Below are positions 1 to 42,327 of a stretch of 42,327 nucleotides of DNA, piece after piece. The notes below the pieces were generated by a model. The model was given only the letters and a program-made list of their open reading frames with translations. It had not been told where the DNA came from and did not search any database. The stretch spans positions 1-42,327 of the IMG/VR virus record IMGVR_UViG_3300031952_000040. One strand, given 5' to 3'. The DNA is from a virus. The translations under genes were made by a program, and so were the position numbers. Positions within the stretch are counted from its first letter, which is position 1. Each line of letters begins with the position of its first letter.

Positions 1-1
1 T

Positions 2-79
2 GGGTTTTATTCACCCCAAGCCATCATCCCGGATTTCTTGACTCACAAAGAAGCGGCCCGGCTGCGAAGGCAGATGTAG
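2..79 (+). CDS. C-terminal fragment of an unidentified protein
   Basis: An open frame enters from the left edge and ends at a TAG that forms the first triplet of the first intergenic repeat, which is the usual arrangement here. Only about 25 residues are visible, ending in a basic helix-like stretch (HKEAARLRRQM). No function can be assigned. Confidence 0.5.
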   Translation, partial: GFYSPQAIIPDFLTHKEAARLRRQM

Positions 80-122
80 GTCCAGTGTACCCTAGTGGGT
101 GTCACCTAACGGGAGAAGTCGA

Positions 123-296
123 ATGTGGTATGTGATCCAAGATGACGATGGACCATTCCTGATGAATGAAACTCCTGCGGAGACAGATGTAATTCTGTTT
201 CAAACGCCGCACATTGTCGAGGCCGAACGAGCCTTACAGCGTGAATGTGAAGGCTGGGAATCCGAACACGACGACATGAACGAGGACTTTCAATGA
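123..296 (+). CDS. Small acidic hypothetical protein (57 aa)
   Basis: The ATG at 123 follows GGGAGAAG (111-118) with good spacing and lies 20 nt behind a repeat copy; an in-frame GTG at 99 falls inside the repeat and is unlikely. The protein is rich in Asp and Glu, especially in its last third (SEHDDMNEDFQ), with no membrane segment. Unrecognised; an intracellular accessory protein is likely. Confidence 0.65.
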   Translation: MWYVIQDDDGPFLMNETPAETDVILFQTPHIVEAERALQRECEGWESEHDDMNEDFQ

Positions 297-328
297 TTTT
301 TGTAAGCGTCATATTTGAAGAATGAGAC

Positions 329-418
329 ATGGAAGCAGGACGAAAGTTGGCTAAGGGCAGCAATATCCCACAATCGTCGCATCATTTGTTCCTGCAGAGG
401 CCGTGGGGAATGCAGTAG
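329..418 (+). CDS. Possible very small protein (29 aa)
   Basis: A short frame from ATG 329 ends at the TAG starting the repeat copy at 416-441. Ending on the repeat's TAG is the signature of real genes in this array, which is the main support. The SD is weak (GAAGAA upstream) and no repeat precedes it, so it would be co-transcribed with the gene at 123. No similarity recognised; it may not be translated. Confidence 0.3.
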   Translation: MEAGRKLAKGSNIPQSSHHLFLQRPWGMQ

Positions 419-468
419 GTCCAGTGTACCCTAGCTGGTGTCAAGAACGAACTCGAACTGGAGAAATC

Positions 469-1197
469 ATGAAAGAACTCGAAGCTGCGTTGAACGAAGA
501 GTTGGCGAAGGTGCTGGGCGCAAGGCACAACTGGATGGGCGTGATTGCCGGGGTTGCCAGTAGCCGAGCCAGTGAGTTTGCCCGGACGAAGAATGGTTTG
601 CTGGAAGAGGTTGTGACTGACGTGACTAGCGACATCATTCTTCAGGCGAAGGAAGGGGCGTTTGCTGGTGCTGTGATTCGTGCCAAGGAAGCGTCGAAGA
701 CGGATGCCGAACTGGTGGAGAACTTACGGCACGTCGTTATGAAGGCAGCGTTCTACCGGGTGAGTGATGCCATGAGGTTTCGCTATGGTGGCGGCGTCAC
801 TCAGTTCAGCCAGAAAGAAAACGGCTTCGCTGAGACTGTGCAAGCCCGCCCGGATACCGATGCCGATGCCGACTTATCCGAGTACAAGGATTTGTTGGTG
901 AAAGAGTTGGAAGTGATGGCGACTGCCGCCGACTGGCAGTGGGATCACACCGGGAACCCAAGTCATCTTGGGTTGGCGAAGCGGTTACGGAAGTCCAAGG
1001 AAATGGTGTCGGATCGTGTCGATGGGATGGTGATGAAGGATTTGAAGGCGAAGTATGGTGGAAGTAAGGTTCTGATCCAAGATCACATTGACGACATTCG
1101 GAAGTCGCTTTCCCGTGTCGCAAAACGGTTGGGTGACGAGACGTTGATCGCCGGGGTTGCAAGGGGATCGAAGTGGGGAAGTAAGGTGGTTTATTAG
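469..1197 (+). CDS. Possible sigma-like / HTH DNA-binding protein (242 aa)
   Basis: Start ATG 469 follows GGAG at 459-462, 28 nt after a repeat; the TAG stop begins the next repeat. Residues about 45-110 (DVTSDIILQA, then a segment ending in VSDAMRFR) loosely recall sigma region 2. Residues about 165-200 (LAKRLRKSKEMVSDRV) have the spacing of a sigma region 4 or other HTH. If correct it could direct RNA polymerase to phage promoters, possibly the repeats around it. The resemblance was judged by eye and there is a roughly 40-residue C-terminal extension, so a generic HTH protein is equally possible. Confidence 0.35.
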   Translation: MKELEAALNEELAKVLGARHNWMGVIAGVASSRASEFARTKNGLLEEVVTDVTSDIILQAKEGAFAGAVIRAKEASKTDAELVENLRHVVMKAAFYRVSDAMRFRYGGGVTQFSQKENGFAETVQARPDTDADADLSEYKDLLVKELEVMATAADWQWDHTGNPSHLGLAKRLRKSKEMVSDRVDGMVMKDLKAKYGGSKVLIQDHIDDIRKSLSRVAKRLGDETLIAGVARGSKWGSKVVY

Positions 1198-1254
1198 GTC
1201 CAGTGTACCCTAGTGGGTGTAACAGCCCACTGGAACTTTGCGAGGAAGTGAATC

Positions 1255-1578
1255 ATGCGACTGAGATATGACTATTCAACAAAGATGTGCCGTGACCGAT
1301 TCGCAAGGATCGAGAAACTCGGCAAGATCAAGTTGGTGCGGGGCTATCGCTACTTTGGCCGGTACAACACGAGCCATGAAGCGGTGCTAGTTGTCGGAGA
1401 GAACGGCACTGCACGCTTCGGCGGGTTGTTGTGGGGTTATGGTGGCGAAGGGCCAAGGGGATTACAGGAACTATTGTTGAAGCTCAACGTGCCAACGGCA
1501 CAAGCTGAAGCGATTGCCTTCTCAACACCCCGGAAGAATGAGATCGGTGAAGACTGGCGGCTAGTGCTGCCAAACTAG
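1255..1578 (+). CDS. Hypothetical protein (107 aa)
   Basis: ATG 1255 lies behind a GAGGAAG SD, 35 nt after a repeat; the stop TAG opens the next repeat. The N-terminal half is basic and aromatic. The C-terminal half contains GYGGEGPRGLQELL, a Gly-Pro pattern seen in several small phage proteins of unknown function. No membrane segment or catalytic motif is visible. Confidence 0.65.
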   Translation: MRLRYDYSTKMCRDRFARIEKLGKIKLVRGYRYFGRYNTSHEAVLVVGENGTARFGGLLWGYGGEGPRGLQELLLKLNVPTAQAEAIAFSTPRKNEIGEDWRLVLPN

Positions 1579-1640
1579 GTCCAGTGTACCCTAGTGGGTG
1601 TGCTGGTGAGTGTTTCAAAACCCTGTTTCGGAGAGATCGA

Positions 1641-1907
1641 ATGAGCAAGTCAAGTGAAGTTGTGGTTGTTGGTCGTGGCCGTCCTGAGCAGTACAGTGCC
1701 GGTTTCATCCGTGCCTTCAAGGTGATCGTGCGTCGGCACGGGTTGTTGAAGGGCCGGGAAGTCCTTAACGCCGAAGGCGTGACGGTTGGCGGCAAGCATC
1801 GGGACGTGAGCATTAGCTTGCCGACTCTGAGCAAGTACGTCAAACGTGATGAAGTCGGCGGAAAAAGCGTCGAACTGAAGCGTGGTCGTCCTATCAAAGC
1901 AGCGTGA
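1641..1907 (+). CDS. AT-hook-like small DNA-binding protein (88 aa)
   Basis: ATG 1641 follows GGAGAGATC. The protein is basic and has two RGRP motifs, near the N-terminus (VGRGRPEQ) and near the C-terminus (LKRGRPIKAA); RGRP is the core of the AT-hook minor-groove binding motif. Between them SLPTLSKYVKR resembles an HTH recognition helix. A DNA-binding or nucleoid-type regulator is a reasonable inference. Unlike most neighbours it ends in TGA and is followed by a GC-rich hairpin rather than directly by a repeat. Confidence 0.5.
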   Translation: MSKSSEVVVVGRGRPEQYSAGFIRAFKVIVRRHGLLKGREVLNAEGVTVGGKHRDVSISLPTLSKYVKRDEVGGKSVELKRGRPIKAA

Positions 1908-1926
1908 CCCTTGGGAGTTTTCTGCG

Positions 1927-1948
1927 GGGCAGGGAATTGTCCCTGCCC
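1927..1948 (+). terminator. GC-rich hairpin, possible attenuator
   Basis: A 9-bp perfect stem (1927-1935 with 1940-1948, loop ATTG) lies 20 nt after the gene ending at 1907. No T-run follows, so it is not a classical intrinsic terminator; mRNA 3'-end protection or weak termination is possible. Nothing else is seen between here and the repeat at 2015. Confidence 0.45.
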
Positions 1949-2070
1949 TATAGGGTGCTTGGCCTAGCCGAGCAATAGCGATACCCAAATGAGAATCCCT
2001 GGGCGGCTTTTAGGTCTAGTGTACCCTAGAGGGTGTTGACCACAACATCCTTGAATGCGAGGAAAAAATC

Positions 2071-2904
2071 ATGAGTGGATTTGCAGTCGGAACGAATGTT
2101 GGCCCGGCTGGTATTCGTCGCCTCTCTTATGAGGAAGGGCTGGCGAAGCTGAAGGGCAAAGAAAAGAAGCCGTTGGAAAACAACACTTATCTGGTGAAGG
2201 TGGACGACAAGACGCTGGGCGTGAAACTTCACGATACCATCGTCGTCTACATCTTCAAGAGTGGGGTGTACCAACTGGACACGGGCGGTTGGCGTTCTGT
2301 GACCACAAAGGACCGCATCAACCGATATGGTCCAGCACGGGTGAATCAGAAAAACAACATCTGGTACATCGGGGACGGCATCTTTGAGGATGGCGTCCGG
2401 GTCAATGCTGAAGGCAAGGTGTTGACGCCGCAACGTGGGGTGAAGGAAGTCGAGGCGAAGAAACGCAAGCTGGACCGCATGGTGTTGAAATACATCAAGG
2501 GGTTCGGGGAGCATGTGATTCGCAACGGGTTGCAAGTGGATAAAGCTGACAAGCCCACTGAGCAATCGCCGTGGAAGGTTGTGGAGTTAGTTGAAGGCCC
2601 CAAGCCTATTGCTCCGGGGCCGGGAGACTGCTGGGCGTGTTACTTCGGCATCACGTCCGATGATCCACTGAAAGAGCCACTAGGGGTCGAGCATCTGCTA
2701 CAACACATGCTCGAAGACGATGGGCCATATTTCGTCCCCAGCTTACTCTGGAAGGCGATTGTGGTGGGTGGCTATCAAAACCCCGGCTTCATCTGGCATC
2801 ACATTGCCAGCGATGCCCGGCGTGGCGAGAGTCAGTTCCTAAGTCGTGTTCTGACTGCCTACTTCCGAAAGCGGAAACCGGCACTGTTAGACTTGATGGA
2901 ATAA
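2071..2904 (+). CDS. Conserved phage protein of unknown function (277 aa)
   Basis: ATG 2071 follows a GCGAGGAAA leader, 35 nt after a repeat. Residues about 38-95 carry a pattern common in unrelated phages: NNTYLV, VKLHDTIVV, then LDTGGWRSVTTKDRINRY. This beta-rich domain has no known function. The C-terminal half (DCWACYFGITSDD, then HLLQHMLEDDGPYFV) is a second, probably separate domain. It is the largest gene of the array and is followed by a strong hairpin. Confidence 0.75.
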   Translation: MSGFAVGTNVGPAGIRRLSYEEGLAKLKGKEKKPLENNTYLVKVDDKTLGVKLHDTIVVYIFKSGVYQLDTGGWRSVTTKDRINRYGPARVNQKNNIWYIGDGIFEDGVRVNAEGKVLTPQRGVKEVEAKKRKLDRMVLKYIKGFGEHVIRNGLQVDKADKPTEQSPWKVVELVEGPKPIAPGPGDCWACYFGITSDDPLKEPLGVEHLLQHMLEDDGPYFVPSLLWKAIVVGGYQNPGFIWHHIASDARRGESQFLSRVLTAYFRKRKPALLDLME

Positions 2905-2910
2905 AAAACG

Positions 2911-2944
2911 GAACCCGGCGATGAACCAAAACATCGCCGGGTTC
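2911..2944 (+). terminator. Intrinsic-terminator-like hairpin
   Basis: A perfect 13-bp stem (2911-2923 with 2932-2944, loop of 8) starts 7 nt after the stop at 2904 and is followed by TCTTGGTTT, a weak T-tract. Unlike the other terminators of the array it is not followed by a repeat copy. Confidence 0.7.
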
Positions 2945-2978
2945 TCTTGGTTTACAACTTGTGAAAGGCTGGTGGAAA

Positions 2979-3278
2979 ATGAACGCTGTTGGATTGAAGA
3001 ACTTTACTGAACAGGTGTTAAACTCGCCTGAACCCGTGCTGGTTGACTTCTGGGCAAACTACTGCGCTCCATGCGTGGCGTTGAAACCGATCTTGAAAGA
3101 AGTGGCTGCGACGGGGGCCAAGGTTGTGACGGTGGATATAACCGAGGAACCCGAAATTGCTGCCCACTATGGCATCACTGCAATTCCTACTTTGATCGTC
3201 TTCAAGGGCGGGGAAGCAGGACAGCGGGTTGTCGGGTTGAGGAAGAAGGACGAACTTCTGCAACTCATCAGTGCCTAA
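2979..3278 (+). CDS. trxA: Thioredoxin (99 aa)
   Basis: A complete thioredoxin fold of normal length. The active site is WANYCAPC (residues about 27-34, CAPC instead of the usual CGPC), preceded by VLVDFWA, and the cis-proline loop is AIPT. It would reduce disulfides in the cytoplasm, for example for ribonucleotide reductase; some phages also use thioredoxin as a polymerase processivity factor, which cannot be judged here. The ATG at 2979 has SD GGTGGA; a GTG six codons upstream is less likely. No repeat copy precedes it, which is unusual here. Confidence 0.9.
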   Translation: MNAVGLKNFTEQVLNSPEPVLVDFWANYCAPCVALKPILKEVAATGAKVVTVDITEEPEIAAHYGITAIPTLIVFKGGEAGQRVVGLRKKDELLQLISA

Positions 3279-3284
3279 CCGTGT

Positions 3285-3300
3285 GCCGCCTTCGGGCGGC
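3285..3300 (+). terminator. TTCG-tetraloop hairpin behind thioredoxin
   Basis: A GCCGCC/GGCGGC stem closed by a TTCG tetraloop begins 7 nt after the thioredoxin stop. There is no T-run; the next repeat starts at 3314. An mRNA-stabilising or weak termination hairpin. Confidence 0.5.
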
Positions 3301-3358
3301 TCACCTTGCGAGGTCCAGTGTACCCTACCGGGTGTTCCAAGAACGAAGAGGAGATACA

Positions 3359-3961
3359 ATGAATGCGATTGCACGCCGCCCCGGAAGTCTTGATCCCCGA
3401 ACCCGTGTTCGTCACGGCAAAGAACGTGAACGGCAGATTGCTGTTGCATTGAAAGATCAGGTGGGCCTGCCCATCGCTGATGCGACTGAGTACGAAGACA
3501 AAGAACGAAAGGTTGACCGTTGGATCGCCTATCCTTCGGGCCGAGTTGCGCTTCAGATCAAATACCGAGAAGTCGGCGAAGACCTTCTGTTTGAGGTCTA
3601 CGACAAGTTCTTCGGTTGGAATGATCCGAAGAACAAGCTGGGCCGGGATATGTTTGGCGATGCTAAGGAATACGCCGTGCTGCTGGCTGATCGCCATACG
3701 GTTGTGATGGTTCCGACGCAGCTTGCCAAGGATACCGTTATCAAGATGACAGAGAAGGCACGACAAGAAGGTTTCACGCATGGTGCGGTGAGTTCGACTC
3801 TCCGCTACTATGCCCACGGATTGAAGCTGGAATTGAAGGTCCAGCGTGATCCCGGCGACGGACGCAAGAAGATGGTGGCATACATCCCCGCCAGCTACTT
3901 CGTGGCCGAGGCTCAAGCCAAGGTTTACCAAGTGGCACTGCCCAAAAAGTGGAAATTGTAG
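3359..3961 (+). CDS. Putative PD-(D/E)XK-type nuclease (200 aa)
   Basis: ATG 3359 follows GAGGAGA. After a basic start (HGKERERQIAVAL) comes ATEYEDKERKVDRWI, a short loop, then VALQIKYRE. The D...QxK spacing in two beta strands after an N-terminal helix is the PD-(D/E)XK arrangement, with Gln in the variable position. A Holliday-junction, restriction-like or recombination nuclease is possible. The assignment rests on motif and predicted fold only. The stop TAG is immediately followed by the next repeat. Confidence 0.5.
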   Translation: MNAIARRPGSLDPRTRVRHGKERERQIAVALKDQVGLPIADATEYEDKERKVDRWIAYPSGRVALQIKYREVGEDLLFEVYDKFFGWNDPKNKLGRDMFGDAKEYAVLLADRHTVVMVPTQLAKDTVIKMTEKARQEGFTHGAVSSTLRYYAHGLKLELKVQRDPGDGRKKMVAYIPASYFVAEAQAKVYQVALPKKWKL

Positions 3962-4014
3962 CTCCAGTGTACCCTATGGGGTGTGAAGACAACATTGCAC
4001 CCCATAGGGAGATC

Positions 4015-4239
4015 ATGATGAGCATTGAACGACAACTTGTGAAGGGAGTAACGACCACCGATGTTGCCGAGGTTGTCAAGGTTGATGAGTGCATTCGCTA
4101 CATTGACTCTTGCGGCTGGCGATTGAAGCAACGTGCAAGGGGCTATTACTACTTTCGCAACGAAGACGCCAATGAAGGTCAGCGAGACATGACTTTTTCC
4201 TTGGCAGAACTTCGGGATGCGTACCACAATGGGTGGTGA
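4015..4239 (+). CDS. Hypothetical protein (74 aa)
   Basis: Start ATG 4015 (or the adjacent ATG 4018) follows AGGGAG. The leader is unusual: repeat bases 3973-3983 form a perfect 11-bp inverted repeat with 3998-4008, ending at the SD. The middle reads SCGWRLKQRARGYYYFR, resembling small RNA- or DNA-binding folds, but no family is recognised. Confidence 0.6.
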   Translation: MMSIERQLVKGVTTTDVAEVVKVDECIRYIDSCGWRLKQRARGYYYFRNEDANEGQRDMTFSLAELRDAYHNGW

Positions 4240-4357
4240 AGTCAAAATAAGTCACAACTATTGGTGGAATAACGCAGTGTATTACAGGCGTTCCATCTGC
4301 GGCGGCAATGTTCAGGTCTGGAATGGTCGAATATGGACTGATGCTGTCGAGTCCTGA
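4229..4357 (+). CDS. Possible small protein (42 aa)
   Basis: ATG 4229 overlaps the end of the preceding gene by 11 nt in another frame and runs to TGA 4355-4357. It is rich in Trp, Tyr and Asn (NYWWNNAVYYRR, then VQVWNGRIWTDAVES), a plausible compact beta protein. The SD is weak, so expression would rely on coupling to the upstream gene. Confidence 0.35.
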   Translation: MGGEVKISHNYWWNNAVYYRRSICGGNVQVWNGRIWTDAVES

Positions 4358-4435
4358 CTTATACTGACTATTGCATACCCTTCTCCATAGGGAGTATGGG
4401 GAAGAAAGTCAGGTCTATTGTACCCTAGCCGGTGT

Positions 4436-4735
4436 AATCGCAAATTACAACACCCTGCACGGGTGGAACGCCGAGAGCCACAGGAGTAAGCACAGAAAGC
4501 ATCCTCGCTGCGAAAACAATCGAGGATCGACCCGGAATAAGCCGGTCAGACAGAGTGTGAAGGCAAGAGGGTAAGCCCCTCCCACAATAAATCACTCTGA
4601 ATCAGTGTGGCCACACTGAGTCTGATCGGACGAAGAAGGGCAGTGCCGAAACGACTGGACGGGCGAAAGTCAGTCACTTGCTGTTGCATAGTGCATCGAA
4701 GACCGAAGGGGACGCCCTTCGGTTTTTCTTTTTTC
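4436..4735 (+). ncRNA. Structured non-coding RNA candidate 1
   Basis: About 300 nt without a convincing ORF, between a TCTATTG-type repeat (4414) and an intrinsic terminator. Visible stems: GGTGTAAT with ATTACAACACC just after the repeat; a perfect 7-bp stem 4501-4507/4521-4527; GAGGG/CCCTC at 4567-4581; a 16-nt perfect palindrome at 4603-4618. The arrangement of repeat, structured RNA and terminator supports an independent transcript. It is not recognisable as 6S, tmRNA or RNase P RNA. Confidence 0.5.
4703..4735 (+). terminator. Intrinsic terminator of ncRNA candidate 1
   Basis: A perfect 8-bp stem (CCGAAGGG with CCCTTCGG, loop GACG, 4703-4722) is followed by TTTTTCTTTTTTC. The next TCTATTG-type repeat begins at 4748. 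Confidence 0.9.
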
Positions 4736-4791
4736 ATTTTGTTTAGGTCTATTGTACCCTAGCTGGCACAACCCTAACGAAAGGCAATGCG

Positions 4792-4983
4792 ATGAACGAA
4801 CAAGAATGGCTGGTAGTATTCAAAGCTGAGTTCCTGAAGAGGACTGCCATCACTTGGAACGAAGGGGCCGGGCAAGAAGACAGCGATGCCATCGAACGCT
4901 ACTTCCCTGAAGAAGTGAAGGATGCAGTGAGTCATTACATCGAGAAATACGACTTGGACGACGTGACCCAACTGTGGGGATAG
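4792..4983 (+). CDS. Small acidic hypothetical protein (63 aa)
   Basis: ATG 4792 lies behind CGAAAGGCAATGCG. It is the first gene after a terminator and a TCTATTG-type repeat. The protein is acidic and helical (EDSDAIERYFPEEVKDAVSHYIEKY), with a WG at the C-terminus; the stop TAG opens the next repeat. No family recognised. Confidence 0.65.
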   Translation: MNEQEWLVVFKAEFLKRTAITWNEGAGQEDSDAIERYFPEEVKDAVSHYIEKYDLDDVTQLWG

Positions 4984-5096
4984 GTCCAGTGTACCCTATT
5001 GGGTGTAACAGCGTAACCGTGACATTCCGATCATCCTGTCCACCGGCATAGAGAGTCGGGTCGATTACATTCTTTTCTTTTTTAGGAGAACCTGCG

Positions 5097-5288
5097 GTGA
5101 AGAAAAAATACCTTATTGCCCTGCCTTCTTTCCCTAATGCCTTCAATGACCACTACGACTACGATTCCAAGGGATTCAATCATCGAACCGTTCTTGTCAG
5201 TGCGACCGACAAGAACGATGCCGCCAGCCTTGCCCGGCATCTGCGTCCGGGCGAAAACATTGGCGACATCAAAGAAGTGAACTACTAG
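5097..5288 (+). CDS. Hypothetical protein with AFNDHYDYD segment (63 aa)
   Basis: A GTG start at 5097 behind TAGGAGAACC. The upstream leader (5007-5096) is about twice the usual length. Residues about 14-22 (AFNDHYDYD) are encoded by a 28-nt stretch identical to one in the gene at 12398-12631, where it sits at the other end of an otherwise different protein. The rest (TVLVSATDKNDAASLARHL) looks like a small alpha/beta protein. Confidence 0.6.
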   Translation: MKKKYLIALPSFPNAFNDHYDYDSKGFNHRTVLVSATDKNDAASLARHLRPGENIGDIKEVNY

Positions 5289-5345
5289 GTCCAGTGTACC
5301 CTAGACGGTGTAACGATCACTCAACCCCCTGCGAAAGAAACGACA

Positions 5346-5825
5346 ATGGACAACCTCACGAAACTTGCGATTTCCAAGGCTCTGGAAAAGGACACGAAGG
5401 AGTTCAAGGCAACTCCCGGTGTTCACAACATCGACACCACGATCACCTTGCGAGTTAAAGGCACGGTGAAGAAGGGTGAGGATTCGGATTACACGCCGAC
5501 CGTGGACATTCCGCTTCTGCCGACCTTGGCCCTCGTCATGGAGAAGGCTGGCTTCATGCGGGAACTGGCAAAGAAATTGCTGGTCGAAGCAATGACCGAA
5601 GCCCTCGAACTCAGTGCCAAGGGCGAAGAGTTGGTTGCCGACCGTGTGAAGAACATCGACGAAGCGATGGCGCACGTTCGGGAAGTCACCAAGGCTCTGC
5701 CGAAGAAGACCAAGAGCGGCGCAACGAGCGTCAAGGTGACGGTCGAAGAAGTCGCTCCGGTCGAAGAAGTGATTGACTTCGTTCGGTTCCCTGTTCGGTT
5801 CCCTGTCGATGCCGGTGTCCTGTAG
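5346..5825 (+). CDS. Hypothetical protein (159 aa)
   Basis: ATG 5346 follows the array's recurrent leader (AACCCCCTGCGAAAG). The N-terminal half is beta-like (TTITLRVKGTVKKGEDSDY), followed by a long helical segment with many Glu, Lys and Ala. Near the C-terminus FPVRFPV comes from a 12-nt tandem duplication, GTTCGGTTCCCT twice. No family recognised. Confidence 0.7.
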   Translation: MDNLTKLAISKALEKDTKEFKATPGVHNIDTTITLRVKGTVKKGEDSDYTPTVDIPLLPTLALVMEKAGFMRELAKKLLVEAMTEALELSAKGEELVADRVKNIDEAMAHVREVTKALPKKTKSGATSVKVTVEEVAPVEEVIDFVRFPVRFPVDAGVL

Positions 5826-5836
5826 GTCCAGTGTAC

Positions 5837-5862
5837 CCTAGTGGGTGTAACAACCCACTAGG
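5837..5862 (+). promoter_or_regulatory. Leader hairpin formed by the repeat's 3' half
   Basis: The last part of the repeat (CCTAGTGGGT, 5837-5846) pairs perfectly with ACCCACTAGG (5853-5862), followed by CTTTT. A transcript reading through the repeat could fold a 10-bp stem, giving a possible attenuator. Comparable pairings occur at 3973-4008 and, less perfectly, near 1211-1228. Confidence 0.5.
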
Positions 5863-5880
5863 CTTTTGCGAGAGAACAAA

Positions 5881-5934
5881 ATGAAAAATGCGACCATCCC
5901 GCATCGAAGTCAACGCCTGTACCCGCCCAAATAG
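5881..5934 (+). pseudogene. Chimeric remnant of the gene at 12750-12938 (17 aa)
   Basis: A 17-residue frame ends in YPPK and TAG, then continues as sequence nearly identical to the end and downstream region of the gene at 12750. The duplicated part starts at 5909 inside the frame. The N-terminal codons are unrelated, so this looks like a gene truncated by recombination that brought in the 3' end of a paralogous cassette. Confidence 0.5.
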
Positions 5935-6008
5935 TCAACGAAAGGCAACACTAGGGTACGTCCAGTGTACCCTAGTGGGTGTTGAGATCAATCATCTTCA
6001 CTCAAGGA
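5909..6008 (+). repeat. 100-bp duplication, copy A
   Basis: It matches 12909-13012 almost perfectly apart from one small indel region near the left end. It includes the last codons of a gene, an inverted half-repeat (CACTAGGGTAC), the direct repeat and the next leader. The inverted and direct parts form an 11-bp palindrome around GTCCAGT. Confidence 0.85.
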
Positions 6009-6022
6009 ATAAGGAAAGAACA

Positions 6023-6289
6023 ATGGCACGGCCTCAAGCATACGACCCGCAAGAGGGTTACAAGTACCAAATCCTGACCCGCAATCCAGCGTATGGCCGG
6101 GCATGGGAGCAGTGCGACTATGCGAAGGACAAGGAAGAGAAAAACCACTTGCTTGGCGAGTATCGCATGGCCTACGGTGCCGGGTGGGAATTCAAGGTCA
6201 TCACGTTGCCCGTCAAGTATTGGCCGAAGAGGTCCAGTGTACCCTTGATGGTGTCGCACATTGTGTGCGCCACTTTTTCGAATCTCTGA
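6023..6289 (+). CDS. Hypothetical protein reading through a repeat (88 aa)
   Basis: ATG 6023 follows AAGGAAAG. The first 72 residues (MARPQAYDPQEGYKYQ onward) look like a normal small protein, with QEGYKYQILTRNPAYGRAWE. The usual TAG before the repeat at 6233 is AGG here, so translation continues through the repeat, adding RSSVPLMVSH and about ten more residues. The extension has no coding character and probably arose by stop loss. Confidence 0.6.
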   Translation: MARPQAYDPQEGYKYQILTRNPAYGRAWEQCDYAKDKEEKNHLLGEYRMAYGAGWEFKVITLPVKYWPKRSSVPLMVSHIVCATFSNL

Positions 6290-6303
6290 ATTAGGAATAC
6301 GCA

Positions 6304-6465
6304 ATGACAATCGAAATCGACAAATCGTGCGGACAGGGTCACTACTGGGTCGCCTGCTCACCACCCGCTGACATCCTGATCGAGATCGAGTGCGAGATGA
6401 TTGATGGTGGCAAGACCCACTGCTCTGATTTTCTTGCCTCCAATGGACAGCATTATCGCTGGTGA
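6304..6465 (+). CDS. Small hypothetical protein (53 aa)
   Basis: ATG 6304 follows TTAGGAATACGCA. It contains four Cys and several His (KSCGQGHYWVACS, IECEMIDGGKTHCSD), compatible with a small metal-binding fold, though the spacing does not match a standard zinc ribbon. The repeat at 6233 lies upstream, and the stop precedes the structured region at 6478. Confidence 0.55.
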   Translation: MTIEIDKSCGQGHYWVACSPPADILIEIECEMIDGGKTHCSDFLASNGQHYRW

Positions 6466-6477
6466 TCGTCCGGATCA

Positions 6478-6619
6478 ATTCAGGTCTGTGAGCAGCGGGG
6501 CAACTGGCAGGGAGGCATCCTGTCAGCCTGAATCGAGCGATGGTAAGGGCCAGCGAGGGGGCTGGACATTCGACTGTATTAGGTTCCAGCCCTGATGCGA
6601 CCGAATGCCCCTCGTTGGC
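6478..6619 (+). ncRNA. Structured RNA candidate 3 with pseudoknot
   Basis: Non-coding and highly self-complementary. Domain 1: stem 6478-6484/6527-6533 encloses hairpin 6504-6511/6519-6526. Domain 2: 12-bp outer stem 6549-6560/6608-6619 encloses stem A (GCTGGA 6561-6566 with TCCAGC 6585-6590) and stem B (CATTCG 6567-6572 with CGAATG 6602-6607). A and B cross, giving an H-type pseudoknot. Two pairs are G-U on this strand and would be A-C on the other, so a + transcript is favoured. Its promoter and family are unknown. Confidence 0.55.
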
Positions 6620-6637
6620 ACCTGCCTGCATTCAAAT

Positions 6638-6653
6638 CTAGGGTACAATAGAC
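6638..6653 (-). promoter_or_regulatory. Inverted TCTATTG-type repeat copy
   Basis: CTAGGGTACAATAGAC is the reverse complement of the repeat core. It lies 6 nt from the + copy at 6660, forming a divergent pair. If the repeat is a promoter, this one would transcribe leftward, antisense to the structured region 6478-6619. Confidence 0.75.
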
Positions 6654-6679
6654 CTTACGTCTATTGTACCCTAGTGGGT

Positions 6680-6853
6680 ATGAAAAACATCAAAGACAAA
6701 CTGGAAAGACTGTTGGACGACTTCCGTGAGTGGAAAAGCATCTACGGAAGTCAAGTTCCAGCAGGATACGCTGAACCAAAAGATCGGGCAAACGAACGCA
6801 AAAAGTTCATTGCCGACATTGCTAAACTGAGAGAACAATACTCAATGTTTTGA
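6680..6853 (+). CDS. Small helical protein with nearly leaderless start (57 aa)
   Basis: The ATG at 6680 lies inside the 3' end of the repeat (CCCTAGTGGGT then ATG), with no room for a normal leader. The protein is charged and helical (KDKLERLLDDFREWKSIYG, then RANERKKFIADIAKLREQ), a likely short coiled coil. No family recognised. Confidence 0.6.
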   Translation: MKNIKDKLERLLDDFREWKSIYGSQVPAGYAEPKDRANERKKFIADIAKLREQYSMF

Positions 6854-6856
6854 GTT

Positions 6857-6869
6857 ACCTAGTGGGTGT
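6857..6869 (+). repeat. Half repeat lacking the conserved 5' core
   Basis: ACCTAGTGGGTGT is present but the usual TCCAGTGTACC before it is replaced by unrelated sequence. It overlaps the region just after the stop at 6853. If the core is the promoter, the gene at 6902 depends on the promoter at 6660. Confidence 0.6.
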
Positions 6870-6901
6870 TACGAACAACCTTCAACCCCTGCGAGAAAAA
6901 A

Positions 6902-7288
6902 ATGTCTGCAACAATTGATATTTCTGAGCTTGGTCATTTCACTGGCAGCGAACGATGGTTCCGTCACTGGACTGGTGCCGTTCACTTCACCGAAGGCGTC
7001 CACTACCTTGTGGAACATGGGGCGGCATGGCTGGTCGATGCAATCGCATCGCACCAAACAGGCAAGCTGCTCAAAGGCGATCTGAGAGAGTTTCAGATTT
7101 GGACTCTTGAAGCCAAGGGGCAGAAGGCCGTCCTGACGTGCAAGGCCGACAGCGACCGCAAGCCTGCGGTAACTCAAAACATTGAGTTTACCGACTTCCC
7201 TGATGGCACTGTGACGCTGTACCTTGAATTGGGAAGCATCGACGGCATCAATGAACATCGTGTTCTCATGCTGACGAGCGAACGCTAG
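6902..7288 (+). CDS. DUF6876-like protein (128 aa)
   Basis: ATG 6902 follows the array leader CCCCTGCGAGA. The order FTGSERWFRHW, TEGVHYLVEHGAAWLVDAIASHQ, FQIWTLEAKGQKAVLTC, IEFTDFPDGTVTLYLELG matches DUF6876, widespread in phages and mobile elements and of unknown function. Length is close to the usual for the family. Stop TAG opens the next repeat. Confidence 0.7.
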   Translation: MSATIDISELGHFTGSERWFRHWTGAVHFTEGVHYLVEHGAAWLVDAIASHQTGKLLKGDLREFQIWTLEAKGQKAVLTCKADSDRKPAVTQNIEFTDFPDGTVTLYLELGSIDGINEHRVLMLTSER

Positions 7289-7341
7289 GTCCAGTGTACC
7301 CTAGTGTGTGTAACAACCACTCAACCCTGCGAGACAACGAA

Positions 7342-7710
7342 ATGACCCTGCGAGCCACTGTCGAGATTAGCAGAAAAACCCGTCAAACAATGATGGGTCC
7401 AATGCCAAGTGTGCATTCGGTTGAATACCGATTGAGCATCAACCCCTTCAGGTTACTGCATCGGCATGACTTGCCTGCGTCCCATGAGCTTGAAGATTGG
7501 GAAACTGAGGACGACGTGTGGTTCCGCAAGGACGGCCAAATCTACAACGTCAATGAGTTTTGCAAGATTGGGATGCCACTCATCCCCGGCCCGCATGGTG
7601 GCGCACAAATGGCTTCAAATGGCTACTTTGCCATCGCTGCCTTTGAAGGCAAGGTTTACGGGGTTTCGATTCAAGAGTCGAAGACCTACGGACACGACGA
7701 ACTGAAATAG
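7342..7710 (+). CDS. Hypothetical protein (122 aa)
   Basis: ATG 7342 lies behind the recurrent leader AACCCTGCGAGACAACGAA, identical to the one before 8410. The sequence has aromatic and acidic segments (DWETEDDVWFRKDGQIYNV) and a Gly-rich loop (IPGPHGGAQM). No motif recognised. The stop TAG lies just before the repeat at 7712. Confidence 0.65.
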   Translation: MTLRATVEISRKTRQTMMGPMPSVHSVEYRLSINPFRLLHRHDLPASHELEDWETEDDVWFRKDGQIYNVNEFCKIGMPLIPGPHGGAQMASNGYFAIAAFEGKVYGVSIQESKTYGHDELK

Positions 7711-7745
7711 CTCCAGTGTACCCTAGTGGGTAAGGAGATCAAACC

Positions 7746-8039
7746 ATGCTGACAACTGCGGAACGAATTGAACAAGCGACAGCTTACGGCGTAGGCACCA
7801 AAGCCTATGTTGACACCTTCGGTGGAATGGTCGCTTGTGTAGTCACGGAAATTCACAAGCCGAACGCCAATGGCATTGTCATTGGCCACGACGAATTGAC
7901 CGTGCGAATTGAAGAAACCCGTGGGGGATATACGAAGGGCGAGATCGTCACACGGTCAGCCGCATACACTCCCCCACTAAAGCATCGTATCCTTCGAGGA
8001 TACCACTACCGAATCAACACGGCGTACAAGTACGTCTAG
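7746..8039 (+). CDS. Hypothetical beta-rich protein (97 aa)
   Basis: ATG 7746 follows TAAGGAGATC directly behind a repeat whose GTGT tail is replaced by the SD. The pattern of strands and turns (DTFGGMVACVVTEI, DELTVRIEETRGGYTKGEIV) suggests a small SH3- or KOW-like barrel; this is inference. Its stop TAG lies inside the conserved core of the next repeat (GTC TAG TGTACCC). Confidence 0.65.
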   Translation: MLTTAERIEQATAYGVGTKAYVDTFGGMVACVVTEIHKPNANGIVIGHDELTVRIEETRGGYTKGEIVTRSAAYTPPLKHRILRGYHYRINTAYKYV

Positions 8040-8049
8040 TGTACCCTAC

Positions 8050-8172
8050 ATGGCAACACGCTATGGCTGCTCAAGTGGTGTTGCAGCATTGCTTGAGCAT
8101 AACAACGAGGGTGTACCCTATCGAGAAACGTGTCGTTGCCAACCATTGGAGATTGCACATGGAAGTTTTTGA
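8050..8172 (+). CDS. Possible near-leaderless small protein (40 aa)
   Basis: ATG 8050 immediately follows the repeat core (TGTACCCTAC then ATG), the same geometry as the genes at 6680 and 9862. The product has three Cys (YGCSSGVAALLEHNNEG, then ETCRCQP). It overlaps the next start (8159) in another frame. Geometry is the main support. Confidence 0.4.
   Translation: MATRYGCSSGVAALLEHNNEGVPYRETCRCQPLEIAHGSF
8107..8121 (+). repeat. Degenerate repeat core within 8050-8172
   Basis: GGGTGTACCCTATCG keeps TGTACCCTA but not the flanks. It lies about 40 nt before the ATG at 8159, where a promoter copy would be expected. Confidence 0.35.
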
Positions 8173-8344
8173 ATTCAGAGTCTTTGGAATCACAACAAAA
8201 ATAGAGACGCCAAATATGCGTGTCGTTTTCTGGATTCTGAAATCCTTGGCTGCATCTGGCGAAGCGATCCAAGTCTTGCGTGAGGGTCATTGGATTGATC
8301 TCGAAATCGCAAAGGTAGAAACAAAAAAGAAAAGAGCGGCTTAA
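8159..8344 (+). CDS. Small basic hypothetical protein (61 aa)
   Basis: ATG 8159 has a GGAG SD at 8148-8151. The product is strand-rich (MEVFEFRVFGITTKI, NMRVVFWILKSLAASGEA) with a Lys-rich tail (KVETKKKRAA). Longer in-frame starts inside or near the repeat (8063) are possible but lack an SD. No family recognised. Confidence 0.55.
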   Translation: MEVFEFRVFGITTKIETPNMRVVFWILKSLAASGEAIQVLREGHWIDLEIAKVETKKKRAA

Positions 8345-8409
8345 AAACAATTTAGGTCCAGTGTACCCTAGTGTGTGTAACAACCACTCAACCCTGCGAG
8401 ACAACGATC

Positions 8410-8775
8410 ATGGCCGACTTGAAAGAACAGATTGCTGAGTTTGTGAAGGCCGCTGACGAAGTGTCTGCCGCTTATTGGGAGCGACAGAAATTCACCTTCG
8501 CCAAGCCGACACAACACCGTGCCGACTTCATCAGCGACAAATGGGTGCGTGTCGTGTCTCTGGACGTGCCGCACGAAGGCCCGCCAGTCGTTTCTTCGGT
8601 CTATGCCTTCATTGCCCTGCAAGACGGCCACACGAAGACGCTGGGAGCGATCAAGGCGGGTGACATTCACAAGCCTGCCGGGTTCAAGGCCCCTGCCAAG
8701 CACGCACGGGGCAACGTCTTCGAGGCTGACTTCCGCAAGGCCATCCAGCCAAACGGCATCGTTTACCTGAAGTAA
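8410..8775 (+). CDS. Conserved phage protein of unknown function (121 aa)
   Basis: ATG 8410 follows the leader AACCCTGCGAGACAACGATC. The C-terminal half (KTLGAIKAGDIHKPAGFKA, then PAKHARGNVFEADF and GIVYLK) is a pattern I associate with a common phage and plasmid family without assigned function. It is basic near the end, so nucleic acid binding is possible. A double hairpin follows the stop. Confidence 0.7.
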   Translation: MADLKEQIAEFVKAADEVSAAYWERQKFTFAKPTQHRADFISDKWVRVVSLDVPHEGPPVVSSVYAFIALQDGHTKTLGAIKAGDIHKPAGFKAPAKHARGNVFEADFRKAIQPNGIVYLK

Positions 8776-8780
8776 TACAA

Positions 8781-8841
8781 CGCAGACTAGGCCAGTCTGC
8801 GGGGGAGCCAACGAGCGGCTATGCCAAGCAGGAAACTCCCC
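8781..8841 (+). ncRNA. Double-hairpin 3' UTR element
   Basis: A perfect 7-bp hairpin GCAGACT/AGTCTGC (8781-8799) is followed by a GGGGAG...CTCCCC stem. No T-run and no ORF. It lies between the stop at 8775 and the repeat at 8854; an mRNA-end structure is likely. Confidence 0.4.
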
Positions 8842-8908
8842 TGAAATCACAGGTCCAGTGTACCCTAGTGGGTGTAACGAACAACCTTCCTCAACACGGA
8901 GATTTGCG

Positions 8909-9139
8909 ATGGGTATCACTCTGGTTCCTTCCTACGGTCGTGACTACAAGAACGGCAAAGAAGTCCAAGCGGCCTGGGACGCTGGCAAGGACTTCACGAT
9001 TCAGTCCTTCGGCCACCCGGACGATGGGCGGCAGATCAACAAGCAGGACGCCGAACGTGAAGGCGGCACCTTCAACATCCGGTACAAGAAACTGACCCAG
9101 ATCAAGGTCATCAAGGTCAAGAAGGTCGCTGCGGCTTAG
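8909..9139 (+). CDS. Small conserved phage protein (76 aa)
   Basis: ATG 8909 follows CACGGAGATTTGCG. Sequence TLVPSYGRDYKNGKEV, then AWDAGKDFTIQSFG and GTFNIRYKKLTQ resembles a family of short phage proteins of unknown function, strand-rich and basic at the C-terminus (KVIKVKKVAAA). Stop TAG opens the repeat at 9141. Confidence 0.65.
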   Translation: MGITLVPSYGRDYKNGKEVQAAWDAGKDFTIQSFGHPDDGRQINKQDAEREGGTFNIRYKKLTQIKVIKVKKVAAA

Positions 9140-9162
9140 GTCCAGTGTACCCTATACAGTGT

Positions 9163-9417
9163 AACGCCTCCCAAACAACGGCCTTGGGCAAGCCAATCAA
9201 TCAGAATAAAGGAACCCCTTCCAATGAATGTCTGAAGTCCGCTAACTCCCCGGCGTAGTCATCCACGTTAGAGCGGGGCGGGACTGCAAAGCGATGGCCG
9301 CACGTCAGCAATGGGCAGCATTGTGCTGGCTGACGTGTGAATGAAGTGCCTCCCAAACATTGGCCTTGGGCAAGCCGAAAGCAAATGCGTGGGGCAGGAC
9401 AACCTGCCCTTTTTTTG
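9163..9417 (+). ncRNA. Structured non-coding RNA candidate 2
   Basis: About 250 nt with no ORF between a repeat (9141) and a strong terminator. A 29-nt direct repeat with two mismatches flanks the body (9166-9194 and 9348-9376). Stems inside: AGTCC/GGACT (9236-9240/9281-9285) with CCCCG/CGGGG (9248-9252/9274-9278); a 9-bp stem 9301-9309/9329-9337 topped by CAGCA/TGCTG. Repeat, structured body and terminator together suggest a dedicated RNA gene of unknown class. Confidence 0.55.
9392..9417 (+). terminator. Intrinsic terminator of ncRNA candidate 2
   Basis: GGGCAGG (9392-9398), loop ACAA, CCTGCCC (9403-9409), then eight T-rich bases. A TCTATTG-type repeat follows at 9434. Confidence 0.9.
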
Positions 9418-9471
9418 TTTTTGTTTGCGTAGGTCTATTGTACCCTAGTGGGTGTAACAAGCGAACAACAT

Positions 9472-9609
9472 GGCGGCGTAGCTCAACTGGCTAGAGCAAC
9501 CATCATTATCGTAGCGATTGATCGGGGGTCCACGGTCAATGCGGCCAACGTGTGTACAGCGTTGGTTTGAGAGGATGGGAAGACGGGGGTTCGATGCCCT
9601 CCGCTGTCT
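9472..9609 (+). tRNA. tRNA-like gene with about 70 nt in place of the anticodon loop
   Basis: The ends are convincing: acceptor 9472-9478 pairs with 9602-9608 (two G-U), T8, a D arm with stem GCTC/GAGC and loop AACTGGCTA, and a T arm with stem GGGGG/CCCTC and loop TTCGATG. Between the arms CCATC (9500-9504) pairs with GATGG (9574-9578), but 69 nt lie inside instead of 7. The insert has its own hairpins (ATTGATC/GGTCAAT and CCAACG/CGTTGG). No CCA is encoded. The anticodon cannot be assigned. It could be an intron-bearing tRNA, a tRNA-derived RNA or a decayed tRNA. Confidence 0.5.
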
Positions 9610-9610
9610 G

Positions 9611-9687
9611 CTTACACTGTAGGGCATTTGCCCGAACAACGAGGCGTCAGAACACGCCTACAACCCCGCAAGGGGAGAGTGTGTAAG
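9611..9687 (+). ncRNA. Cloverleaf-like RNA beside the tRNA
   Basis: A 7-bp outer stem (CTTACAC 9611-9617 with GTGTAAG 9681-9687) encloses three hairpins: GGGC-ATTT-GCCC, AGGCGT-CAGAAC-ACGCCT and CCCC-GCAA-GGGG. The four-way layout mimics a tRNA but lacks the TTCGA loop and a normal D loop. It starts two nt after the tRNA-like gene, presumably on the same transcript from the repeat at 9434. Confidence 0.45.
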
Positions 9688-9724
9688 GTAGCCGTAGTGT
9701 ACCCTATGAAGCAGGAGAACAACA

Positions 9725-9856
9725 ATGCGAAAAACTGAAGGGGCAACCAAAGCCCACGCCTCTGTCGGGTATCACAAACACCTTCGACCATTCGGCAAGC
9801 GACTGGCAAACAAAGCCACTCGCAAGAATGGCAAACGTAGCACCAGTGTACCCTAG
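9725..9856 (+). CDS. Small basic protein ending in repeat-encoded residues (43 aa)
   Basis: ATG 9725 follows GCAGGAGAAC behind a variant repeat (CGTAGTGTACCCTATG). The protein is strongly basic (HKHLRPFGKRLANKATRKNGKR), suggesting nucleic acid binding. Its final STSVP and the TAG are encoded by the next repeat itself. Confidence 0.55.
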   Translation: MRKTEGATKAHASVGYHKHLRPFGKRLANKATRKNGKRSTSVP

Positions 9857-9861
9857 TGGGT

Positions 9862-10284
9862 ATGAGACACAGAACACAATTGCAATACTTGGAGGATCGA
9901 GCCGTGTTTGACCATGATATTGGCGAAATACGCAACACGAAGTCGATGGACATGCGGCCCGAAAGCCCTGCGGAATATGTCGAGATGGACAATATCACCA
10001 CTGGCCCCAATGGTATGCAATTGCTGCCAGTGTTCAGCGGTGAAATGTTTCAAAAGTCCGTTGCCTATCCCGTCATCGTGGAAGGATGGGACAAGAAGAG
10101 CGCAGGACGCCACAAACGCCGATGGGAAGCAACATTCACCCAAGCCGAACGGAACAAAATCAGCCGGTATTATGGCCTGTTTTACAAGTGGTATCTGGTC
10201 AGCGGCACGCCCAAACGTGTGTCACTGCAATTGAACACCTTGACCCTCCTGCAAAGGGCAGTGAACTTCTTCGCTGAATGCTAG
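9862..10284 (+). CDS. Hypothetical protein, near-leaderless start (140 aa)
   Basis: ATG 9862 lies at the end of the repeat (CCCTAGTGGGT then ATG), so the mRNA leader would be very short if transcription begins in the repeat. The protein has an acidic N-terminal half and a basic, aromatic C-terminal half (KKSAGRHKRRWEA, ISRYYGLFYKWYLVSG). No family recognised; stop TAG opens the repeat at 10286. Confidence 0.65.
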   Translation: MRHRTQLQYLEDRAVFDHDIGEIRNTKSMDMRPESPAEYVEMDNITTGPNGMQLLPVFSGEMFQKSVAYPVIVEGWDKKSAGRHKRRWEATFTQAERNKISRYYGLFYKWYLVSGTPKRVSLQLNTLTLLQRAVNFFAEC

Positions 10285-10305
10285 GTCCAGTGTACCCTAG
10301 AGGGC

Positions 10306-10599
10306 ATGATGAAAGACGCATACGGAAACGATCAAGTATTTCTGGTCCAGCCAACAACTCTGGACTATGAGATCAGCTATGGTGGCGATGGTGTCAAAAC
10401 ATGCCAAGAGGGACGCTATCGACACTATTTCACCGCCAGTGCTGGCGGCTTGTCGGGCAGCATTAGAATTCAATTGAACCGAGTCAGCGCCGAACGGTTT
10501 GCTGCCTATAACGGCCTGCAATTGATAACCGACGTTGAACGTGAAGAAATTCAAGAAAGGTGGAGCGTCAGAGTGCCGGATTGGTCTAGTGTACCCTAG
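10306..10599 (+). CDS. Hypothetical protein ending in the next repeat (97 aa)
   Basis: ATG 10306 (or adjacent 10309) sits just behind the repeat, again nearly leaderless. The middle (ISYGGDGVKTCQEG, FTASAGGLSGSIRI) looks beta-rich. The last five residues WSSVP and the TAG are read from the repeat at 10585. No family recognised. Confidence 0.6.
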   Translation: MMKDAYGNDQVFLVQPTTLDYEISYGGDGVKTCQEGRYRHYFTASAGGLSGSIRIQLNRVSAERFAAYNGLQLITDVEREEIQERWSVRVPDWSSVP

Positions 10600-10636
10600 A
10601 CGGTGTAACGATCACTCAACCCTGCGGAGAATGACA

Positions 10637-10888
10637 ATGATTCAATTGAAAGTCGTGGCTGTGTCGAGCAACCACAATGCGTTCGGCCTGCGAAACATGA
10701 TCCTCATCGGGGACAATGGCGAAGGCTGGCAAGCTGCGGCCAATGACCTGAACGTGAAGCCGAAGGATACCATCCTGCGGATACCCGAAGGGCAGGATAT
10801 TCCCACGTTCCTGACGCTGCAATCCTTTGAGATTCCGTCACAACTCGAAGACCCGCCTGCTAAACTATTGAAAGAAGTTTGGGGCTAG
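10637..10888 (+). CDS. Hypothetical protein (83 aa)
   Basis: ATG 10637 has SD GGAG with 7-nt spacing; ATG 10631 would overlap the SD. The protein begins MIQLKVVAVSSNHNAFGLR and contains a plausible beta-barrel pattern (NMILIGDNGEGWQA). It follows the array leader motif ACTCAACCCTGCG. No family recognised. Confidence 0.6.
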   Translation: MIQLKVVAVSSNHNAFGLRNMILIGDNGEGWQAAANDLNVKPKDTILRIPEGQDIPTFLTLQSFEIPSQLEDPPAKLLKEVWG

Positions 10889-10946
10889 GTCCAGTGTACC
10901 CTAGAGGGTGTAAGGAACACTTCAGTCCTCTGCGAAAGGCAATGCG

Positions 10947-11282
10947 ATGTTGAGCCACAAAATTGCGATTTACATTCCTTCCACTGTCAACGGCAATCAA
11001 CCCGCCCCGGTTGATATGATCGAACGGTGGGTGCGGGCCAGCAAGATCAAGCTGGCCAACCTGTTTGGTGGGTTTACGACCTACAACGGGCAAGGGGGAT
11101 GGTATTCGCCCGAACACGGCTTGATCGAAGAGAACGTGATTATCGTTCAAGCGTTCACCGATCAAGAGGGGCTGACCAAACTGGACAAAGTGAACGAACT
11201 GGCGAAGGAAATCGCCAGCGACATGGGCCAGGAAATGGTGTCTGTCGAAGTCGATGGAACACTCAACTTCGTGACAGCGTAA
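10947..11282 (+). CDS. Hypothetical protein (111 aa)
   Basis: ATG 10947 follows CGAAAGGCAATGCG. The sequence (KIAIYIPSTVNGNQPA, FGGFTTYNGQGGWYSPEHGLIEENVIIVQAFTD) resembles a family of about 110-residue bacterial and phage proteins predicted to adopt a ferredoxin-like fold, with unknown role. The gene ends its transcription unit. Confidence 0.65.
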   Translation: MLSHKIAIYIPSTVNGNQPAPVDMIERWVRASKIKLANLFGGFTTYNGQGGWYSPEHGLIEENVIIVQAFTDQEGLTKLDKVNELAKEIASDMGQEMVSVEVDGTLNFVTA

Positions 11283-11288
11283 GGCAGG

Positions 11289-11316
11289 GACGGGCAGCAA
11301 TGCCCGTCTTTTTTTT
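11289..11316 (+). terminator. Intrinsic terminator
   Basis: GACGGGC (11289-11295), loop AGCAAT, GCCCGTC (11302-11308), then eight T. A T-rich spacer (GTTTATGTTTAGG) leads straight to a TCTATTG-type repeat at 11330. Confidence 0.92.
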
Positions 11317-11381
11317 GTTTATGTTTAGGTCTATTGTACCCTAGTGGGTGTGAAGGACAAACACCTATGCGAGACAAAGCT

Positions 11382-11540
11382 ATGACCCGAACTGCAATCA
11401 TGAAATTGCCTGCATGGAAACGCCGTAGGTTTCCATATAAGCCTCGTCCGGGGGCTGTAGAGGTTCAACCAGTCAATTGGTTGGATCATTTGCAGGATGT
11501 TCTATCTGGACTAAAGGTCAAAGCCGACAACTACCGATAG
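11382..11540 (+). CDS. Small basic hypothetical protein (52 aa)
   Basis: ATG 11382 is preceded by GCGAGACAAAGCT, the position of the SD-like leader in other cassettes; ATG 11367 is an alternative. Sequence LPAWKRRRFPYKPRPGAVEV is strongly basic and Pro-rich, followed by a helical tail. Stop TAG opens the next repeat. Confidence 0.5.
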   Translation: MTRTAIMKLPAWKRRRFPYKPRPGAVEVQPVNWLDHLQDVLSGLKVKADNYR

Positions 11541-11594
11541 GTCCAGTGTACCCTAGTGGGTGTAAGGAACACTTCACCCCCTGCGAGATAAGCT

Positions 11595-11780
11595 ATGCCG
11601 AAGAAAATGGATCATGCCGCCTACCAACGTGGCCTGCGGTCGAAGTCGCCTGCTGAACTGAACTTCATTGCGAATGACGCCAACGAAGCCTCCACGGTCA
11701 ACCCGCAAGGCGAAAACGCTGGATACTATGCCGACGAAGTGCATTATGCACTCGCCGAACTCAAACGCCGCCAAGGATGA
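11595..11780 (+). CDS. Small hypothetical protein (61 aa)
   Basis: ATG 11595 follows CCCCCTGCGAGATAAGCT. The product (MDHAAYQRGLRSKSPAELNFIANDANEA, then GYYADEVHYALAELKRR) is mostly helical and resembles short phage proteins of unknown function. It is followed after 4 nt by a lipoprotein gene, the only clear two-gene unit without an intervening repeat in this part. Confidence 0.65.
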   Translation: MPKKMDHAAYQRGLRSKSPAELNFIANDANEASTVNPQGENAGYYADEVHYALAELKRRQG

Positions 11781-11784
11781 AAAC

Positions 11785-11973
11785 ATGAAGCTGGCAATCA
11801 TAGCGGTCGCATTCCTCCTGTTCGGAGGATGCGCCGCTCCAAGACAATGGGAAAGCCCCCGTGAGCATTGTGAAGCTCCCCGTGAGCATTACCACCGGGA
11901 ACTAAGCGTCGAAATTCGGGAGAATGGCGATGGCCGTACCCAAGTCGTCGCTACGTTCAAAATCACCAACTAG
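11785..11973 (+). CDS. Small lipoprotein (62 aa)
   Basis: A signal peptide MKLAIIAVAFLLFGGC ends in a lipobox (LFGGC), so the mature protein would be lipid-anchored at Cys16. The short mature part contains an imperfect repeat (SPREHC, APREHY) and a strand-like C-terminus. Phage lipoproteins often block receptors or superinfection, or act in lysis; which applies here is unknown. The SD is weak and translation may be coupled to the gene 4 nt upstream. Confidence 0.7.
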   Translation: MKLAIIAVAFLLFGGCAAPRQWESPREHCEAPREHYHRELSVEIRENGDGRTQVVATFKITN

Positions 11974-11997
11974 GTCCAGTGTACCCTATAAGGTGTG

Positions 11998-12057
11998 GTA
12001 AGTTTGGGCGTGGGGGCCGGGTGAAATATCCCGGCCCCTGCAAGCCCAATCTCACAA
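11998..12057 (+). promoter_or_regulatory. 60-nt two-tier hairpin leader element, copy 1
   Basis: Identical over 60 nt to 13853-13912. TTGGGC/GCCCAA encloses a 9-bp GGGGCCGGG/CCCGGCCCC stem with loop TGAAATAT. It sits between a repeat and the SD of the following gene, so it is a 5' UTR structure, perhaps a protein- or ligand-binding element. Confidence 0.8.
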
Positions 12058-12083
12058 GGACACCAACAAAAAGGAGACAAACC

Positions 12084-12269
12084 ATGTACGCAACGACCGC
12101 ACGAAAGGACAACCAGAAAACAACAATCGTTCTGCCACCTCTTCCACCGTGGGAAGTGGCGAAGGGACACCAACAACACCGTGGCGGGGCAGGCACACAC
12201 GCCGACCGCCGCACGAACCGTCAGCGGACACGAGCAACCCAACAACGGGCTGCTCTGTCAGATGACTGA
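12084..12269 (+). CDS. Small basic conserved phage protein (61 aa)
   Basis: ATG 12084 has a strong AAGGAG SD and lies 26 nt behind the duplicated hairpin element. The C-terminal half (HRGGAGTHADRRTNRQRTR) is Arg-rich and resembles a short protein common in phages and mobile elements, function unknown. RNA or DNA binding is likely from charge. Confidence 0.6.
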   Translation: MYATTARKDNQKTTIVLPPLPPWEVAKGHQQHRGGAGTHADRRTNRQRTRATQQRAALSDD

Positions 12270-12283
12270 AAGGCACCGGCAAG

Positions 12284-12343
12284 GTGCTGGCGGGCGAAAT
12301 CCCCCACGACATCGAAGGTGATGTCGTGGTCATCACCATTTAG
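12284..12343 (+). pseudogene. Probable C-terminal gene remnant (19 codons)
   Basis: An in-frame stretch reading LAGEIPHDIEGDVVVITI ends at a TAG directly before the repeat at 12345. It looks like the end of a real beta-rich protein but lacks an N-terminus; a GTG at 12284 is the only start. It may be the remains of a cassette lost by recombination. Confidence 0.35.
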
Positions 12344-12397
12344 CCCTAGTGTACCCTATAGGGTGTGATGGAACGAAACTTTCAACGGAGAACTGCG

Positions 12398-12631
12398 ATG
12401 GCTAACGGTTGGCACGAAGACTTTGAAGACGAAACCTCCCCGCCCGAACTGCTCGAAGATTGGAGCGAACTCGAAGAAGACTTCGATGACGAGTTCGAGG
12501 ATGACGAGTTTGAGGATGACGACGGCGAACTGGCCCGTGACCTCATCCTCGAACGTCAGGAACTCACAGACTTCGAGGGCGATGCCTTCAATGACCACTA
12601 CGACTACGACGGAGGCGACTACGAAGGCTAA
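12398..12631 (+). CDS. Highly acidic small protein (77 aa)
   Basis: ATG 12398 follows ACGGAGAACTGCG. About half the residues are Asp or Glu (LEDWSELEEDFDDEFEDDEF), giving a large negative charge, as in DNA-mimic or anti-restriction proteins; that role is only an analogy. The end contains AFNDHYDYD, encoded by 28 nt identical to part of the gene at 5097. A terminator follows. Confidence 0.65.
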   Translation: MANGWHEDFEDETSPPELLEDWSELEEDFDDEFEDDEFEDDDGELARDLILERQELTDFEGDAFNDHYDYDGGDYEG

Positions 12632-12638
12632 GGGCAAC

Positions 12639-12672
12639 GAAGGACAGGGAAAGCCTCCCTGTCCTTCTTCTT
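12639..12672 (+). terminator. Intrinsic terminator
   Basis: A perfect 11-bp stem GAAGGACAGGG/CCCTGTCCTTC (12639-12649/12657-12667) is followed by TTCTTTC. A TCTATTG-type repeat begins at 12689. Confidence 0.88.
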
Positions 12673-12749
12673 TCTGAGTTTGTGTAGGTCTATTGTACCC
12701 TAGTGGGTGTGTCGAAGAGAACGAAACCTGTTTACTCTGGAGAACTGCA

Positions 12750-12938
12750 ATGGCTGTGTCTGCGACCATCGAAGGCAACGAACTCGTGATTCGCCTTCCT
12801 CTCAACCCGCCTCGGCCCAGCGCCACGGGCAAGACGCTCGTGGTTGCCACGAGCAGCGGCAACAAGGCAACCGAAGCCGTAGTCAACGGCCAGCAAGTCG
12901 TTGTCGGCGTCAACGCCTACATCTACCCGCCCAAATAG
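12750..12938 (+). CDS. Small conserved beta-rich protein (62 aa)
   Basis: ATG 12750 follows CTGGAGAACTGCA. The sequence IEGNELVIRLPLNPPRPSA, GKTLVVATSSGNKAT, QQVVVGVNAYIYPPK recalls a widespread short bacterial and phage family of unknown function. Its 3' end and downstream region are duplicated at 5909-6008. Confidence 0.7.
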   Translation: MAVSATIEGNELVIRLPLNPPRPSATGKTLVVATSSGNKATEAVVNGQQVVVGVNAYIYPPK

Positions 12939-13012
12939 TCAACGAAAGGCAACACTAGGGTACGTCCAGTGTACCCTAGTGGGTGTTGAGATCAATCATC
13001 TTCACTCAAGGA
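12909..13012 (+). repeat. 100-bp duplication, copy B
   Basis: Counterpart of 5909-6008. Here it includes the natural 3' end of an intact gene, so this copy is probably the donor. It contains the inverted half-repeat and the direct repeat (12965) forming an 11-bp palindrome. Confidence 0.85.
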
Positions 13013-13018
13013 TCGACC

Positions 13019-13255
13019 ATGCGAGTATTGGCTAAGACGTTCGGCTGGCTTGTCGTCAGCGGGCTTATCATCTTCATCAGCAACCTGAGCGCTGGGGTCG
13101 ATTGGAAAGTCGCCCTTGTCGGGGCCGCTGTTGCGAAGATCGCCACGACCATTGCCTACTTCTTCTATGAAGTCGGCTTCGAGAAGGCGTGGCAACGTCA
13201 GCCAAAGGCAACGACGGTCACGGCAACGGCAACACCATGCCCTTGCCCTGCTTAG
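13019..13255 (+). CDS. DUF2061-like small membrane protein (78 aa)
   Basis: ATG 13019 is preceded by AAGGATCGACC. Two hydrophobic segments (about residues 8-24 and 30-50) are followed by YFFYEVGFEKAW, recalling the DUF2061 pattern in which a membrane hairpin ends in HE-x-x-W. The Thr- and Cys-rich tail (TATPCPCPA) is unusual. Function of the family is unknown; an inner-membrane location is predicted. Confidence 0.55.
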   Translation: MRVLAKTFGWLVVSGLIIFISNLSAGVDWKVALVGAAVAKIATTIAYFFYEVGFEKAWQRQPKATTVTATATPCPCPA

Positions 13256-13323
13256 GGCTAGTGTACCCTAGAGGGTGTCCAACACGGACGAACGACAACC
13301 CCCTGCGAATGAGGAACTGAGTT

Positions 13324-13731
13324 ATGGCCACTACTGAAGTCAAGCTGGTATCGGAAATCATCGAAGCTGTCCCCGGTGTCAAGCGTGCGTTCCACGTCTT
13401 CACCCCGGCCCTTCAGTATCGCCTTGAGAATAACGCCAGCAACCTGCCAGTGATGGCCCTGCGGTCTTCAATCCACAACTATGGCAAGATGAAGCTCTAC
13501 GCTCGCATCGAATGCCTTGGGCCTTCCAGCCTTGACCCGCTGTTCGGCAACCCGCTGCCCGGCACGGGTGGCCGTGGCGTGGCAATCATGTTCACCGAAT
13601 TCCCCCTGCGGGTTTGGTATCCTGAAGGACAAAAGCCCCCGGCAGTTGACACGCCGGACGGACGCAACCCGAAGGAGATACTTGAGGAAGTCAAGCTCAA
13701 GTATGAACTCGCATTCTACGACGATTTCTAA
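13324..13731 (+). CDS. Hypothetical protein (135 aa)
   Basis: ATG 13324 lies 45 nt behind a repeat, with the leader CCCCCTGCGAATGAGGAACTGAG. Mixed alpha/beta composition with a Gly/Pro-rich middle (GNPLPGTGGRGVAIMF) and an acidic end. Codon choice and SD support it; no family recognised. A strong terminator follows 7 nt after the stop. Confidence 0.65.
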   Translation: MATTEVKLVSEIIEAVPGVKRAFHVFTPALQYRLENNASNLPVMALRSSIHNYGKMKLYARIECLGPSSLDPLFGNPLPGTGGRGVAIMFTEFPLRVWYPEGQKPPAVDTPDGRNPKEILEEVKLKYELAFYDDF

Positions 13732-13738
13732 TCGTCAA

Positions 13739-13770
13739 GAAAGGGCAGCAAGTCGCTGCCCTTTCTTTTT
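13739..13770 (+). terminator. Intrinsic terminator
   Basis: A perfect 11-bp stem GAAAGGGCAGC/GCTGCCCTTTC (13739-13749/13755-13765) then TTTTTG. The spacer GTTTATGTTTGTGTAGG leads to a TCTATTG-type repeat at 13788, matching the cassette seen at 11330. Confidence 0.92.
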
Positions 13771-13852
13771 GTTTATGTTTGTGTAGGTCTATTGTACCCT
13801 AGAGGGTGGCTGGTTGCGGTGAGTGAGTCATGCTCACAACAGGCCCGTGGCA

Positions 13853-13912
13853 GTAAGTTTGGGCGTGGGGGCCGGGTGAAATATCCCGGCCCCTGCAAGC
13901 CCAATCTCACAA
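13853..13912 (+). promoter_or_regulatory. 60-nt two-tier hairpin leader element, copy 2
   Basis: Identical to 11998-12057. It is 44 nt behind the repeat at 13788 and 14 nt before the next ATG, again in a 5' UTR. Confidence 0.8.
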
Positions 13913-13926
13913 AGCAAAGGAATACT

Positions 13927-14130
13927 ATGTCAGGGACTTGGATCATTTCTAAGATCATTCAAGTGAGGATGCGTAACTCGTCAGACGTACTGGACCTGAT
14001 TACGGCACCCAAGAGAATCACGAACAAAGAAGCTGTTGTCGTCGGAGAAACTTACGACGGAAAAGGATACCAGTGTGCGTATTCTTACGATGGAGACCGT
14101 TTCGGACTGTTTGAAATCGAACCTTACTGA
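13927..14130 (+). CDS. Small hypothetical protein (67 aa)
   Basis: ATG 13927 follows AAAGGAATACT behind the duplicated hairpin. Strand-rich sequence (TWIISKIIQVRMRNSS, NKEAVVVGETYDGKGYQCAYSYDGDRFGLFEI) resembles a small beta-barrel. Followed after 13 nt by another gene with its own SD and no repeat between, so the two form an operon. Confidence 0.6.
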   Translation: MSGTWIISKIIQVRMRNSSDVLDLITAPKRITNKEAVVVGETYDGKGYQCAYSYDGDRFGLFEIEPY

Positions 14131-14143
14131 GAGGAGAATTACG

Positions 14144-14350
14144 ATGAGAGATCAATTCAGGAATTATGATCGTTGGAAGTTGAGTAACCGAGAAGATGAA
14201 GAGGATACTGAGAATGCTCGTCTTCAACGTGAAGAGGATATGATGGAGAGGGCTGACGAGGAGAATGATCGAGCAAAGGATGAGGGCCACAACAACGGGC
14301 AAGGGATTCAAGAAGGGCGACCGAGCCAAGGCAAAGGCCGATGCTCGTAG
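14144..14350 (+). CDS. Small highly charged protein (68 aa)
   Basis: ATG 14144 follows GAGGAGAA. It is helical with alternating acidic and basic residues (KLSNREDEEDTENARLQREED), with a Gly- and Lys-rich tail. A coiled coil is likely. The stop TAG opens the repeat at 14352. Confidence 0.55.
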   Translation: MRDQFRNYDRWKLSNREDEEDTENARLQREEDMMERADEENDRAKDEGHNNGQGIQEGRPSQGKGRCS

Positions 14351-14403
14351 GTCCAGTGTACCCTAGTGAGTGTACGAACAACCTCAGAACGGGAGACACT
14401 GCG

Positions 14404-14643
14404 ATGCAATACAACCAACTGACCGATCCTCAACGTGATGCCGTGGCCGCATGGGAGACGGAACACAACGACAACAACGAATACGAGTTTAGCGATAACC
14501 GTCGCTATGCTGTGCCAGAGCAGGCCGAGCAGGTTGCAGCCTATGCCGCAATCAAGGACGATGGCTGCTGTGGCTTCTGCGATGTCGAACTGCAATGCAG
14601 CGATGGCAGCACGCTATGGTATGGCTTCAACTATGGCCACTGA
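14404..14643 (+). CDS. Small Cys-containing hypothetical protein (79 aa)
   Basis: ATG 14404 follows GGGAGACACTGCG. Acidic N-terminal half (WETEHNDNNEYEFSDNRR), then a Cys cluster (DGCCGFCDVELQCSDG) that could bind a metal. It is the last protein gene of the repeat array; a repeat and a hairpin terminator follow. Confidence 0.6.
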   Translation: MQYNQLTDPQRDAVAAWETEHNDNNEYEFSDNRRYAVPEQAEQVAAYAAIKDDGCCGFCDVELQCSDGSTLWYGFNYGH

Positions 14644-14678
14644 TGGTGGCGTAGGTCTAGTGTACCCTATGGTGCATA

Positions 14679-14709
14679 GTGCATGGCATAGACCATGCAC
14701 TTCTTTGTT
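14679..14709 (+). terminator. Probable terminator closing the array
   Basis: GTGCATG (14679-14685) pairs with CATGCAC (14694-14700) and is followed by TTCTTTGTTC. The stem is only 7 bp, so strength is uncertain. Confidence 0.5.
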
Positions 14710-14718
14710 CAATTAAAC

Positions 14719-14734
14719 ATAGGGTACAATAGAC
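14719..14734 (-). promoter_or_regulatory. Inverted TCTATTG-type repeat copy
   Basis: On the minus strand this reads GTCTATTGTACCCTAT. It faces the end of the array. With the copy at 14782-14800 it forms a tandem minus-strand pair, and no minus-strand gene of plausible quality lies immediately downstream. Confidence 0.75.
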
Positions 14735-14781
14735 ATAACAATGTTGCATAAATAAAAATAAAACAATTATGCGAGAAAACA

Positions 14782-14800
14782 TTGGGTACAATAGACCTAG
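14782..14800 (-). promoter_or_regulatory. Inverted TCTATTG-type repeat copy
   Basis: On the minus strand this reads CTAGGTCTATTGTACCCAA, a near-perfect strong-type core. A leftward transcript from here would cross the inverted copy at 14719 and run antisense into the array. Confidence 0.75.
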
Positions 14801-15076
14801 CCACCCCCTCCCCCACGCTATGACTGTGTTTTCCTTTTAATGTCCAAAAGAAAAATTCTGGCCGGGGAAAACAAAAATCGCAAATCGGCAATTTTGAGTA
14901 TGTCCTGGTGCGATTTTGACTTTTTGTGTAAGGCCATCCCGAAAAAAATCGCCGGGGCAAAAATTCTGGCCCTGGTAGGGTTAAATGGCGGGGCCTCTAC
15001 AGTTTAGACATGGACGGCGAACGCATGGTGTTCAGTCCGGTCGTTCAATAAATCCCACATATTTTTTTTTCATTCA

Positions 15077-15082
15077 TATAAT
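15077..15082 (+). promoter_or_regulatory. Possible TATAAT -10 box
   Basis: A perfect TATAAT lies 38 nt before the GTG start at 15121, behind a ten-T tract. No good TTGACA-like -35 is seen at the right distance. Confidence 0.35.
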
Positions 15083-15120
15083 GGTTTATCCAGCGGACCA
15101 TATATGAACGGGCATTTACA

Positions 15121-15420
15121 GTGGTGTATTTTTTGAAGGAACGAAGATTTCGTGGCAACATCAAAATCGGTTATTCAACCATTACAAGAAACAGAGTTTC
15201 TGAATTGCAGGTTGGAAATTCCCAAGAATTGCAAGTTCTATTGGTTGCCGAAGGAGACAGAGGCACAGAAAGTGCCTTACACAATAAGTTCAAGCGATTA
15301 AAAGTTCGTGGAGAGTGGTTCAAGGCTGACAAAGAACTGCTTGACTTCATTGAAGAATTGAAGATGGCTGGACTATGTTTAGTCCAGCCATCTTCACCAT
15401 TCAGAATGGTTGGAATTTAA
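15121..15420 (+). CDS. GIY-YIG-family nuclease, T5orf172/MUG113-like (99 aa)
   Basis: The order VYFL, then IKIGYST, RVSELQVGNSQELQVLLV, E..LHNKFK and RGEWFKAD matches the T5orf172/MUG113 branch of GIY-YIG endonuclease domains: VYF is the degenerate first motif, Glu of TESALH the metal ligand. Such domains make DNA nicks or breaks and are common in phages as free-standing nucleases. Start is GTG 15121; no in-frame ATG exists upstream. The last 15 codons overlap a strong hairpin, and the stop overlaps that of the convergent gene. Confidence 0.75.
   Translation: MVYFLKERRFRGNIKIGYSTITRNRVSELQVGNSQELQVLLVAEGDRGTESALHNKFKRLKVRGEWFKADKELLDFIEELKMAGLCLVQPSSPFRMVGI
15361..15394. terminator. 15-bp perfect hairpin inside the 3' end of the nuclease gene
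   Basis: Positions 15361-15375 pair perfectly with 15380-15394 around TGTT. It lies between convergent genes and could end transcripts from both sides, although neither side has a long T-run. Confidence 0.6.
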
Positions 15421-16679
15421 CCAACGTCCCTGGCTTGTCCCAAAGTTCCATACTGAGGAAGATATTGGTGCAGCTTGGTGACAGCGACCTGAAGCGACTC
15501 CAAATTACTGCGAAGGGTGTGATTGTCCACACTGTTGGCCTGATATGGCCTTCGCTTCGCCGCCGAGTCCCCAATAGCATTCAGTTCTTCTTCCAATGCC
15601 TTCACCTTTTTGGCGAGGGCATTGTCTTGATGCGACTCTTTGAGATAGTTCCAAGCATCTTGGGCGGGAGAAACACTCTTGGTGGGCTTGCCCCGTCCAC
15701 CACGAACAGTCACGACCACCGGATTGCGTTGGAGTTTTTCCAACACCTTCTCTCCATAAGTCGTGTTGGCTTCACGAATAGCCGGAGCTACGATTCCATC
15801 ACAATGGCGACAATCCGTCACCTTGTTGTCTCGGATCAGTCCGACCAACCAGTTGAAGTCTGTCACTTGTCCAGCAATGTCGTCAACCTCATGAGGATGA
15901 GGAACTTTGGGATTGGCCGGACGACGCTGCGTCGGATCGAACTCTCTGAGTTCTGGAGAATATCCAAAGTGAGAGATCAACGTGGGAACGTAGGCGTGGT
16001 GGAATTTACTCCACTGAGTAATGTCATCCAGACCAGACTTCTCGTACCAGATATAACTGTGAATGTATTTCATAGCGGCCTGTTCCGACTGGAACTGAAA
16101 GTTGACCACGATCTTCTTCATGTCCCAGCCGAACTCCGTCAAAGCACGGGTTGCTTCTTTCGCTTTGGCGTAGCTGGCCCATTCCATAGGCCCAGCGATA
16201 TGCCGTTGGGACACAATGGAGAAGATTTGTTCGGCGGTCGTTTCGTTTGGGTAAACGACACACACAGCATCGCCCAGATGGGCGTGACGACGATTGCCTT
16301 CAATGACAACCTTATTGCACAGCCAGAGAGATTCATTCTGACCACCGTGGAGTTCAATACTGGACTCCAGTTGCTTTGAACCTTTCGCCAACTGAGAGTT
16401 TTCTGCTCCGTTGAGTTCGCCTCTCAGGTATTGCTTGATCCGCTTTTGGCCTGCTGCGGTCAGATTCCCATTGATCTTGGCTTTTTCAGCCGCCAGCAAT
16501 CGGGGGTTGTTCGGATCGGTCTTTCTCTCCTCTTCTGCGACCGTAGCAATCAAGACCGGGAGGGTTACTCCCAAGACATGCGTTTCATAGCATCCATGAA
16601 CCTCTTTGAACGGTCCAGTGAAGCGGAAATTGCCAACGCTTACGTCGCCATTTCGGTGAAGCTGCCATTTTTGAGCCAT
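15417..16679 (-). CDS. ParB/Srx-like domain protein (420 aa)
   Basis: ATG 16679 follows GAAAGAGG; a longer in-frame start 17 codons upstream lacks an SD. Residues about 105-175 contain IEGNRRHAHLGD, then ETTAEQIFSIVSQRHIAGPMEW, the signature of ParB N-terminal-like proteins that bind nucleotide and DNA. An HTH-like part and a C-terminal helical region (KKVKALEEELNAIGD) follow. Phage ParB-like proteins can be nucleases, partition or regulatory factors; which is not clear. It lies next to the DNA methyltransferase on the same strand. Confidence 0.65.
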   Translation of the reverse strand: MAQKWQLHRNGDVSVGNFRFTGPFKEVHGCYETHVLGVTLPVLIATVAEEERKTDPNNPRLLAAEKAKINGNLTAAGQKRIKQYLRGELNGAENSQLAKGSKQLESSIELHGGQNESLWLCNKVVIEGNRRHAHLGDAVCVVYPNETTAEQIFSIVSQRHIAGPMEWASYAKAKEATRALTEFGWDMKKIVVNFQFQSEQAAMKYIHSYIWYEKSGLDDITQWSKFHHAYVPTLISHFGYSPELREFDPTQRRPANPKVPHPHEVDDIAGQVTDFNWLVGLIRDNKVTDCRHCDGIVAPAIREANTTYGEKVLEKLQRNPVVVTVRGGRGKPTKSVSPAQDAWNYLKESHQDNALAKKVKALEEELNAIGDSAAKRRPYQANSVDNHTLRSNLESLQVAVTKLHQYLPQYGTLGQARDVG

Positions 16680-16747
16680 TTTTCGATTCCTCTTTCTTGT
16701 CTGTGAAGTTCGCCGCAGGAACACCTCCAATCAGCGTCATGCCGGAA

Positions 16748-17605
16748 CTATACCACTGGAAAAGACTGCTGTAAAGCAGAAGAAGAAGAATTTTGCATCT
16801 GAATTCTGGAGTTTGCCAAAGAAACATACGTTTCAGATTGATCGAACCCGACGTAGTTTCTGCCGTAACTTATTGCAGACAAAGCAGTCTGACCACTTCC
16901 CATGAACGGGTCCAGCACCAAATCCCCTGGTTTGGAAAATGTTTGAATCAACGCATCTGCGATTCCATTTGGAAACATGGCTGGGTGCATGACGCCCTTG
17001 GGCAGAGAACCAACCGCCACTGTAATTACGTCGGAAATTCGACTGGTTCCCGCTTTTAGCTGTTTGATTTGACCATTTGCGGCGATAACTCCTTCGCCAA
17101 ATCTTTCTGATCCCGCAAATCCACCAGTTCGGACAGAACTTTTGTTCCCACAAGCATACAAGTCTATGAACGGCTTGGAACTTTGGGAAAACCAATGAAT
17201 TGATTCCCAAGTGCGTCTAGGTCGAATGTTACTCCCCAAAGGTGGGGCGTCAGGCTTGTACCAAATGAGTTCGTCACATTCCTTCCAGCCATTTTCTCTA
17301 AGGGCGAGTCTGGTGCGGAGTGTGTAATCCGAAATTTGCCCATCTCTAAGATGAGGGCGAATTACGATAAAAACAGAAGCGTCAGGTTTTAATTTAGGTT
17401 TGAGAGCCGACATCCAAGAAACTGTCCATGCGGGAAATTCTGATTCCTTCACTCCTGAGTAAAGGACTGCTCCCGTCGAGGAGTCTCCACTTCTTTGATT
17501 TGCATATGGGGGAGAAGTAACACATAGCCCAATAGATTGATCGTCCAGATTTTTAATTAGGTCTACGCAGTCGCCGCAAATTAACTGATTCATATATTTC
17601 ATCAT
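16748..17605 (-). CDS. DNA methyltransferase, beta class (N4-cytosine or N6-adenine)
   Basis: A 285-residue SAM-dependent methyltransferase. Catalytic motif IV TSPPY is at residues 30-34, and the SAM-binding motif I DPFMGSGQT comes near the C-terminus (about residue 232), the IV-before-I order of beta-class enzymes; YVGFDQS fits motif II. It would modify phage DNA, probably against host restriction; no cognate restriction enzyme is adjacent. The start overlaps the stop of the upstream gene (ATGA), indicating coupling; an internal ATG at codon 5 is an alternative. Confidence 0.88.
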   Translation of the reverse strand: MMKYMNQLICGDCVDLIKNLDDQSIGLCVTSPPYANQRSGDSSTGAVLYSGVKESEFPAWTVSWMSALKPKLKPDASVFIVIRPHLRDGQISDYTLRTRLALRENGWKECDELIWYKPDAPPLGSNIRPRRTWESIHWFSQSSKPFIDLYACGNKSSVRTGGFAGSERFGEGVIAANGQIKQLKAGTSRISDVITVAVGSLPKGVMHPAMFPNGIADALIQTFSKPGDLVLDPFMGSGQTALSAISYGRNYVGFDQSETYVSLANSRIQMQNSSSSALQQSFPVV

Positions 17606-18201
17606 GCAATATATGAATAATCAGAAACATTTTTCATGTAGAGGTTTTTATTTTTTATTTCGGCTTCTTTCCACTTCTTAACAAGCCATTCGGCCCGGAA
17701 TTTGGCGTTGTAGTCCTTCAAGGTGTTTTCTTCTTCGTTTCGCAATACATCCTCATCCCACCAACGCTTGATTCTCTTTGGTTCTGGCTTTGGGTCCAGG
17801 AGTTCCGGCTGCATGTCTTCAGAGAATACAGCATCGTGCATAGGGACGAGTTCGGCAGGTGGAAAGATGGTGTACCAAGGCTTCTCAGGCACACCATCAG
17901 GGAAGTTATTGTAGAAGCTCCCGATTTCATGCTCTAGTCTGCGTTTAATCGCACCACAATACATCTCTGGGTTGTTGAAGTAGTCATTGCCACACCAAGG
18001 CCGTCTCCAGTCTTCTTTCAAAGCCCAATTCCGCATGTGTCCATCAATGTCTGGCAGCTTCTTTTCAGATCGCTTCTGGGAAATCTTCTGATCGGCTTCC
18101 TGCATATATTCGTCAACGTCTACAACCTTGTTGATACGGTTCTTGGCGATATGGGCATCAGCATTTTTGAAATAGTCGTTGTAATCAATCGGTTTGCTCA
18201 T
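17602..18201 (-). CDS. Hypothetical protein, paralogue of the adjacent gene (199 aa)
   Basis: ATG 18201 follows GAAAGGAAAAAG and lies 17 nt inside the end of the upstream gene. It shares a skeleton with that gene: DYNDYFKNADAHIAKNRI near the N-terminus, then ELVPMHDAVF and KRWWDEDVL. The motif DYMDxxxKxADxHIA is repeated within this protein (DVDEYMQEADQKISQKR). The function is unknown. The paralogues and the methyltransferase form one overlapping operon. Confidence 0.7.
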   Translation of the reverse strand: MSKPIDYNDYFKNADAHIAKNRINKVVDVDEYMQEADQKISQKRSEKKLPDIDGHMRNWALKEDWRRPWCGNDYFNNPEMYCGAIKRRLEHEIGSFYNNFPDGVPEKPWYTIFPPAELVPMHDAVFSEDMQPELLDPKPEPKRIKRWWDEDVLRNEEENTLKDYNAKFRAEWLVKKWKEAEIKNKNLYMKNVSDYSYIA

Positions 18202-18763
18202 CTTTTTCCTTTCTGTTAAAGTAATATTCAACTTTCTCGTCAATGGTGGCCCACATTCCTGGTTTATGCCGGAATTCATCCTCAATGACATCATGATCCC
18301 ACCAAAACTTCTCGTGAACTGGCGTCCGAAGCTCCGCATCCTGCACTTCTTCGTCTTTTGGAAAGATTGCATCATGCAAAGGCAACAAGTCCGCTGGAAG
18401 TCCAGTAACTTGCGTCAAGGCATCATAAATTAGACTTTTGTTTTCACGCTTCAATACTTCTGGATTGTCTTTCACGGTATCGTGTAGGAAATGGGTGGGC
18501 TGGGGAGCATCAGAGACGGCGACGGCAAACTTGCGGAACTTCTCTTCAACCGGAGGCACTTCAGAAGTTTCTTTGATTCGCTTCCGAGCGATGTGTTTGT
18601 CTGCTTTCTTGAAGAATTCATCGTAATCTTCGGTGGGCTTTCCAAAGTTTCGATTGTCAAATTCCCGTGGCGTGATTGGATTTGAATAATAGCCAGAGCC
18701 AATAGTGCTGCCACTATAAGAAGTCACAGTATTAGATGGCGAGAACCCTTTTAATATTGTCAT
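18185..18763 (-). CDS. Hypothetical protein, paralogue of the adjacent gene (192 aa)
   Basis: ATG 18763 follows GGGAGAAG. It has a Ser/Gly-rich N-terminal 40 residues absent from its neighbour, then DYDEFFKKADKHIARKRIK, DLLPLHDAIF and KFWWDHDVIED. Tandem duplication followed by divergence is the likely origin. The acidic, Trp-containing C-terminal half may bind a partner. No family recognised. Confidence 0.7.
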   Translation of the reverse strand: MTILKGFSPSNTVTSYSGSTIGSGYYSNPITPREFDNRNFGKPTEDYDEFFKKADKHIARKRIKETSEVPPVEEKFRKFAVAVSDAPQPTHFLHDTVKDNPEVLKRENKSLIYDALTQVTGLPADLLPLHDAIFPKDEEVQDAELRTPVHEKFWWDHDVIEDEFRHKPGMWATIDEKVEYYFNRKEKDEQTD

Positions 18764-18786
18764 ATCTTCTCCCAGGGTAGAGCAAT

Positions 18787-18807
18787 GGTTGGGGAGAAGC
18801 CCCAACC
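18787..18807 (-). terminator. GC-rich intergenic hairpin
   Basis: GGTTGGGG (18787-18794) pairs with CCCCAACC (18800-18807). It lies between two same-strand genes, without a T-run, and may reduce read-through or stabilise the upstream mRNA end. Confidence 0.5.
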
Positions 18808-18830
18808 CTGCTATGCGAAAGCATTATCAA

Positions 18831-19463
18831 TTATCCCAACAAGTTTGCGATATCTACCGCCGATACCATATTAACGATCTGAGCAGTTTGTTCGAGACTT
18901 AATGCCGAAGCCAGATCAAGTGAATCATGATAAGCTCGGTGAGCGGCATTGGCAGCAAACAAAGCAGGGTCATCCAACATGACCGCCGCCAAAACAGCAT
19001 GACAGCAAGAAACGTATTCATGCTCCCGTGGAACCTGCGTCCCCATCTGAGCAATTAGTTTCTCATTTACTGCATGTGCAGATTCTTTGGTCTGATCTTC
19101 GCCACGGAGATACTTTAAGGCCCACTCACGAAACACGGGATTCAATACCAAGTTCATGGCACAGAGAATTGCGAAGGTTATTCGCTGTTCGTTTGTGGGG
19201 AGCGTGATCGGAATCTCATTGACCGTGGTGAGTTTCTCGAATTTACTCCTGAACCCTTCATCCCGAACAAGATGCTCTCCAGCCGCAGTCCAAAGTTTCG
19301 GATTCTTGGTTCCCTCATAACAGGGATACATATAGCAAGCGACCTGGGGGCTATTGTAAACTACAAAGTGATAATTAGGGTTTTCCTCTTCGTGAGTGAC
19401 ATTTGTACCCCACTGAATATCTCTCCAGGTCTTATTGTCTTGATCTGTAATCAGGTAAAACAT
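18831..19463 (-). CDS. Hypothetical protein (210 aa)
   Basis: ATG 19463 follows GGGAATAGG. The start codon shares CATG with the start of the divergent gene at 19462. The N-terminal domain (WRDIQWGTNVTHEEENPNYHFVVYNSPQVACY) looks beta-rich, the rest helical. Several Cys and His in the C-terminal part (YVSCCHAVLAAVML) have no standard spacing. Not recognised. Confidence 0.65.
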   Translation of the reverse strand: MFYLITDQDNKTWRDIQWGTNVTHEEENPNYHFVVYNSPQVACYMYPCYEGTKNPKLWTAAGEHLVRDEGFRSKFEKLTTVNEIPITLPTNEQRITFAILCAMNLVLNPVFREWALKYLRGEDQTKESAHAVNEKLIAQMGTQVPREHEYVSCCHAVLAAVMLDDPALFAANAAHRAYHDSLDLASALSLEQTAQIVNMVSAVDIANLLG

Positions 19464-20106
19464 GAAACTACCTATTCCCAATAGAAAAGAATGGACGATT
19501 CTTTTCATCCTCTTCTCAGGCATTTTTATTGTGTATTTATGTGGGGCTGAAGAACGCACCCATCCCGATGAATACGTTATAAAATTCAATTCGCCCCTGC
19601 AACAACCGGATCACATCACCTGTGGTCCCACTTCTGCTGCCATGATTCTTCACCATTATGATATAAGAGTAACCCCGGATGAAGTAAAGAAGCACAGCAA
19701 AACAGTTTGGTTTAACCAAAACGGCAAAGACATAGGCATGACCAGCCCGGATTACCTCCCCATAGCCATGAACAAGTTCGGTTTGCCCACTTCGATGAAA
19801 TATGGCAATCTGGATGTACTAAAGCACCATATTGCACAAGGCAAACCTTGTATTGTTCTTGTAAGAAGCGGTGAAGTTCTGTGGCACTACATTGTTGTTT
19901 ATGGATTCACCCCGGAAAAACTCATGATCGCCAATCCAGGGAGCGGGACTTTATATGAAATGACTCAGGAAACATTCATCGGATGTTGGTCCTGGGCCAC
20001 CGACATGGACGGAATTGCCTGCGGGAACACATACCTTTGTACTCTATTACGAGCAATGGAGGTTTATCCCTATACCTTCATTTGCCCGGATAAGTCGCCG
20101 AACTAA
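19462..20106 (+). CDS. Membrane-anchored C39-like cysteine peptidase (214 aa)
   Basis: A signal anchor (residues 11-27, WTILFILFSGIFIVYL) precedes a C39-like papain-fold domain: DHITCGPTSAAMIL (catalytic Cys54), WHYIVVYGF (His142) and ANPGSG (Asn158 near the usual Asp). Such domains cleave peptides in bacteriocin processing or in cell-surface proteins. Being anchored outside the membrane, it may act on host envelope proteins or precede a phage entry or lysis step. It begins a rightward run with a metalloprotease-like gene and the terminase. Confidence 0.72.
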   Translation: MKLPIPNRKEWTILFILFSGIFIVYLCGAEERTHPDEYVIKFNSPLQQPDHITCGPTSAAMILHHYDIRVTPDEVKKHSKTVWFNQNGKDIGMTSPDYLPIAMNKFGLPTSMKYGNLDVLKHHIAQGKPCIVLVRSGEVLWHYIVVYGFTPEKLMIANPGSGTLYEMTQETFIGCWSWATDMDGIACGNTYLCTLLRAMEVYPYTFICPDKSPN

Positions 20107-20117
20107 AGGAACAATAT

Positions 20118-21092
20118 ATGGGTGACAGCAAAATCAAACTCTTGATGGTCGCCATTATTCTCACCTTGGGAATTGGCTATGCGTACAAACAAAAACGACA
20201 TGACGCACCCATTATTCAAGAACAGCCCACGCTGCCAATCCCAACTCCACCGGAAAATCCTCCAGCCACGCCACCTGAAGTCATGCCAGTAGAACCTCAG
20301 TTTGATTCCTGGCCTAAAGTCCGCAATGTACAAAATACAGCCCTGGGGAAAATCCTCCAGGATATTGACTCCCATATGCCAGCCGGACATCAATATTCCG
20401 ATGGCAACAAAGTAACCTGGTCGCACGAAACCACCCACGGCATCAATAGCAATATCCGCAATAAACACCAAGACGCATCCAAGGTCAACGGCTTCTATTG
20501 TTTACAAGACCGAGCCTGCGTGATTTACGAACCCAAGACAACCATCCGGGCTATTGCCCTGAAGATTCCCCAGGCTCTCCGAGGACCAAGTTACCAGTTG
20601 TATCTGGTCCAACAAACAAGTGGCTGGAATGATCGACCATTGTATCTCTTTGATGAATGGATCGCCTATACCAATGGAAGTGAAACAGGGAGAGAACTGA
20701 ATCACCAGGGTTGGTATTACGAATTGCTCCAGGCACATAACTTCAATGTGTATTGCATGTATCTGGCCATGACCGTCAAGAAGACCTGCCCAGACTACGA
20801 TGACAAACAAATGAAGGCGTTCATGATGTGGAACATCGAGCGTACCTTCCGGTTGGCCGCACCCTTTGAGAAGCGAGTTATTATGCAAGCAGAACCGGAG
20901 GAAGTCGGCAATATGTTAAAGAAACATTTGCACCATCATGATATTCCACATGGCGGGGACGATAGTGATCCAATCAGAAGTGCATTGGAATATGTCGAGA
21001 AAGTGAGAACCTTACCCGAAGCCGAAGAACTCAGGAAGTTCGCCAGGGACTATTTCGGGGCCGACTGGTGCAAGAAGGTCTATGGATTCTAA
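20118..21092 (+). CDS. Membrane-anchored HExxH putative metallopeptidase (324 aa)
   Basis: An N-terminal membrane segment (residues 7-22) and a Pro-rich linker (40-60) lead to a globular part with WSHETTHGIN (HETTH at 103-107), a zinc-binding HExxH motif, and FDEWIAYTNG (Glu180) that could be the third ligand of a gluzincin. Secretion as an anchored peptidase is likely. The second half is helical and His-rich (KKHLHHHDIPHGGDD). No known family was matched by eye, so enzyme activity is inferred from the motif. Confidence 0.6.
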   Translation: MGDSKIKLLMVAIILTLGIGYAYKQKRHDAPIIQEQPTLPIPTPPENPPATPPEVMPVEPQFDSWPKVRNVQNTALGKILQDIDSHMPAGHQYSDGNKVTWSHETTHGINSNIRNKHQDASKVNGFYCLQDRACVIYEPKTTIRAIALKIPQALRGPSYQLYLVQQTSGWNDRPLYLFDEWIAYTNGSETGRELNHQGWYYELLQAHNFNVYCMYLAMTVKKTCPDYDDKQMKAFMMWNIERTFRLAAPFEKRVIMQAEPEEVGNMLKKHLHHHDIPHGGDDSDPIRSALEYVEKVRTLPEAEELRKFARDYFGADWCKKVYGF

Positions 21093-21134
21093 CCAGATGA
21101 CTACATAAGGTTGCCCTAATTAGGAAGACGCCTT

Positions 21135-22010
21135 ATGCCAAAGCTAACCAGAGAACAAAGCGACGAGATCGCCAAGTGTGCCGCAGACTTTCCCTATTTC
21201 TGTGAGCAGTATGTAAAGATATACGTTACCAAGGGTGTCAACACGGAAATACAGCCGTTCAAACTGCATCCTTATCAGGTACGTTTATATGAGCATGTAG
21301 AGGATAATCGCTTCTCCATATTCAGTAAGTTTCGGCAGGGCGGCTTTACGACGGAGTTAGCGATTTATGGACTCTGGAAGTGCTTGTTCCGGTTGGATCA
21401 GCGGGTATTGTGGTTATCTCCATCGGATCGTGCATCCTGTGATGTCTGTGATCGGATCGTGAAGCGAGTCATTGACCATTTACCGGAATGGATGAAGGGC
21501 AACGTCATGAAGATGACAAATTCCCATCAGAAGTCTTTCCCGGATACAGATAGTGCGATGCAGTTCTATACGCCGGAAGCGGCGTGCGGCAAGTCGGTCA
21601 GTTTATTGATTGTAGACGAGGCCAGTTTCATCAAGGATATGACTAAGCATTGGAAAGCCATGTGGCCTTGTTTGAGTACGGGCGGCAGTGCTATTGTATT
21701 GAGTACCCCCAATTATGATGATGATTGGTTCTGGCAGACAATGGAGGACGCAGCCCTAAAGCTGAATTCATTTGCCATTTATCGCTGCAACTATAAGGAG
21801 CGGCCAGAACATTGCGATCCACAGTGGGAGATGGACGCCAAGAACAATCTCGGTCAGAAGGGATGGGAAGTCGAGTACGAGCAGAAACCTATGGAAAGGA
21901 TACAGATCGAGAAGACCTCCAGGAAGCCCTCCAATAAGCTGTGGCGGTCTATTTGGGATGAATGGGATAGTTCGTCGTCTTTAGCTGAGGAGAGCTTAGA
22001 AAGCGAATGA
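21135..22010 (+). CDS. Terminase large subunit, ATPase domain only (291 aa)
   Basis: It has the order of a T4 gp17-type packaging ATPase: Q-motif-like HPYQVRLYEH, a Walker A-like KFRQGGFTTE (about residues 62-71), Walker B plus catalytic Glu LLIVDEASF (about 155-163), coupling motif VLSTPNYDDD and WEVEYEQKP at the domain end. The family usually has about 500-600 residues with a C-terminal RNase H-like nuclease. Here the frame stops soon after the ATPase. The nuclease may be encoded elsewhere, or this is a truncated or split gene. Confidence 0.75.
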   Translation: MPKLTREQSDEIAKCAADFPYFCEQYVKIYVTKGVNTEIQPFKLHPYQVRLYEHVEDNRFSIFSKFRQGGFTTELAIYGLWKCLFRLDQRVLWLSPSDRASCDVCDRIVKRVIDHLPEWMKGNVMKMTNSHQKSFPDTDSAMQFYTPEAACGKSVSLLIVDEASFIKDMTKHWKAMWPCLSTGGSAIVLSTPNYDDDWFWQTMEDAALKLNSFAIYRCNYKERPEHCDPQWEMDAKNNLGQKGWEVEYEQKPMERIQIEKTSRKPSNKLWRSIWDEWDSSSSLAEESLESE

Positions 22011-22231
22011 GAGATCGCAGGAGGCTGGCTCCGTTCCTTCATGTCAAAGATACGATAAAAGCATTAGCGGCGTCGAGGCGACGGTATCGTTCGATGAAGT
22101 TCGCCAGCTTGCGGGCTTTGATTGTACTTTTGGGCAGAGTGTTAGAGGGAGCCTCAGTGGGGCGATACACGGCGATGGTGAAATCGGTCATGAACGGGCA
22201 AACTAACGATGAGGACGTAAGATGGCATTAA
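22007..22231 (+). CDS. Small basic hypothetical protein (74 aa)
   Basis: ATG 22007 overlaps the terminase stop (ATGA), so it is translationally coupled. The protein is Arg-rich (MRDRRRLAPF, ASRRRYRSMK) with a hydrophobic helix (ALIVLLGRVLEG). It does not carry terminase nuclease motifs. It could be a packaging accessory factor or the degraded end of the terminase gene. Confidence 0.45.
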   Translation: MRDRRRLAPFLHVKDTIKALAASRRRYRSMKFASLRALIVLLGRVLEGASVGRYTAMVKSVMNGQTNDEDVRWH

Positions 22232-22315
22232 GATTTATGTAATGGGGCAAAAATAGTTAATACGTCCACCCGATAGGACACCCGTGATTTAATAGGGCAT
22301 CCCTTAACGGGTATA

Positions 22316-22579
22316 TCAAGCCTGGAAATCGACGTTTGTTACATATCCACCTTGTTCTTCCACTTCAAAGTTATAGTCGAACGGATCATTGCCATTTGAG
22401 AAATTCTTCAATTCGTCCGGGTGGGCTTTGAAATATTTGACAACAACTTTGCGCATTGATGTAAACAAGTAGTCAATAGGATTTAACTTATGTCCGACGA
22501 ACTTCAGTAACATTCCATTTATAGCACGGGTAGTAAGCCTCTTGCCTCTACGATTTGTCCAATAATTGATTGCTGGCAT
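22316..22579 (-). CDS. Small basic hypothetical protein (87 aa)
   Basis: ATG 22579 follows TTGGAGT. The sequence begins INYWTNRRGKRLTTRAINGML and has an acidic end. It lies on the opposite strand to the terminase and after a bidirectional terminator. No family recognised. Confidence 0.6.
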   Translation of the reverse strand: MPAINYWTNRRGKRLTTRAINGMLLKFVGHKLNPIDYLFTSMRKVVVKYFKAHPDELKNFSNGNDPFDYNFEVEEQGGYVTNVDFQA

Positions 22580-22596
22580 ATTACTCCAAAAACGAA

Positions 22597-22633
22597 AAAG
22601 GCCCGATAAGCTATTTAAGCCTTATCGGGCCTT
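22597..22633. terminator. Bidirectional-type intrinsic terminator
   Basis: AAAGGCCCGATAAG (22597-22610) pairs with the complementary arm at 22621-22633; T-runs flank it, TTTGTTTTT on the right and the complement of GAAAAAGG on the left. For leftward transcription it would separate the gene at 22656 from that at 22579. Confidence 0.85.
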
Positions 22634-22655
22634 TGTTTTTCGGAATATTGCCAGA

Positions 22656-22931
22656 CTACGAGAACTTCCGGTCGGCGAACTCCTGCGCCTTGTCAAAGCG
22701 TTCATTGGAGATGTGTTTCGTGAACTTCTTCTTCTGCATCAGTTCAAAAACAGCTTCCAACTGATCGAAGTTGACGGGCTTGGAGAAGTGGACCTTCTCT
22801 TCGCCATTGAGTCTGCCGATGTAGGCTAAGACTTCTTACGTATGTGGATCGGTCAACTTCACCACATTGACGCCGAACCCCGAAAGGTCATTGCGAGTGG
22901 TCGGGGTTTCTTTCACGACTTTCTTCGGCAC
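22656..22931 (-). pseudogene. Small gene interrupted by an in-frame TAA
   Basis: A GTG start at 22931 with SD ATAGGAG opens a frame VPKKVVKETPTTRNDLSG that reaches TAA at 22836-22838 after 31 codons. The same frame then continues for 59 codons of good coding quality (EVLAYIGRLNGEEKVHFS, NFDQLEAVFELM) to TAG. One base change would restore a 91-residue protein. TAA ends normal genes here, so general recoding is unlikely; a nonsense mutation or sequencing error is the simplest reading. Confidence 0.6.
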
Positions 22932-22958
22932 GAATTTTCTCCTATCAAGTGGAAACGA

Positions 22959-23159
22959 TTACCAAGGCGGCGTCCAGTCATCGTCAATGGTACGATGAGT
23001 TGGTTTTTTCTTAGCTGGTTGCTTCTTGTCCTTGTCCTTATTCTTGTTCTTATGTTCCTCAAGACTCTTGAGGAGACTCTGAACAGTCAGTTTTATCGGA
23101 TTCTTCGGAATTGGCAAGACCATCCACTTCGTTGATGTTTTTTTCTTCTTGCTTATCAT
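22959..23159 (-). CDS. Lys-rich small protein (66 aa)
   Basis: ATG 23159 is preceded by GAAGGAAACGTC. Basic sequence (ISKKKKTSTKWMVLPIPK, then HKNKNKDKDKKQPAKKK) with an acidic Trp-containing end. It overlaps the upstream gene by about 100 nt in a different frame, a large overlap, but its start and SD are good. Confidence 0.5.
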   Translation of the reverse strand: MISKKKKTSTKWMVLPIPKNPIKLTVQSLLKSLEEHKNKNKDKDKKQPAKKKPTHRTIDDDWTPPW

Positions 23160-23325
23160 GACGTTTCCTTCTTCCGTCTCTACCATTGAGAGCAGAAGAT
23201 TCCGCTGACCCGTAGTCGAACTCACCAGGGTCAGCGGACACATCTTTCAAGAAGCGTCGAAGTTTACGGTTTCCCGTCTTTTTGACCTCTTGCTTCAGCT
23301 TTCGATAGAATCGCTTGTCGTCCAT
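23059..23325 (-). CDS. Charged hypothetical protein (88 aa)
   Basis: ATG 23325 is preceded by a CTAAATAAGG segment, reminiscent of T4-type late promoters, with AAGG as SD. N-terminal half basic and helical (FYRKLKQEVKKTGNRKLRRF), C-terminal half Ser- and Glu-rich. It overlaps the next gene in another frame. No family recognised. Confidence 0.55.
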   Translation of the reverse strand: MDDKRFYRKLKQEVKKTGNRKLRRFLKDVSADPGEFDYGSAESSALNGRDGRRKRHDKQEEKNINEVDGLANSEESDKTDCSESPQES

Positions 23326-23338
23326 ACCTTATTTAGTC

Positions 23339-24088
23339 TCAGCCCAGCTTGTCTTCGTCCTTCCAAGCCGAGTCAGAAATCTTCTTGAGAATATCGGCAA
23401 CACCTTCGTAGATCATACGACCGATGCGACGAAGCGGGTCGTTGAGCAGAGTCCAAAACAAGGACGGTGGCCAATACACAATCCATGCAGTAATGCGTGC
23501 CTTGAACTTATCTGGAGTCGGCTTTTCAATGCTGATCCGGCGACCAAACCAATCCGAAAAGGTAGATTCCTGTTGATAGGACTTCCAATACGGAAGAAGG
23601 GCTTCGGTCATAACGCCATTGGAGGCCGTCCATGCGTTCAATTCTTCAGTCGCCTTATCAATGGCTTGTTGATGGCTGCTGTGATGGCTGATGGTGGAGC
23701 GATCCGTGTTATTTTGGACAAAGAGCAATGCTGCGCCCGGCTGGGGGCCAACTTCTGCAAGCCAAGACTGCTTATGGTCCCGGTTGTGGTCACGAACATC
23801 TCGAACGAACCACCACCATTTTCCGACATACGGAGAAATGACGTAGAGTGTACCGAACAGGAAATAACCAAGAACAGCCGCCACAGTATAGGCGGGGTTA
23901 TGATACACCCACCTGACTGCATCCCCCAGGCCGGAGCCGCCGAAAATCACCAAGCCCATCACGAGCAATAGTGAGAAGGGCGCTGCCACATACCGTTCAC
24001 GTTCCAGAAAGTATATCAGGAAAATGAATTCGACGGCGATCAGCGCCCAAAACCAAAAAGTACCCACCACAAACAGTTCAAAAAGCAT
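23339..24088 (-). CDS. Polytopic membrane protein (249 aa)
   Basis: ATG 24088 follows GGAAGAAGAAG. Three or four hydrophobic segments fill the first 100 residues (LFVVGTFWFWALIAVEFIF, FSLLLVMGLVIFGGSGLG, TVAAVLGYFLFGTLYVI), followed by a soluble part beginning KWWWFVRDVRDHNRD and a last amphipathic region near WIVYWPPSLFWTLL. A host membrane location is predicted. No transporter or holin family recognised. Confidence 0.7.
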   Translation of the reverse strand: MLFELFVVGTFWFWALIAVEFIFLIYFLERERYVAAPFSLLLVMGLVIFGGSGLGDAVRWVYHNPAYTVAAVLGYFLFGTLYVISPYVGKWWWFVRDVRDHNRDHKQSWLAEVGPQPGAALLFVQNNTDRSTISHHSSHQQAIDKATEELNAWTASNGVMTEALLPYWKSYQQESTFSDWFGRRISIEKPTPDKFKARITAWIVYWPPSLFWTLLNDPLRRIGRMIYEGVADILKKISDSAWKDEDKLG

Positions 24089-24107
24089 ATCTTCTTCTTC
24101 CTTCTTT

Positions 24108-24476
24108 TTACTGGACGACTTGGACAACACCACGAAGTACGAGTGGCTGTGCCAACGGCGTCCAATTGGTCAACTCATTGCTATGCTTCGCTTTACCCCC
24201 GCCGTTCACATTGACGGCCACGGTAATATGTTTGATCTTGTTGTTGCTAGGGACTATTGATGCAACTCCCACAGCAAATACACGTTCATCCTTGCCAACA
24301 GTTGTGGCTGTAACCACGAATTCCTGCCCAATGAATTGAGCAGCGGGTCCGGCCTCGGCATTACCAAGGTTGATCGTCATGTGATGAGCAATTACCTGCC
24401 AATCGCTTGGCGCAACGAATTGTGCCACTAATTTGGCATGAGACTCTGCATCAAGAACTAAGGCGGTGTACATCAT
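24108..24476 (-). CDS. 2H phosphoesterase, tRNA-ligase CPD-like (122 aa)
   Basis: Two H-x-T motifs, HHMTI (H32-T34) and KHITVAV (H83-T85), spaced about 50 residues, define the 2H phosphoesterase fold. The context (YTALVLD-ESH, W-IAHHMTINLG, KHSNELTNW-PL) recalls the cyclic phosphodiesterase domain of fungal-type tRNA ligase Trl1, which opens 2',3'-cyclic phosphates at broken RNA ends. A role in RNA repair or nucleotide second-messenger cleavage is inferred; other 2H enzymes degrade host signals. Start is one of two adjacent ATGs behind GAAGGA. Confidence 0.7.
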   Translation of the reverse strand: MMYTALVLDAESHAKLVAQFVAPSDWQVIAHHMTINLGNAEAGPAAQFIGQEFVVTATTVGKDERVFAVGVASIVPSNNKIKHITVAVNVNGGGKAKHSNELTNWTPLAQPLVLRGVVQVVQ

Positions 24477-24592
24477 TCCTTCTCTCTCTTTTGACGATCA
24501 ATATGGTCCAGTGCTTCTTCAATAGCACCTGGAACTGCCCTGACTCACCATTCTACCACAAAAAGCCATGTTGTAAAGCAGACATGGCCAGA

Positions 24593-25072
24593 TTACTTCT
24601 TTCGGAAGTCCCAGGGCGGGACAGGATGTTTATCGGCCCACAAGCCCAGCTTATGGTTTTTGGCGCATTCTTGTGCCTCGGCCATTTCCGGCGAATGGGA
24701 ATAATCCGTATAGTGCCACGCCCAGCCTTCCTCGATCATTTCCTTGTTGATGTACCTGCCATTCAAATATACCTTGCCGATAACTCGACCATATCGGTCC
24801 TTTTTGGTCCATTCCACTTTAACGTATTTGCCGAATATTTTCTCGCTGAGTGCTTCTTTGGCTTTGTTCCCGAATGGCTGTTTCTTTTCGGGACAGTCGA
24901 TTTCGGCCAAGCGAACCTTCATTTGAATTTTGTCAGGCTGCAACACGGTGATGGTATCGCCATCGGATATGCCTACAACATTTCCTGGGTTGGAAATAGA
25001 AAGGCTTATCCAAATCACTGGAATGAATGAAAGTATGGCAAGAACATAAACCGTCTTGTACAATCTGCTCAT
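24593..25072 (-). CDS. Staphylococcal-nuclease-like (thermonuclease) with signal anchor (159 aa)
   Basis: After an N-terminal membrane segment (about residues 8-25) comes an SNase domain: GISDGDTITV, VRLAEIDCPE (Arg, Asp and Glu in the catalytic spacing of R35, D40, E43), and DRYGRVIGKVYLNG (R87 equivalent). All catalytic residues are present, so Ca-dependent cleavage of DNA or RNA outside the membrane is expected. Its start overlaps the stop of the synthetase gene (TAATG), so the two are coupled. A role in nutrient scavenging or exclusion of other DNA is inference. Confidence 0.88.
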   Translation of the reverse strand: MSRLYKTVYVLAILSFIPVIWISLSISNPGNVVGISDGDTITVLQPDKIQMKVRLAEIDCPEKKQPFGNKAKEALSEKIFGKYVKVEWTKKDRYGRVIGKVYLNGRYINKEMIEEGWAWHYTDYSHSPEMAEAQECAKNHKLGLWADKHPVPPWDFRKK

Positions 25073-26172
25073 TAGTTGATCCTGACGAAATCACGGCGTC
25101 CACATTGAACAACTTGTCCTGGTTGCAGCAACAATTGTTCATCAAAGACTTTGGTGCCGTCTACTTTGACGGCTCCATCTTTAAGTCGTTGTCGGGCAGC
25201 GGTTTTCGAGATATTGCAGCAGGCAACCACGGCATTCAATAGTGAAGAGGCTGGTAGCGTAGGAATATCCGATGGCAGTTCTTTGTTCTGGACGGTCTTG
25301 AGGAAGTGTTCCTGAGCCGCCTGAGCGACTTCCGAGCAATGCAATTGTTTAATGATCTCGACGGCAAGAATCTTCTTCTTGTCCATCGGATGAACATTGA
25401 AAACTTGAAAGTCAAAGAATAAAGGACACCATTCTTCCATGACGGCATCAGGAATAGACATTACCTTCCCGAATACGTCATTAGGGTCTTCATCGAAGAA
25501 GATGCAGTTGCCCAGGCTCTTACTCATCTTCCTTCCATCTGTGCCATTGATAATAGGCATCATGATGCAGGATTGAGGCTTCTGTCCGTTTGCTTCTTGC
25601 AGATGCCGGGCAATCTGAAAGTTGAACAATTGATCCTGCCCGCCGATTTCGATTTCAGATCGGAGGGCAACACTATCCCAGCCTTGGCAGATAGGGACCA
25701 AGAGTTCGTGCATACCAATAGATTGTTGATTGGCAATACGATCTTGGAAAGCATTGCGGCTGGTCATATGCGAAAGCGTGAACTTTGCCACCTGTTTCAT
25801 AAAGGTGGGAAGTGTCATCTGATTGTGCAGCCAGCCATTTTTGCATAGAGTCCATTTTCCTGGGGACTCTGGCCCGAAGTTCTCGTCGCCAAGTATTTGC
25901 TTGATTTGCACGAAGATGGATTCGGCGTTAGCTTCAACATCATCTTCGGCCAATATTGGCCGGGTTGCATCACGACCAGAAGGGTCGCCGAGTTGGGCTG
26001 TGAAAGTTCCCAATACGATTGTGAGTTGATGCCCGTTTTGCATCATCTTTTTGGCGAGACGTAGCGGCACAAGATGCCCCAAATGCAAACGGGGGAAGGT
26101 CGGGTCGATCCCAAACTTCACCCGTTTGCAAGGGGACAAATCGGCATTTTCAGGGAATACTTGAAAAGCCAT
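25072..26172 (-). CDS. tyrS: Tyrosyl-tRNA synthetase (366 aa)
   Basis: A complete class I synthetase of the TyrRS type: FGIDPTFPRLHLGHL (HIGH motif HLGH at 30-33), FTAQLGDPSGR, then VALRSEIEIGGQDQ for tyrosine binding, RKMSKSLGN (KMSKS at 215-219) and a C-terminal S4 RNA-binding domain from about residue 300 (ISKTAARQRLKDGAVKVDG). It would charge tRNA-Tyr, in the cytoplasm, using ATP. At 366 residues it is somewhat shorter than bacterial enzymes (about 400-420). Such an enzyme in a phage is rare. Confidence 0.93.
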   Translation of the reverse strand: MAFQVFPENADLSPCKRVKFGIDPTFPRLHLGHLVPLRLAKKMMQNGHQLTIVLGTFTAQLGDPSGRDATRPILAEDDVEANAESIFVQIKQILGDENFGPESPGKWTLCKNGWLHNQMTLPTFMKQVAKFTLSHMTSRNAFQDRIANQQSIGMHELLVPICQGWDSVALRSEIEIGGQDQLFNFQIARHLQEANGQKPQSCIMMPIINGTDGRKMSKSLGNCIFFDEDPNDVFGKVMSIPDAVMEEWCPLFFDFQVFNVHPMDKKKILAVEIIKQLHCSEVAQAAQEHFLKTVQNKELPSDIPTLPASSLLNAVVACCNISKTAARQRLKDGAVKVDGTKVFDEQLLLQPGQVVQCGRRDFVRIN

Positions 26173-26181
26173 GACTATTGC

Positions 26182-26751
26182 TCACACTAAATCTTTCAGG
26201 GACAGACCCGATGCTCTTGCCTTCTGAACGAAGGCAGTAACCTTCTCGGCAAAGGCGTTGTAATGGGCCATAAGTTCTTCGGGGATCACATCGAAAATAT
26301 CATCGCAGGCATTCTCGGCGTAATCGGCAATGACTTCATTGAGCGCAGCAACCTGATTCTTAGTCAGGTTATGGTCTTTCGTCAGCTTCGCTTCAAATCT
26401 ATGGATGAAGAGATCATCTTCAGTCACTTCACCGTCATAGGCAAAGATGTTGGTGAAGCCATCATCTTGGCCCAGATTTGGACCTTCGGTATTGATGGTG
26501 AATCGAATTGGAAGCACCAGATCAAAGGTGGCTTTCCGACTCAGCTTCTTGCCTTCCTTTCCGAGAGCCATGAATTCCTTCTTGTAGGAATCCAGTTCGC
26601 CGGACGCTTTGAGGGCTTTGACAGCCGCCTTAGTGTCTTTTTCACCTTGTTCGATTGCCCTTGCTCTGGCCTCTACGACCAGTGCTTCGAGTTGCGCAGT
26701 GGACAATCCGGTGAGATCAACACCACTTACCACGGGTTTAGTTTTCGCCAT
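26182..26751 (-). CDS. Hypothetical protein (189 aa)
   Basis: Starts MAKTKPVVSGVDLTGLSTAQLEALVVEARARAIEQGEKD, a helical, charged N-terminal part, then a beta-rich middle (RKATFDLVLPIRFTINTEGPN, DDLFIHRFEAKLTKD) and an acidic helical end. It is 9 nt upstream of the synthetase gene on the same strand. No motif recognised. Confidence 0.65.
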   Translation of the reverse strand: MAKTKPVVSGVDLTGLSTAQLEALVVEARARAIEQGEKDTKAAVKALKASGELDSYKKEFMALGKEGKKLSRKATFDLVLPIRFTINTEGPNLGQDDGFTNIFAYDGEVTEDDLFIHRFEAKLTKDHNLTKNQVAALNEVIADYAENACDDIFDVIPEELMAHYNAFAEKVTAFVQKARASGLSLKDLV

Positions 26752-26756
26752 TGGAC

Positions 26757-27149
26757 TTATGGTTCCTTTTGGAATAGAGACACTTGCTTAGTCTTGACAC
26801 GATCCATCCAGACCATCTGGACAGGATTTGCTTCAATAGTAAGCTCAACAACTACTTCGCCGACTTTGGTTTCAATTCCATTGACAGTTGCGAACAACCG
26901 CACATAGGAGTTGTCGGCGGCGAGTTCGAGTCGAAGCGGCTGGCCATCGGAAGTGGCCTTGTCGCCCTCGATGACCATTACCAGATTACCATCTGGTTCA
27001 AACCCATTGCCGTCCGGGTCGGTAATTTCAACGACTTTCCATTTGCCCTGAATATCCGTGATGGATGAAATCGTCCTCACGGTGGGTTTTTCAGGGGCGC
27101 AGCCAGATACGAGCAGGGCCAAAACAAGGCACGAAAAAGCCTTCCACAT
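26757..27149 (-). CDS. Lipoprotein (130 aa)
   Basis: ATG 27149 follows GGGAGAAAG. The signal peptide KAFSCLVLALLVSGCAP has a lipobox (VSGC), so the mature protein is lipid-anchored. The rest is beta-rich (DIQGKWKVVEITDPDGNGFEP, LVMVIEGDKATSDGQ), with the form of small lipocalin-like or lipid-binding domains. Receptor masking or superinfection exclusion is one possibility; nothing in the sequence decides it. Confidence 0.72.
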   Translation of the reverse strand: MWKAFSCLVLALLVSGCAPEKPTVRTISSITDIQGKWKVVEITDPDGNGFEPDGNLVMVIEGDKATSDGQPLRLELAADNSYVRLFATVNGIETKVGEVVVELTIEANPVQMVWMDRVKTKQVSLFQKEP

Positions 27150-27216
27150 GATCTTTCTCCCGATTGAAGGAGACAGAATATACCACAGGGACCGGCATTT
27201 TGTAAAGTCGATTTCG

Positions 27217-27465
27217 TCACTCTGGACAGCCGTAGTACGGATAAGGACAGGTTTTTGTTTCATGATATAGAATCAGTTTGTCCTTGGCTGAATTCAGAAC
27301 GTCAAGAACGAACGCATATGCCCGATGACTTTTTTCGTCCGTGCAATTATCGAGCAAAGATTTGATGCGATCACAAACGAAATATATTTCAGCAATTTCT
27401 TTTATTCGACAAAAGCCTGAGTCTGTGGTTATTTCAATGCAACCTGTTTTGTATTCGACTTTCAT
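27217..27465 (-). CDS. Hypothetical protein (82 aa)
   Basis: ATG 27465 (alternative at 27477). An N-terminal beta hairpin (EYKTGCIEITTDSG) is followed by helices and a Cys/Tyr-rich end (KTCPYPYYGCPE). Not recognised. It diverges from the plus-strand gene at 27510. Confidence 0.55.
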   Translation of the reverse strand: MKVEYKTGCIEITTDSGFCRIKEIAEIYFVCDRIKSLLDNCTDEKSHRAYAFVLDVLNSAKDKLILYHETKTCPYPYYGCPE

Positions 27466-27509
27466 AGAGTTGCCCAATCAATCCGAATGGGAAGGTCATA
27501 TATAACAGC

Positions 27510-28121
27510 ATGTACGATGAGTTGCAAGGCTTTAAGAAGTTTCTGATTGAAAGTGAACTCGCTCCGGTAAGTCGGGATGCGGGCCACGCCGAACTTGCAC
27601 GTCTGGAGCGAGGGCATTATTTCTTTGTTTTGCCCACCGATCATAAGCTCGCTGGATATTTCATGCAGGGACACCTGATGAAAGCCAGCTTCATGAATTC
27701 TACATCGGCAGACGAATCTGATATTGGAAAAGCAATTACAAAATTGACACCAGAAAAAGATACCTTATTGATTGTCTGTTTCCCAAAGCGGTGGGAGAAG
27801 AAATTGGGACGTGGCAAAAACGTCAAAGAATTGCTTGCCAATATGTTTGGTGCGCATGGACAATCTGCTCAATATGTTTGGGGCATATATTCACATTGGA
27901 ATCCACGGCTTGAAGATCACGACGAGGGACATTTCTTCCGTAATCCAAAATATCATGCCAGTGACAGCTTATTGGATAACTGGCTGGAAAAGCATCCAGC
28001 CGTTAAAGAGAAGCCCGCAGTGCCGTTAAATCGCCAACCAAGAGTGATGGGGCATCATTTACTGGATCAGGGTCGTCCTTCATTCCACGGTTGGAAAGAA
28101 CCGGAACTACCGAGCAGCTAG
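27510..28121 (+). CDS. Hypothetical protein (203 aa)
   Basis: An isolated rightward gene within a leftward block. It begins MYDELQGFKKFLIESELAP, has a short motif-like region (DAGHAELARLERGHYFFVLPTD) and a central hydrophobic strand (DTLLIVCFPKRW). The C-terminal 50 residues are basic and Pro-rich. No family recognised. The 3' end overlaps the convergent gene at 28107 by 15 nt. Confidence 0.6.
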   Translation: MYDELQGFKKFLIESELAPVSRDAGHAELARLERGHYFFVLPTDHKLAGYFMQGHLMKASFMNSTSADESDIGKAITKLTPEKDTLLIVCFPKRWEKKLGRGKNVKELLANMFGAHGQSAQYVWGIYSHWNPRLEDHDEGHFFRNPKYHASDSLLDNWLEKHPAVKEKPAVPLNRQPRVMGHHLLDQGRPSFHGWKEPELPSS

Positions 28122-28964
28122 ACTTCTCTTTGCTAGTTCAGAAATAAAGTGAGCGCTTTCGGTCGGAGAGTTCTCAGCCAACACTTCAAATGGATCGCCG
28201 AACGATACGAAGTCTGGTGCTGCGTATTGAAACATTGTCTTATTGAAGACAGGTGGCAACCCATGTTCGTAATGAACAAATGGCGAATTGCTGCTATCCA
28301 TCATGGTCATAGTCAGAGTGTAGTCCCCTCTTAACAAGAGTTGTCCTACAAAATCTGATAGGTTCATAGCCCAGGCCAGAGTAGCTGTATGTTCCCATAT
28401 AGGTTGTTTGTTTAGCAATTGTTGCAGTGCCAATTTCTCGGCCAGCACAATAGCTCTATCGAAAAAGTATTCTGGCATCTTGTTGAATACCATGATGGGT
28501 CCAAGTGGAACCCATGCCGTCTCATAGTCAGCCCTAGTTTTGTTTGTTATTTCCCAAAATGCACCAACTGCTTCTTCTGCTAATTCCAACGTAAAGAATG
28601 GGGAAGGAGAGAATACAACTTCTGAAAATTCAGATTGTAGCTGGATGTTGAGTTTGTTTTTCAAAACAACATCTGTCGGGATATAAGTGAAAGGTTGAGT
28701 GATCCACTTACTCTGGACAGCCCAGGAGAGGTCATAGAGAGCGTTAAGCCCTTTATAGCCTCTAGTCTTGCCTATATTTTCGTGGGCTTGAATTCTTAGA
28801 TGTGTAGCGATATTGCGCCAAAACAAAGGGTGTATTGGCATATCAGACTCGGCTAGGCAAACCAGCAGGTCTTTTTCACAATTGTGATATTTGAAGCTCT
28901 CAATCAGGAGTTCAAGTTGCCATTGTTGATATGGCGTGTTTTCAGCGCTTACTAGGTAGTCCAT
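28107..28964 (-). CDS. Putative glycosyltransferase-like protein (285 aa)
   Basis: Residues 1-40 (MDYLVSAENTPYQQWQLELLI, then KDLLVCLAE) and about 70-105 (NIGKTRGYKGLNALYDL, then FTYIPTDVVLKN) follow the pattern of GT-A-like glycosyltransferases, including those related to hydroxyproline galactosyltransferases, with TDVV at the place of a metal-binding DxD. The C-terminal half is aromatic and helical. Substrate is unknown; phages use such enzymes to modify DNA or host surface sugars. Confidence 0.45.
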   Translation of the reverse strand: MDYLVSAENTPYQQWQLELLIESFKYHNCEKDLLVCLAESDMPIHPLFWRNIATHLRIQAHENIGKTRGYKGLNALYDLSWAVQSKWITQPFTYIPTDVVLKNKLNIQLQSEFSEVVFSPSPFFTLELAEEAVGAFWEITNKTRADYETAWVPLGPIMVFNKMPEYFFDRAIVLAEKLALQQLLNKQPIWEHTATLAWAMNLSDFVGQLLLRGDYTLTMTMMDSSNSPFVHYEHGLPPVFNKTMFQYAAPDFVSFGDPFEVLAENSPTESAHFISELAKRSLAAR

Positions 28965-28976
28965 ACTCTGAAAGAG

Positions 28977-29348
28977 TTATTTGTACCCAATTTTATTGCA
29001 CTTGGTTGATTCACTTACTGTCGTCAAGTAACATTGTTCGTAAATTCGATAAACCTCACTATAGGCAACGCCCCAGGACGCATCATGAGATCGCTTCTCG
29101 AATTCTTGCCAGTCTAAGGAATCGTGCAAGTGATTCCAGGCAATGGCGTGCGCCCATTCATGCAATAACGTATCAATAGCCGAAGACTCAACAATGTCTC
29201 GGTTAATACGAATGAAGAATTTCTTTTTGCCAAGACTGCAATCGCCATCTAATCCAACCATCTTTACCCGGCGAACACTTACGGGAAAAGCAGCAGGGCA
29301 TTTTTTCTTTAATATACACACCAAATGTCTGTAGGCTCGATAATCCAT
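28977..29348 (-). CDS. SprT-like metallopeptidase-domain protein (123 aa)
   Basis: ATG 29348 follows GGGGGACG. The centre has DTLLHEWAHAIAWN (HExxH) followed by HDASWGVAYSEVYRIYE, the arrangement of small SprT-like or WLM-type zinc proteins found in phages and plasmids. The N-terminal part is basic (LKKKCPAAFPVSVRRVKM). In cells SprT-like proteins act on protein-DNA adducts; in phages the role is unknown. Confidence 0.65.
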   Translation of the reverse strand: MDYRAYRHLVCILKKKCPAAFPVSVRRVKMVGLDGDCSLGKKKFFIRINRDIVESSAIDTLLHEWAHAIAWNHLHDSLDWQEFEKRSHDASWGVAYSEVYRIYEQCYLTTVSESTKCNKIGYK

Positions 29349-29375
29349 TTTCGTCCCCCAATGCCAATGAAAAAA

Positions 29376-29409
29376 ACCCATGAGTAAGCCGGGCGGCTCG
29401 CTCATGGGT
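29376..29409. terminator. Palindromic intergenic hairpin
   Basis: ACCCATGAG (29376-29384) pairs with CTCATGGGT (29401-29409), with an inner GCC/GGC. It lies between two leftward genes and has no long T-run. Confidence 0.55.
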
Positions 29410-29431
29410 ATATACTGGCAGGGAGGGCTAA

Positions 29432-30034
29432 TTAAATGTTGTGTTTCTCACCAGTTAAAACATCGTGAATAACGATTCTCTCCAAATGAGTGAATTTAGC
29501 CTTCCAACGCTTCGCTAAGGTGAAAAATGCACTGGTATGCTCAGGCCGATCTTCCCAAATCTCCAGCACCGTAAGTCCTTCGTGCATAAGGTCTTCGGCG
29601 ATAAAGTTCGACTTTATCTCCAGTGTATCCCGTCCTTTTTGTCCGGGTTGACCCCTGAAATAGTGACCGTGGAAGATCAGGTCGAAATGTTCACAGATCG
29701 CAATAACTCGCTTGCGATTCTTGAACGGACGACCTGTCATAAGGACGAGTTCGGTTTCGTCGTCCTTGGAATCTTCCCGATATGCAGCAATGGTATCTGC
29801 AATCAGCCACTCTTCTCCTGGCTTTTCCGGGACGATGGGTGGTGACAGAGATTCCAATCGACCCCACCAACCAGGGAACGGCAGCGTATTCCCGGTTGCT
29901 TCCAGGTACGCAAGTTCCCCAGCTTCTCGGTCGGGAGAATTAAACAGGGTTCCGTCGAAGTCGTAGATCACCAACCGCTTTTTGCGGTTGCGGGGCTTCG
30001 GGAGCCATTTTTCGAGGGTTTGTTGCTTGCTCAT
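29432..30034 (-). CDS. HAD-family protein, RNA-repair (SAK) HAD-like (200 aa)
   Basis: HAD phosphatase motifs are present: IYDFDGTLF (nucleophile and acid Asp, motif I), LVLMTGRP (motif II Thr) and EIWEDRPEH (motif IV). The long insert with GHYF and EIKSNFIAEDLM, then the EDR element, recalls the HAD domain of 'Swiss army knife' RNA repair-like proteins, which are linked to end healing of RNA. The substrate is unproven; a nucleotide or sugar phosphatase remains possible. ATG 30034 (MSKQQTLEKW) is preferred over a start ten codons upstream, but both SDs are weak. Confidence 0.62.
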   Translation of the reverse strand: MSKQQTLEKWLPKPRNRKKRLVIYDFDGTLFNSPDREAGELAYLEATGNTLPFPGWWGRLESLSPPIVPEKPGEEWLIADTIAAYREDSKDDETELVLMTGRPFKNRKRVIAICEHFDLIFHGHYFRGQPGQKGRDTLEIKSNFIAEDLMHEGLTVLEIWEDRPEHTSAFFTLAKRWKAKFTHLERIVIHDVLTGEKHNI

Positions 30035-30077
30035 GATAGCCCGTATTGTACCACCGGGCCTCATTTCTGTAAAGAGA

Positions 30078-30453
30078 TTATTGTCCGTGGTACATTTTTT
30101 CTACGGTTTCTCGGCCACCGGCTCGCCACCATTTTCCAAACTCTTCTGGCTTGTTGAAGCCCCAAGACTGCATGATTGCCAGCATTTTCATGCTGAGTGG
30201 TCGTTCCGCACCAGGAATAAAATCAGGTAGGCCGTGTGTATTGGCATTTGCCACGATATTCGGCATTCCCTGAAGGGGATCAAATCCAGGGCTGGTTTTC
30301 TTCATATTGTCCAACCAATATTTGATTTGAGGCATATCGGCCTTGCCGCCATAATTGTATGGATTGATGGATGGATTGGTCCAACCACTGGTCGCCGCCT
30401 CATGAATTTCGAGCCATTCCCTGAATTTCGAGCCATTCCCTGAATTTATTCAT
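30078..30453 (-). pseudogene. Frameshifted small gene carrying a 19-bp tandem duplication (118 aa if repaired)
   Basis: The ATG at 30453 overlaps the end of the upstream gene (ATGAATAA) and starts MNKFREWLE. A 19-bp unit is present twice (30404-30422, 30423-30441) and shifts the frame into a TGA. Removing one copy joins MNKFREWLEIHEAATSGW to NPYNYGGKAD and MPQIKYWLDNMKK as one 118-residue frame. The intact part from 30335 alone could be made from an internal ATG. Either a damaged gene or a slippage-controlled switch. Confidence 0.7.
30404..30441 (-). repeat. 19-bp perfect tandem duplication
   Basis: Two identical 19-bp units abut each other near the 5' end of the gene 30078-30453. The length is not a multiple of three, so copy number changes alternate reading frames. 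Confidence 0.9.
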
Positions 30454-32047
30454 CGTCTCCACCTTCGGGCGGTTGTGCCGCTGGTGACTTGCCGCCACTC
30501 TTTAGTTTATTCAGACTGTCTTTCCAACGCTGAGTTGAAAGGTTTCGCTTGACAGAATCAAACTCACTACCTTGTGGCGCACGTCCCAAGAACTTCGTAT
30601 ATTCTGGATTGACGGTTCTCTTGCCATCATCGCCATGAGAATATGGAGTTAAGTCTTTGTCGTCATGGTTCAGGAAGTTATCGACTTCTGGACCGTGAGC
30701 TTTGGCCATCTGCATCCATTCACGAATCTTGCTCTTGGTCAAGCCTGTGTGAGCAGATTTCATGTCATAGAAGTCTTTAGGGTCGAACTTATTCTTGGCT
30801 CCCCACTGATACAGTTTGACCAAATAAGCAATATCTCCAGACTCTTGCTTGGACCAACCACCGCCAGAAAGCATCTTCTTGACATCTTCTGGATCGTTAT
30901 TGCGAAGAACCCAAGACGGAGCCAACCAACGGTCGCCACGGAAGTCTTCTGGCATTTCTTCTGGGTCAAATTCAACACCTGGGAAAACACTATTGAGCAA
31001 GCCGGAATTCTGGAATGCCTTCATGTATTTGCGAGGATCGCTATCTGGATGCTCTAATCCACTAAGGAATTCCTTGCGAACCGTGTCCTTATCGACGCCA
31101 TTCATGTCTTTGTGACGGGAGATGGATGCTTGATCCTTTTCGGGAATCTTGTCGGAATTACCATATCGTGTGACCATCTTCATGTATCGCATAGCGGTAG
31201 ATGGGTCTTCTGACATGCGGGCTTCCAGGTCGTCACCAACAGCCTTAACTTCACCATTCTTTAAGTGGTGTGCGCCGCCGTGAGGGTCGATCAAGTCGCT
31301 ATTGTCACCGTCCGCAGTCGTCAGCGGGATGTATAGTGAGTTAATCGTAAAGTCACGATTGGCCGAATCTTCTTCCACAGATGCGGCTGATTCACCCTTA
31401 TCAGGCTGAACTCGGCGGCTCTTGGTAGATTTAGAAAGGGTGGCAATAGAGAATTGTTCGCCGTTGATTTCGGCGGTTACTTCCAATTCTTTGCCTTGTT
31501 TGTCCCAGCGAGAAGCATAGAAAACCTTGTTCTTAGTGCCTGGAGATGGAAGTTTTGCATATCTCTCATCGCTGGCGTAGTCGCCTTCACGGGGCTTTGT
31601 TTCAGTGAACTGTGTCTCTGGTTGGGTCAGAATCATACGCATTTCACTTGGCGTAGCATCTGTAACCAGATCGTAGTTACGAGGGGTCTTGCCCTTCAAG
31701 TGGTCACGAACGGCCCCGCCTGTGAGGTACAATACCTTCTTTTTGAGGTTTGGCTCAACTTCACCTTTGGACTTATCAATGGTGGTATAACCTACTCCCA
31801 CATTCTGGGAGTCGGCAAATGCCTTGATAAGCACTCTAAGGTTAGGGTGCGTGGTTTTATTGATGGTAAACGGTGCGAATTCCTTGGAGCCTTCTTTCTT
31901 CTGCAATTTAATGCGTGAAGTGATATTTCCGGCTCCTGGGATATTGCTACCGCCGCTGCCACCATTTCCACCGTTGGCCTCGCCTTCACTTGGCTTGGCT
32001 CCGGTTTCTTCTCTTAACTGAAAGTAACTTGCGAATAACTTTTTCAT
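30446..32047 (-). CDS. CCA-adding / poly(A) polymerase-family nucleotidyltransferase (533 aa)
   Basis: After a basic and Gly-rich N-terminal 60 residues comes a class II tRNA nucleotidyltransferase head: LYLTGGAVRDHLKGK (GG at 110-111), NYDLVTDATPSE, SANRDFTINSLY and RMSEDPSTAMRYMKMVTRYG, in the order of CCA-adding and poly(A) polymerases. The usual DxD metal motif reads NYD, with the first Asp replaced by Asn124. The enzyme would restore the 3' CCA of tRNAs or tail RNA, fitting the CCA-less tRNA at 9472. It lies next to virion genes; a CTAAATA-like GTAAATAA lies upstream. Confidence 0.8.
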   Translation of the reverse strand: MKKLFASYFQLREETGAKPSEGEANGGNGGSGGSNIPGAGNITSRIKLQKKEGSKEFAPFTINKTTHPNLRVLIKAFADSQNVGVGYTTIDKSKGEVEPNLKKKVLYLTGGAVRDHLKGKTPRNYDLVTDATPSEMRMILTQPETQFTETKPREGDYASDERYAKLPSPGTKNKVFYASRWDKQGKELEVTAEINGEQFSIATLSKSTKSRRVQPDKGESAASVEEDSANRDFTINSLYIPLTTADGDNSDLIDPHGGAHHLKNGEVKAVGDDLEARMSEDPSTAMRYMKMVTRYGNSDKIPEKDQASISRHKDMNGVDKDTVRKEFLSGLEHPDSDPRKYMKAFQNSGLLNSVFPGVEFDPEEMPEDFRGDRWLAPSWVLRNNDPEDVKKMLSGGGWSKQESGDIAYLVKLYQWGAKNKFDPKDFYDMKSAHTGLTKSKIREWMQMAKAHGPEVDNFLNHDDKDLTPYSHGDDGKRTVNPEYTKFLGRAPQGSEFDSVKRNLSTQRWKDSLNKLKSGGKSPAAQPPEGGDDE

Positions 32048-32122
32048 GTATCCTTCCCGACTGATAATGAGACGACTGGTTTATTTACTCTTGTGGAGTG
32101 ATATTTTTGAGTTTTATCAGAG

Positions 32123-32620
32123 TTAGTTTGGTGGTGCTTGTAATCCCAACTTGTAAAGAATGTAGCCCGCAATGCACATGAGGGCCACTTTCCATACGGC
32201 ATCGAATATTTGTGTCCACCTGTGATCGTGATACCCGATCCTCATTTGGATGTTTTCAGCCTTGACTTCAAGGTTTTGGACTTTGCTTCTTAGTTCAATC
32301 AACTCTTTTTGAGGATCGTCGCTAACAATAACAGCAACCTTCTCACTAAGAGAGTGTAGGTTTTCCTGAACCCTATTGAAGTCTTTTGATTCTACGGCAG
32401 ACAATCTAGTAAGGGCGCTATGTTGTAGTTCCAAAAGTTTTTCAATTTGTGCGTCAAGTTCTTTTTGTCGTTCAATTAGCATTTTGACCCGTTCATCAAT
32501 CCTTGATGTTAATTCAAAGAGCATTTGGATTGATTCGGAGACTTGTCCAAAGAACTGTTCTGTCAAGGCGGCGTCTTTAACAGTCTTAGATGTTGGCGGC
32601 ATATTTTTCCATTTCTCCAT
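32123..32620 (-). CDS. Coiled-coil protein with C-terminal membrane anchor (165 aa)
   Basis: Residues about 20-115 are one long heptad-rich helix (LTSRIDERVKMLIERQKELDA, VESKDFNRVQENLHSLSEKV), ending in a hydrophobic segment (WKVALMCIAGYILYKLG). Tail-anchored coiled coils occur among phage spanin and holin-associated proteins, but also among injected virion proteins. An alternative start is ATG 32602. No family recognised. Confidence 0.6.
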   Translation of the reverse strand: MEKWKNMPPTSKTVKDAALTEQFFGQVSESIQMLFELTSRIDERVKMLIERQKELDAQIEKLLELQHSALTRLSAVESKDFNRVQENLHSLSEKVAVIVSDDPQKELIELRSKVQNLEVKAENIQMRIGYHDHRWTQIFDAVWKVALMCIAGYILYKLGLQAPPN

Positions 32621-32643
32621 TTCCTGCCCTATATATTTGCGTT

Positions 32644-33192
32644 ATGACGAATAAACCCAAAGTCGAAGAAAAACAGGAACCAACAGTCACTCTGGAAGAG
32701 ATGCCAGAGCAAACTGCTGATAATTCTTTGTGCGAACAAACCGATGAATTCTCTGAAGATGATCTCGATTTGCCACAAATGAATGTCACCATGCCTTCCC
32801 AACAGGTGTCGGACGCCTCAGCCTTAATTACCGACTCTCAGTATCTAGGAGTGTTGGATGAAATCATGAACAATATCCGGGAAGACCGGAAACAAGTTAG
32901 TGATTACATTGACAACATAGCCGATATGGTCATCAATGACGGTGATGCGACGACATCCAGTAAGGAAGCCTTGGTCAACTTTGTAAAGATCAAAACTGAC
33001 CTTCAGGACAAGATGCTAAAAGCTGCGGATTTGATGACAAGGTTGAAGCTAAAGAATACATATGCGTACTCTGGTCCCCACTTAAATGCTATGCAGCAAA
33101 ACAATTTCAATATTGGCGGTGGAGATTCGACGGATTTCAGCCGTAAGGAACTGATCCGAGCTATCAATCATGCAAAGAAGAAAAAGGATTAA
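32644..33192 (+). CDS. Possible terminase small subunit, gp16-like (182 aa)
   Basis: ATG 32644 opens a tightly packed rightward run. Acidic first 60 residues, then a helical hairpin core (YLGVLDEIMNNIREDRKQVSDYIDN, LVNFVKIKTDLQDKMLKAADL) and a basic end (FSRKELIRAINHAKKKKD). This order of central helices and C-terminal basic tail recalls T4 gp16, which recruits DNA to the packaging motor. Similarity was judged by eye. The large subunit lies about 11 kb upstream rather than adjacent. Confidence 0.4.
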   Translation: MTNKPKVEEKQEPTVTLEEMPEQTADNSLCEQTDEFSEDDLDLPQMNVTMPSQQVSDASALITDSQYLGVLDEIMNNIREDRKQVSDYIDNIADMVINDGDATTSSKEALVNFVKIKTDLQDKMLKAADLMTRLKLKNTYAYSGPHLNAMQQNNFNIGGGDSTDFSRKELIRAINHAKKKKD

Positions 33193-33195
33193 ACA

Positions 33196-34500
33196 ATGTC
33201 AAACCATGCACTAGAAGAATGGCTGATCGAAGATGCCGGGAATGTTGCTGGCGGTCCTCCAATGGGTGGCGGTGGCCCTCTTGGTGGAAACCCTGGTGCC
33301 GCTCCAGGAGCAGGTGCGCCTAATGATCCCAATGTTGCCAGCCCAGCACCACCAGACAGCGATCCTGAGCCAAAGCAGCAACAAAACTCAATGCCGGACA
33401 TCACTCATGATCCCGCTGCCCCGGACATGCCTGAGCAGATGGACGAGCAAGACTTCGAGCAATGGAAGGACTCTTACTTCAAAGAAACAGTCAAAGGCGA
33501 TGTCAACAAATTGGTGGACATGATTAGTCAGGTTCGTGATTTGGACCTAGATGCCTATCCCCGTAAATTCGTAGAAGACAATCTTCAAGTATGCTTTTTG
33601 CGACAGCACGCCAATGTGGACAAGGCGTCCAAAGAAATCAGGAAGTTGGTAAAAGACGATCTCGATCAGAACAATCCTTCTGTATCTTTGGTTAACCACA
33701 TTATCGCCACGCTAGGAGCCATGCCTGAACTCAATAACGTCTTCATTAAGCTGAAGGGCTTGTTGGGCATGAAGGGTGATCTCCACCGTAAGTTCATCAC
33801 TGGCATCATTGGCGGTGTCCAGGTTGGAACTGGCGGCAACAACGAAGATGTGGTCTATAACGAGAGAGACTACTCGATTCGTTTATCCACTCGATATAAC
33901 GACAAGTGGGGCAAAGTAGATATTGGCAAGTGGAGTCTGAGAGAAGACGACCCAGAGCGATACCTGACTGAGCCAGAACAACGTCGTTTAGAAGAAGGCA
34001 GTCCAGAAGAAAAGGACGTGCTTCGTCGTCGAGTGGTATTAGAAAGTATTGCCGAAACATTCAAGAAACGTGGCTTCTTGGTTAATGTTGTTGGGCAAGA
34101 CGGAACCATTTATACACTTGGATGGGACTTGGCTGGCAGCTTGAAGGGCGCTTATACAGACGGCAAGTTGGTTGTCCGTACTATTCAAAGTGATAATAGC
34201 GAGGCCATGATTGACGATCAAGGTGCCATCATTCCTTATGTGGACATCAAGATCAAGTATGTCAAAGAAGCTGGCGGCGTTGATGACCAAGGCAAGCCAG
34301 CCAAAGAAGAACACGATTTCATGGAACGTATTGACGGTATGCTGTTTTTGACGGCTCAGTTCAATATTATCCGTGAAGCATCGACTTCCTTCCCTGGCAT
34401 CGTATTGAAAGAAACACCATACACAGGCAATCCTAGTGACCTGAGAGTTCTTCAGCGTTGCGTGCCGAATGCCCCTGAGATTTTAATGAGGCAATGCTAA
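33196..34500 (+). CDS. Predicted virion/packaging-associated protein (434 aa)
   Basis: An N-terminal NHALEEWLIEDAG motif, then about 60 residues of Gly/Pro/Ala linker, then a globular region (LDLDAYPRKFVEDNLQVCFLRQ, FIKLKGLLGMKGDLHRKFITGIIGGVQVGTGG, RDYSIRLSTRYND). The modular layout and position between other structural-type genes suggest a virion or head protein. No portal or capsid signature can be named. Its TAA overlaps the next ATG (TAATG). Confidence 0.5.
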   Translation: MSNHALEEWLIEDAGNVAGGPPMGGGGPLGGNPGAAPGAGAPNDPNVASPAPPDSDPEPKQQQNSMPDITHDPAAPDMPEQMDEQDFEQWKDSYFKETVKGDVNKLVDMISQVRDLDLDAYPRKFVEDNLQVCFLRQHANVDKASKEIRKLVKDDLDQNNPSVSLVNHIIATLGAMPELNNVFIKLKGLLGMKGDLHRKFITGIIGGVQVGTGGNNEDVVYNERDYSIRLSTRYNDKWGKVDIGKWSLREDDPERYLTEPEQRRLEEGSPEEKDVLRRRVVLESIAETFKKRGFLVNVVGQDGTIYTLGWDLAGSLKGAYTDGKLVVRTIQSDNSEAMIDDQGAIIPYVDIKIKYVKEAGGVDDQGKPAKEEHDFMERIDGMLFLTAQFNIIREASTSFPGIVLKETPYTGNPSDLRVLQRCVPNAPEILMRQC

Positions 34501-35225
34501 TGAAAAAAATACAGAAATTTTCTGAATGGCTCGAAGCAATTAGCCCCGGCAGAGCGGACGCCATGATGAAACAAATTCAAAGAGGCGGTGCGCCAGCACA
34601 TTTTGACCCTACAGAGTTAAAACAACACATGCAGGACAGGCTATCGCCTTTTGAAAAAAATGCGAATGCTCCAATGCAAAATGCTCCAATGCAAAATGCT
34701 CCAATGCAAAATGCTCCAATGCAAAATGCTCCAATGCAAAATGCTCCAATGCAAAATGCTCCAGGTAATCGCCATGAGTATGAAAAGCAGTTGTATGCTC
34801 AGGTAAGCGAAAATCCTGCAAAAATATTTAGGATGATTTTAGGCATGACAGTAATGAGTCATGCAGGAAATCAACGAGTGCTTGAACGGGCAATGGAAAG
34901 TGACATTGGCAAAAGATTGATGCCTTTAGTAAATTTACTAAGGAAGTTCGGAAGGCCAGTACAAGAAGCATTCATTGATATGTCTAGTACGCCAGAAATA
35001 ATACCATTCATTCTCCGCAGGAGTGGTTGGACACCAGAATCAATAAAAGAAAATTTGCAGAAATGGATTAAACAAGGACTCTTCAATCGTTTTGGAAGTG
35101 AGTATAAGAAAGAATTGGTTCAATGGCTTAATGATAATGAGACTACTGAGCCGGAGATTCAACAAACGCCCGCACAGCGAGCGTGGCAACGTCTAAAAAA
35201 TGATCCGAGATTCAAAGGACAATAA
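34500..35225 (+). CDS. Virion-associated-type protein with NAPMQ repeats (241 aa)
   Basis: The start ATG 34500 (TAATG overlap with the previous gene) gives MKKIQKFSEWLEAISPG. Residues about 56-85 are six exact NAPMQ units followed by NAPG. The C-terminal 150 residues are globular and helical (IFRMILGMTVMSHAGNQRVLE, LVNLLRKFGRPVQEAFIDM). The short N-terminal F-x-x-WLE element resembles that of neighbouring genes and of T4 capsid-targeted proteins. Function unknown. Confidence 0.6.
   Translation: MKKIQKFSEWLEAISPGRADAMMKQIQRGGAPAHFDPTELKQHMQDRLSPFEKNANAPMQNAPMQNAPMQNAPMQNAPMQNAPMQNAPGNRHEYEKQLYAQVSENPAKIFRMILGMTVMSHAGNQRVLERAMESDIGKRLMPLVNLLRKFGRPVQEAFIDMSSTPEIIPFILRRSGWTPESIKENLQKWIKQGLFNRFGSEYKKELVQWLNDNETTEPEIQQTPAQRAWQRLKNDPRFKGQ
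34665..34754 (+). repeat. 15-bp tandem repeat, six units (NAPMQ)
   Basis: AATGCTCCAATGCAA is repeated six times in frame. The units are identical at the DNA level, implying recent expansion; in-frame copy number changes would alter linker length without breaking the gene. Confidence 0.92.
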
Positions 35226-35269
35226 CCCAGATCGTCGCAAACATAGATTCTATCCTTGGGAGAAAATAA

Positions 35270-35752
35270 ATGGCTATTCAATTTCTTGAATTTGTTGACC
35301 GTAAGCAGCGTGAGGGCAAAAAGCATCTCAAGTTGATCGAGCGTCTTCTGCGTAAGGGCGGGATGCAAGTCTATGCTCACCTAGAAGACGAAGAACAGCC
35401 CTATGTTTTTGTTAAAGCTCCCAATGAGAAGTTGAGCTTTGATGGAATCCGTGTTTACGAAATTGGCGAAATGATTGCCTATCGTATTCAGAAGGAAGAG
35501 AAGACTCACCCTTTTGGCAAGGCTTATATGTTGGACATTGAAGATATGTTCAATGATTTCATGTCTGAGAACATGGAAGAAGAAGAAGCAGGCCATAAGG
35601 TCATTGAAAGCGTGGTCGAGGAACTGAAGAAGTTCTTTACCAAGAGTGGTAAGGCCGAGCAAGAGATGCGAGACAGCGGTGCAGATGGCAGTGGTTTGAT
35701 TATCAAGACGGGCGGCAACGATTATGCAAGTTCAGTCTTAAATAGAGCATAA
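35270..35752 (+). CDS. Hypothetical virion-region protein (160 aa)
   Basis: ATG 35270 is preceded by TTGGGAGAAAATAA. It begins MAIQFLEFVDRKQREG with a basic helix, has a beta middle (QVYAHLEDEEQPYVFVKAPN) and an acidic helical end. Its TAA overlaps the next ATG, so it is coupled to the nucleotidyltransferase gene. No family recognised. Confidence 0.6.
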   Translation: MAIQFLEFVDRKQREGKKHLKLIERLLRKGGMQVYAHLEDEEQPYVFVKAPNEKLSFDGIRVYEIGEMIAYRIQKEEKTHPFGKAYMLDIEDMFNDFMSENMEEEEAGHKVIESVVEELKKFFTKSGKAEQEMRDSGADGSGLIIKTGGNDYASSVLNRA

Positions 35753-36099
35753 TGAATTTCAAAGAGTTCCTAGAAAATGACCAACAATATCCAACATTGC
35801 GTTGGGTAGTGAGTCAATTAAGAAACAACATTGAAGCTCGTGCTGCCTACAAAGTGCTTGGCGCTTTTATTGTAGGCAGTGAAGCCAAGGGTATGGCACG
35901 ACCAGATAGCGACTTGGATGTTGCGGTCATCATCCCTCCGGTGCGTGGAAAAAGCGCATTGCAAATATCCAACTATTACCATTCTAAATTTAGCGATGAG
36001 AGATGGAAGCCAAAGTGGAATGGTAGGATTGTTGACATTCAGTTCTTTTATGCAACTGATCCCGAATTAGCTTCCTATTCTAAAATACCCTTGATTTGA
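35752..36099 (+). CDS. Minimal nucleotidyltransferase (115 aa)
   Basis: A compact Pol-beta-superfamily domain with AFIVGSEAKGMARPDSDLDVAVIIP: GS followed by DxD is the catalytic signature, with VDIQFF supplying the third acidic residue. Such enzymes (MNT-type) AMPylate proteins or modify tRNA ends; phage and toxin-antitoxin versions exist. The N-terminal F-x-x-FLE motif is shared with neighbours. Coupled by TAATG to the upstream gene. Confidence 0.78.
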   Translation: MNFKEFLENDQQYPTLRWVVSQLRNNIEARAAYKVLGAFIVGSEAKGMARPDSDLDVAVIIPPVRGKSALQISNYYHSKFSDERWKPKWNGRIVDIQFFYATDPELASYSKIPLI

Positions 36100-36133
36100 A
36101 TATATAAGGTGTCTTTACCACATGGAGGTTTCA

Positions 36134-36340
36134 ATGGACGACAATAACGAAGTACAGAAACAAAACGTGCAAATTGATGAGACGAGTCTCATCGCTCTCA
36201 TCTTAGCTTTCTTTCTGCCACCTTTGGGTGTAGCGATGAAAGATGGATTAGGCAGTAGCTTTATCATCAACTGCCTGCTGACCCTGTTAGGGTTTTTTCC
36301 AGGCATCATTCACGCTCTGTTCGTGATCTTGAGAAAGTAA
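36134..36340 (+). CDS. Pmp3/YqaE (UPF0057) family small membrane protein (68 aa)
   Basis: ATG 36134 follows GGAGG. After a charged 24-residue start come two membrane helices in the Pmp3 pattern: LALILAFFLPPLGVAMKDG, then FIINCLLTLLGFFPGIIHALF. Pmp3 proteins modulate membrane potential and ion balance in fungi, plants and bacteria. In a phage it could stabilise the membrane during infection. A strong terminator follows. Confidence 0.85.
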   Translation: MDDNNEVQKQNVQIDETSLIALILAFFLPPLGVAMKDGLGSSFIINCLLTLLGFFPGIIHALFVILRK

Positions 36341-36345
36341 ACGAG

Positions 36346-36376
36346 AAGGCCCCGGAGAAATCCGGGGCCTTTTTTG
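36346..36376 (+). terminator. Intrinsic terminator
   Basis: AAGGCCCCGGA (36346-36356), loop GAAA, TCCGGGGCCTT (36361-36371), followed by TTTTTG. It closes the rightward run 32644-36340. Confidence 0.93.
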
Positions 36377-36379
36377 TTT

Positions 36380-37231
36380 TCACATCCAACCACGTTTTCG
36401 GAACTCGGCAATTTCTTCAGGCTGGTAATTTAAGGCATTGGCGTTTCGTTGGATGAAATTGGCGATTGCTTGTCGGGAGCAACCTTTGGCAGCATCATTG
36501 CTGAACCAGTCCAATCTATCTTTGGTCGTATCACACCACTCATCCAAATACTTGAGCCACATTTCATCATACTTTTCGGTAATGTCGTAATCTGTCAAAT
36601 CTTCGGGGTTTTTATCTTCAGCCTCTTCATCTTCATTATGATATTTGAACATGAAGCTATTTTTGACTTTGGCAACCAAATATGGCGGCAAATTCAACAA
36701 GCCTTGTGCCACATCCAGTTCTTCTTCGGTCCAGCACTTATCCAGGATGAATTGTTGGAGATTAGGGTTGGAAAGCACCGTCCGAATAAATTCGACCTCG
36801 ACAAGAAATTCTTCATGTCGATTTTGCGGATAGTTGGCAAAAGGATCGGCGGGAGCAACAGCAACTTGTTGAGGCTGCGTTGGTGACGACTGCTGCACCG
36901 GCTTTGGGTCGTTTACGTTCCCATTGATGCGAGAGGTCGGCAGTTGCTTTGTGCAGGACCAGCAGTAATCCGGCGTTTCTACGCCGGGAAACCTACTACT
37001 TGACAATGGGATTGCTGCCGAGCAATAGGGACATGGTGTGTGTCCTGCCGATTCGTACTCCGTAGAGAGGAATTTCAGCGGGTTCAGATATTTGTTGACG
37101 ATGAAATCGACACCGGCAAGTTCGGCTCCAATTCCACGGAATCGCCGACCACAAGTGCAAGTAAAGATGTCGAAACGACTTGCGGAACCAATGTCCATTC
37201 GTTTTGTGCAAGTCGGACAGATGAGTTTCAT
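36380..37231 (-). CDS. Zinc-ribbon protein (283 aa)
   Basis: ATG 37231 opens with CPTC (5-8) and CTC (25-27), then CPYC and CWSC further on: two CxxC pairs that suggest two zinc ribbons. A Gln/Pro linker leads to a helical acidic C-terminal half (DEEAEDKNPEDLTDYDITEKY). The layout suggests a protein that binds nucleic acid or another protein through its ribbons. A TATAAAT element lies upstream (37265-37275 on the minus strand), similar to T4 late promoters. No family recognised. Confidence 0.65.
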   Translation of the reverse strand: MKLICPTCTKRMDIGSASRFDIFTCTCGRRFRGIGAELAGVDFIVNKYLNPLKFLSTEYESAGHTPCPYCSAAIPLSSSRFPGVETPDYCWSCTKQLPTSRINGNVNDPKPVQQSSPTQPQQVAVAPADPFANYPQNRHEEFLVEVEFIRTVLSNPNLQQFILDKCWTEEELDVAQGLLNLPPYLVAKVKNSFMFKYHNEDEEAEDKNPEDLTDYDITEKYDEMWLKYLDEWCDTTKDRLDWFSNDAAKGCSRQAIANFIQRNANALNYQPEEIAEFRKRGWM

Positions 37232-37318
37232 GGAAGTCTTTCAAAAAATGGAGGAGTACCCGTCCTCACATTTATATTGTACCGTGGAAATACCCGGTTG
37301 TAAAGCCTAAATATCCGC

Positions 37319-37840
37319 ATGGCAATACCTTTTCAAGATGCGGTGCTTCCCAGCGGTCTGTCGGCTCCTTCCACGGTCAACCCAACAGTGGGCCGAGGCA
37401 GTCTCGTAACCTTCAGCTACTTATTCCATAAACCGGGCCACGATGCGGCTCCTTTGGTGCTGGTGACAGATGTTTGGGGCAAATACATCCGGGGTATTAA
37501 CCTGCATTATTTGACCTTCCCGACTATTAAGAAGCTACTTTTCCCTGGTCCTGGTCAGTCGATTTGTGATAGCCCACAATTTACTTATCAATACATCAAG
37601 GGAAACGACTACATAGTTTCAGCATTCCGACAATACAAAAGGAACGGCATTGAGTCTTTGAAAAAGCTCAACTGTGAGTTCATTGTAAACGCTCTTGCAA
37701 TATCTCGGTCTTTTGACCCCAACGAGATAGAAGCTATACGCAAATCTGTGCGAGAGCAAATTCGACGCATGGCAAATCCGCAGGCCGCTCCCACGGGCGA
37801 AATGCCGATGGGACAGAATACACAAACGCCGAATTTATAA
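37319..37840 (+). CDS. Virion structural-type protein (173 aa)
   Basis: Starts at ATG 37319 behind CTAAATATCCGC. Middle region VTFSYLFHKPGH, LVLVTDVWGKYIRGINLHYLTFP, then YQYIKGNDYIVSAFRQYKRNGI is a pattern found in structural proteins of large myoviruses and cyanophages (the RGxNxHYL signature). The C-terminal 25 residues are Pro/Gln-rich. It precedes the tape-measure-like gene. Confidence 0.6.
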   Translation: MAIPFQDAVLPSGLSAPSTVNPTVGRGSLVTFSYLFHKPGHDAAPLVLVTDVWGKYIRGINLHYLTFPTIKKLLFPGPGQSICDSPQFTYQYIKGNDYIVSAFRQYKRNGIESLKKLNCEFIVNALAISRSFDPNEIEAIRKSVREQIRRMANPQAAPTGEMPMGQNTQTPNL

Positions 37841-37914
37841 GTTTCCCCTGCTGACTAAATAACTTGAACGATCAACTTCTCTATTAGGGAAGCAGAATAG
37901 CAATGTAGGTATCA

Positions 37915-40900
37915 ATGGCAACAGCGATAGACAATCTCGGACGAAAAATCGACTCCACCAATATGTCACTTGGCGAGATCAAAGCCCTAATTGGGACAAT
38001 GATGAAATCCAAGGTGGGAGCGGCACGCCCCGTTGAATCCAAAAAAGAAGACGCACCACAGAGCGATATGGGGAAAGTGCGTGAATTGCTTGAGCAATAC
38101 ACAAAGGACTTTGCCAAAGACATGCAGGAGCAGAAAGGCTTCTTGTCCGATGTCGTTGGTAGCCTAAAAGACCTTGTTCAGAGAAGATTGGCTAAAAAGG
38201 AAGAATCAAAGGGCCAGCCGAAAAAAGAAAAGAAAGAAAAGCCTTTCGTCAGCAAAGAAGAAAAGGCCATGTCTAAGAGCAGCGACGGTCTTTACAAGAC
38301 TTTCGCCAAGAAGGGTTCTGGCTACACTCACGACATCTATGTTGAAAAGGCCATTTACAAACTGTGCAACTGTCTCAAGGGAATGACTCCTGCAACGCCG
38401 TCACCAGCACCAGATGATGGTGGAGCAGCGGGTGGTGGAGGCAGTACAGGTGGCGCAGGCAGTCCTGGAGGCAAAGGCGGCAAAGGCGGCAAAGACAGAA
38501 CAAAAACTATCGGTGGACTGCCAACAGCAGAAGACTTGGCAATCATGAATTACTTCATTGGTCAACTCACCACTGAATTAGCAAAATTTGAAGAACACGT
38601 TTTAGGCTTTAATGCTCTGGGAACAATGTTTAGAGGAGCAATTAAAGACGAACGAAACTTCGTCGAAGGAATGCGTGAAATCAGCTATGAAACAGCAGGA
38701 GCGACAAAAGAAGCCAAAGGCTTAATGCGTTCTTTTGAAGACATTGGGACAACCACTAAGCAAACAGGCGTAGATCGTGATGTTTTCCAGAAATCATACA
38801 TCAAAGCATTAAAGCACGGCATCAAAGACCTAAAGGTTGCATCTAATATTGTCAAAACTCAATTGAACACTGAGAAGCAATTGGGGATAGAGGCTGGAAA
38901 TCTCGACGATGAATTCACGAGTTGGAACAAAGCCGGTCGCATGTCAGTGGGGCAACTTGCCGATATGGGTCGAGGTTTGCGAGAAATTGCTCGCAACACC
39001 GGAATGACCGGCAATGAATTAGAAGGAGTAGTCAAGAGCAGTAAAGAATTTATTGACTCTTTAAGAAATGCTGCGACTTTATCTGCAACAGCCGCAAAAA
39101 ACGTCATTGAAATTGGTGCTAATGCCAAGAAGCTGGGTATTGAAAGCCAAATGCAGCCTTTGCTGAAGGCGATGAGCAGTTCGTCCCACTTGATTCTTGA
39201 AGCATCAAATCAAACTAGAGGATTCTTGTTATCTGCCGCAAGCAGCGTTGGTCGAATTGATGAATTGATGAATGGCACAATCCTTCGGTCCAAAGCAGGG
39301 ATTAAAGCTATGGCTGAGGGTTTTAACAATCAATTAAAACGATTTGGCGTAGAAAGCATGGAGGCCATCGACCAATTGTCAGATGAAGCCAAAATGCGAC
39401 TGAACATACAGTTAAAATCGACATTTGGAATCGAGCTTGGGGAATTGCGATCTCAATATGAGGCTTTGAATGAAGCCGGTAAGGGGATGGCAGAACGACT
39501 AGCCGACATCAATAAAAAGCGTCAACAGAATTTGACGCTGGAAGAGAAAGCTACGCTCATGGAAGATGAGCGTAGACTGAAGACCAGCAAGAATCTGGAA
39601 GTATTGACAGCCTTGGATGAAGCAGCCAAGGGCGCTAAAGACATGAATCAAGCCCTCGCCACCTTCGGCAAACGCCGTGGTGAGTTTGAGGCTGATTTGA
39701 ATGCTCTGGGTCAAACCTGGACTAGCGAAGCCGATGTAGCACGAGGAGCGATCCAGAGTGCTATGGATAGTGTCAATACTGGTCTAAAGAAGGCTGGCAA
39801 GCAGGAAATCAAGATTGACTCCACTGAAATTGAGCGGGCATTAAAAGACCCTGCGGCAATGCGGGAGCTTGCAGGCAAAATCACAAAGGGAGAACAAGAG
39901 TTAGCTACGGCTCAGAAAGCACAACTTGATCCATTGTCAGAGATGCAGCAATCTTTGAAAGAAATCAATGACAATATAAGAAACTTCACAAACAATGTAT
40001 TCTCAACTTTCTTCAATAGCTTGATTGGAAAGATTGTTGTGATCGCAGCCACCCTTGCTGGAATTATGGGTGGCATCTCCCTGTTGGGTGTGGGAATGAT
40101 TCAAAAACTAGACAGCTTTAAGCGTGTCTTGACGGAGATGGATAAACGTGGCGGCTTCCTGGACGTTCTTCTAAACGTATTCAAAGCCAAGCCCATCTTG
40201 GATAAAAACGACCAGCCAACCGGAAAGTTTGATAAAAGTTTTTGGCAGGTGTTTAAGGGTTCTTTGGGCTTTAGAGATAAAGAAGATGCAGCAAAACCAC
40301 CTGAAAACAAAATGGCTGGAAATCTTCAGCCAAAAACAGAAGCTAAACCTAAAGCCGATTCAGCATTAGACAAAGCTCTTGATTCAATCAAAAAAGATGA
40401 AGACATCTTCCCAAAAATGTTGGATGAACTTAAAGCCATTCACCAATGCGTTTGCACGGACAAATCAAAAGTAGTTTCTGACAAAGCAGCGGGACAAGCC
40501 AAGGCCGCAGCGTCTCCAGATAAATCAAAGTGGGCAGCAGATAAGGCAGCAGGCCAAGCCAAGGCTGCTTCTATGTCTCCAGAACAAAAAGTACAAGAAC
40601 GTACCGCAAGAAGGATGCAAGAAGCTGAAACGAGAGTGCAAAAAAGAGATATTAAGCTCCAAAAGAATGACATCAAGTCACAAAAGGTCGGCGACAAAGT
40701 TCAAGATGCTCAACAGTCCTTAGTGGGCCGTCAAACAAAGATGTCCGCAAAGTCTGATCCTATGCCTGCTACGCCAAGCACAGAAGGATTCGACATTGCT
40801 GGAATGATGAGTTCTGGAAAAGAAATGGCCAAGGCTGCTGTTGGAGTAGCAATTTTAGGTCTTGGAGTTGTTGCTCTTGGAGCGGCTATTGTATTCTTGG

Positions 40901-42327
40901 CATCCAAGATCATGAAGGCTTTCAAACTAGACATCAAGACTGTACTTGAAACAGCAGCAGTCGTTGGAGCAGTTGCTCTTGCTGGCGGGGCAATTGCCGC
41001 TGCTGGTTTTGTTGCCTTTGAAGCTCTGAATTCTAGCAAAATGAAAGGCTTCACAGAAAAAGCCAAATCATCTTATCCACAAGTTCTTGAAGCCGCAGCA
41101 GCACTAATGCTGATTGGCCCCGCTATCGTTTTGCTCGGAGCAGCGGTTGTGGCAATGACTGGACTTATTTTATCTAAGCTGGGATTGAGCATTGGCTCAG
41201 TAGCCGAAATTGCTGGAGTGATCGTCTCTGTGGCTGGAGTTGCTGGCGCTATGGCAGCAGGAGCCAAGGCTTTTGTACAGTGTCTTGATGAACTTAAAAC
41301 AAATCCCACTTGGAAGAAAATAGTTGATAATCCTGGAGCGATTGCTCAAGAAGTAGCCAAAGCAGCTTTGGCACTTGTGCTAGTTGGTGGCGTCATCATG
41401 TTGTTGGGCGTGGCCTTAGTCAAGATGGGCCAAATCATCATGAGCGTAGCTGGATTAGATGCCTCGACAGCAGTTAAGGTTGCCATGCAAGTCGCTGGAT
41501 TGATTGTCGCTGCTGGCGCAATAGCCGGTGCTATCATTGGTGCATCTTTTGGATTGGAAGCTCTAGGAAAATTTGTTGAGCGTTCAAAAGGCATGAAAGA
41601 CGACATGATTAAAGGTGCTATAGCACTTCTAGTCATGGCTCCTGCAATCACCGCTTTGGCAGCAGGCGTTGTTTGGATAAGTCAAAAAATAATGGGTGCA
41701 TTTGGCATGGACTCTGGTACTGCTGCTAAAGCGGCTATGAACATTGGTGAATTGATATTAGCGGCAGGATTCATCTCTCTGGCAATTATCGGAGCATCAG
41801 TAGGATTGGTAGCCTTGGGAAGTCTTCTGGGTTCACCTATTGCGGCAGTAGCCGGTCCTCTAATGGCAACAGGAGCAATAGCATTGTTGATTTTAGCTCC
41901 AGCAATTGCCGCATTAGCAGTGGGCGTAATAAAAATAACTCAATATGTAATGAAGAAAGTCATTGACCCATCAGAAGCAGGCAAAGTAGCTGAAGCATTA
42001 TCAGATGTAATTGGTGCCGCTGCTGAAATTTCTCTATCTGTAATTGGAATGGGCGCTGCATTGGCAGTTTTGGGATTTGCTGTAACTAGCGGATTGTTTT
42101 GGGCAATGGTTCCATTGGCAATGTTAGGAGCAGTAGCATTAGTAGCTTTAACGCCAGCAGTTGTTGCTTTGAGTGTTGCCATAATTGGAATGGCTAAAAT
42201 TCTAACGAAAGGATCAGTTGGAGCAGAAGAAGCAAAAGCAACATCTGAATCGCTTGCTTCAGTTCTATCAAGTGCTGCAAGTATTTCTTGGTCGGTTATC
42301 AAAAGCGCTACATCTTTAGGTGTGCTA
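37915..42327 (+). CDS. Tape-measure-like protein, partial (at least 1471 aa)
   Basis: A single open frame runs off the window. A helical N-terminal part, a Gly-rich hinge (GGAAGGGGSTGGAGSPGGK) and long helical and coiled-coil segments follow. From about residue 965 there are repeating, very hydrophobic Ala/Gly-rich segments of 100-120 residues (VAILGLGVVALGAAIVFLAS, VGAVALAGGAIAAAGFVA, IVLLGAAVVAMTG). This fits a tape-measure protein that sets tail length and spans the membrane during DNA injection. Start ATG 37915 behind TAGGTATC is weak. Confidence 0.75.
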   Translation, partial: MATAIDNLGRKIDSTNMSLGEIKALIGTMMKSKVGAARPVESKKEDAPQSDMGKVRELLEQYTKDFAKDMQEQKGFLSDVVGSLKDLVQRRLAKKEESKGQPKKEKKEKPFVSKEEKAMSKSSDGLYKTFAKKGSGYTHDIYVEKAIYKLCNCLKGMTPATPSPAPDDGGAAGGGGSTGGAGSPGGKGGKGGKDRTKTIGGLPTAEDLAIMNYFIGQLTTELAKFEEHVLGFNALGTMFRGAIKDERNFVEGMREISYETAGATKEAKGLMRSFEDIGTTTKQTGVDRDVFQKSYIKALKHGIKDLKVASNIVKTQLNTEKQLGIEAGNLDDEFTSWNKAGRMSVGQLADMGRGLREIARNTGMTGNELEGVVKSSKEFIDSLRNAATLSATAAKNVIEIGANAKKLGIESQMQPLLKAMSSSSHLILEASNQTRGFLLSAASSVGRIDELMNGTILRSKAGIKAMAEGFNNQLKRFGVESMEAIDQLSDEAKMRLNIQLKSTFGIELGELRSQYEALNEAGKGMAERLADINKKRQQNLTLEEKATLMEDERRLKTSKNLEVLTALDEAAKGAKDMNQALATFGKRRGEFEADLNALGQTWTSEADVARGAIQSAMDSVNTGLKKAGKQEIKIDSTEIERALKDPAAMRELAGKITKGEQELATAQKAQLDPLSEMQQSLKEINDNIRNFTNNVFSTFFNSLIGKIVVIAATLAGIMGGISLLGVGMIQKLDSFKRVLTEMDKRGGFLDVLLNVFKAKPILDKNDQPTGKFDKSFWQVFKGSLGFRDKEDAAKPPENKMAGNLQPKTEAKPKADSALDKALDSIKKDEDIFPKMLDELKAIHQCVCTDKSKVVSDKAAGQAKAAASPDKSKWAADKAAGQAKAASMSPEQKVQERTARRMQEAETRVQKRDIKLQKNDIKSQKVGDKVQDAQQSLVGRQTKMSAKSDPMPATPSTEGFDIAGMMSSGKEMAKAAVGVAILGLGVVALGAAIVFLASKIMKAFKLDIKTVLETAAVVGAVALAGGAIAAAGFVAFEALNSSKMKGFTEKAKSSYPQVLEAAAALMLIGPAIVLLGAAVVAMTGLILSKLGLSIGSVAEIAGVIVSVAGVAGAMAAGAKAFVQCLDELKTNPTWKKIVDNPGAIAQEVAKAALALVLVGGVIMLLGVALVKMGQIIMSVAGLDASTAVKVAMQVAGLIVAAGAIAGAIIGASFGLEALGKFVERSKGMKDDMIKGAIALLVMAPAITALAAGVVWISQKIMGAFGMDSGTAAKAAMNIGELILAAGFISLAIIGASVGLVALGSLLGSPIAAVAGPLMATGAIALLILAPAIAALAVGVIKITQYVMKKVIDPSEAGKVAEALSDVIGAAAEISLSVIGMGAALAVLGFAVTSGLFWAMVPLAMLGAVALVALTPAVVALSVAIIGMAKILTKGSVGAEEAKATSESLASVLSSAASISWSVIKSATSLGVL

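Follow-up and report, generated by a model that had tools for sequence, protein, structure and literature searches.

A conserved, pseudoknot-capable candidate RNA in the small-gene block of a jumbo phage

The locus and its genome setting

The window, i.e., the whole stretch of DNA that was analysed, is the complete IMG/VR record IMGVR_UViG_3300031952_000040 (42,327 bases) and represents part of a jumbo-phage genome. Synteny links it to the 276–317 kb region of the 340-kb record IMGVR_UViG_3300020172_001601 (G001). Among phage records, the nearest similar terminase is that of a 595-kb uncultured phage (42% identity). A further relative, the 46-kb record IMGVR_UViG_3300027976_002058 (G003), carries a terminase 76% identical to that of the window. 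The first 14.8 kb of the window contain small + strand genes, mostly unknown, and a repeat (GGTCCAGTGTACCCTAGTGGGTGT) stands in front of most of them. Two perfect duplications lie in this repeat block, one of 89 bases (5920–6008 and 12924–13012) and one of 60 bases (11998–12057 and 13853–13912), which are consistent with cassette shuffling via recombination between repeats. Elsewhere in the window, a tyrosyl/tryptophanyl-type tRNA synthetase gene and a tRNA nucleotidyltransferase-like gene are found at 25072–26172 and 30446–32047, respectively, although the window yielded no tRNA gene, and the ORF at 34494–35225 contains an in-frame 15-base tandem repeat (34650–34784) encoding a repeated NAPMQ peptide.

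Within the block of small genes, a 53-aa ORF (6304–6465, + strand) and a 57-aa ORF (6680–6853, + strand) flank a conserved core of 85 nt at 6542–6626, which is assigned to the + strand tentatively. A hairpin domain (6478–6533, + strand) precedes the core. Two repeat copies follow it, namely, an inverted one (6638–6653, − strand) that points leftward into the candidate RNA, and a forward one (6659–6674, + strand) that starts the next transcription unit. The immediate neighbours differ from phage to phage: the direct upstream ORFs encode 53, 76 and 23 aa in the window, G001 and G003, respectively, with other genes taking the place of the 53-aa ORF in the relatives, and the direct downstream ORFs encode 57, 53 and 66 aa and appear unrelated, the 57-aa ORF not being adjacent to the RNA in either relative. 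No defence-family match was found for the downstream genes of the window and G003. The gene that precedes the RNA in G001 has its homolog one gene further upstream in G003, showing that the element keeps its neighbourhood while the direct neighbours are swapped. As judged from sequence, this comparison shows a discrete non-coding unit that is retained while the flanking genes turn over.

The conserved core and its helices

The element occurs in a single copy in each of the 42-kb, 340-kb and 46-kb records, a covariance model giving one site in the 340 kb. In G001, it lies at 284,273–284,436 with 98% identity (98.8% in the core), and homology spans positions 6472–6693 of the window, ending on both sides where the neighbouring genes diverge. 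In G003, the core alone is kept (18,966–19,046, 80% identity), with a repeat copy and the 23-aa ORF upstream of it. The adjacent coding DNA of the window and G003 is about 70% identical (70.7% for a DUF6876 gene and 69% for the 57-aa gene), so the core is conserved better than the adjacent genes. The 5′ hairpin domain is present in the window and its closest relative only, outside the conserved core, and its fold is unremarkable (z = −1.4). An earlier note had described a candidate structured RNA of two domains at 6478–6619; a structured element is indeed present, but only the second domain is conserved, and the conserved unit runs from 6542 to 6626, its edges being the ends of the closing helix P1.

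No further homologs were found in phage and plasmid records by a DNA search, or in viral contigs by four RNA patterns and one repeat pattern. Among the matches listed for one RNA pattern in genome contigs, all were chance-like, and the covariance model, applied to 48 related large-phage records and 32 pattern hits, returned only the three known sites. One match, L011, was rejected as a chance 17-mer within an ATPase-like gene.

The absence of an ORF that explains the element, as previously noted from the sequence, was borne out by the homologs, in which the reading frames differ and the core lengths differ by 4 nt. A 34-codon frame common to the two closest phages was considered as coding potential and rejected, since indels break it in the third.

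The helices proposed in the earlier note were all located at the positions given there, the exception being the extent of the outer stem, which it had put at 12 bp. Those 12 bp, including one G–U pair, form the inner part of P1 (6549–6560 with 6608–6619), and two outer segments also pair (GGUA-a-GG at 6542–6548 with CCUGCC at 6621–6626), bringing P1 to 18 bp with one bulged A per strand. The 5′ strand of P1 (GGTA-a-GG-GCCAGCGAGGGG, 6542–6560, + strand) is invariant in all three phages except for one G of a GGGGG run, and the 3′ strand (CCCCTCGTTGGC-a-CCTGCC, 6608–6626, + strand) has two changes in the third phage, leading to G·G and A·A mismatches. Inside P1, two helices cross: S1, formed by GCTGGA (6561–6566) and its complement TCCAGC (6585–6590), and S2, formed by CATTCG (6567–6572) and CGAATG (6602–6607), all four strands being given for the + strand. 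The inner part of P1, S1 and S2 are all flush. The loops L2 (6573–6584, + strand) and L3 (6591–6601, + strand) are variable, the latter in both sequence and length.

Long stems as such are not rare in this DNA, as 18 stem registers of at least 12 bp with a 30–70-nt loop were counted in the window against an expected mean of 17.2. However, the + strand of the window has a single stem of at least 12 bp around a flush 6 + 6-bp Watson–Crick pseudoknot, and none of 300 first-order Markov windows has one (7 of 300 when G–U pairs are allowed), suggesting that the P1/S1/S2 arrangement is unlikely to be due to chance, even counting the search of the whole window. The core + strand has a folding energy of −47.7 kcal/mol with z = −5.2. 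Together with the homologs and the non-coding character of the element, the simulations upheld the description of the locus as a structured, pseudoknot-capable RNA.

A search for compensatory changes, suggested by the earlier note, found one in S2 of the sole diverged homolog. S2 reads CATCAA/TTGATG in G003 vs. CATTCG/CGAATG in the window, with all six pairs preserved; a gapless reading requires three double substitutions, and the probability of full pairing after three random substitutions per strand is 0.008. The change can also be aligned as a paired deletion with fewer independent events, i.e., with the MAFFT gaps (one slid over equal letters) as one base lost per strand plus one double substitution. 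An alignment shuffle control with the three homologs, two of which are nearly identical, was not significant, as 153 of 500 shuffles reached the observed score; covariation statistics would need more than three sequences. Both strands of S1 are unchanged while L2 and L3 vary, and this invariance would by itself neither prove nor disprove pairing. In addition, shuffling the 29-nt middle yields a 6-bp partner for GCTGGA (G–U allowed) in 12% of cases, which limits the weight of S1 taken alone. In our reading, P1 and S2 are well supported as real helices, and S1 is likely to be one.

The knot has a nested competitor. The minimum-energy fold returned by the folding tool combines S2 with an inner helix of TGTATTAGG and CCTGATGCG (6575–6583 with 6591–6599). 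Using a simple pseudoknot-penalty model, the interior of the window was calculated to have −16.0 kcal/mol in the nested form vs. −11.6 to −6.2 kcal/mol in the knotted form, and that of G003 −12.5 vs. −7.9 to −2.5 kcal/mol, where the spread of the knot energies reflects the choice of pseudoknot penalty. By this model, the nested rod is therefore predicted to be no less favourable in energy than the knot. The nested inner helix has four of its nine pairs mismatched and one further pair gapped in G003. An exchange between knot and nested rod is possible.

The flanking repeat and the transcribed strand

The repeat next to the element belongs to a 24-nt family (GGTCYAKTGTACCCTAGTGGGTGT) that precedes most small genes of one block in each record (76–14668 in the window, 265.2–293.0 kb in G001 and 1.5–27.1 kb in G003). 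Forward copies number 38, 59 and 59, respectively, with none elsewhere in the 340-kb genome. Copies of the TTGTACCC variant, to which the forward copy at 6659–6674 belongs, follow T-rich terminator tracts in 10 of 13 cases in G001, 8 of 12 in G003 and 4 of 7 in the window, in contrast to 2 of 46, 2 of 47 and 0 of 31 for the other variant (GTGTACCC). The repeat thus behaves in a promoter-like manner, suggesting that it is an unusual early promoter with a unit-start class. A search for a single-subunit RNA polymerase as its reader gave no match, but the control gave none either. Inverted copies are much rarer, i.e., six vs. about 156 forward copies in the three records: three adjoin the RNA, one in each phage (downstream of the core by 11 nt in the window and by a short distance in both relatives), two lie where the repeat block ends on the right, and the sixth is in G001 near another ORF-free stretch.

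At the right end of the repeat block (window 14651–14734), two facing repeat copies surround a terminator-like hairpin (AGTGCATGG...CCATGCACT), and the right-hand inverted copy there is conserved in the 340-kb relative. A stretch of about 250 bases at L015:5015–5330 (G001:267,915–268,230) has no convincing ORF and a strong fold, lies between two terminator-like hairpins and is followed by a divergent repeat pair, as at the element. It gave no Rfam match and no clear homolog, and may possibly be a second non-coding RNA.

The position of the element suggests a unit-end role as the next best reading after a small RNA that acts in trans (see below), even if an unlikely one in itself. Here, the structure would form the 3′ end of the upstream mRNA and serve as a terminator-like element or a block to 3′ exonucleases, where other units carry intrinsic terminators. 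In every phage, a small ORF lies 5′ of the RNA, and the forward repeat copy after the RNA is of the variant that elsewhere mostly follows terminator tracts. However, none of the three phages has a T-tract behind the structure, while ordinary terminators serve the other units, and a generic terminator would need neither the conserved sequence nor a single copy in a 340-kb genome. An intrinsic terminator proper was rejected, as the T-tract is missing past 6626 in every homolog and the site is absent from the terminator scan list.

Which strand is transcribed bears on a second alternative. On the + strand, P1 contains an invariant U·G pair and, in the window, also a G·U pair. The folding energies of the window, G001 and G003 are −47.7, −50.1 and −38.3 on the + strand vs. 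−33.4, −40.1 and −39.4 on the − strand, which in the model favours the + strand in the window and G001 but not in G003. If the repeat is promoter-like, its inverted copy would transcribe the − strand. We tentatively place the + strand over the − strand at roughly 60:40; the view of the earlier note that G–U pairs favour the + strand keeps its direction, with the energies leaning the same way, but is weak, given that the inverted repeat points the other way.

The opposite strand may accordingly be the functional RNA, made from the inverted repeat at 6638–6653, or may exert antisense control of the locus, which we rank just behind the unit-end role and consider improbable. The inverted copy lies near the core in all three phages, being the sole one in G003 and one of three in G001; its TTGTACCCT core is kept though its arms no longer pair perfectly as a hairpin, and the Watson–Crick pairs of S1 and S2 make the knot possible on either strand. 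On the other hand, the − strand folds worse in two of the three phages, the invariant U·G pair of P1 turns into A·C, inverted copies lack the GGGTGT found after forward copies, and the repeat itself is a putative promoter.

Known RNA families and the proposed role

An element acting at the DNA level without a stable RNA product, such as a replication origin or a protein-binding site that folds in its single-stranded form, would fit one copy per genome, a palindromic flank and conserved placement. Nevertheless, the GC skew of G001 shows no turn at the locus, there is no particular sign of DNA folding, and the better folding of the + strand as RNA would be left unexplained, all of which makes this reading rather remote. 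Least probable of all, and very improbable, is a riboswitch or leader that acts in cis as a sensor for the gene downstream. The element does lie 5′ of an ORF, and riboswitches are often compact pseudoknots, but each phage has a different downstream gene, a promoter-type repeat intervenes, the loops are variable, and no Rfam riboswitch matches. The small-molecule sensor envisaged in the earlier note is unlikely for the same reasons, L2 and L3 being the most variable parts; as for the exonuclease-resistant RNA that it also named, no ring-like fold is evident in the element. A regulatory RNA in the broad sense, the remaining role named there, may still apply.

The RNA was unfamiliar to the earlier note, and the family searches agree. 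With Rfam 15 at the gathering cut-off, no match was obtained in the window or in about 129 kb of the two relatives, and a permissive threshold around the site gave chance-level matches alone (E up to 10). A tRNA/tmRNA scan gave nothing bearing on the element, and a literature search on jumbo phage noncoding RNA with a pseudoknot returned nothing on point. Several specific candidates were rejected: a tRNA-like role, to which the tRNA synthetase- and CCA-enzyme-like genes had pointed (no T-arm and no CCA end); an AbiF-type RNA system (the relatives lack an Abi_2 gene); and, in L3, a CTGATG...GAA string reminiscent of a hammerhead (which the third phage lacks). The order of its strands (S1 5′, S2 5′, S1 3′, S2 3′) makes the element resemble P1/P2 of HDV-like ribozymes, but it contains no P1.1, P4 or conserved catalytic-C junction, and a long outer stem closes the whole; this candidate was rejected, as L2 and L3 are too short and variable for a nested double pseudoknot with P1.1 and a catalytic J4/2, and Rfam gave no HDV match.

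Among described systems, the antitoxin RNAs of type III toxin–antitoxin systems (ToxI, CptI) are small protein-binding RNA pseudoknots relevant to phage infection (PMC5086642; PMC5772629). The element is likewise predicted to be a small RNA pseudoknot, but unlike ToxI, which forms tandem repeats before a toxin gene, it is present in single copy with no constant neighbour gene and has an 18-bp closing stem. No tandem pseudoknot array was found in the 42-kb, 340-kb and 46-kb records, and no constant downstream gene is available as a toxin, the genes differing per phage. Phage small and antisense RNAs include the antisense RNAs of the large phage phiR1-37 (PMC12197685), with which the element shares its predicted nature as a non-coding RNA of a large phage; RNAs of that type are mostly antisense or base-pairing, whereas the element is intergenic and structured, with conserved helices. 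H-type pseudoknot riboswitches, e.g., the preQ1 classes (PMC11625349), have a similarly compact knot, but the element differs from them in its variable loops, its 18-bp closing stem, and the lack of a constant downstream gene and of an Rfam match. The element is thus a candidate new family of a known general kind, i.e., phage-encoded structured RNA, with three records so far, and as far as its sequence can tell it is probably a real structured RNA.

As to its role, we tentatively favour, with a probability of roughly 0.4, a free-standing, single-copy small structured RNA (6542–6626) that is made early and binds a protein in trans. Action in trans rather than in cis is suggested by the lack of a shared upstream or downstream gene and by the promoter-like repeat before the next gene, and a protein ligand rather than base-pairing or a metabolite by the conserved helices and variable loops; with the single copy and the location in an accessory block, a protein-binding trans RNA fits these features best. 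The RNA would come from the small accessory genes of this block early in infection, where it could form the 3′ end of a short + strand transcript or be transcribed from a leftward promoter-like repeat of its own. When folded, it would consist of the long P1 helix with an H-type pseudoknot at its tip, or of a nested rod in exchange with this knot. A host or phage protein may then read the conserved P1/S1 helices, with the RNA acting as its ligand or decoy. A bolder form of this small trans-acting RNA is more doubtful, namely, a new class of phage non-coding RNA. In it, one jumbo-phage lineage would keep a separate gene in its accessory block for a pseudoknot-capped rod that is present in single copy and has a divergent promoter to itself. 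The rod would target a host protein in trans (e.g., as a decoy for a defence or RNA-decay factor) and may alternate between the knot and the nested fold.

Few structured non-coding RNAs have been catalogued from giant phages, and the 85-nt element is a small target open to RNA–protein pull-down and probing. The flanking repeat offers a handle on the control of the accessory-gene block in these phages, and the retention of the element amid exchanged small genes suggests that it has a useful job of its own.

What the first reader, a model, noticed from the sequence alone, without database searches (positions are those of the whole stretch)
11998..13912. Perfect 60-nt duplicated two-tier hairpin in two 5' UTRs
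Seen: 11998-12057 and 13853-13912 are identical although their surroundings are not. Each can form TTGGGC/GCCCAA around a 9-bp GC stem with loop TGAAATAT and each lies between a repeat and the SD of a different small gene. Identity over 60 nt in non-coding DNA suggests recent copying or strong constraint; a riboswitch-like or protein-bound control element is possible.
Basis: partly seen in the sequence, partly recalled or inferred. Interest (0 to 1): 0.6.

Follow-up and report, generated by a model that had tools for sequence, protein, structure and literature searches.

The report
Freshly copied hairpin in phage leaders
A large virus of bacteria carries two identical 58-letter hairpins in front of two small genes; relatives show that one of them was recently dropped, cleanly and as a unit, into the loop of an older hairpin, which makes it a small copied piece of leader sequence rather than an ancient control switch.

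Summary
In detail: 11998-12057 and 13853-13912 are identical, each can fold into a strong two-tier hairpin, and each lies between a promoter-like repeat and the SD of a different small gene. The window is a fragment of a large phage. Two relatives in IMG/VR (a 340-kb record with 96% identical terminase, a 46-kb record with 75%) have the locus of copy 1 WITHOUT the hairpin. Copy 1 is a clean 58-nt insertion (11998-12055), with no target duplication and unambiguous ends, into the loop of an older leader hairpin (GGTGT-GAARG-ACACC) that both relatives keep. Copy 2 sits in a segment absent from both relatives, which replaced most of a native small gene. No homologue was found in IMG/VR, GTDB genomes, phage or plasmid records, or Rfam, and no Y1/RAYT transposase or reverse transcriptase in the three records. 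So this is not a conserved riboswitch but a recently copied palindromic unit in a hypervariable array of small genes, where leaders are often duplicated and a minority form repeat-anchored hairpins (stems of 8 bp or more: 27 of 157, against 10.8 +/- 2.7 expected). The likely effect is a longer structured leader, perhaps stabilising mRNA. Copying mechanism and function are inferred.

The parts
11998..12055 (+). Copy 1 of the 58-nt palindromic unit: a clean insertion relative to both relatives; two-tier hairpin
13853..13910 (+). Copy 2 of the 58-nt unit, in a segment absent from both relatives
11992..12064 (+). Older leader hairpin GGTGT(11992-11996)...ACACC(12060-12064); its loop G|AARG is the insertion site
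11971..11996 (+). Promoter-like repeat upstream of copy 1
13784..13809 (+). Promoter-like repeat upstream of copy 2 (43 nt before the hairpin)
12084..12269 (+). 61-aa small gene downstream of copy 1; matching DNA in place in both relatives; no family
13927..14130 (+). 67-aa small gene downstream of copy 2; no relative found
13811..14295 (+). Segment without counterpart in either relative; its gene part (13911-14295) has G+C 0.447 against a mean of 0.53 in the array
14296..14350 (+). 3' remnant, no longer joined to its start, of a native small gene that is intact in both relatives

Best explanation
The 60-nt identity is a recently copied 58-nt palindromic unit in the hypervariable small-gene array of a large phage. 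SHOWN: two identical copies; copy 1 is a clean insertion, without target duplication, into the loop of an older 5'-leader hairpin kept by two relatives; copy 2 lies in a segment foreign to both relatives. INFERRED: the unit came in with, or sat in, the foreign segment at copy 2 and was copied about 1.9 kb to copy 1 as a folded single strand during phage replication, either by template switching between hairpin-prone sites or by an enzyme acting in trans, its ends being set by the palindrome. INFERRED: transcribed from the repeat upstream, it gives the mRNA a long structured 5' leader that ends about 14 nt (copy 1) or 5 nt (copy 2) before the SD, so it is tolerated by translation and may shield the 5' end from decay, like other leader hairpins of this array. 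My confidence below is for the copied-unit reading; for the stabilising role alone I would say about 0.35.
For:: window 11538-11997 and 12056-12277 align to consecutive stretches of G002 (gap 58 against 0). G001 also lacks the unit at the same base. The empty site is GGTGTG|AARGACACC, and the ends cannot be slid; copy 2's segment (13811-14295) has no counterpart, and a native gene is cut down to a 3' remnant; a covariance model finds the unit only in the window (4 rows = 2 places on both strands), 0 in G001 and G002; the filled leader is predicted to keep the GGUGU/ACACC stem around the unit; repeat-anchored stems of at least 8 bp in 27 of 157 leaders, swapped control 10.8 +/- 2.7, largest of 300 swaps 17; compensatory pair changes in two orthologous leader hairpins (T-A to C-G; G-C to A-T); other leader segments are also duplicated perfectly (89, 55 nt).
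Against: Only two copies are known, and the rest of this phage genome is not held. No transposase of the Y1 type and no reverse transcriptase was found. Only 4 of the 6 outermost base pairs match (chance 0.038), so 'ends set by the palindrome' is weak. On average leaders are LESS structured than the rest of the array once G+C is allowed for, so hairpins are not a general rule here. The unit's G+C (0.62) does not match the low-G+C segment around copy 2. No expression data.
Confidence: 0.6

Rival explanations
1. A chance templated insertion: during replication or break repair the polymerase copied 58 nt from copy 2 into copy 1 (or the reverse) and returned at the shared AA. There is no element and no function.
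For: AA is shared at the right junction of both copies; the array shows other perfect leader duplications; only two copies exist in what is held.
Against: No microhomology at the left junction; the copied stretch is exactly the hairpin with 6 nt on either side of its strong outer stem; it landed in a hairpin loop, in the same leader position and orientation.
Confidence: 0.22
2. A conserved regulatory RNA (riboswitch or protein-bound leader) shared by two genes of one regulon.
For: Same position and orientation in two leaders, very stable fold.
Against: Absent from the same leader in both relatives although the gene and even the older leader hairpin are kept; no homologue or Rfam match; no variation between copies, so no covariation to support it.
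Confidence: 0.08
3. A host-derived REP-like or miniature element moved in trans by a host tyrosine (IS200/IS605-type) transposase.
For: Short palindrome, no target duplication, insertion at a hairpin, the same two bases on one side. REPs are thought to be moved by RAYTs (PMC3733652, abstract and other passages seen).
Against: No GTAG or CGTC tag at the ends; longer than the 20-40 bp of REPs; no relative in 84,980 species genomes by two patterns (0; 16 stretches, which share no such hairpin when folded); no Y1 transposase in G000, G001 or G002.
Confidence: 0.1

Closest known systems
PeSL elements (promoter-early stem-loops) of T4-type phages (Arbiol 2010, Comeau 2014; content recalled, papers not held; their titles seen in reference lists)
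   Same: Repeated promoter-like motifs with stem-loops between small, exchangeable genes in a hypervariable block; segments between them are shuffled
   Different: The 58-nt unit has no promoter and no T tail, and inserted without homology; the repeats here do not score as sigma-70 promoters on the + strand
REP / RAYT palindromes (PMC3733652, passages seen)
   Same: Short mobile palindrome in non-coding DNA, folds as RNA, carries no gene
   Different: 58 nt, no GTAG/CGTC tag, two copies, no RAYT found
5'-terminal stabilising stem-loops of bacterial mRNAs such as ompA and papA (PMC3997798, passages and reference titles seen)
   Same: Structured leader upstream of an SD that stays free
   Different: Here recently inserted; no decay data

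Membership tests
Riboswitch or other Rfam family | Match to a curated family | tested here: not met
   0 matches at gathering score in the window
Conserved cis-regulatory RNA | Kept with its gene in relatives, with covariation | tested here: not met
   absent from both relatives at the orthologous gene
Intrinsic terminator | GC stem followed by a T run | tested here: not met
   not listed on either strand; right flanks AAGG and AAAG
REP/RAYT element | GTAG or CGTC tag at one end | tested here: not met
   ends are GTAAG and CTCAC; definition from PMC3733652
REP/RAYT element | Y1 tyrosine transposase present | tested here: inconclusive
   0 of 3 records, but the records may be fragments and the host is unknown
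REP/RAYT element | High copy number in the genome | tested here: inconclusive
   2 copies in 42 kb; the rest of the genome is not held
PeSL | Repeated promoter-like motif between small exchangeable genes | tested here: met
   33 repeats in the window, gene blocks gained or lost between relatives (feature recalled; it is met by the array, not by the 58-nt unit itself)
PeSL | sigma-70 early promoter plus stem-loop terminator in one motif | tested here: not met
   (10000-15000 only): no + strand sigma-70 match at the repeats; terminators precede only some repeats (feature recalled)
5' mRNA stabiliser | Deletion shortens mRNA half-life | not testable with these tools
   needs an experiment

The most novel reading that the evidence does not exclude
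A class of tiny (about 58 nt) gene-less hairpin elements that move within large phages by inserting, without target duplication, into the loops of existing leader hairpins, so that new 5'-leader structures are grafted onto small early-type genes.
Probability: 0.15. Interest if true: 0.7.

Novelty: new variant of a known kind. Interest (0 to 1): 0.4.

Why it matters
Filled and empty sites in close relatives catch a leader hairpin in the act of spreading, and show how large phages may rebuild the 5' leaders of their small genes. If further copies exist, this would be a very small mobile DNA and would make hairpin-to-hairpin movement testable.

Tried and rejected
Homologue searches that led nowhere: exact core in viral contigs, 0; stem-shape pattern, 2 contigs, both different GC hairpins without the outer arms; end pattern in genome contigs and viral contigs, 0 and 0; arm pattern in genome contigs, 16 stretches, read and folded, judged chance, and in viral contigs, 0; blastn in phages, 1 weak match inside a terminase gene of a Vibrio phage at E 0.1, and in plasmids, none.

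Mobility enzymes: Y1 transposase and reverse transcriptase, 0 of 3 records each. Terminator reading rejected. Coding reading (both copies are open in the frame of the downstream gene) rejected, because an SD and ATG follow each hairpin and the relatives lack copy 1. The idea that all leaders of the array are hairpins was rejected (leaders less structured on average). Donor of copy 2's segment: no relative of the 67-aa protein. Literature: the listings showed no paper on such an element; the two PeSL papers are not held.

Full report
WHAT IS THERE. The two 60-nt stretches are identical (11998-12057, 13853-13912), with 0 expected by chance. Each can fold as described, at -39.5 kcal/mol as RNA (z -6.8) and -19.8 as DNA (z -6.0). 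Both are on the + strand, between a promoter-like repeat and the SD of a small gene. No Rfam family matches anywhere in the window at gathering score.

WHERE IT LIES. The window is a virus record of IMG/VR. It encodes a large terminase, a tyrosyl-tRNA synthetase, a tRNA nucleotidyltransferase and a DNA methyltransferase. Its first 14.7 kb is an array of small genes, most of them behind the repeat TAGGTCYAKTGTACCCTANNNGGTGT: 33 matches of the core at up to 2 mismatches against 0.41 expected, all on the + strand. Scans with the repeat core and with the terminase found the same two relatives: G002, a 340,341-base record (terminase 96% identical), and G001, a 46,388-base record (75%). They hold 41 and 33 core matches at up to one mismatch, again on one strand, in one block before the terminase. 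Gene blocks between repeats are gained and lost between the three.

COPY 1 IS A CLEAN INSERTION. Window 11538-11997 aligns to L014 9594-10036 and window 12056-12277 to L014 10037-10260, so the 58 nt 11998-12055 are missing in G002 with nothing else lost. G001 lacks them at the same base. The ends cannot be slid, because the first and last letters differ from the flanks; there is no target duplication. The empty site reads GGTGTG|AAGGACACC in G002 and GGTGTG|AAAGACACC in G001. It is itself a small leader hairpin, GGTGT-GAARG-ACACC, so the unit sits in the loop of an older hairpin, and the filled leader is predicted to keep the old stem around the new one. Since two relatives at unequal distance share the empty state, gain in the window's lineage is the simple reading.

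COPY 2. The stretch 13811-14295 has no counterpart in either relative; only its right border, from 14296, matches (a 16-base match elsewhere in G002 at E 0.16 is chance). There the relatives have an intact small gene (MKKKHRNDKNHGR... in G002), of which the window keeps only a 3' remnant. The part 13911-14295 has G+C 0.447, against a mean of 0.530 (sd 0.027, smallest 0.449) in 385-nt windows of the array up to about 13.4 kb. So copy 2 is in or beside acquired DNA. Which copy gave rise to the other is not shown.

ENDS. The six bases on either side of the strong outer stem pair at 4 of 6 places (chance 0.038), so the unit may be a palindrome to its very ends, but this is weak. The right flanks of both copies begin with AA; the left flanks differ.

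NO KIN FOUND. Exact core, stem-shape, end and arm patterns gave no relative in IMG/VR or in 84,980 species genomes. Blastn found nothing meaningful in 50,697 phage and 72,556 plasmid records. A covariance model gave the two window places only, and none in G001 or G002. These searches demand near-exact letters, except the model, which was run only on three records. Y1 transposase and reverse transcriptase: 0 of 3 records each.

LEADER HAIRPINS IN THIS ARRAY. For 157 repeat cores (TGTACCCT) in the window, 36 kb of G002 and all of G001, I scored the longest stem between the repeat's 3' half and the next 45 nt. Stems of 8 bp or more: 27, against 10.8 +/- 2.7 when downstream parts are swapped within a phage (largest of 300: 17). 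At 7 bp or more: 42 against 25.8 (largest 37). At 6 bp or more the excess (72 against 57.6) is within the range of swaps (largest 76). Orthologous leaders are counted up to three times, so cases are not independent. Two orthologous hairpins show a compensatory pair change: T-A to C-G (window 3968 / G001 16031) and G-C to A-T (G002, position 30802 of the joined part / G001 26870); these were read by eye from the sequences and folds, and the alignment does not put the second arm of G001 in register. Against a general rule: leaders as a whole are less structured than the rest of the array after allowing for G+C (difference +0.9 to +1.0 kcal/mol, p 0.003 to 0.012). So a minority of leaders carry hairpins that look selected, and the 58-nt unit adds to that set.

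OTHER COPYING IN THE ARRAY. The window also has perfect repeats of 89 nt (5920, 12924) and 55 nt (7286, 8353), both with the promoter-like repeat in them. Copying of leader pieces is thus usual here; what is unusual is a piece without the repeat, inserted without homology at its left end.

HOW IT MAY WORK. Most likely the unit was copied as a folded single strand during replication and now forms a structured 5' leader that leaves the SD free; 5' stem-loops can stabilise bacterial mRNAs because RNase E and RppH need a single-stranded end (PMC3997798, passages seen). No expression, binding or decay evidence exists. It is not a terminator: no T run, and the scan lists terminators at 11286, 12639 and 13737, each just before a repeat, but not this hairpin.

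AGAINST THE KNOWN. It shares its setting with PeSL elements of T4-type phages (recalled; papers not held) and its form with REP palindromes (PMC3733652, passages seen), but fails the tag test of REPs and the promoter/terminator make-up of PeSLs. I file it as a new variant of short mobile palindromes, with the mobility mechanism open.

Noticed in passing
window 1-14700; G002 about 267000-293000; G001 about 3300-27300: One-strand array of small genes behind repeats with core TGTACCCTANNNGGTGT. The repeat's upstream half is mostly GGTCYAK in the window and G002 but GTGTMAK in G001 (output partly cut): concerted change of dozens of copies, or co-evolution with a binding factor.
   Followed up: partly
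window 11326, 12685, 13784 and others: The repeat has two flavours: TCTATTG, often after an intrinsic terminator, and TCCAGTG, often directly at a stop codon; G001 shows a similar split (TAATTG, TCAGTG). Seen by eye.
   Followed up: no
window 5920-6008 and 12924-13012; 7286-7340 and 8353-8407: Perfect 89-nt and 55-nt duplications across repeat and leader.
   Followed up: no
window 14976-18213: About 3.2 kb absent from G002 at this place, with a GIY-YIG-like (T5orf172/MUG113) gene at 15121-15420 and a DNA methyltransferase at 16748-17605.
   Followed up: no
L013:10848-10905 and L015:7519-7579: In G002 and G001 a strong two-tier leader hairpin whose outer stem (CTCCCC/GGGGAG) appears to include the SD of the next gene; no upstream repeat seen close by.
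   Followed up: no
window 9470-9560 (kin: G001 from 21452): tRNA-like stretch (GTAGCTCAACTGGCTAGAGCA, later GGGGGTCCACGGTCAATG) inside a cassette; ARAGORN calls no tRNA in the window.
   Followed up: partly
L016:9691-9765; L015:3254 and 3527: ARAGORN predicts a tRNA with a four-base anticodon (tcag) in G001; a tRNA-Glu is duplicated in tandem there.
   Followed up: no
window 6638-6674: The repeat and its inverted copy face each other as a near-perfect palindrome.
   Followed up: no
window 34665-34763: 15-nt tandem repeat in a coding gene giving a run of NAPMQ units.
   Followed up: no
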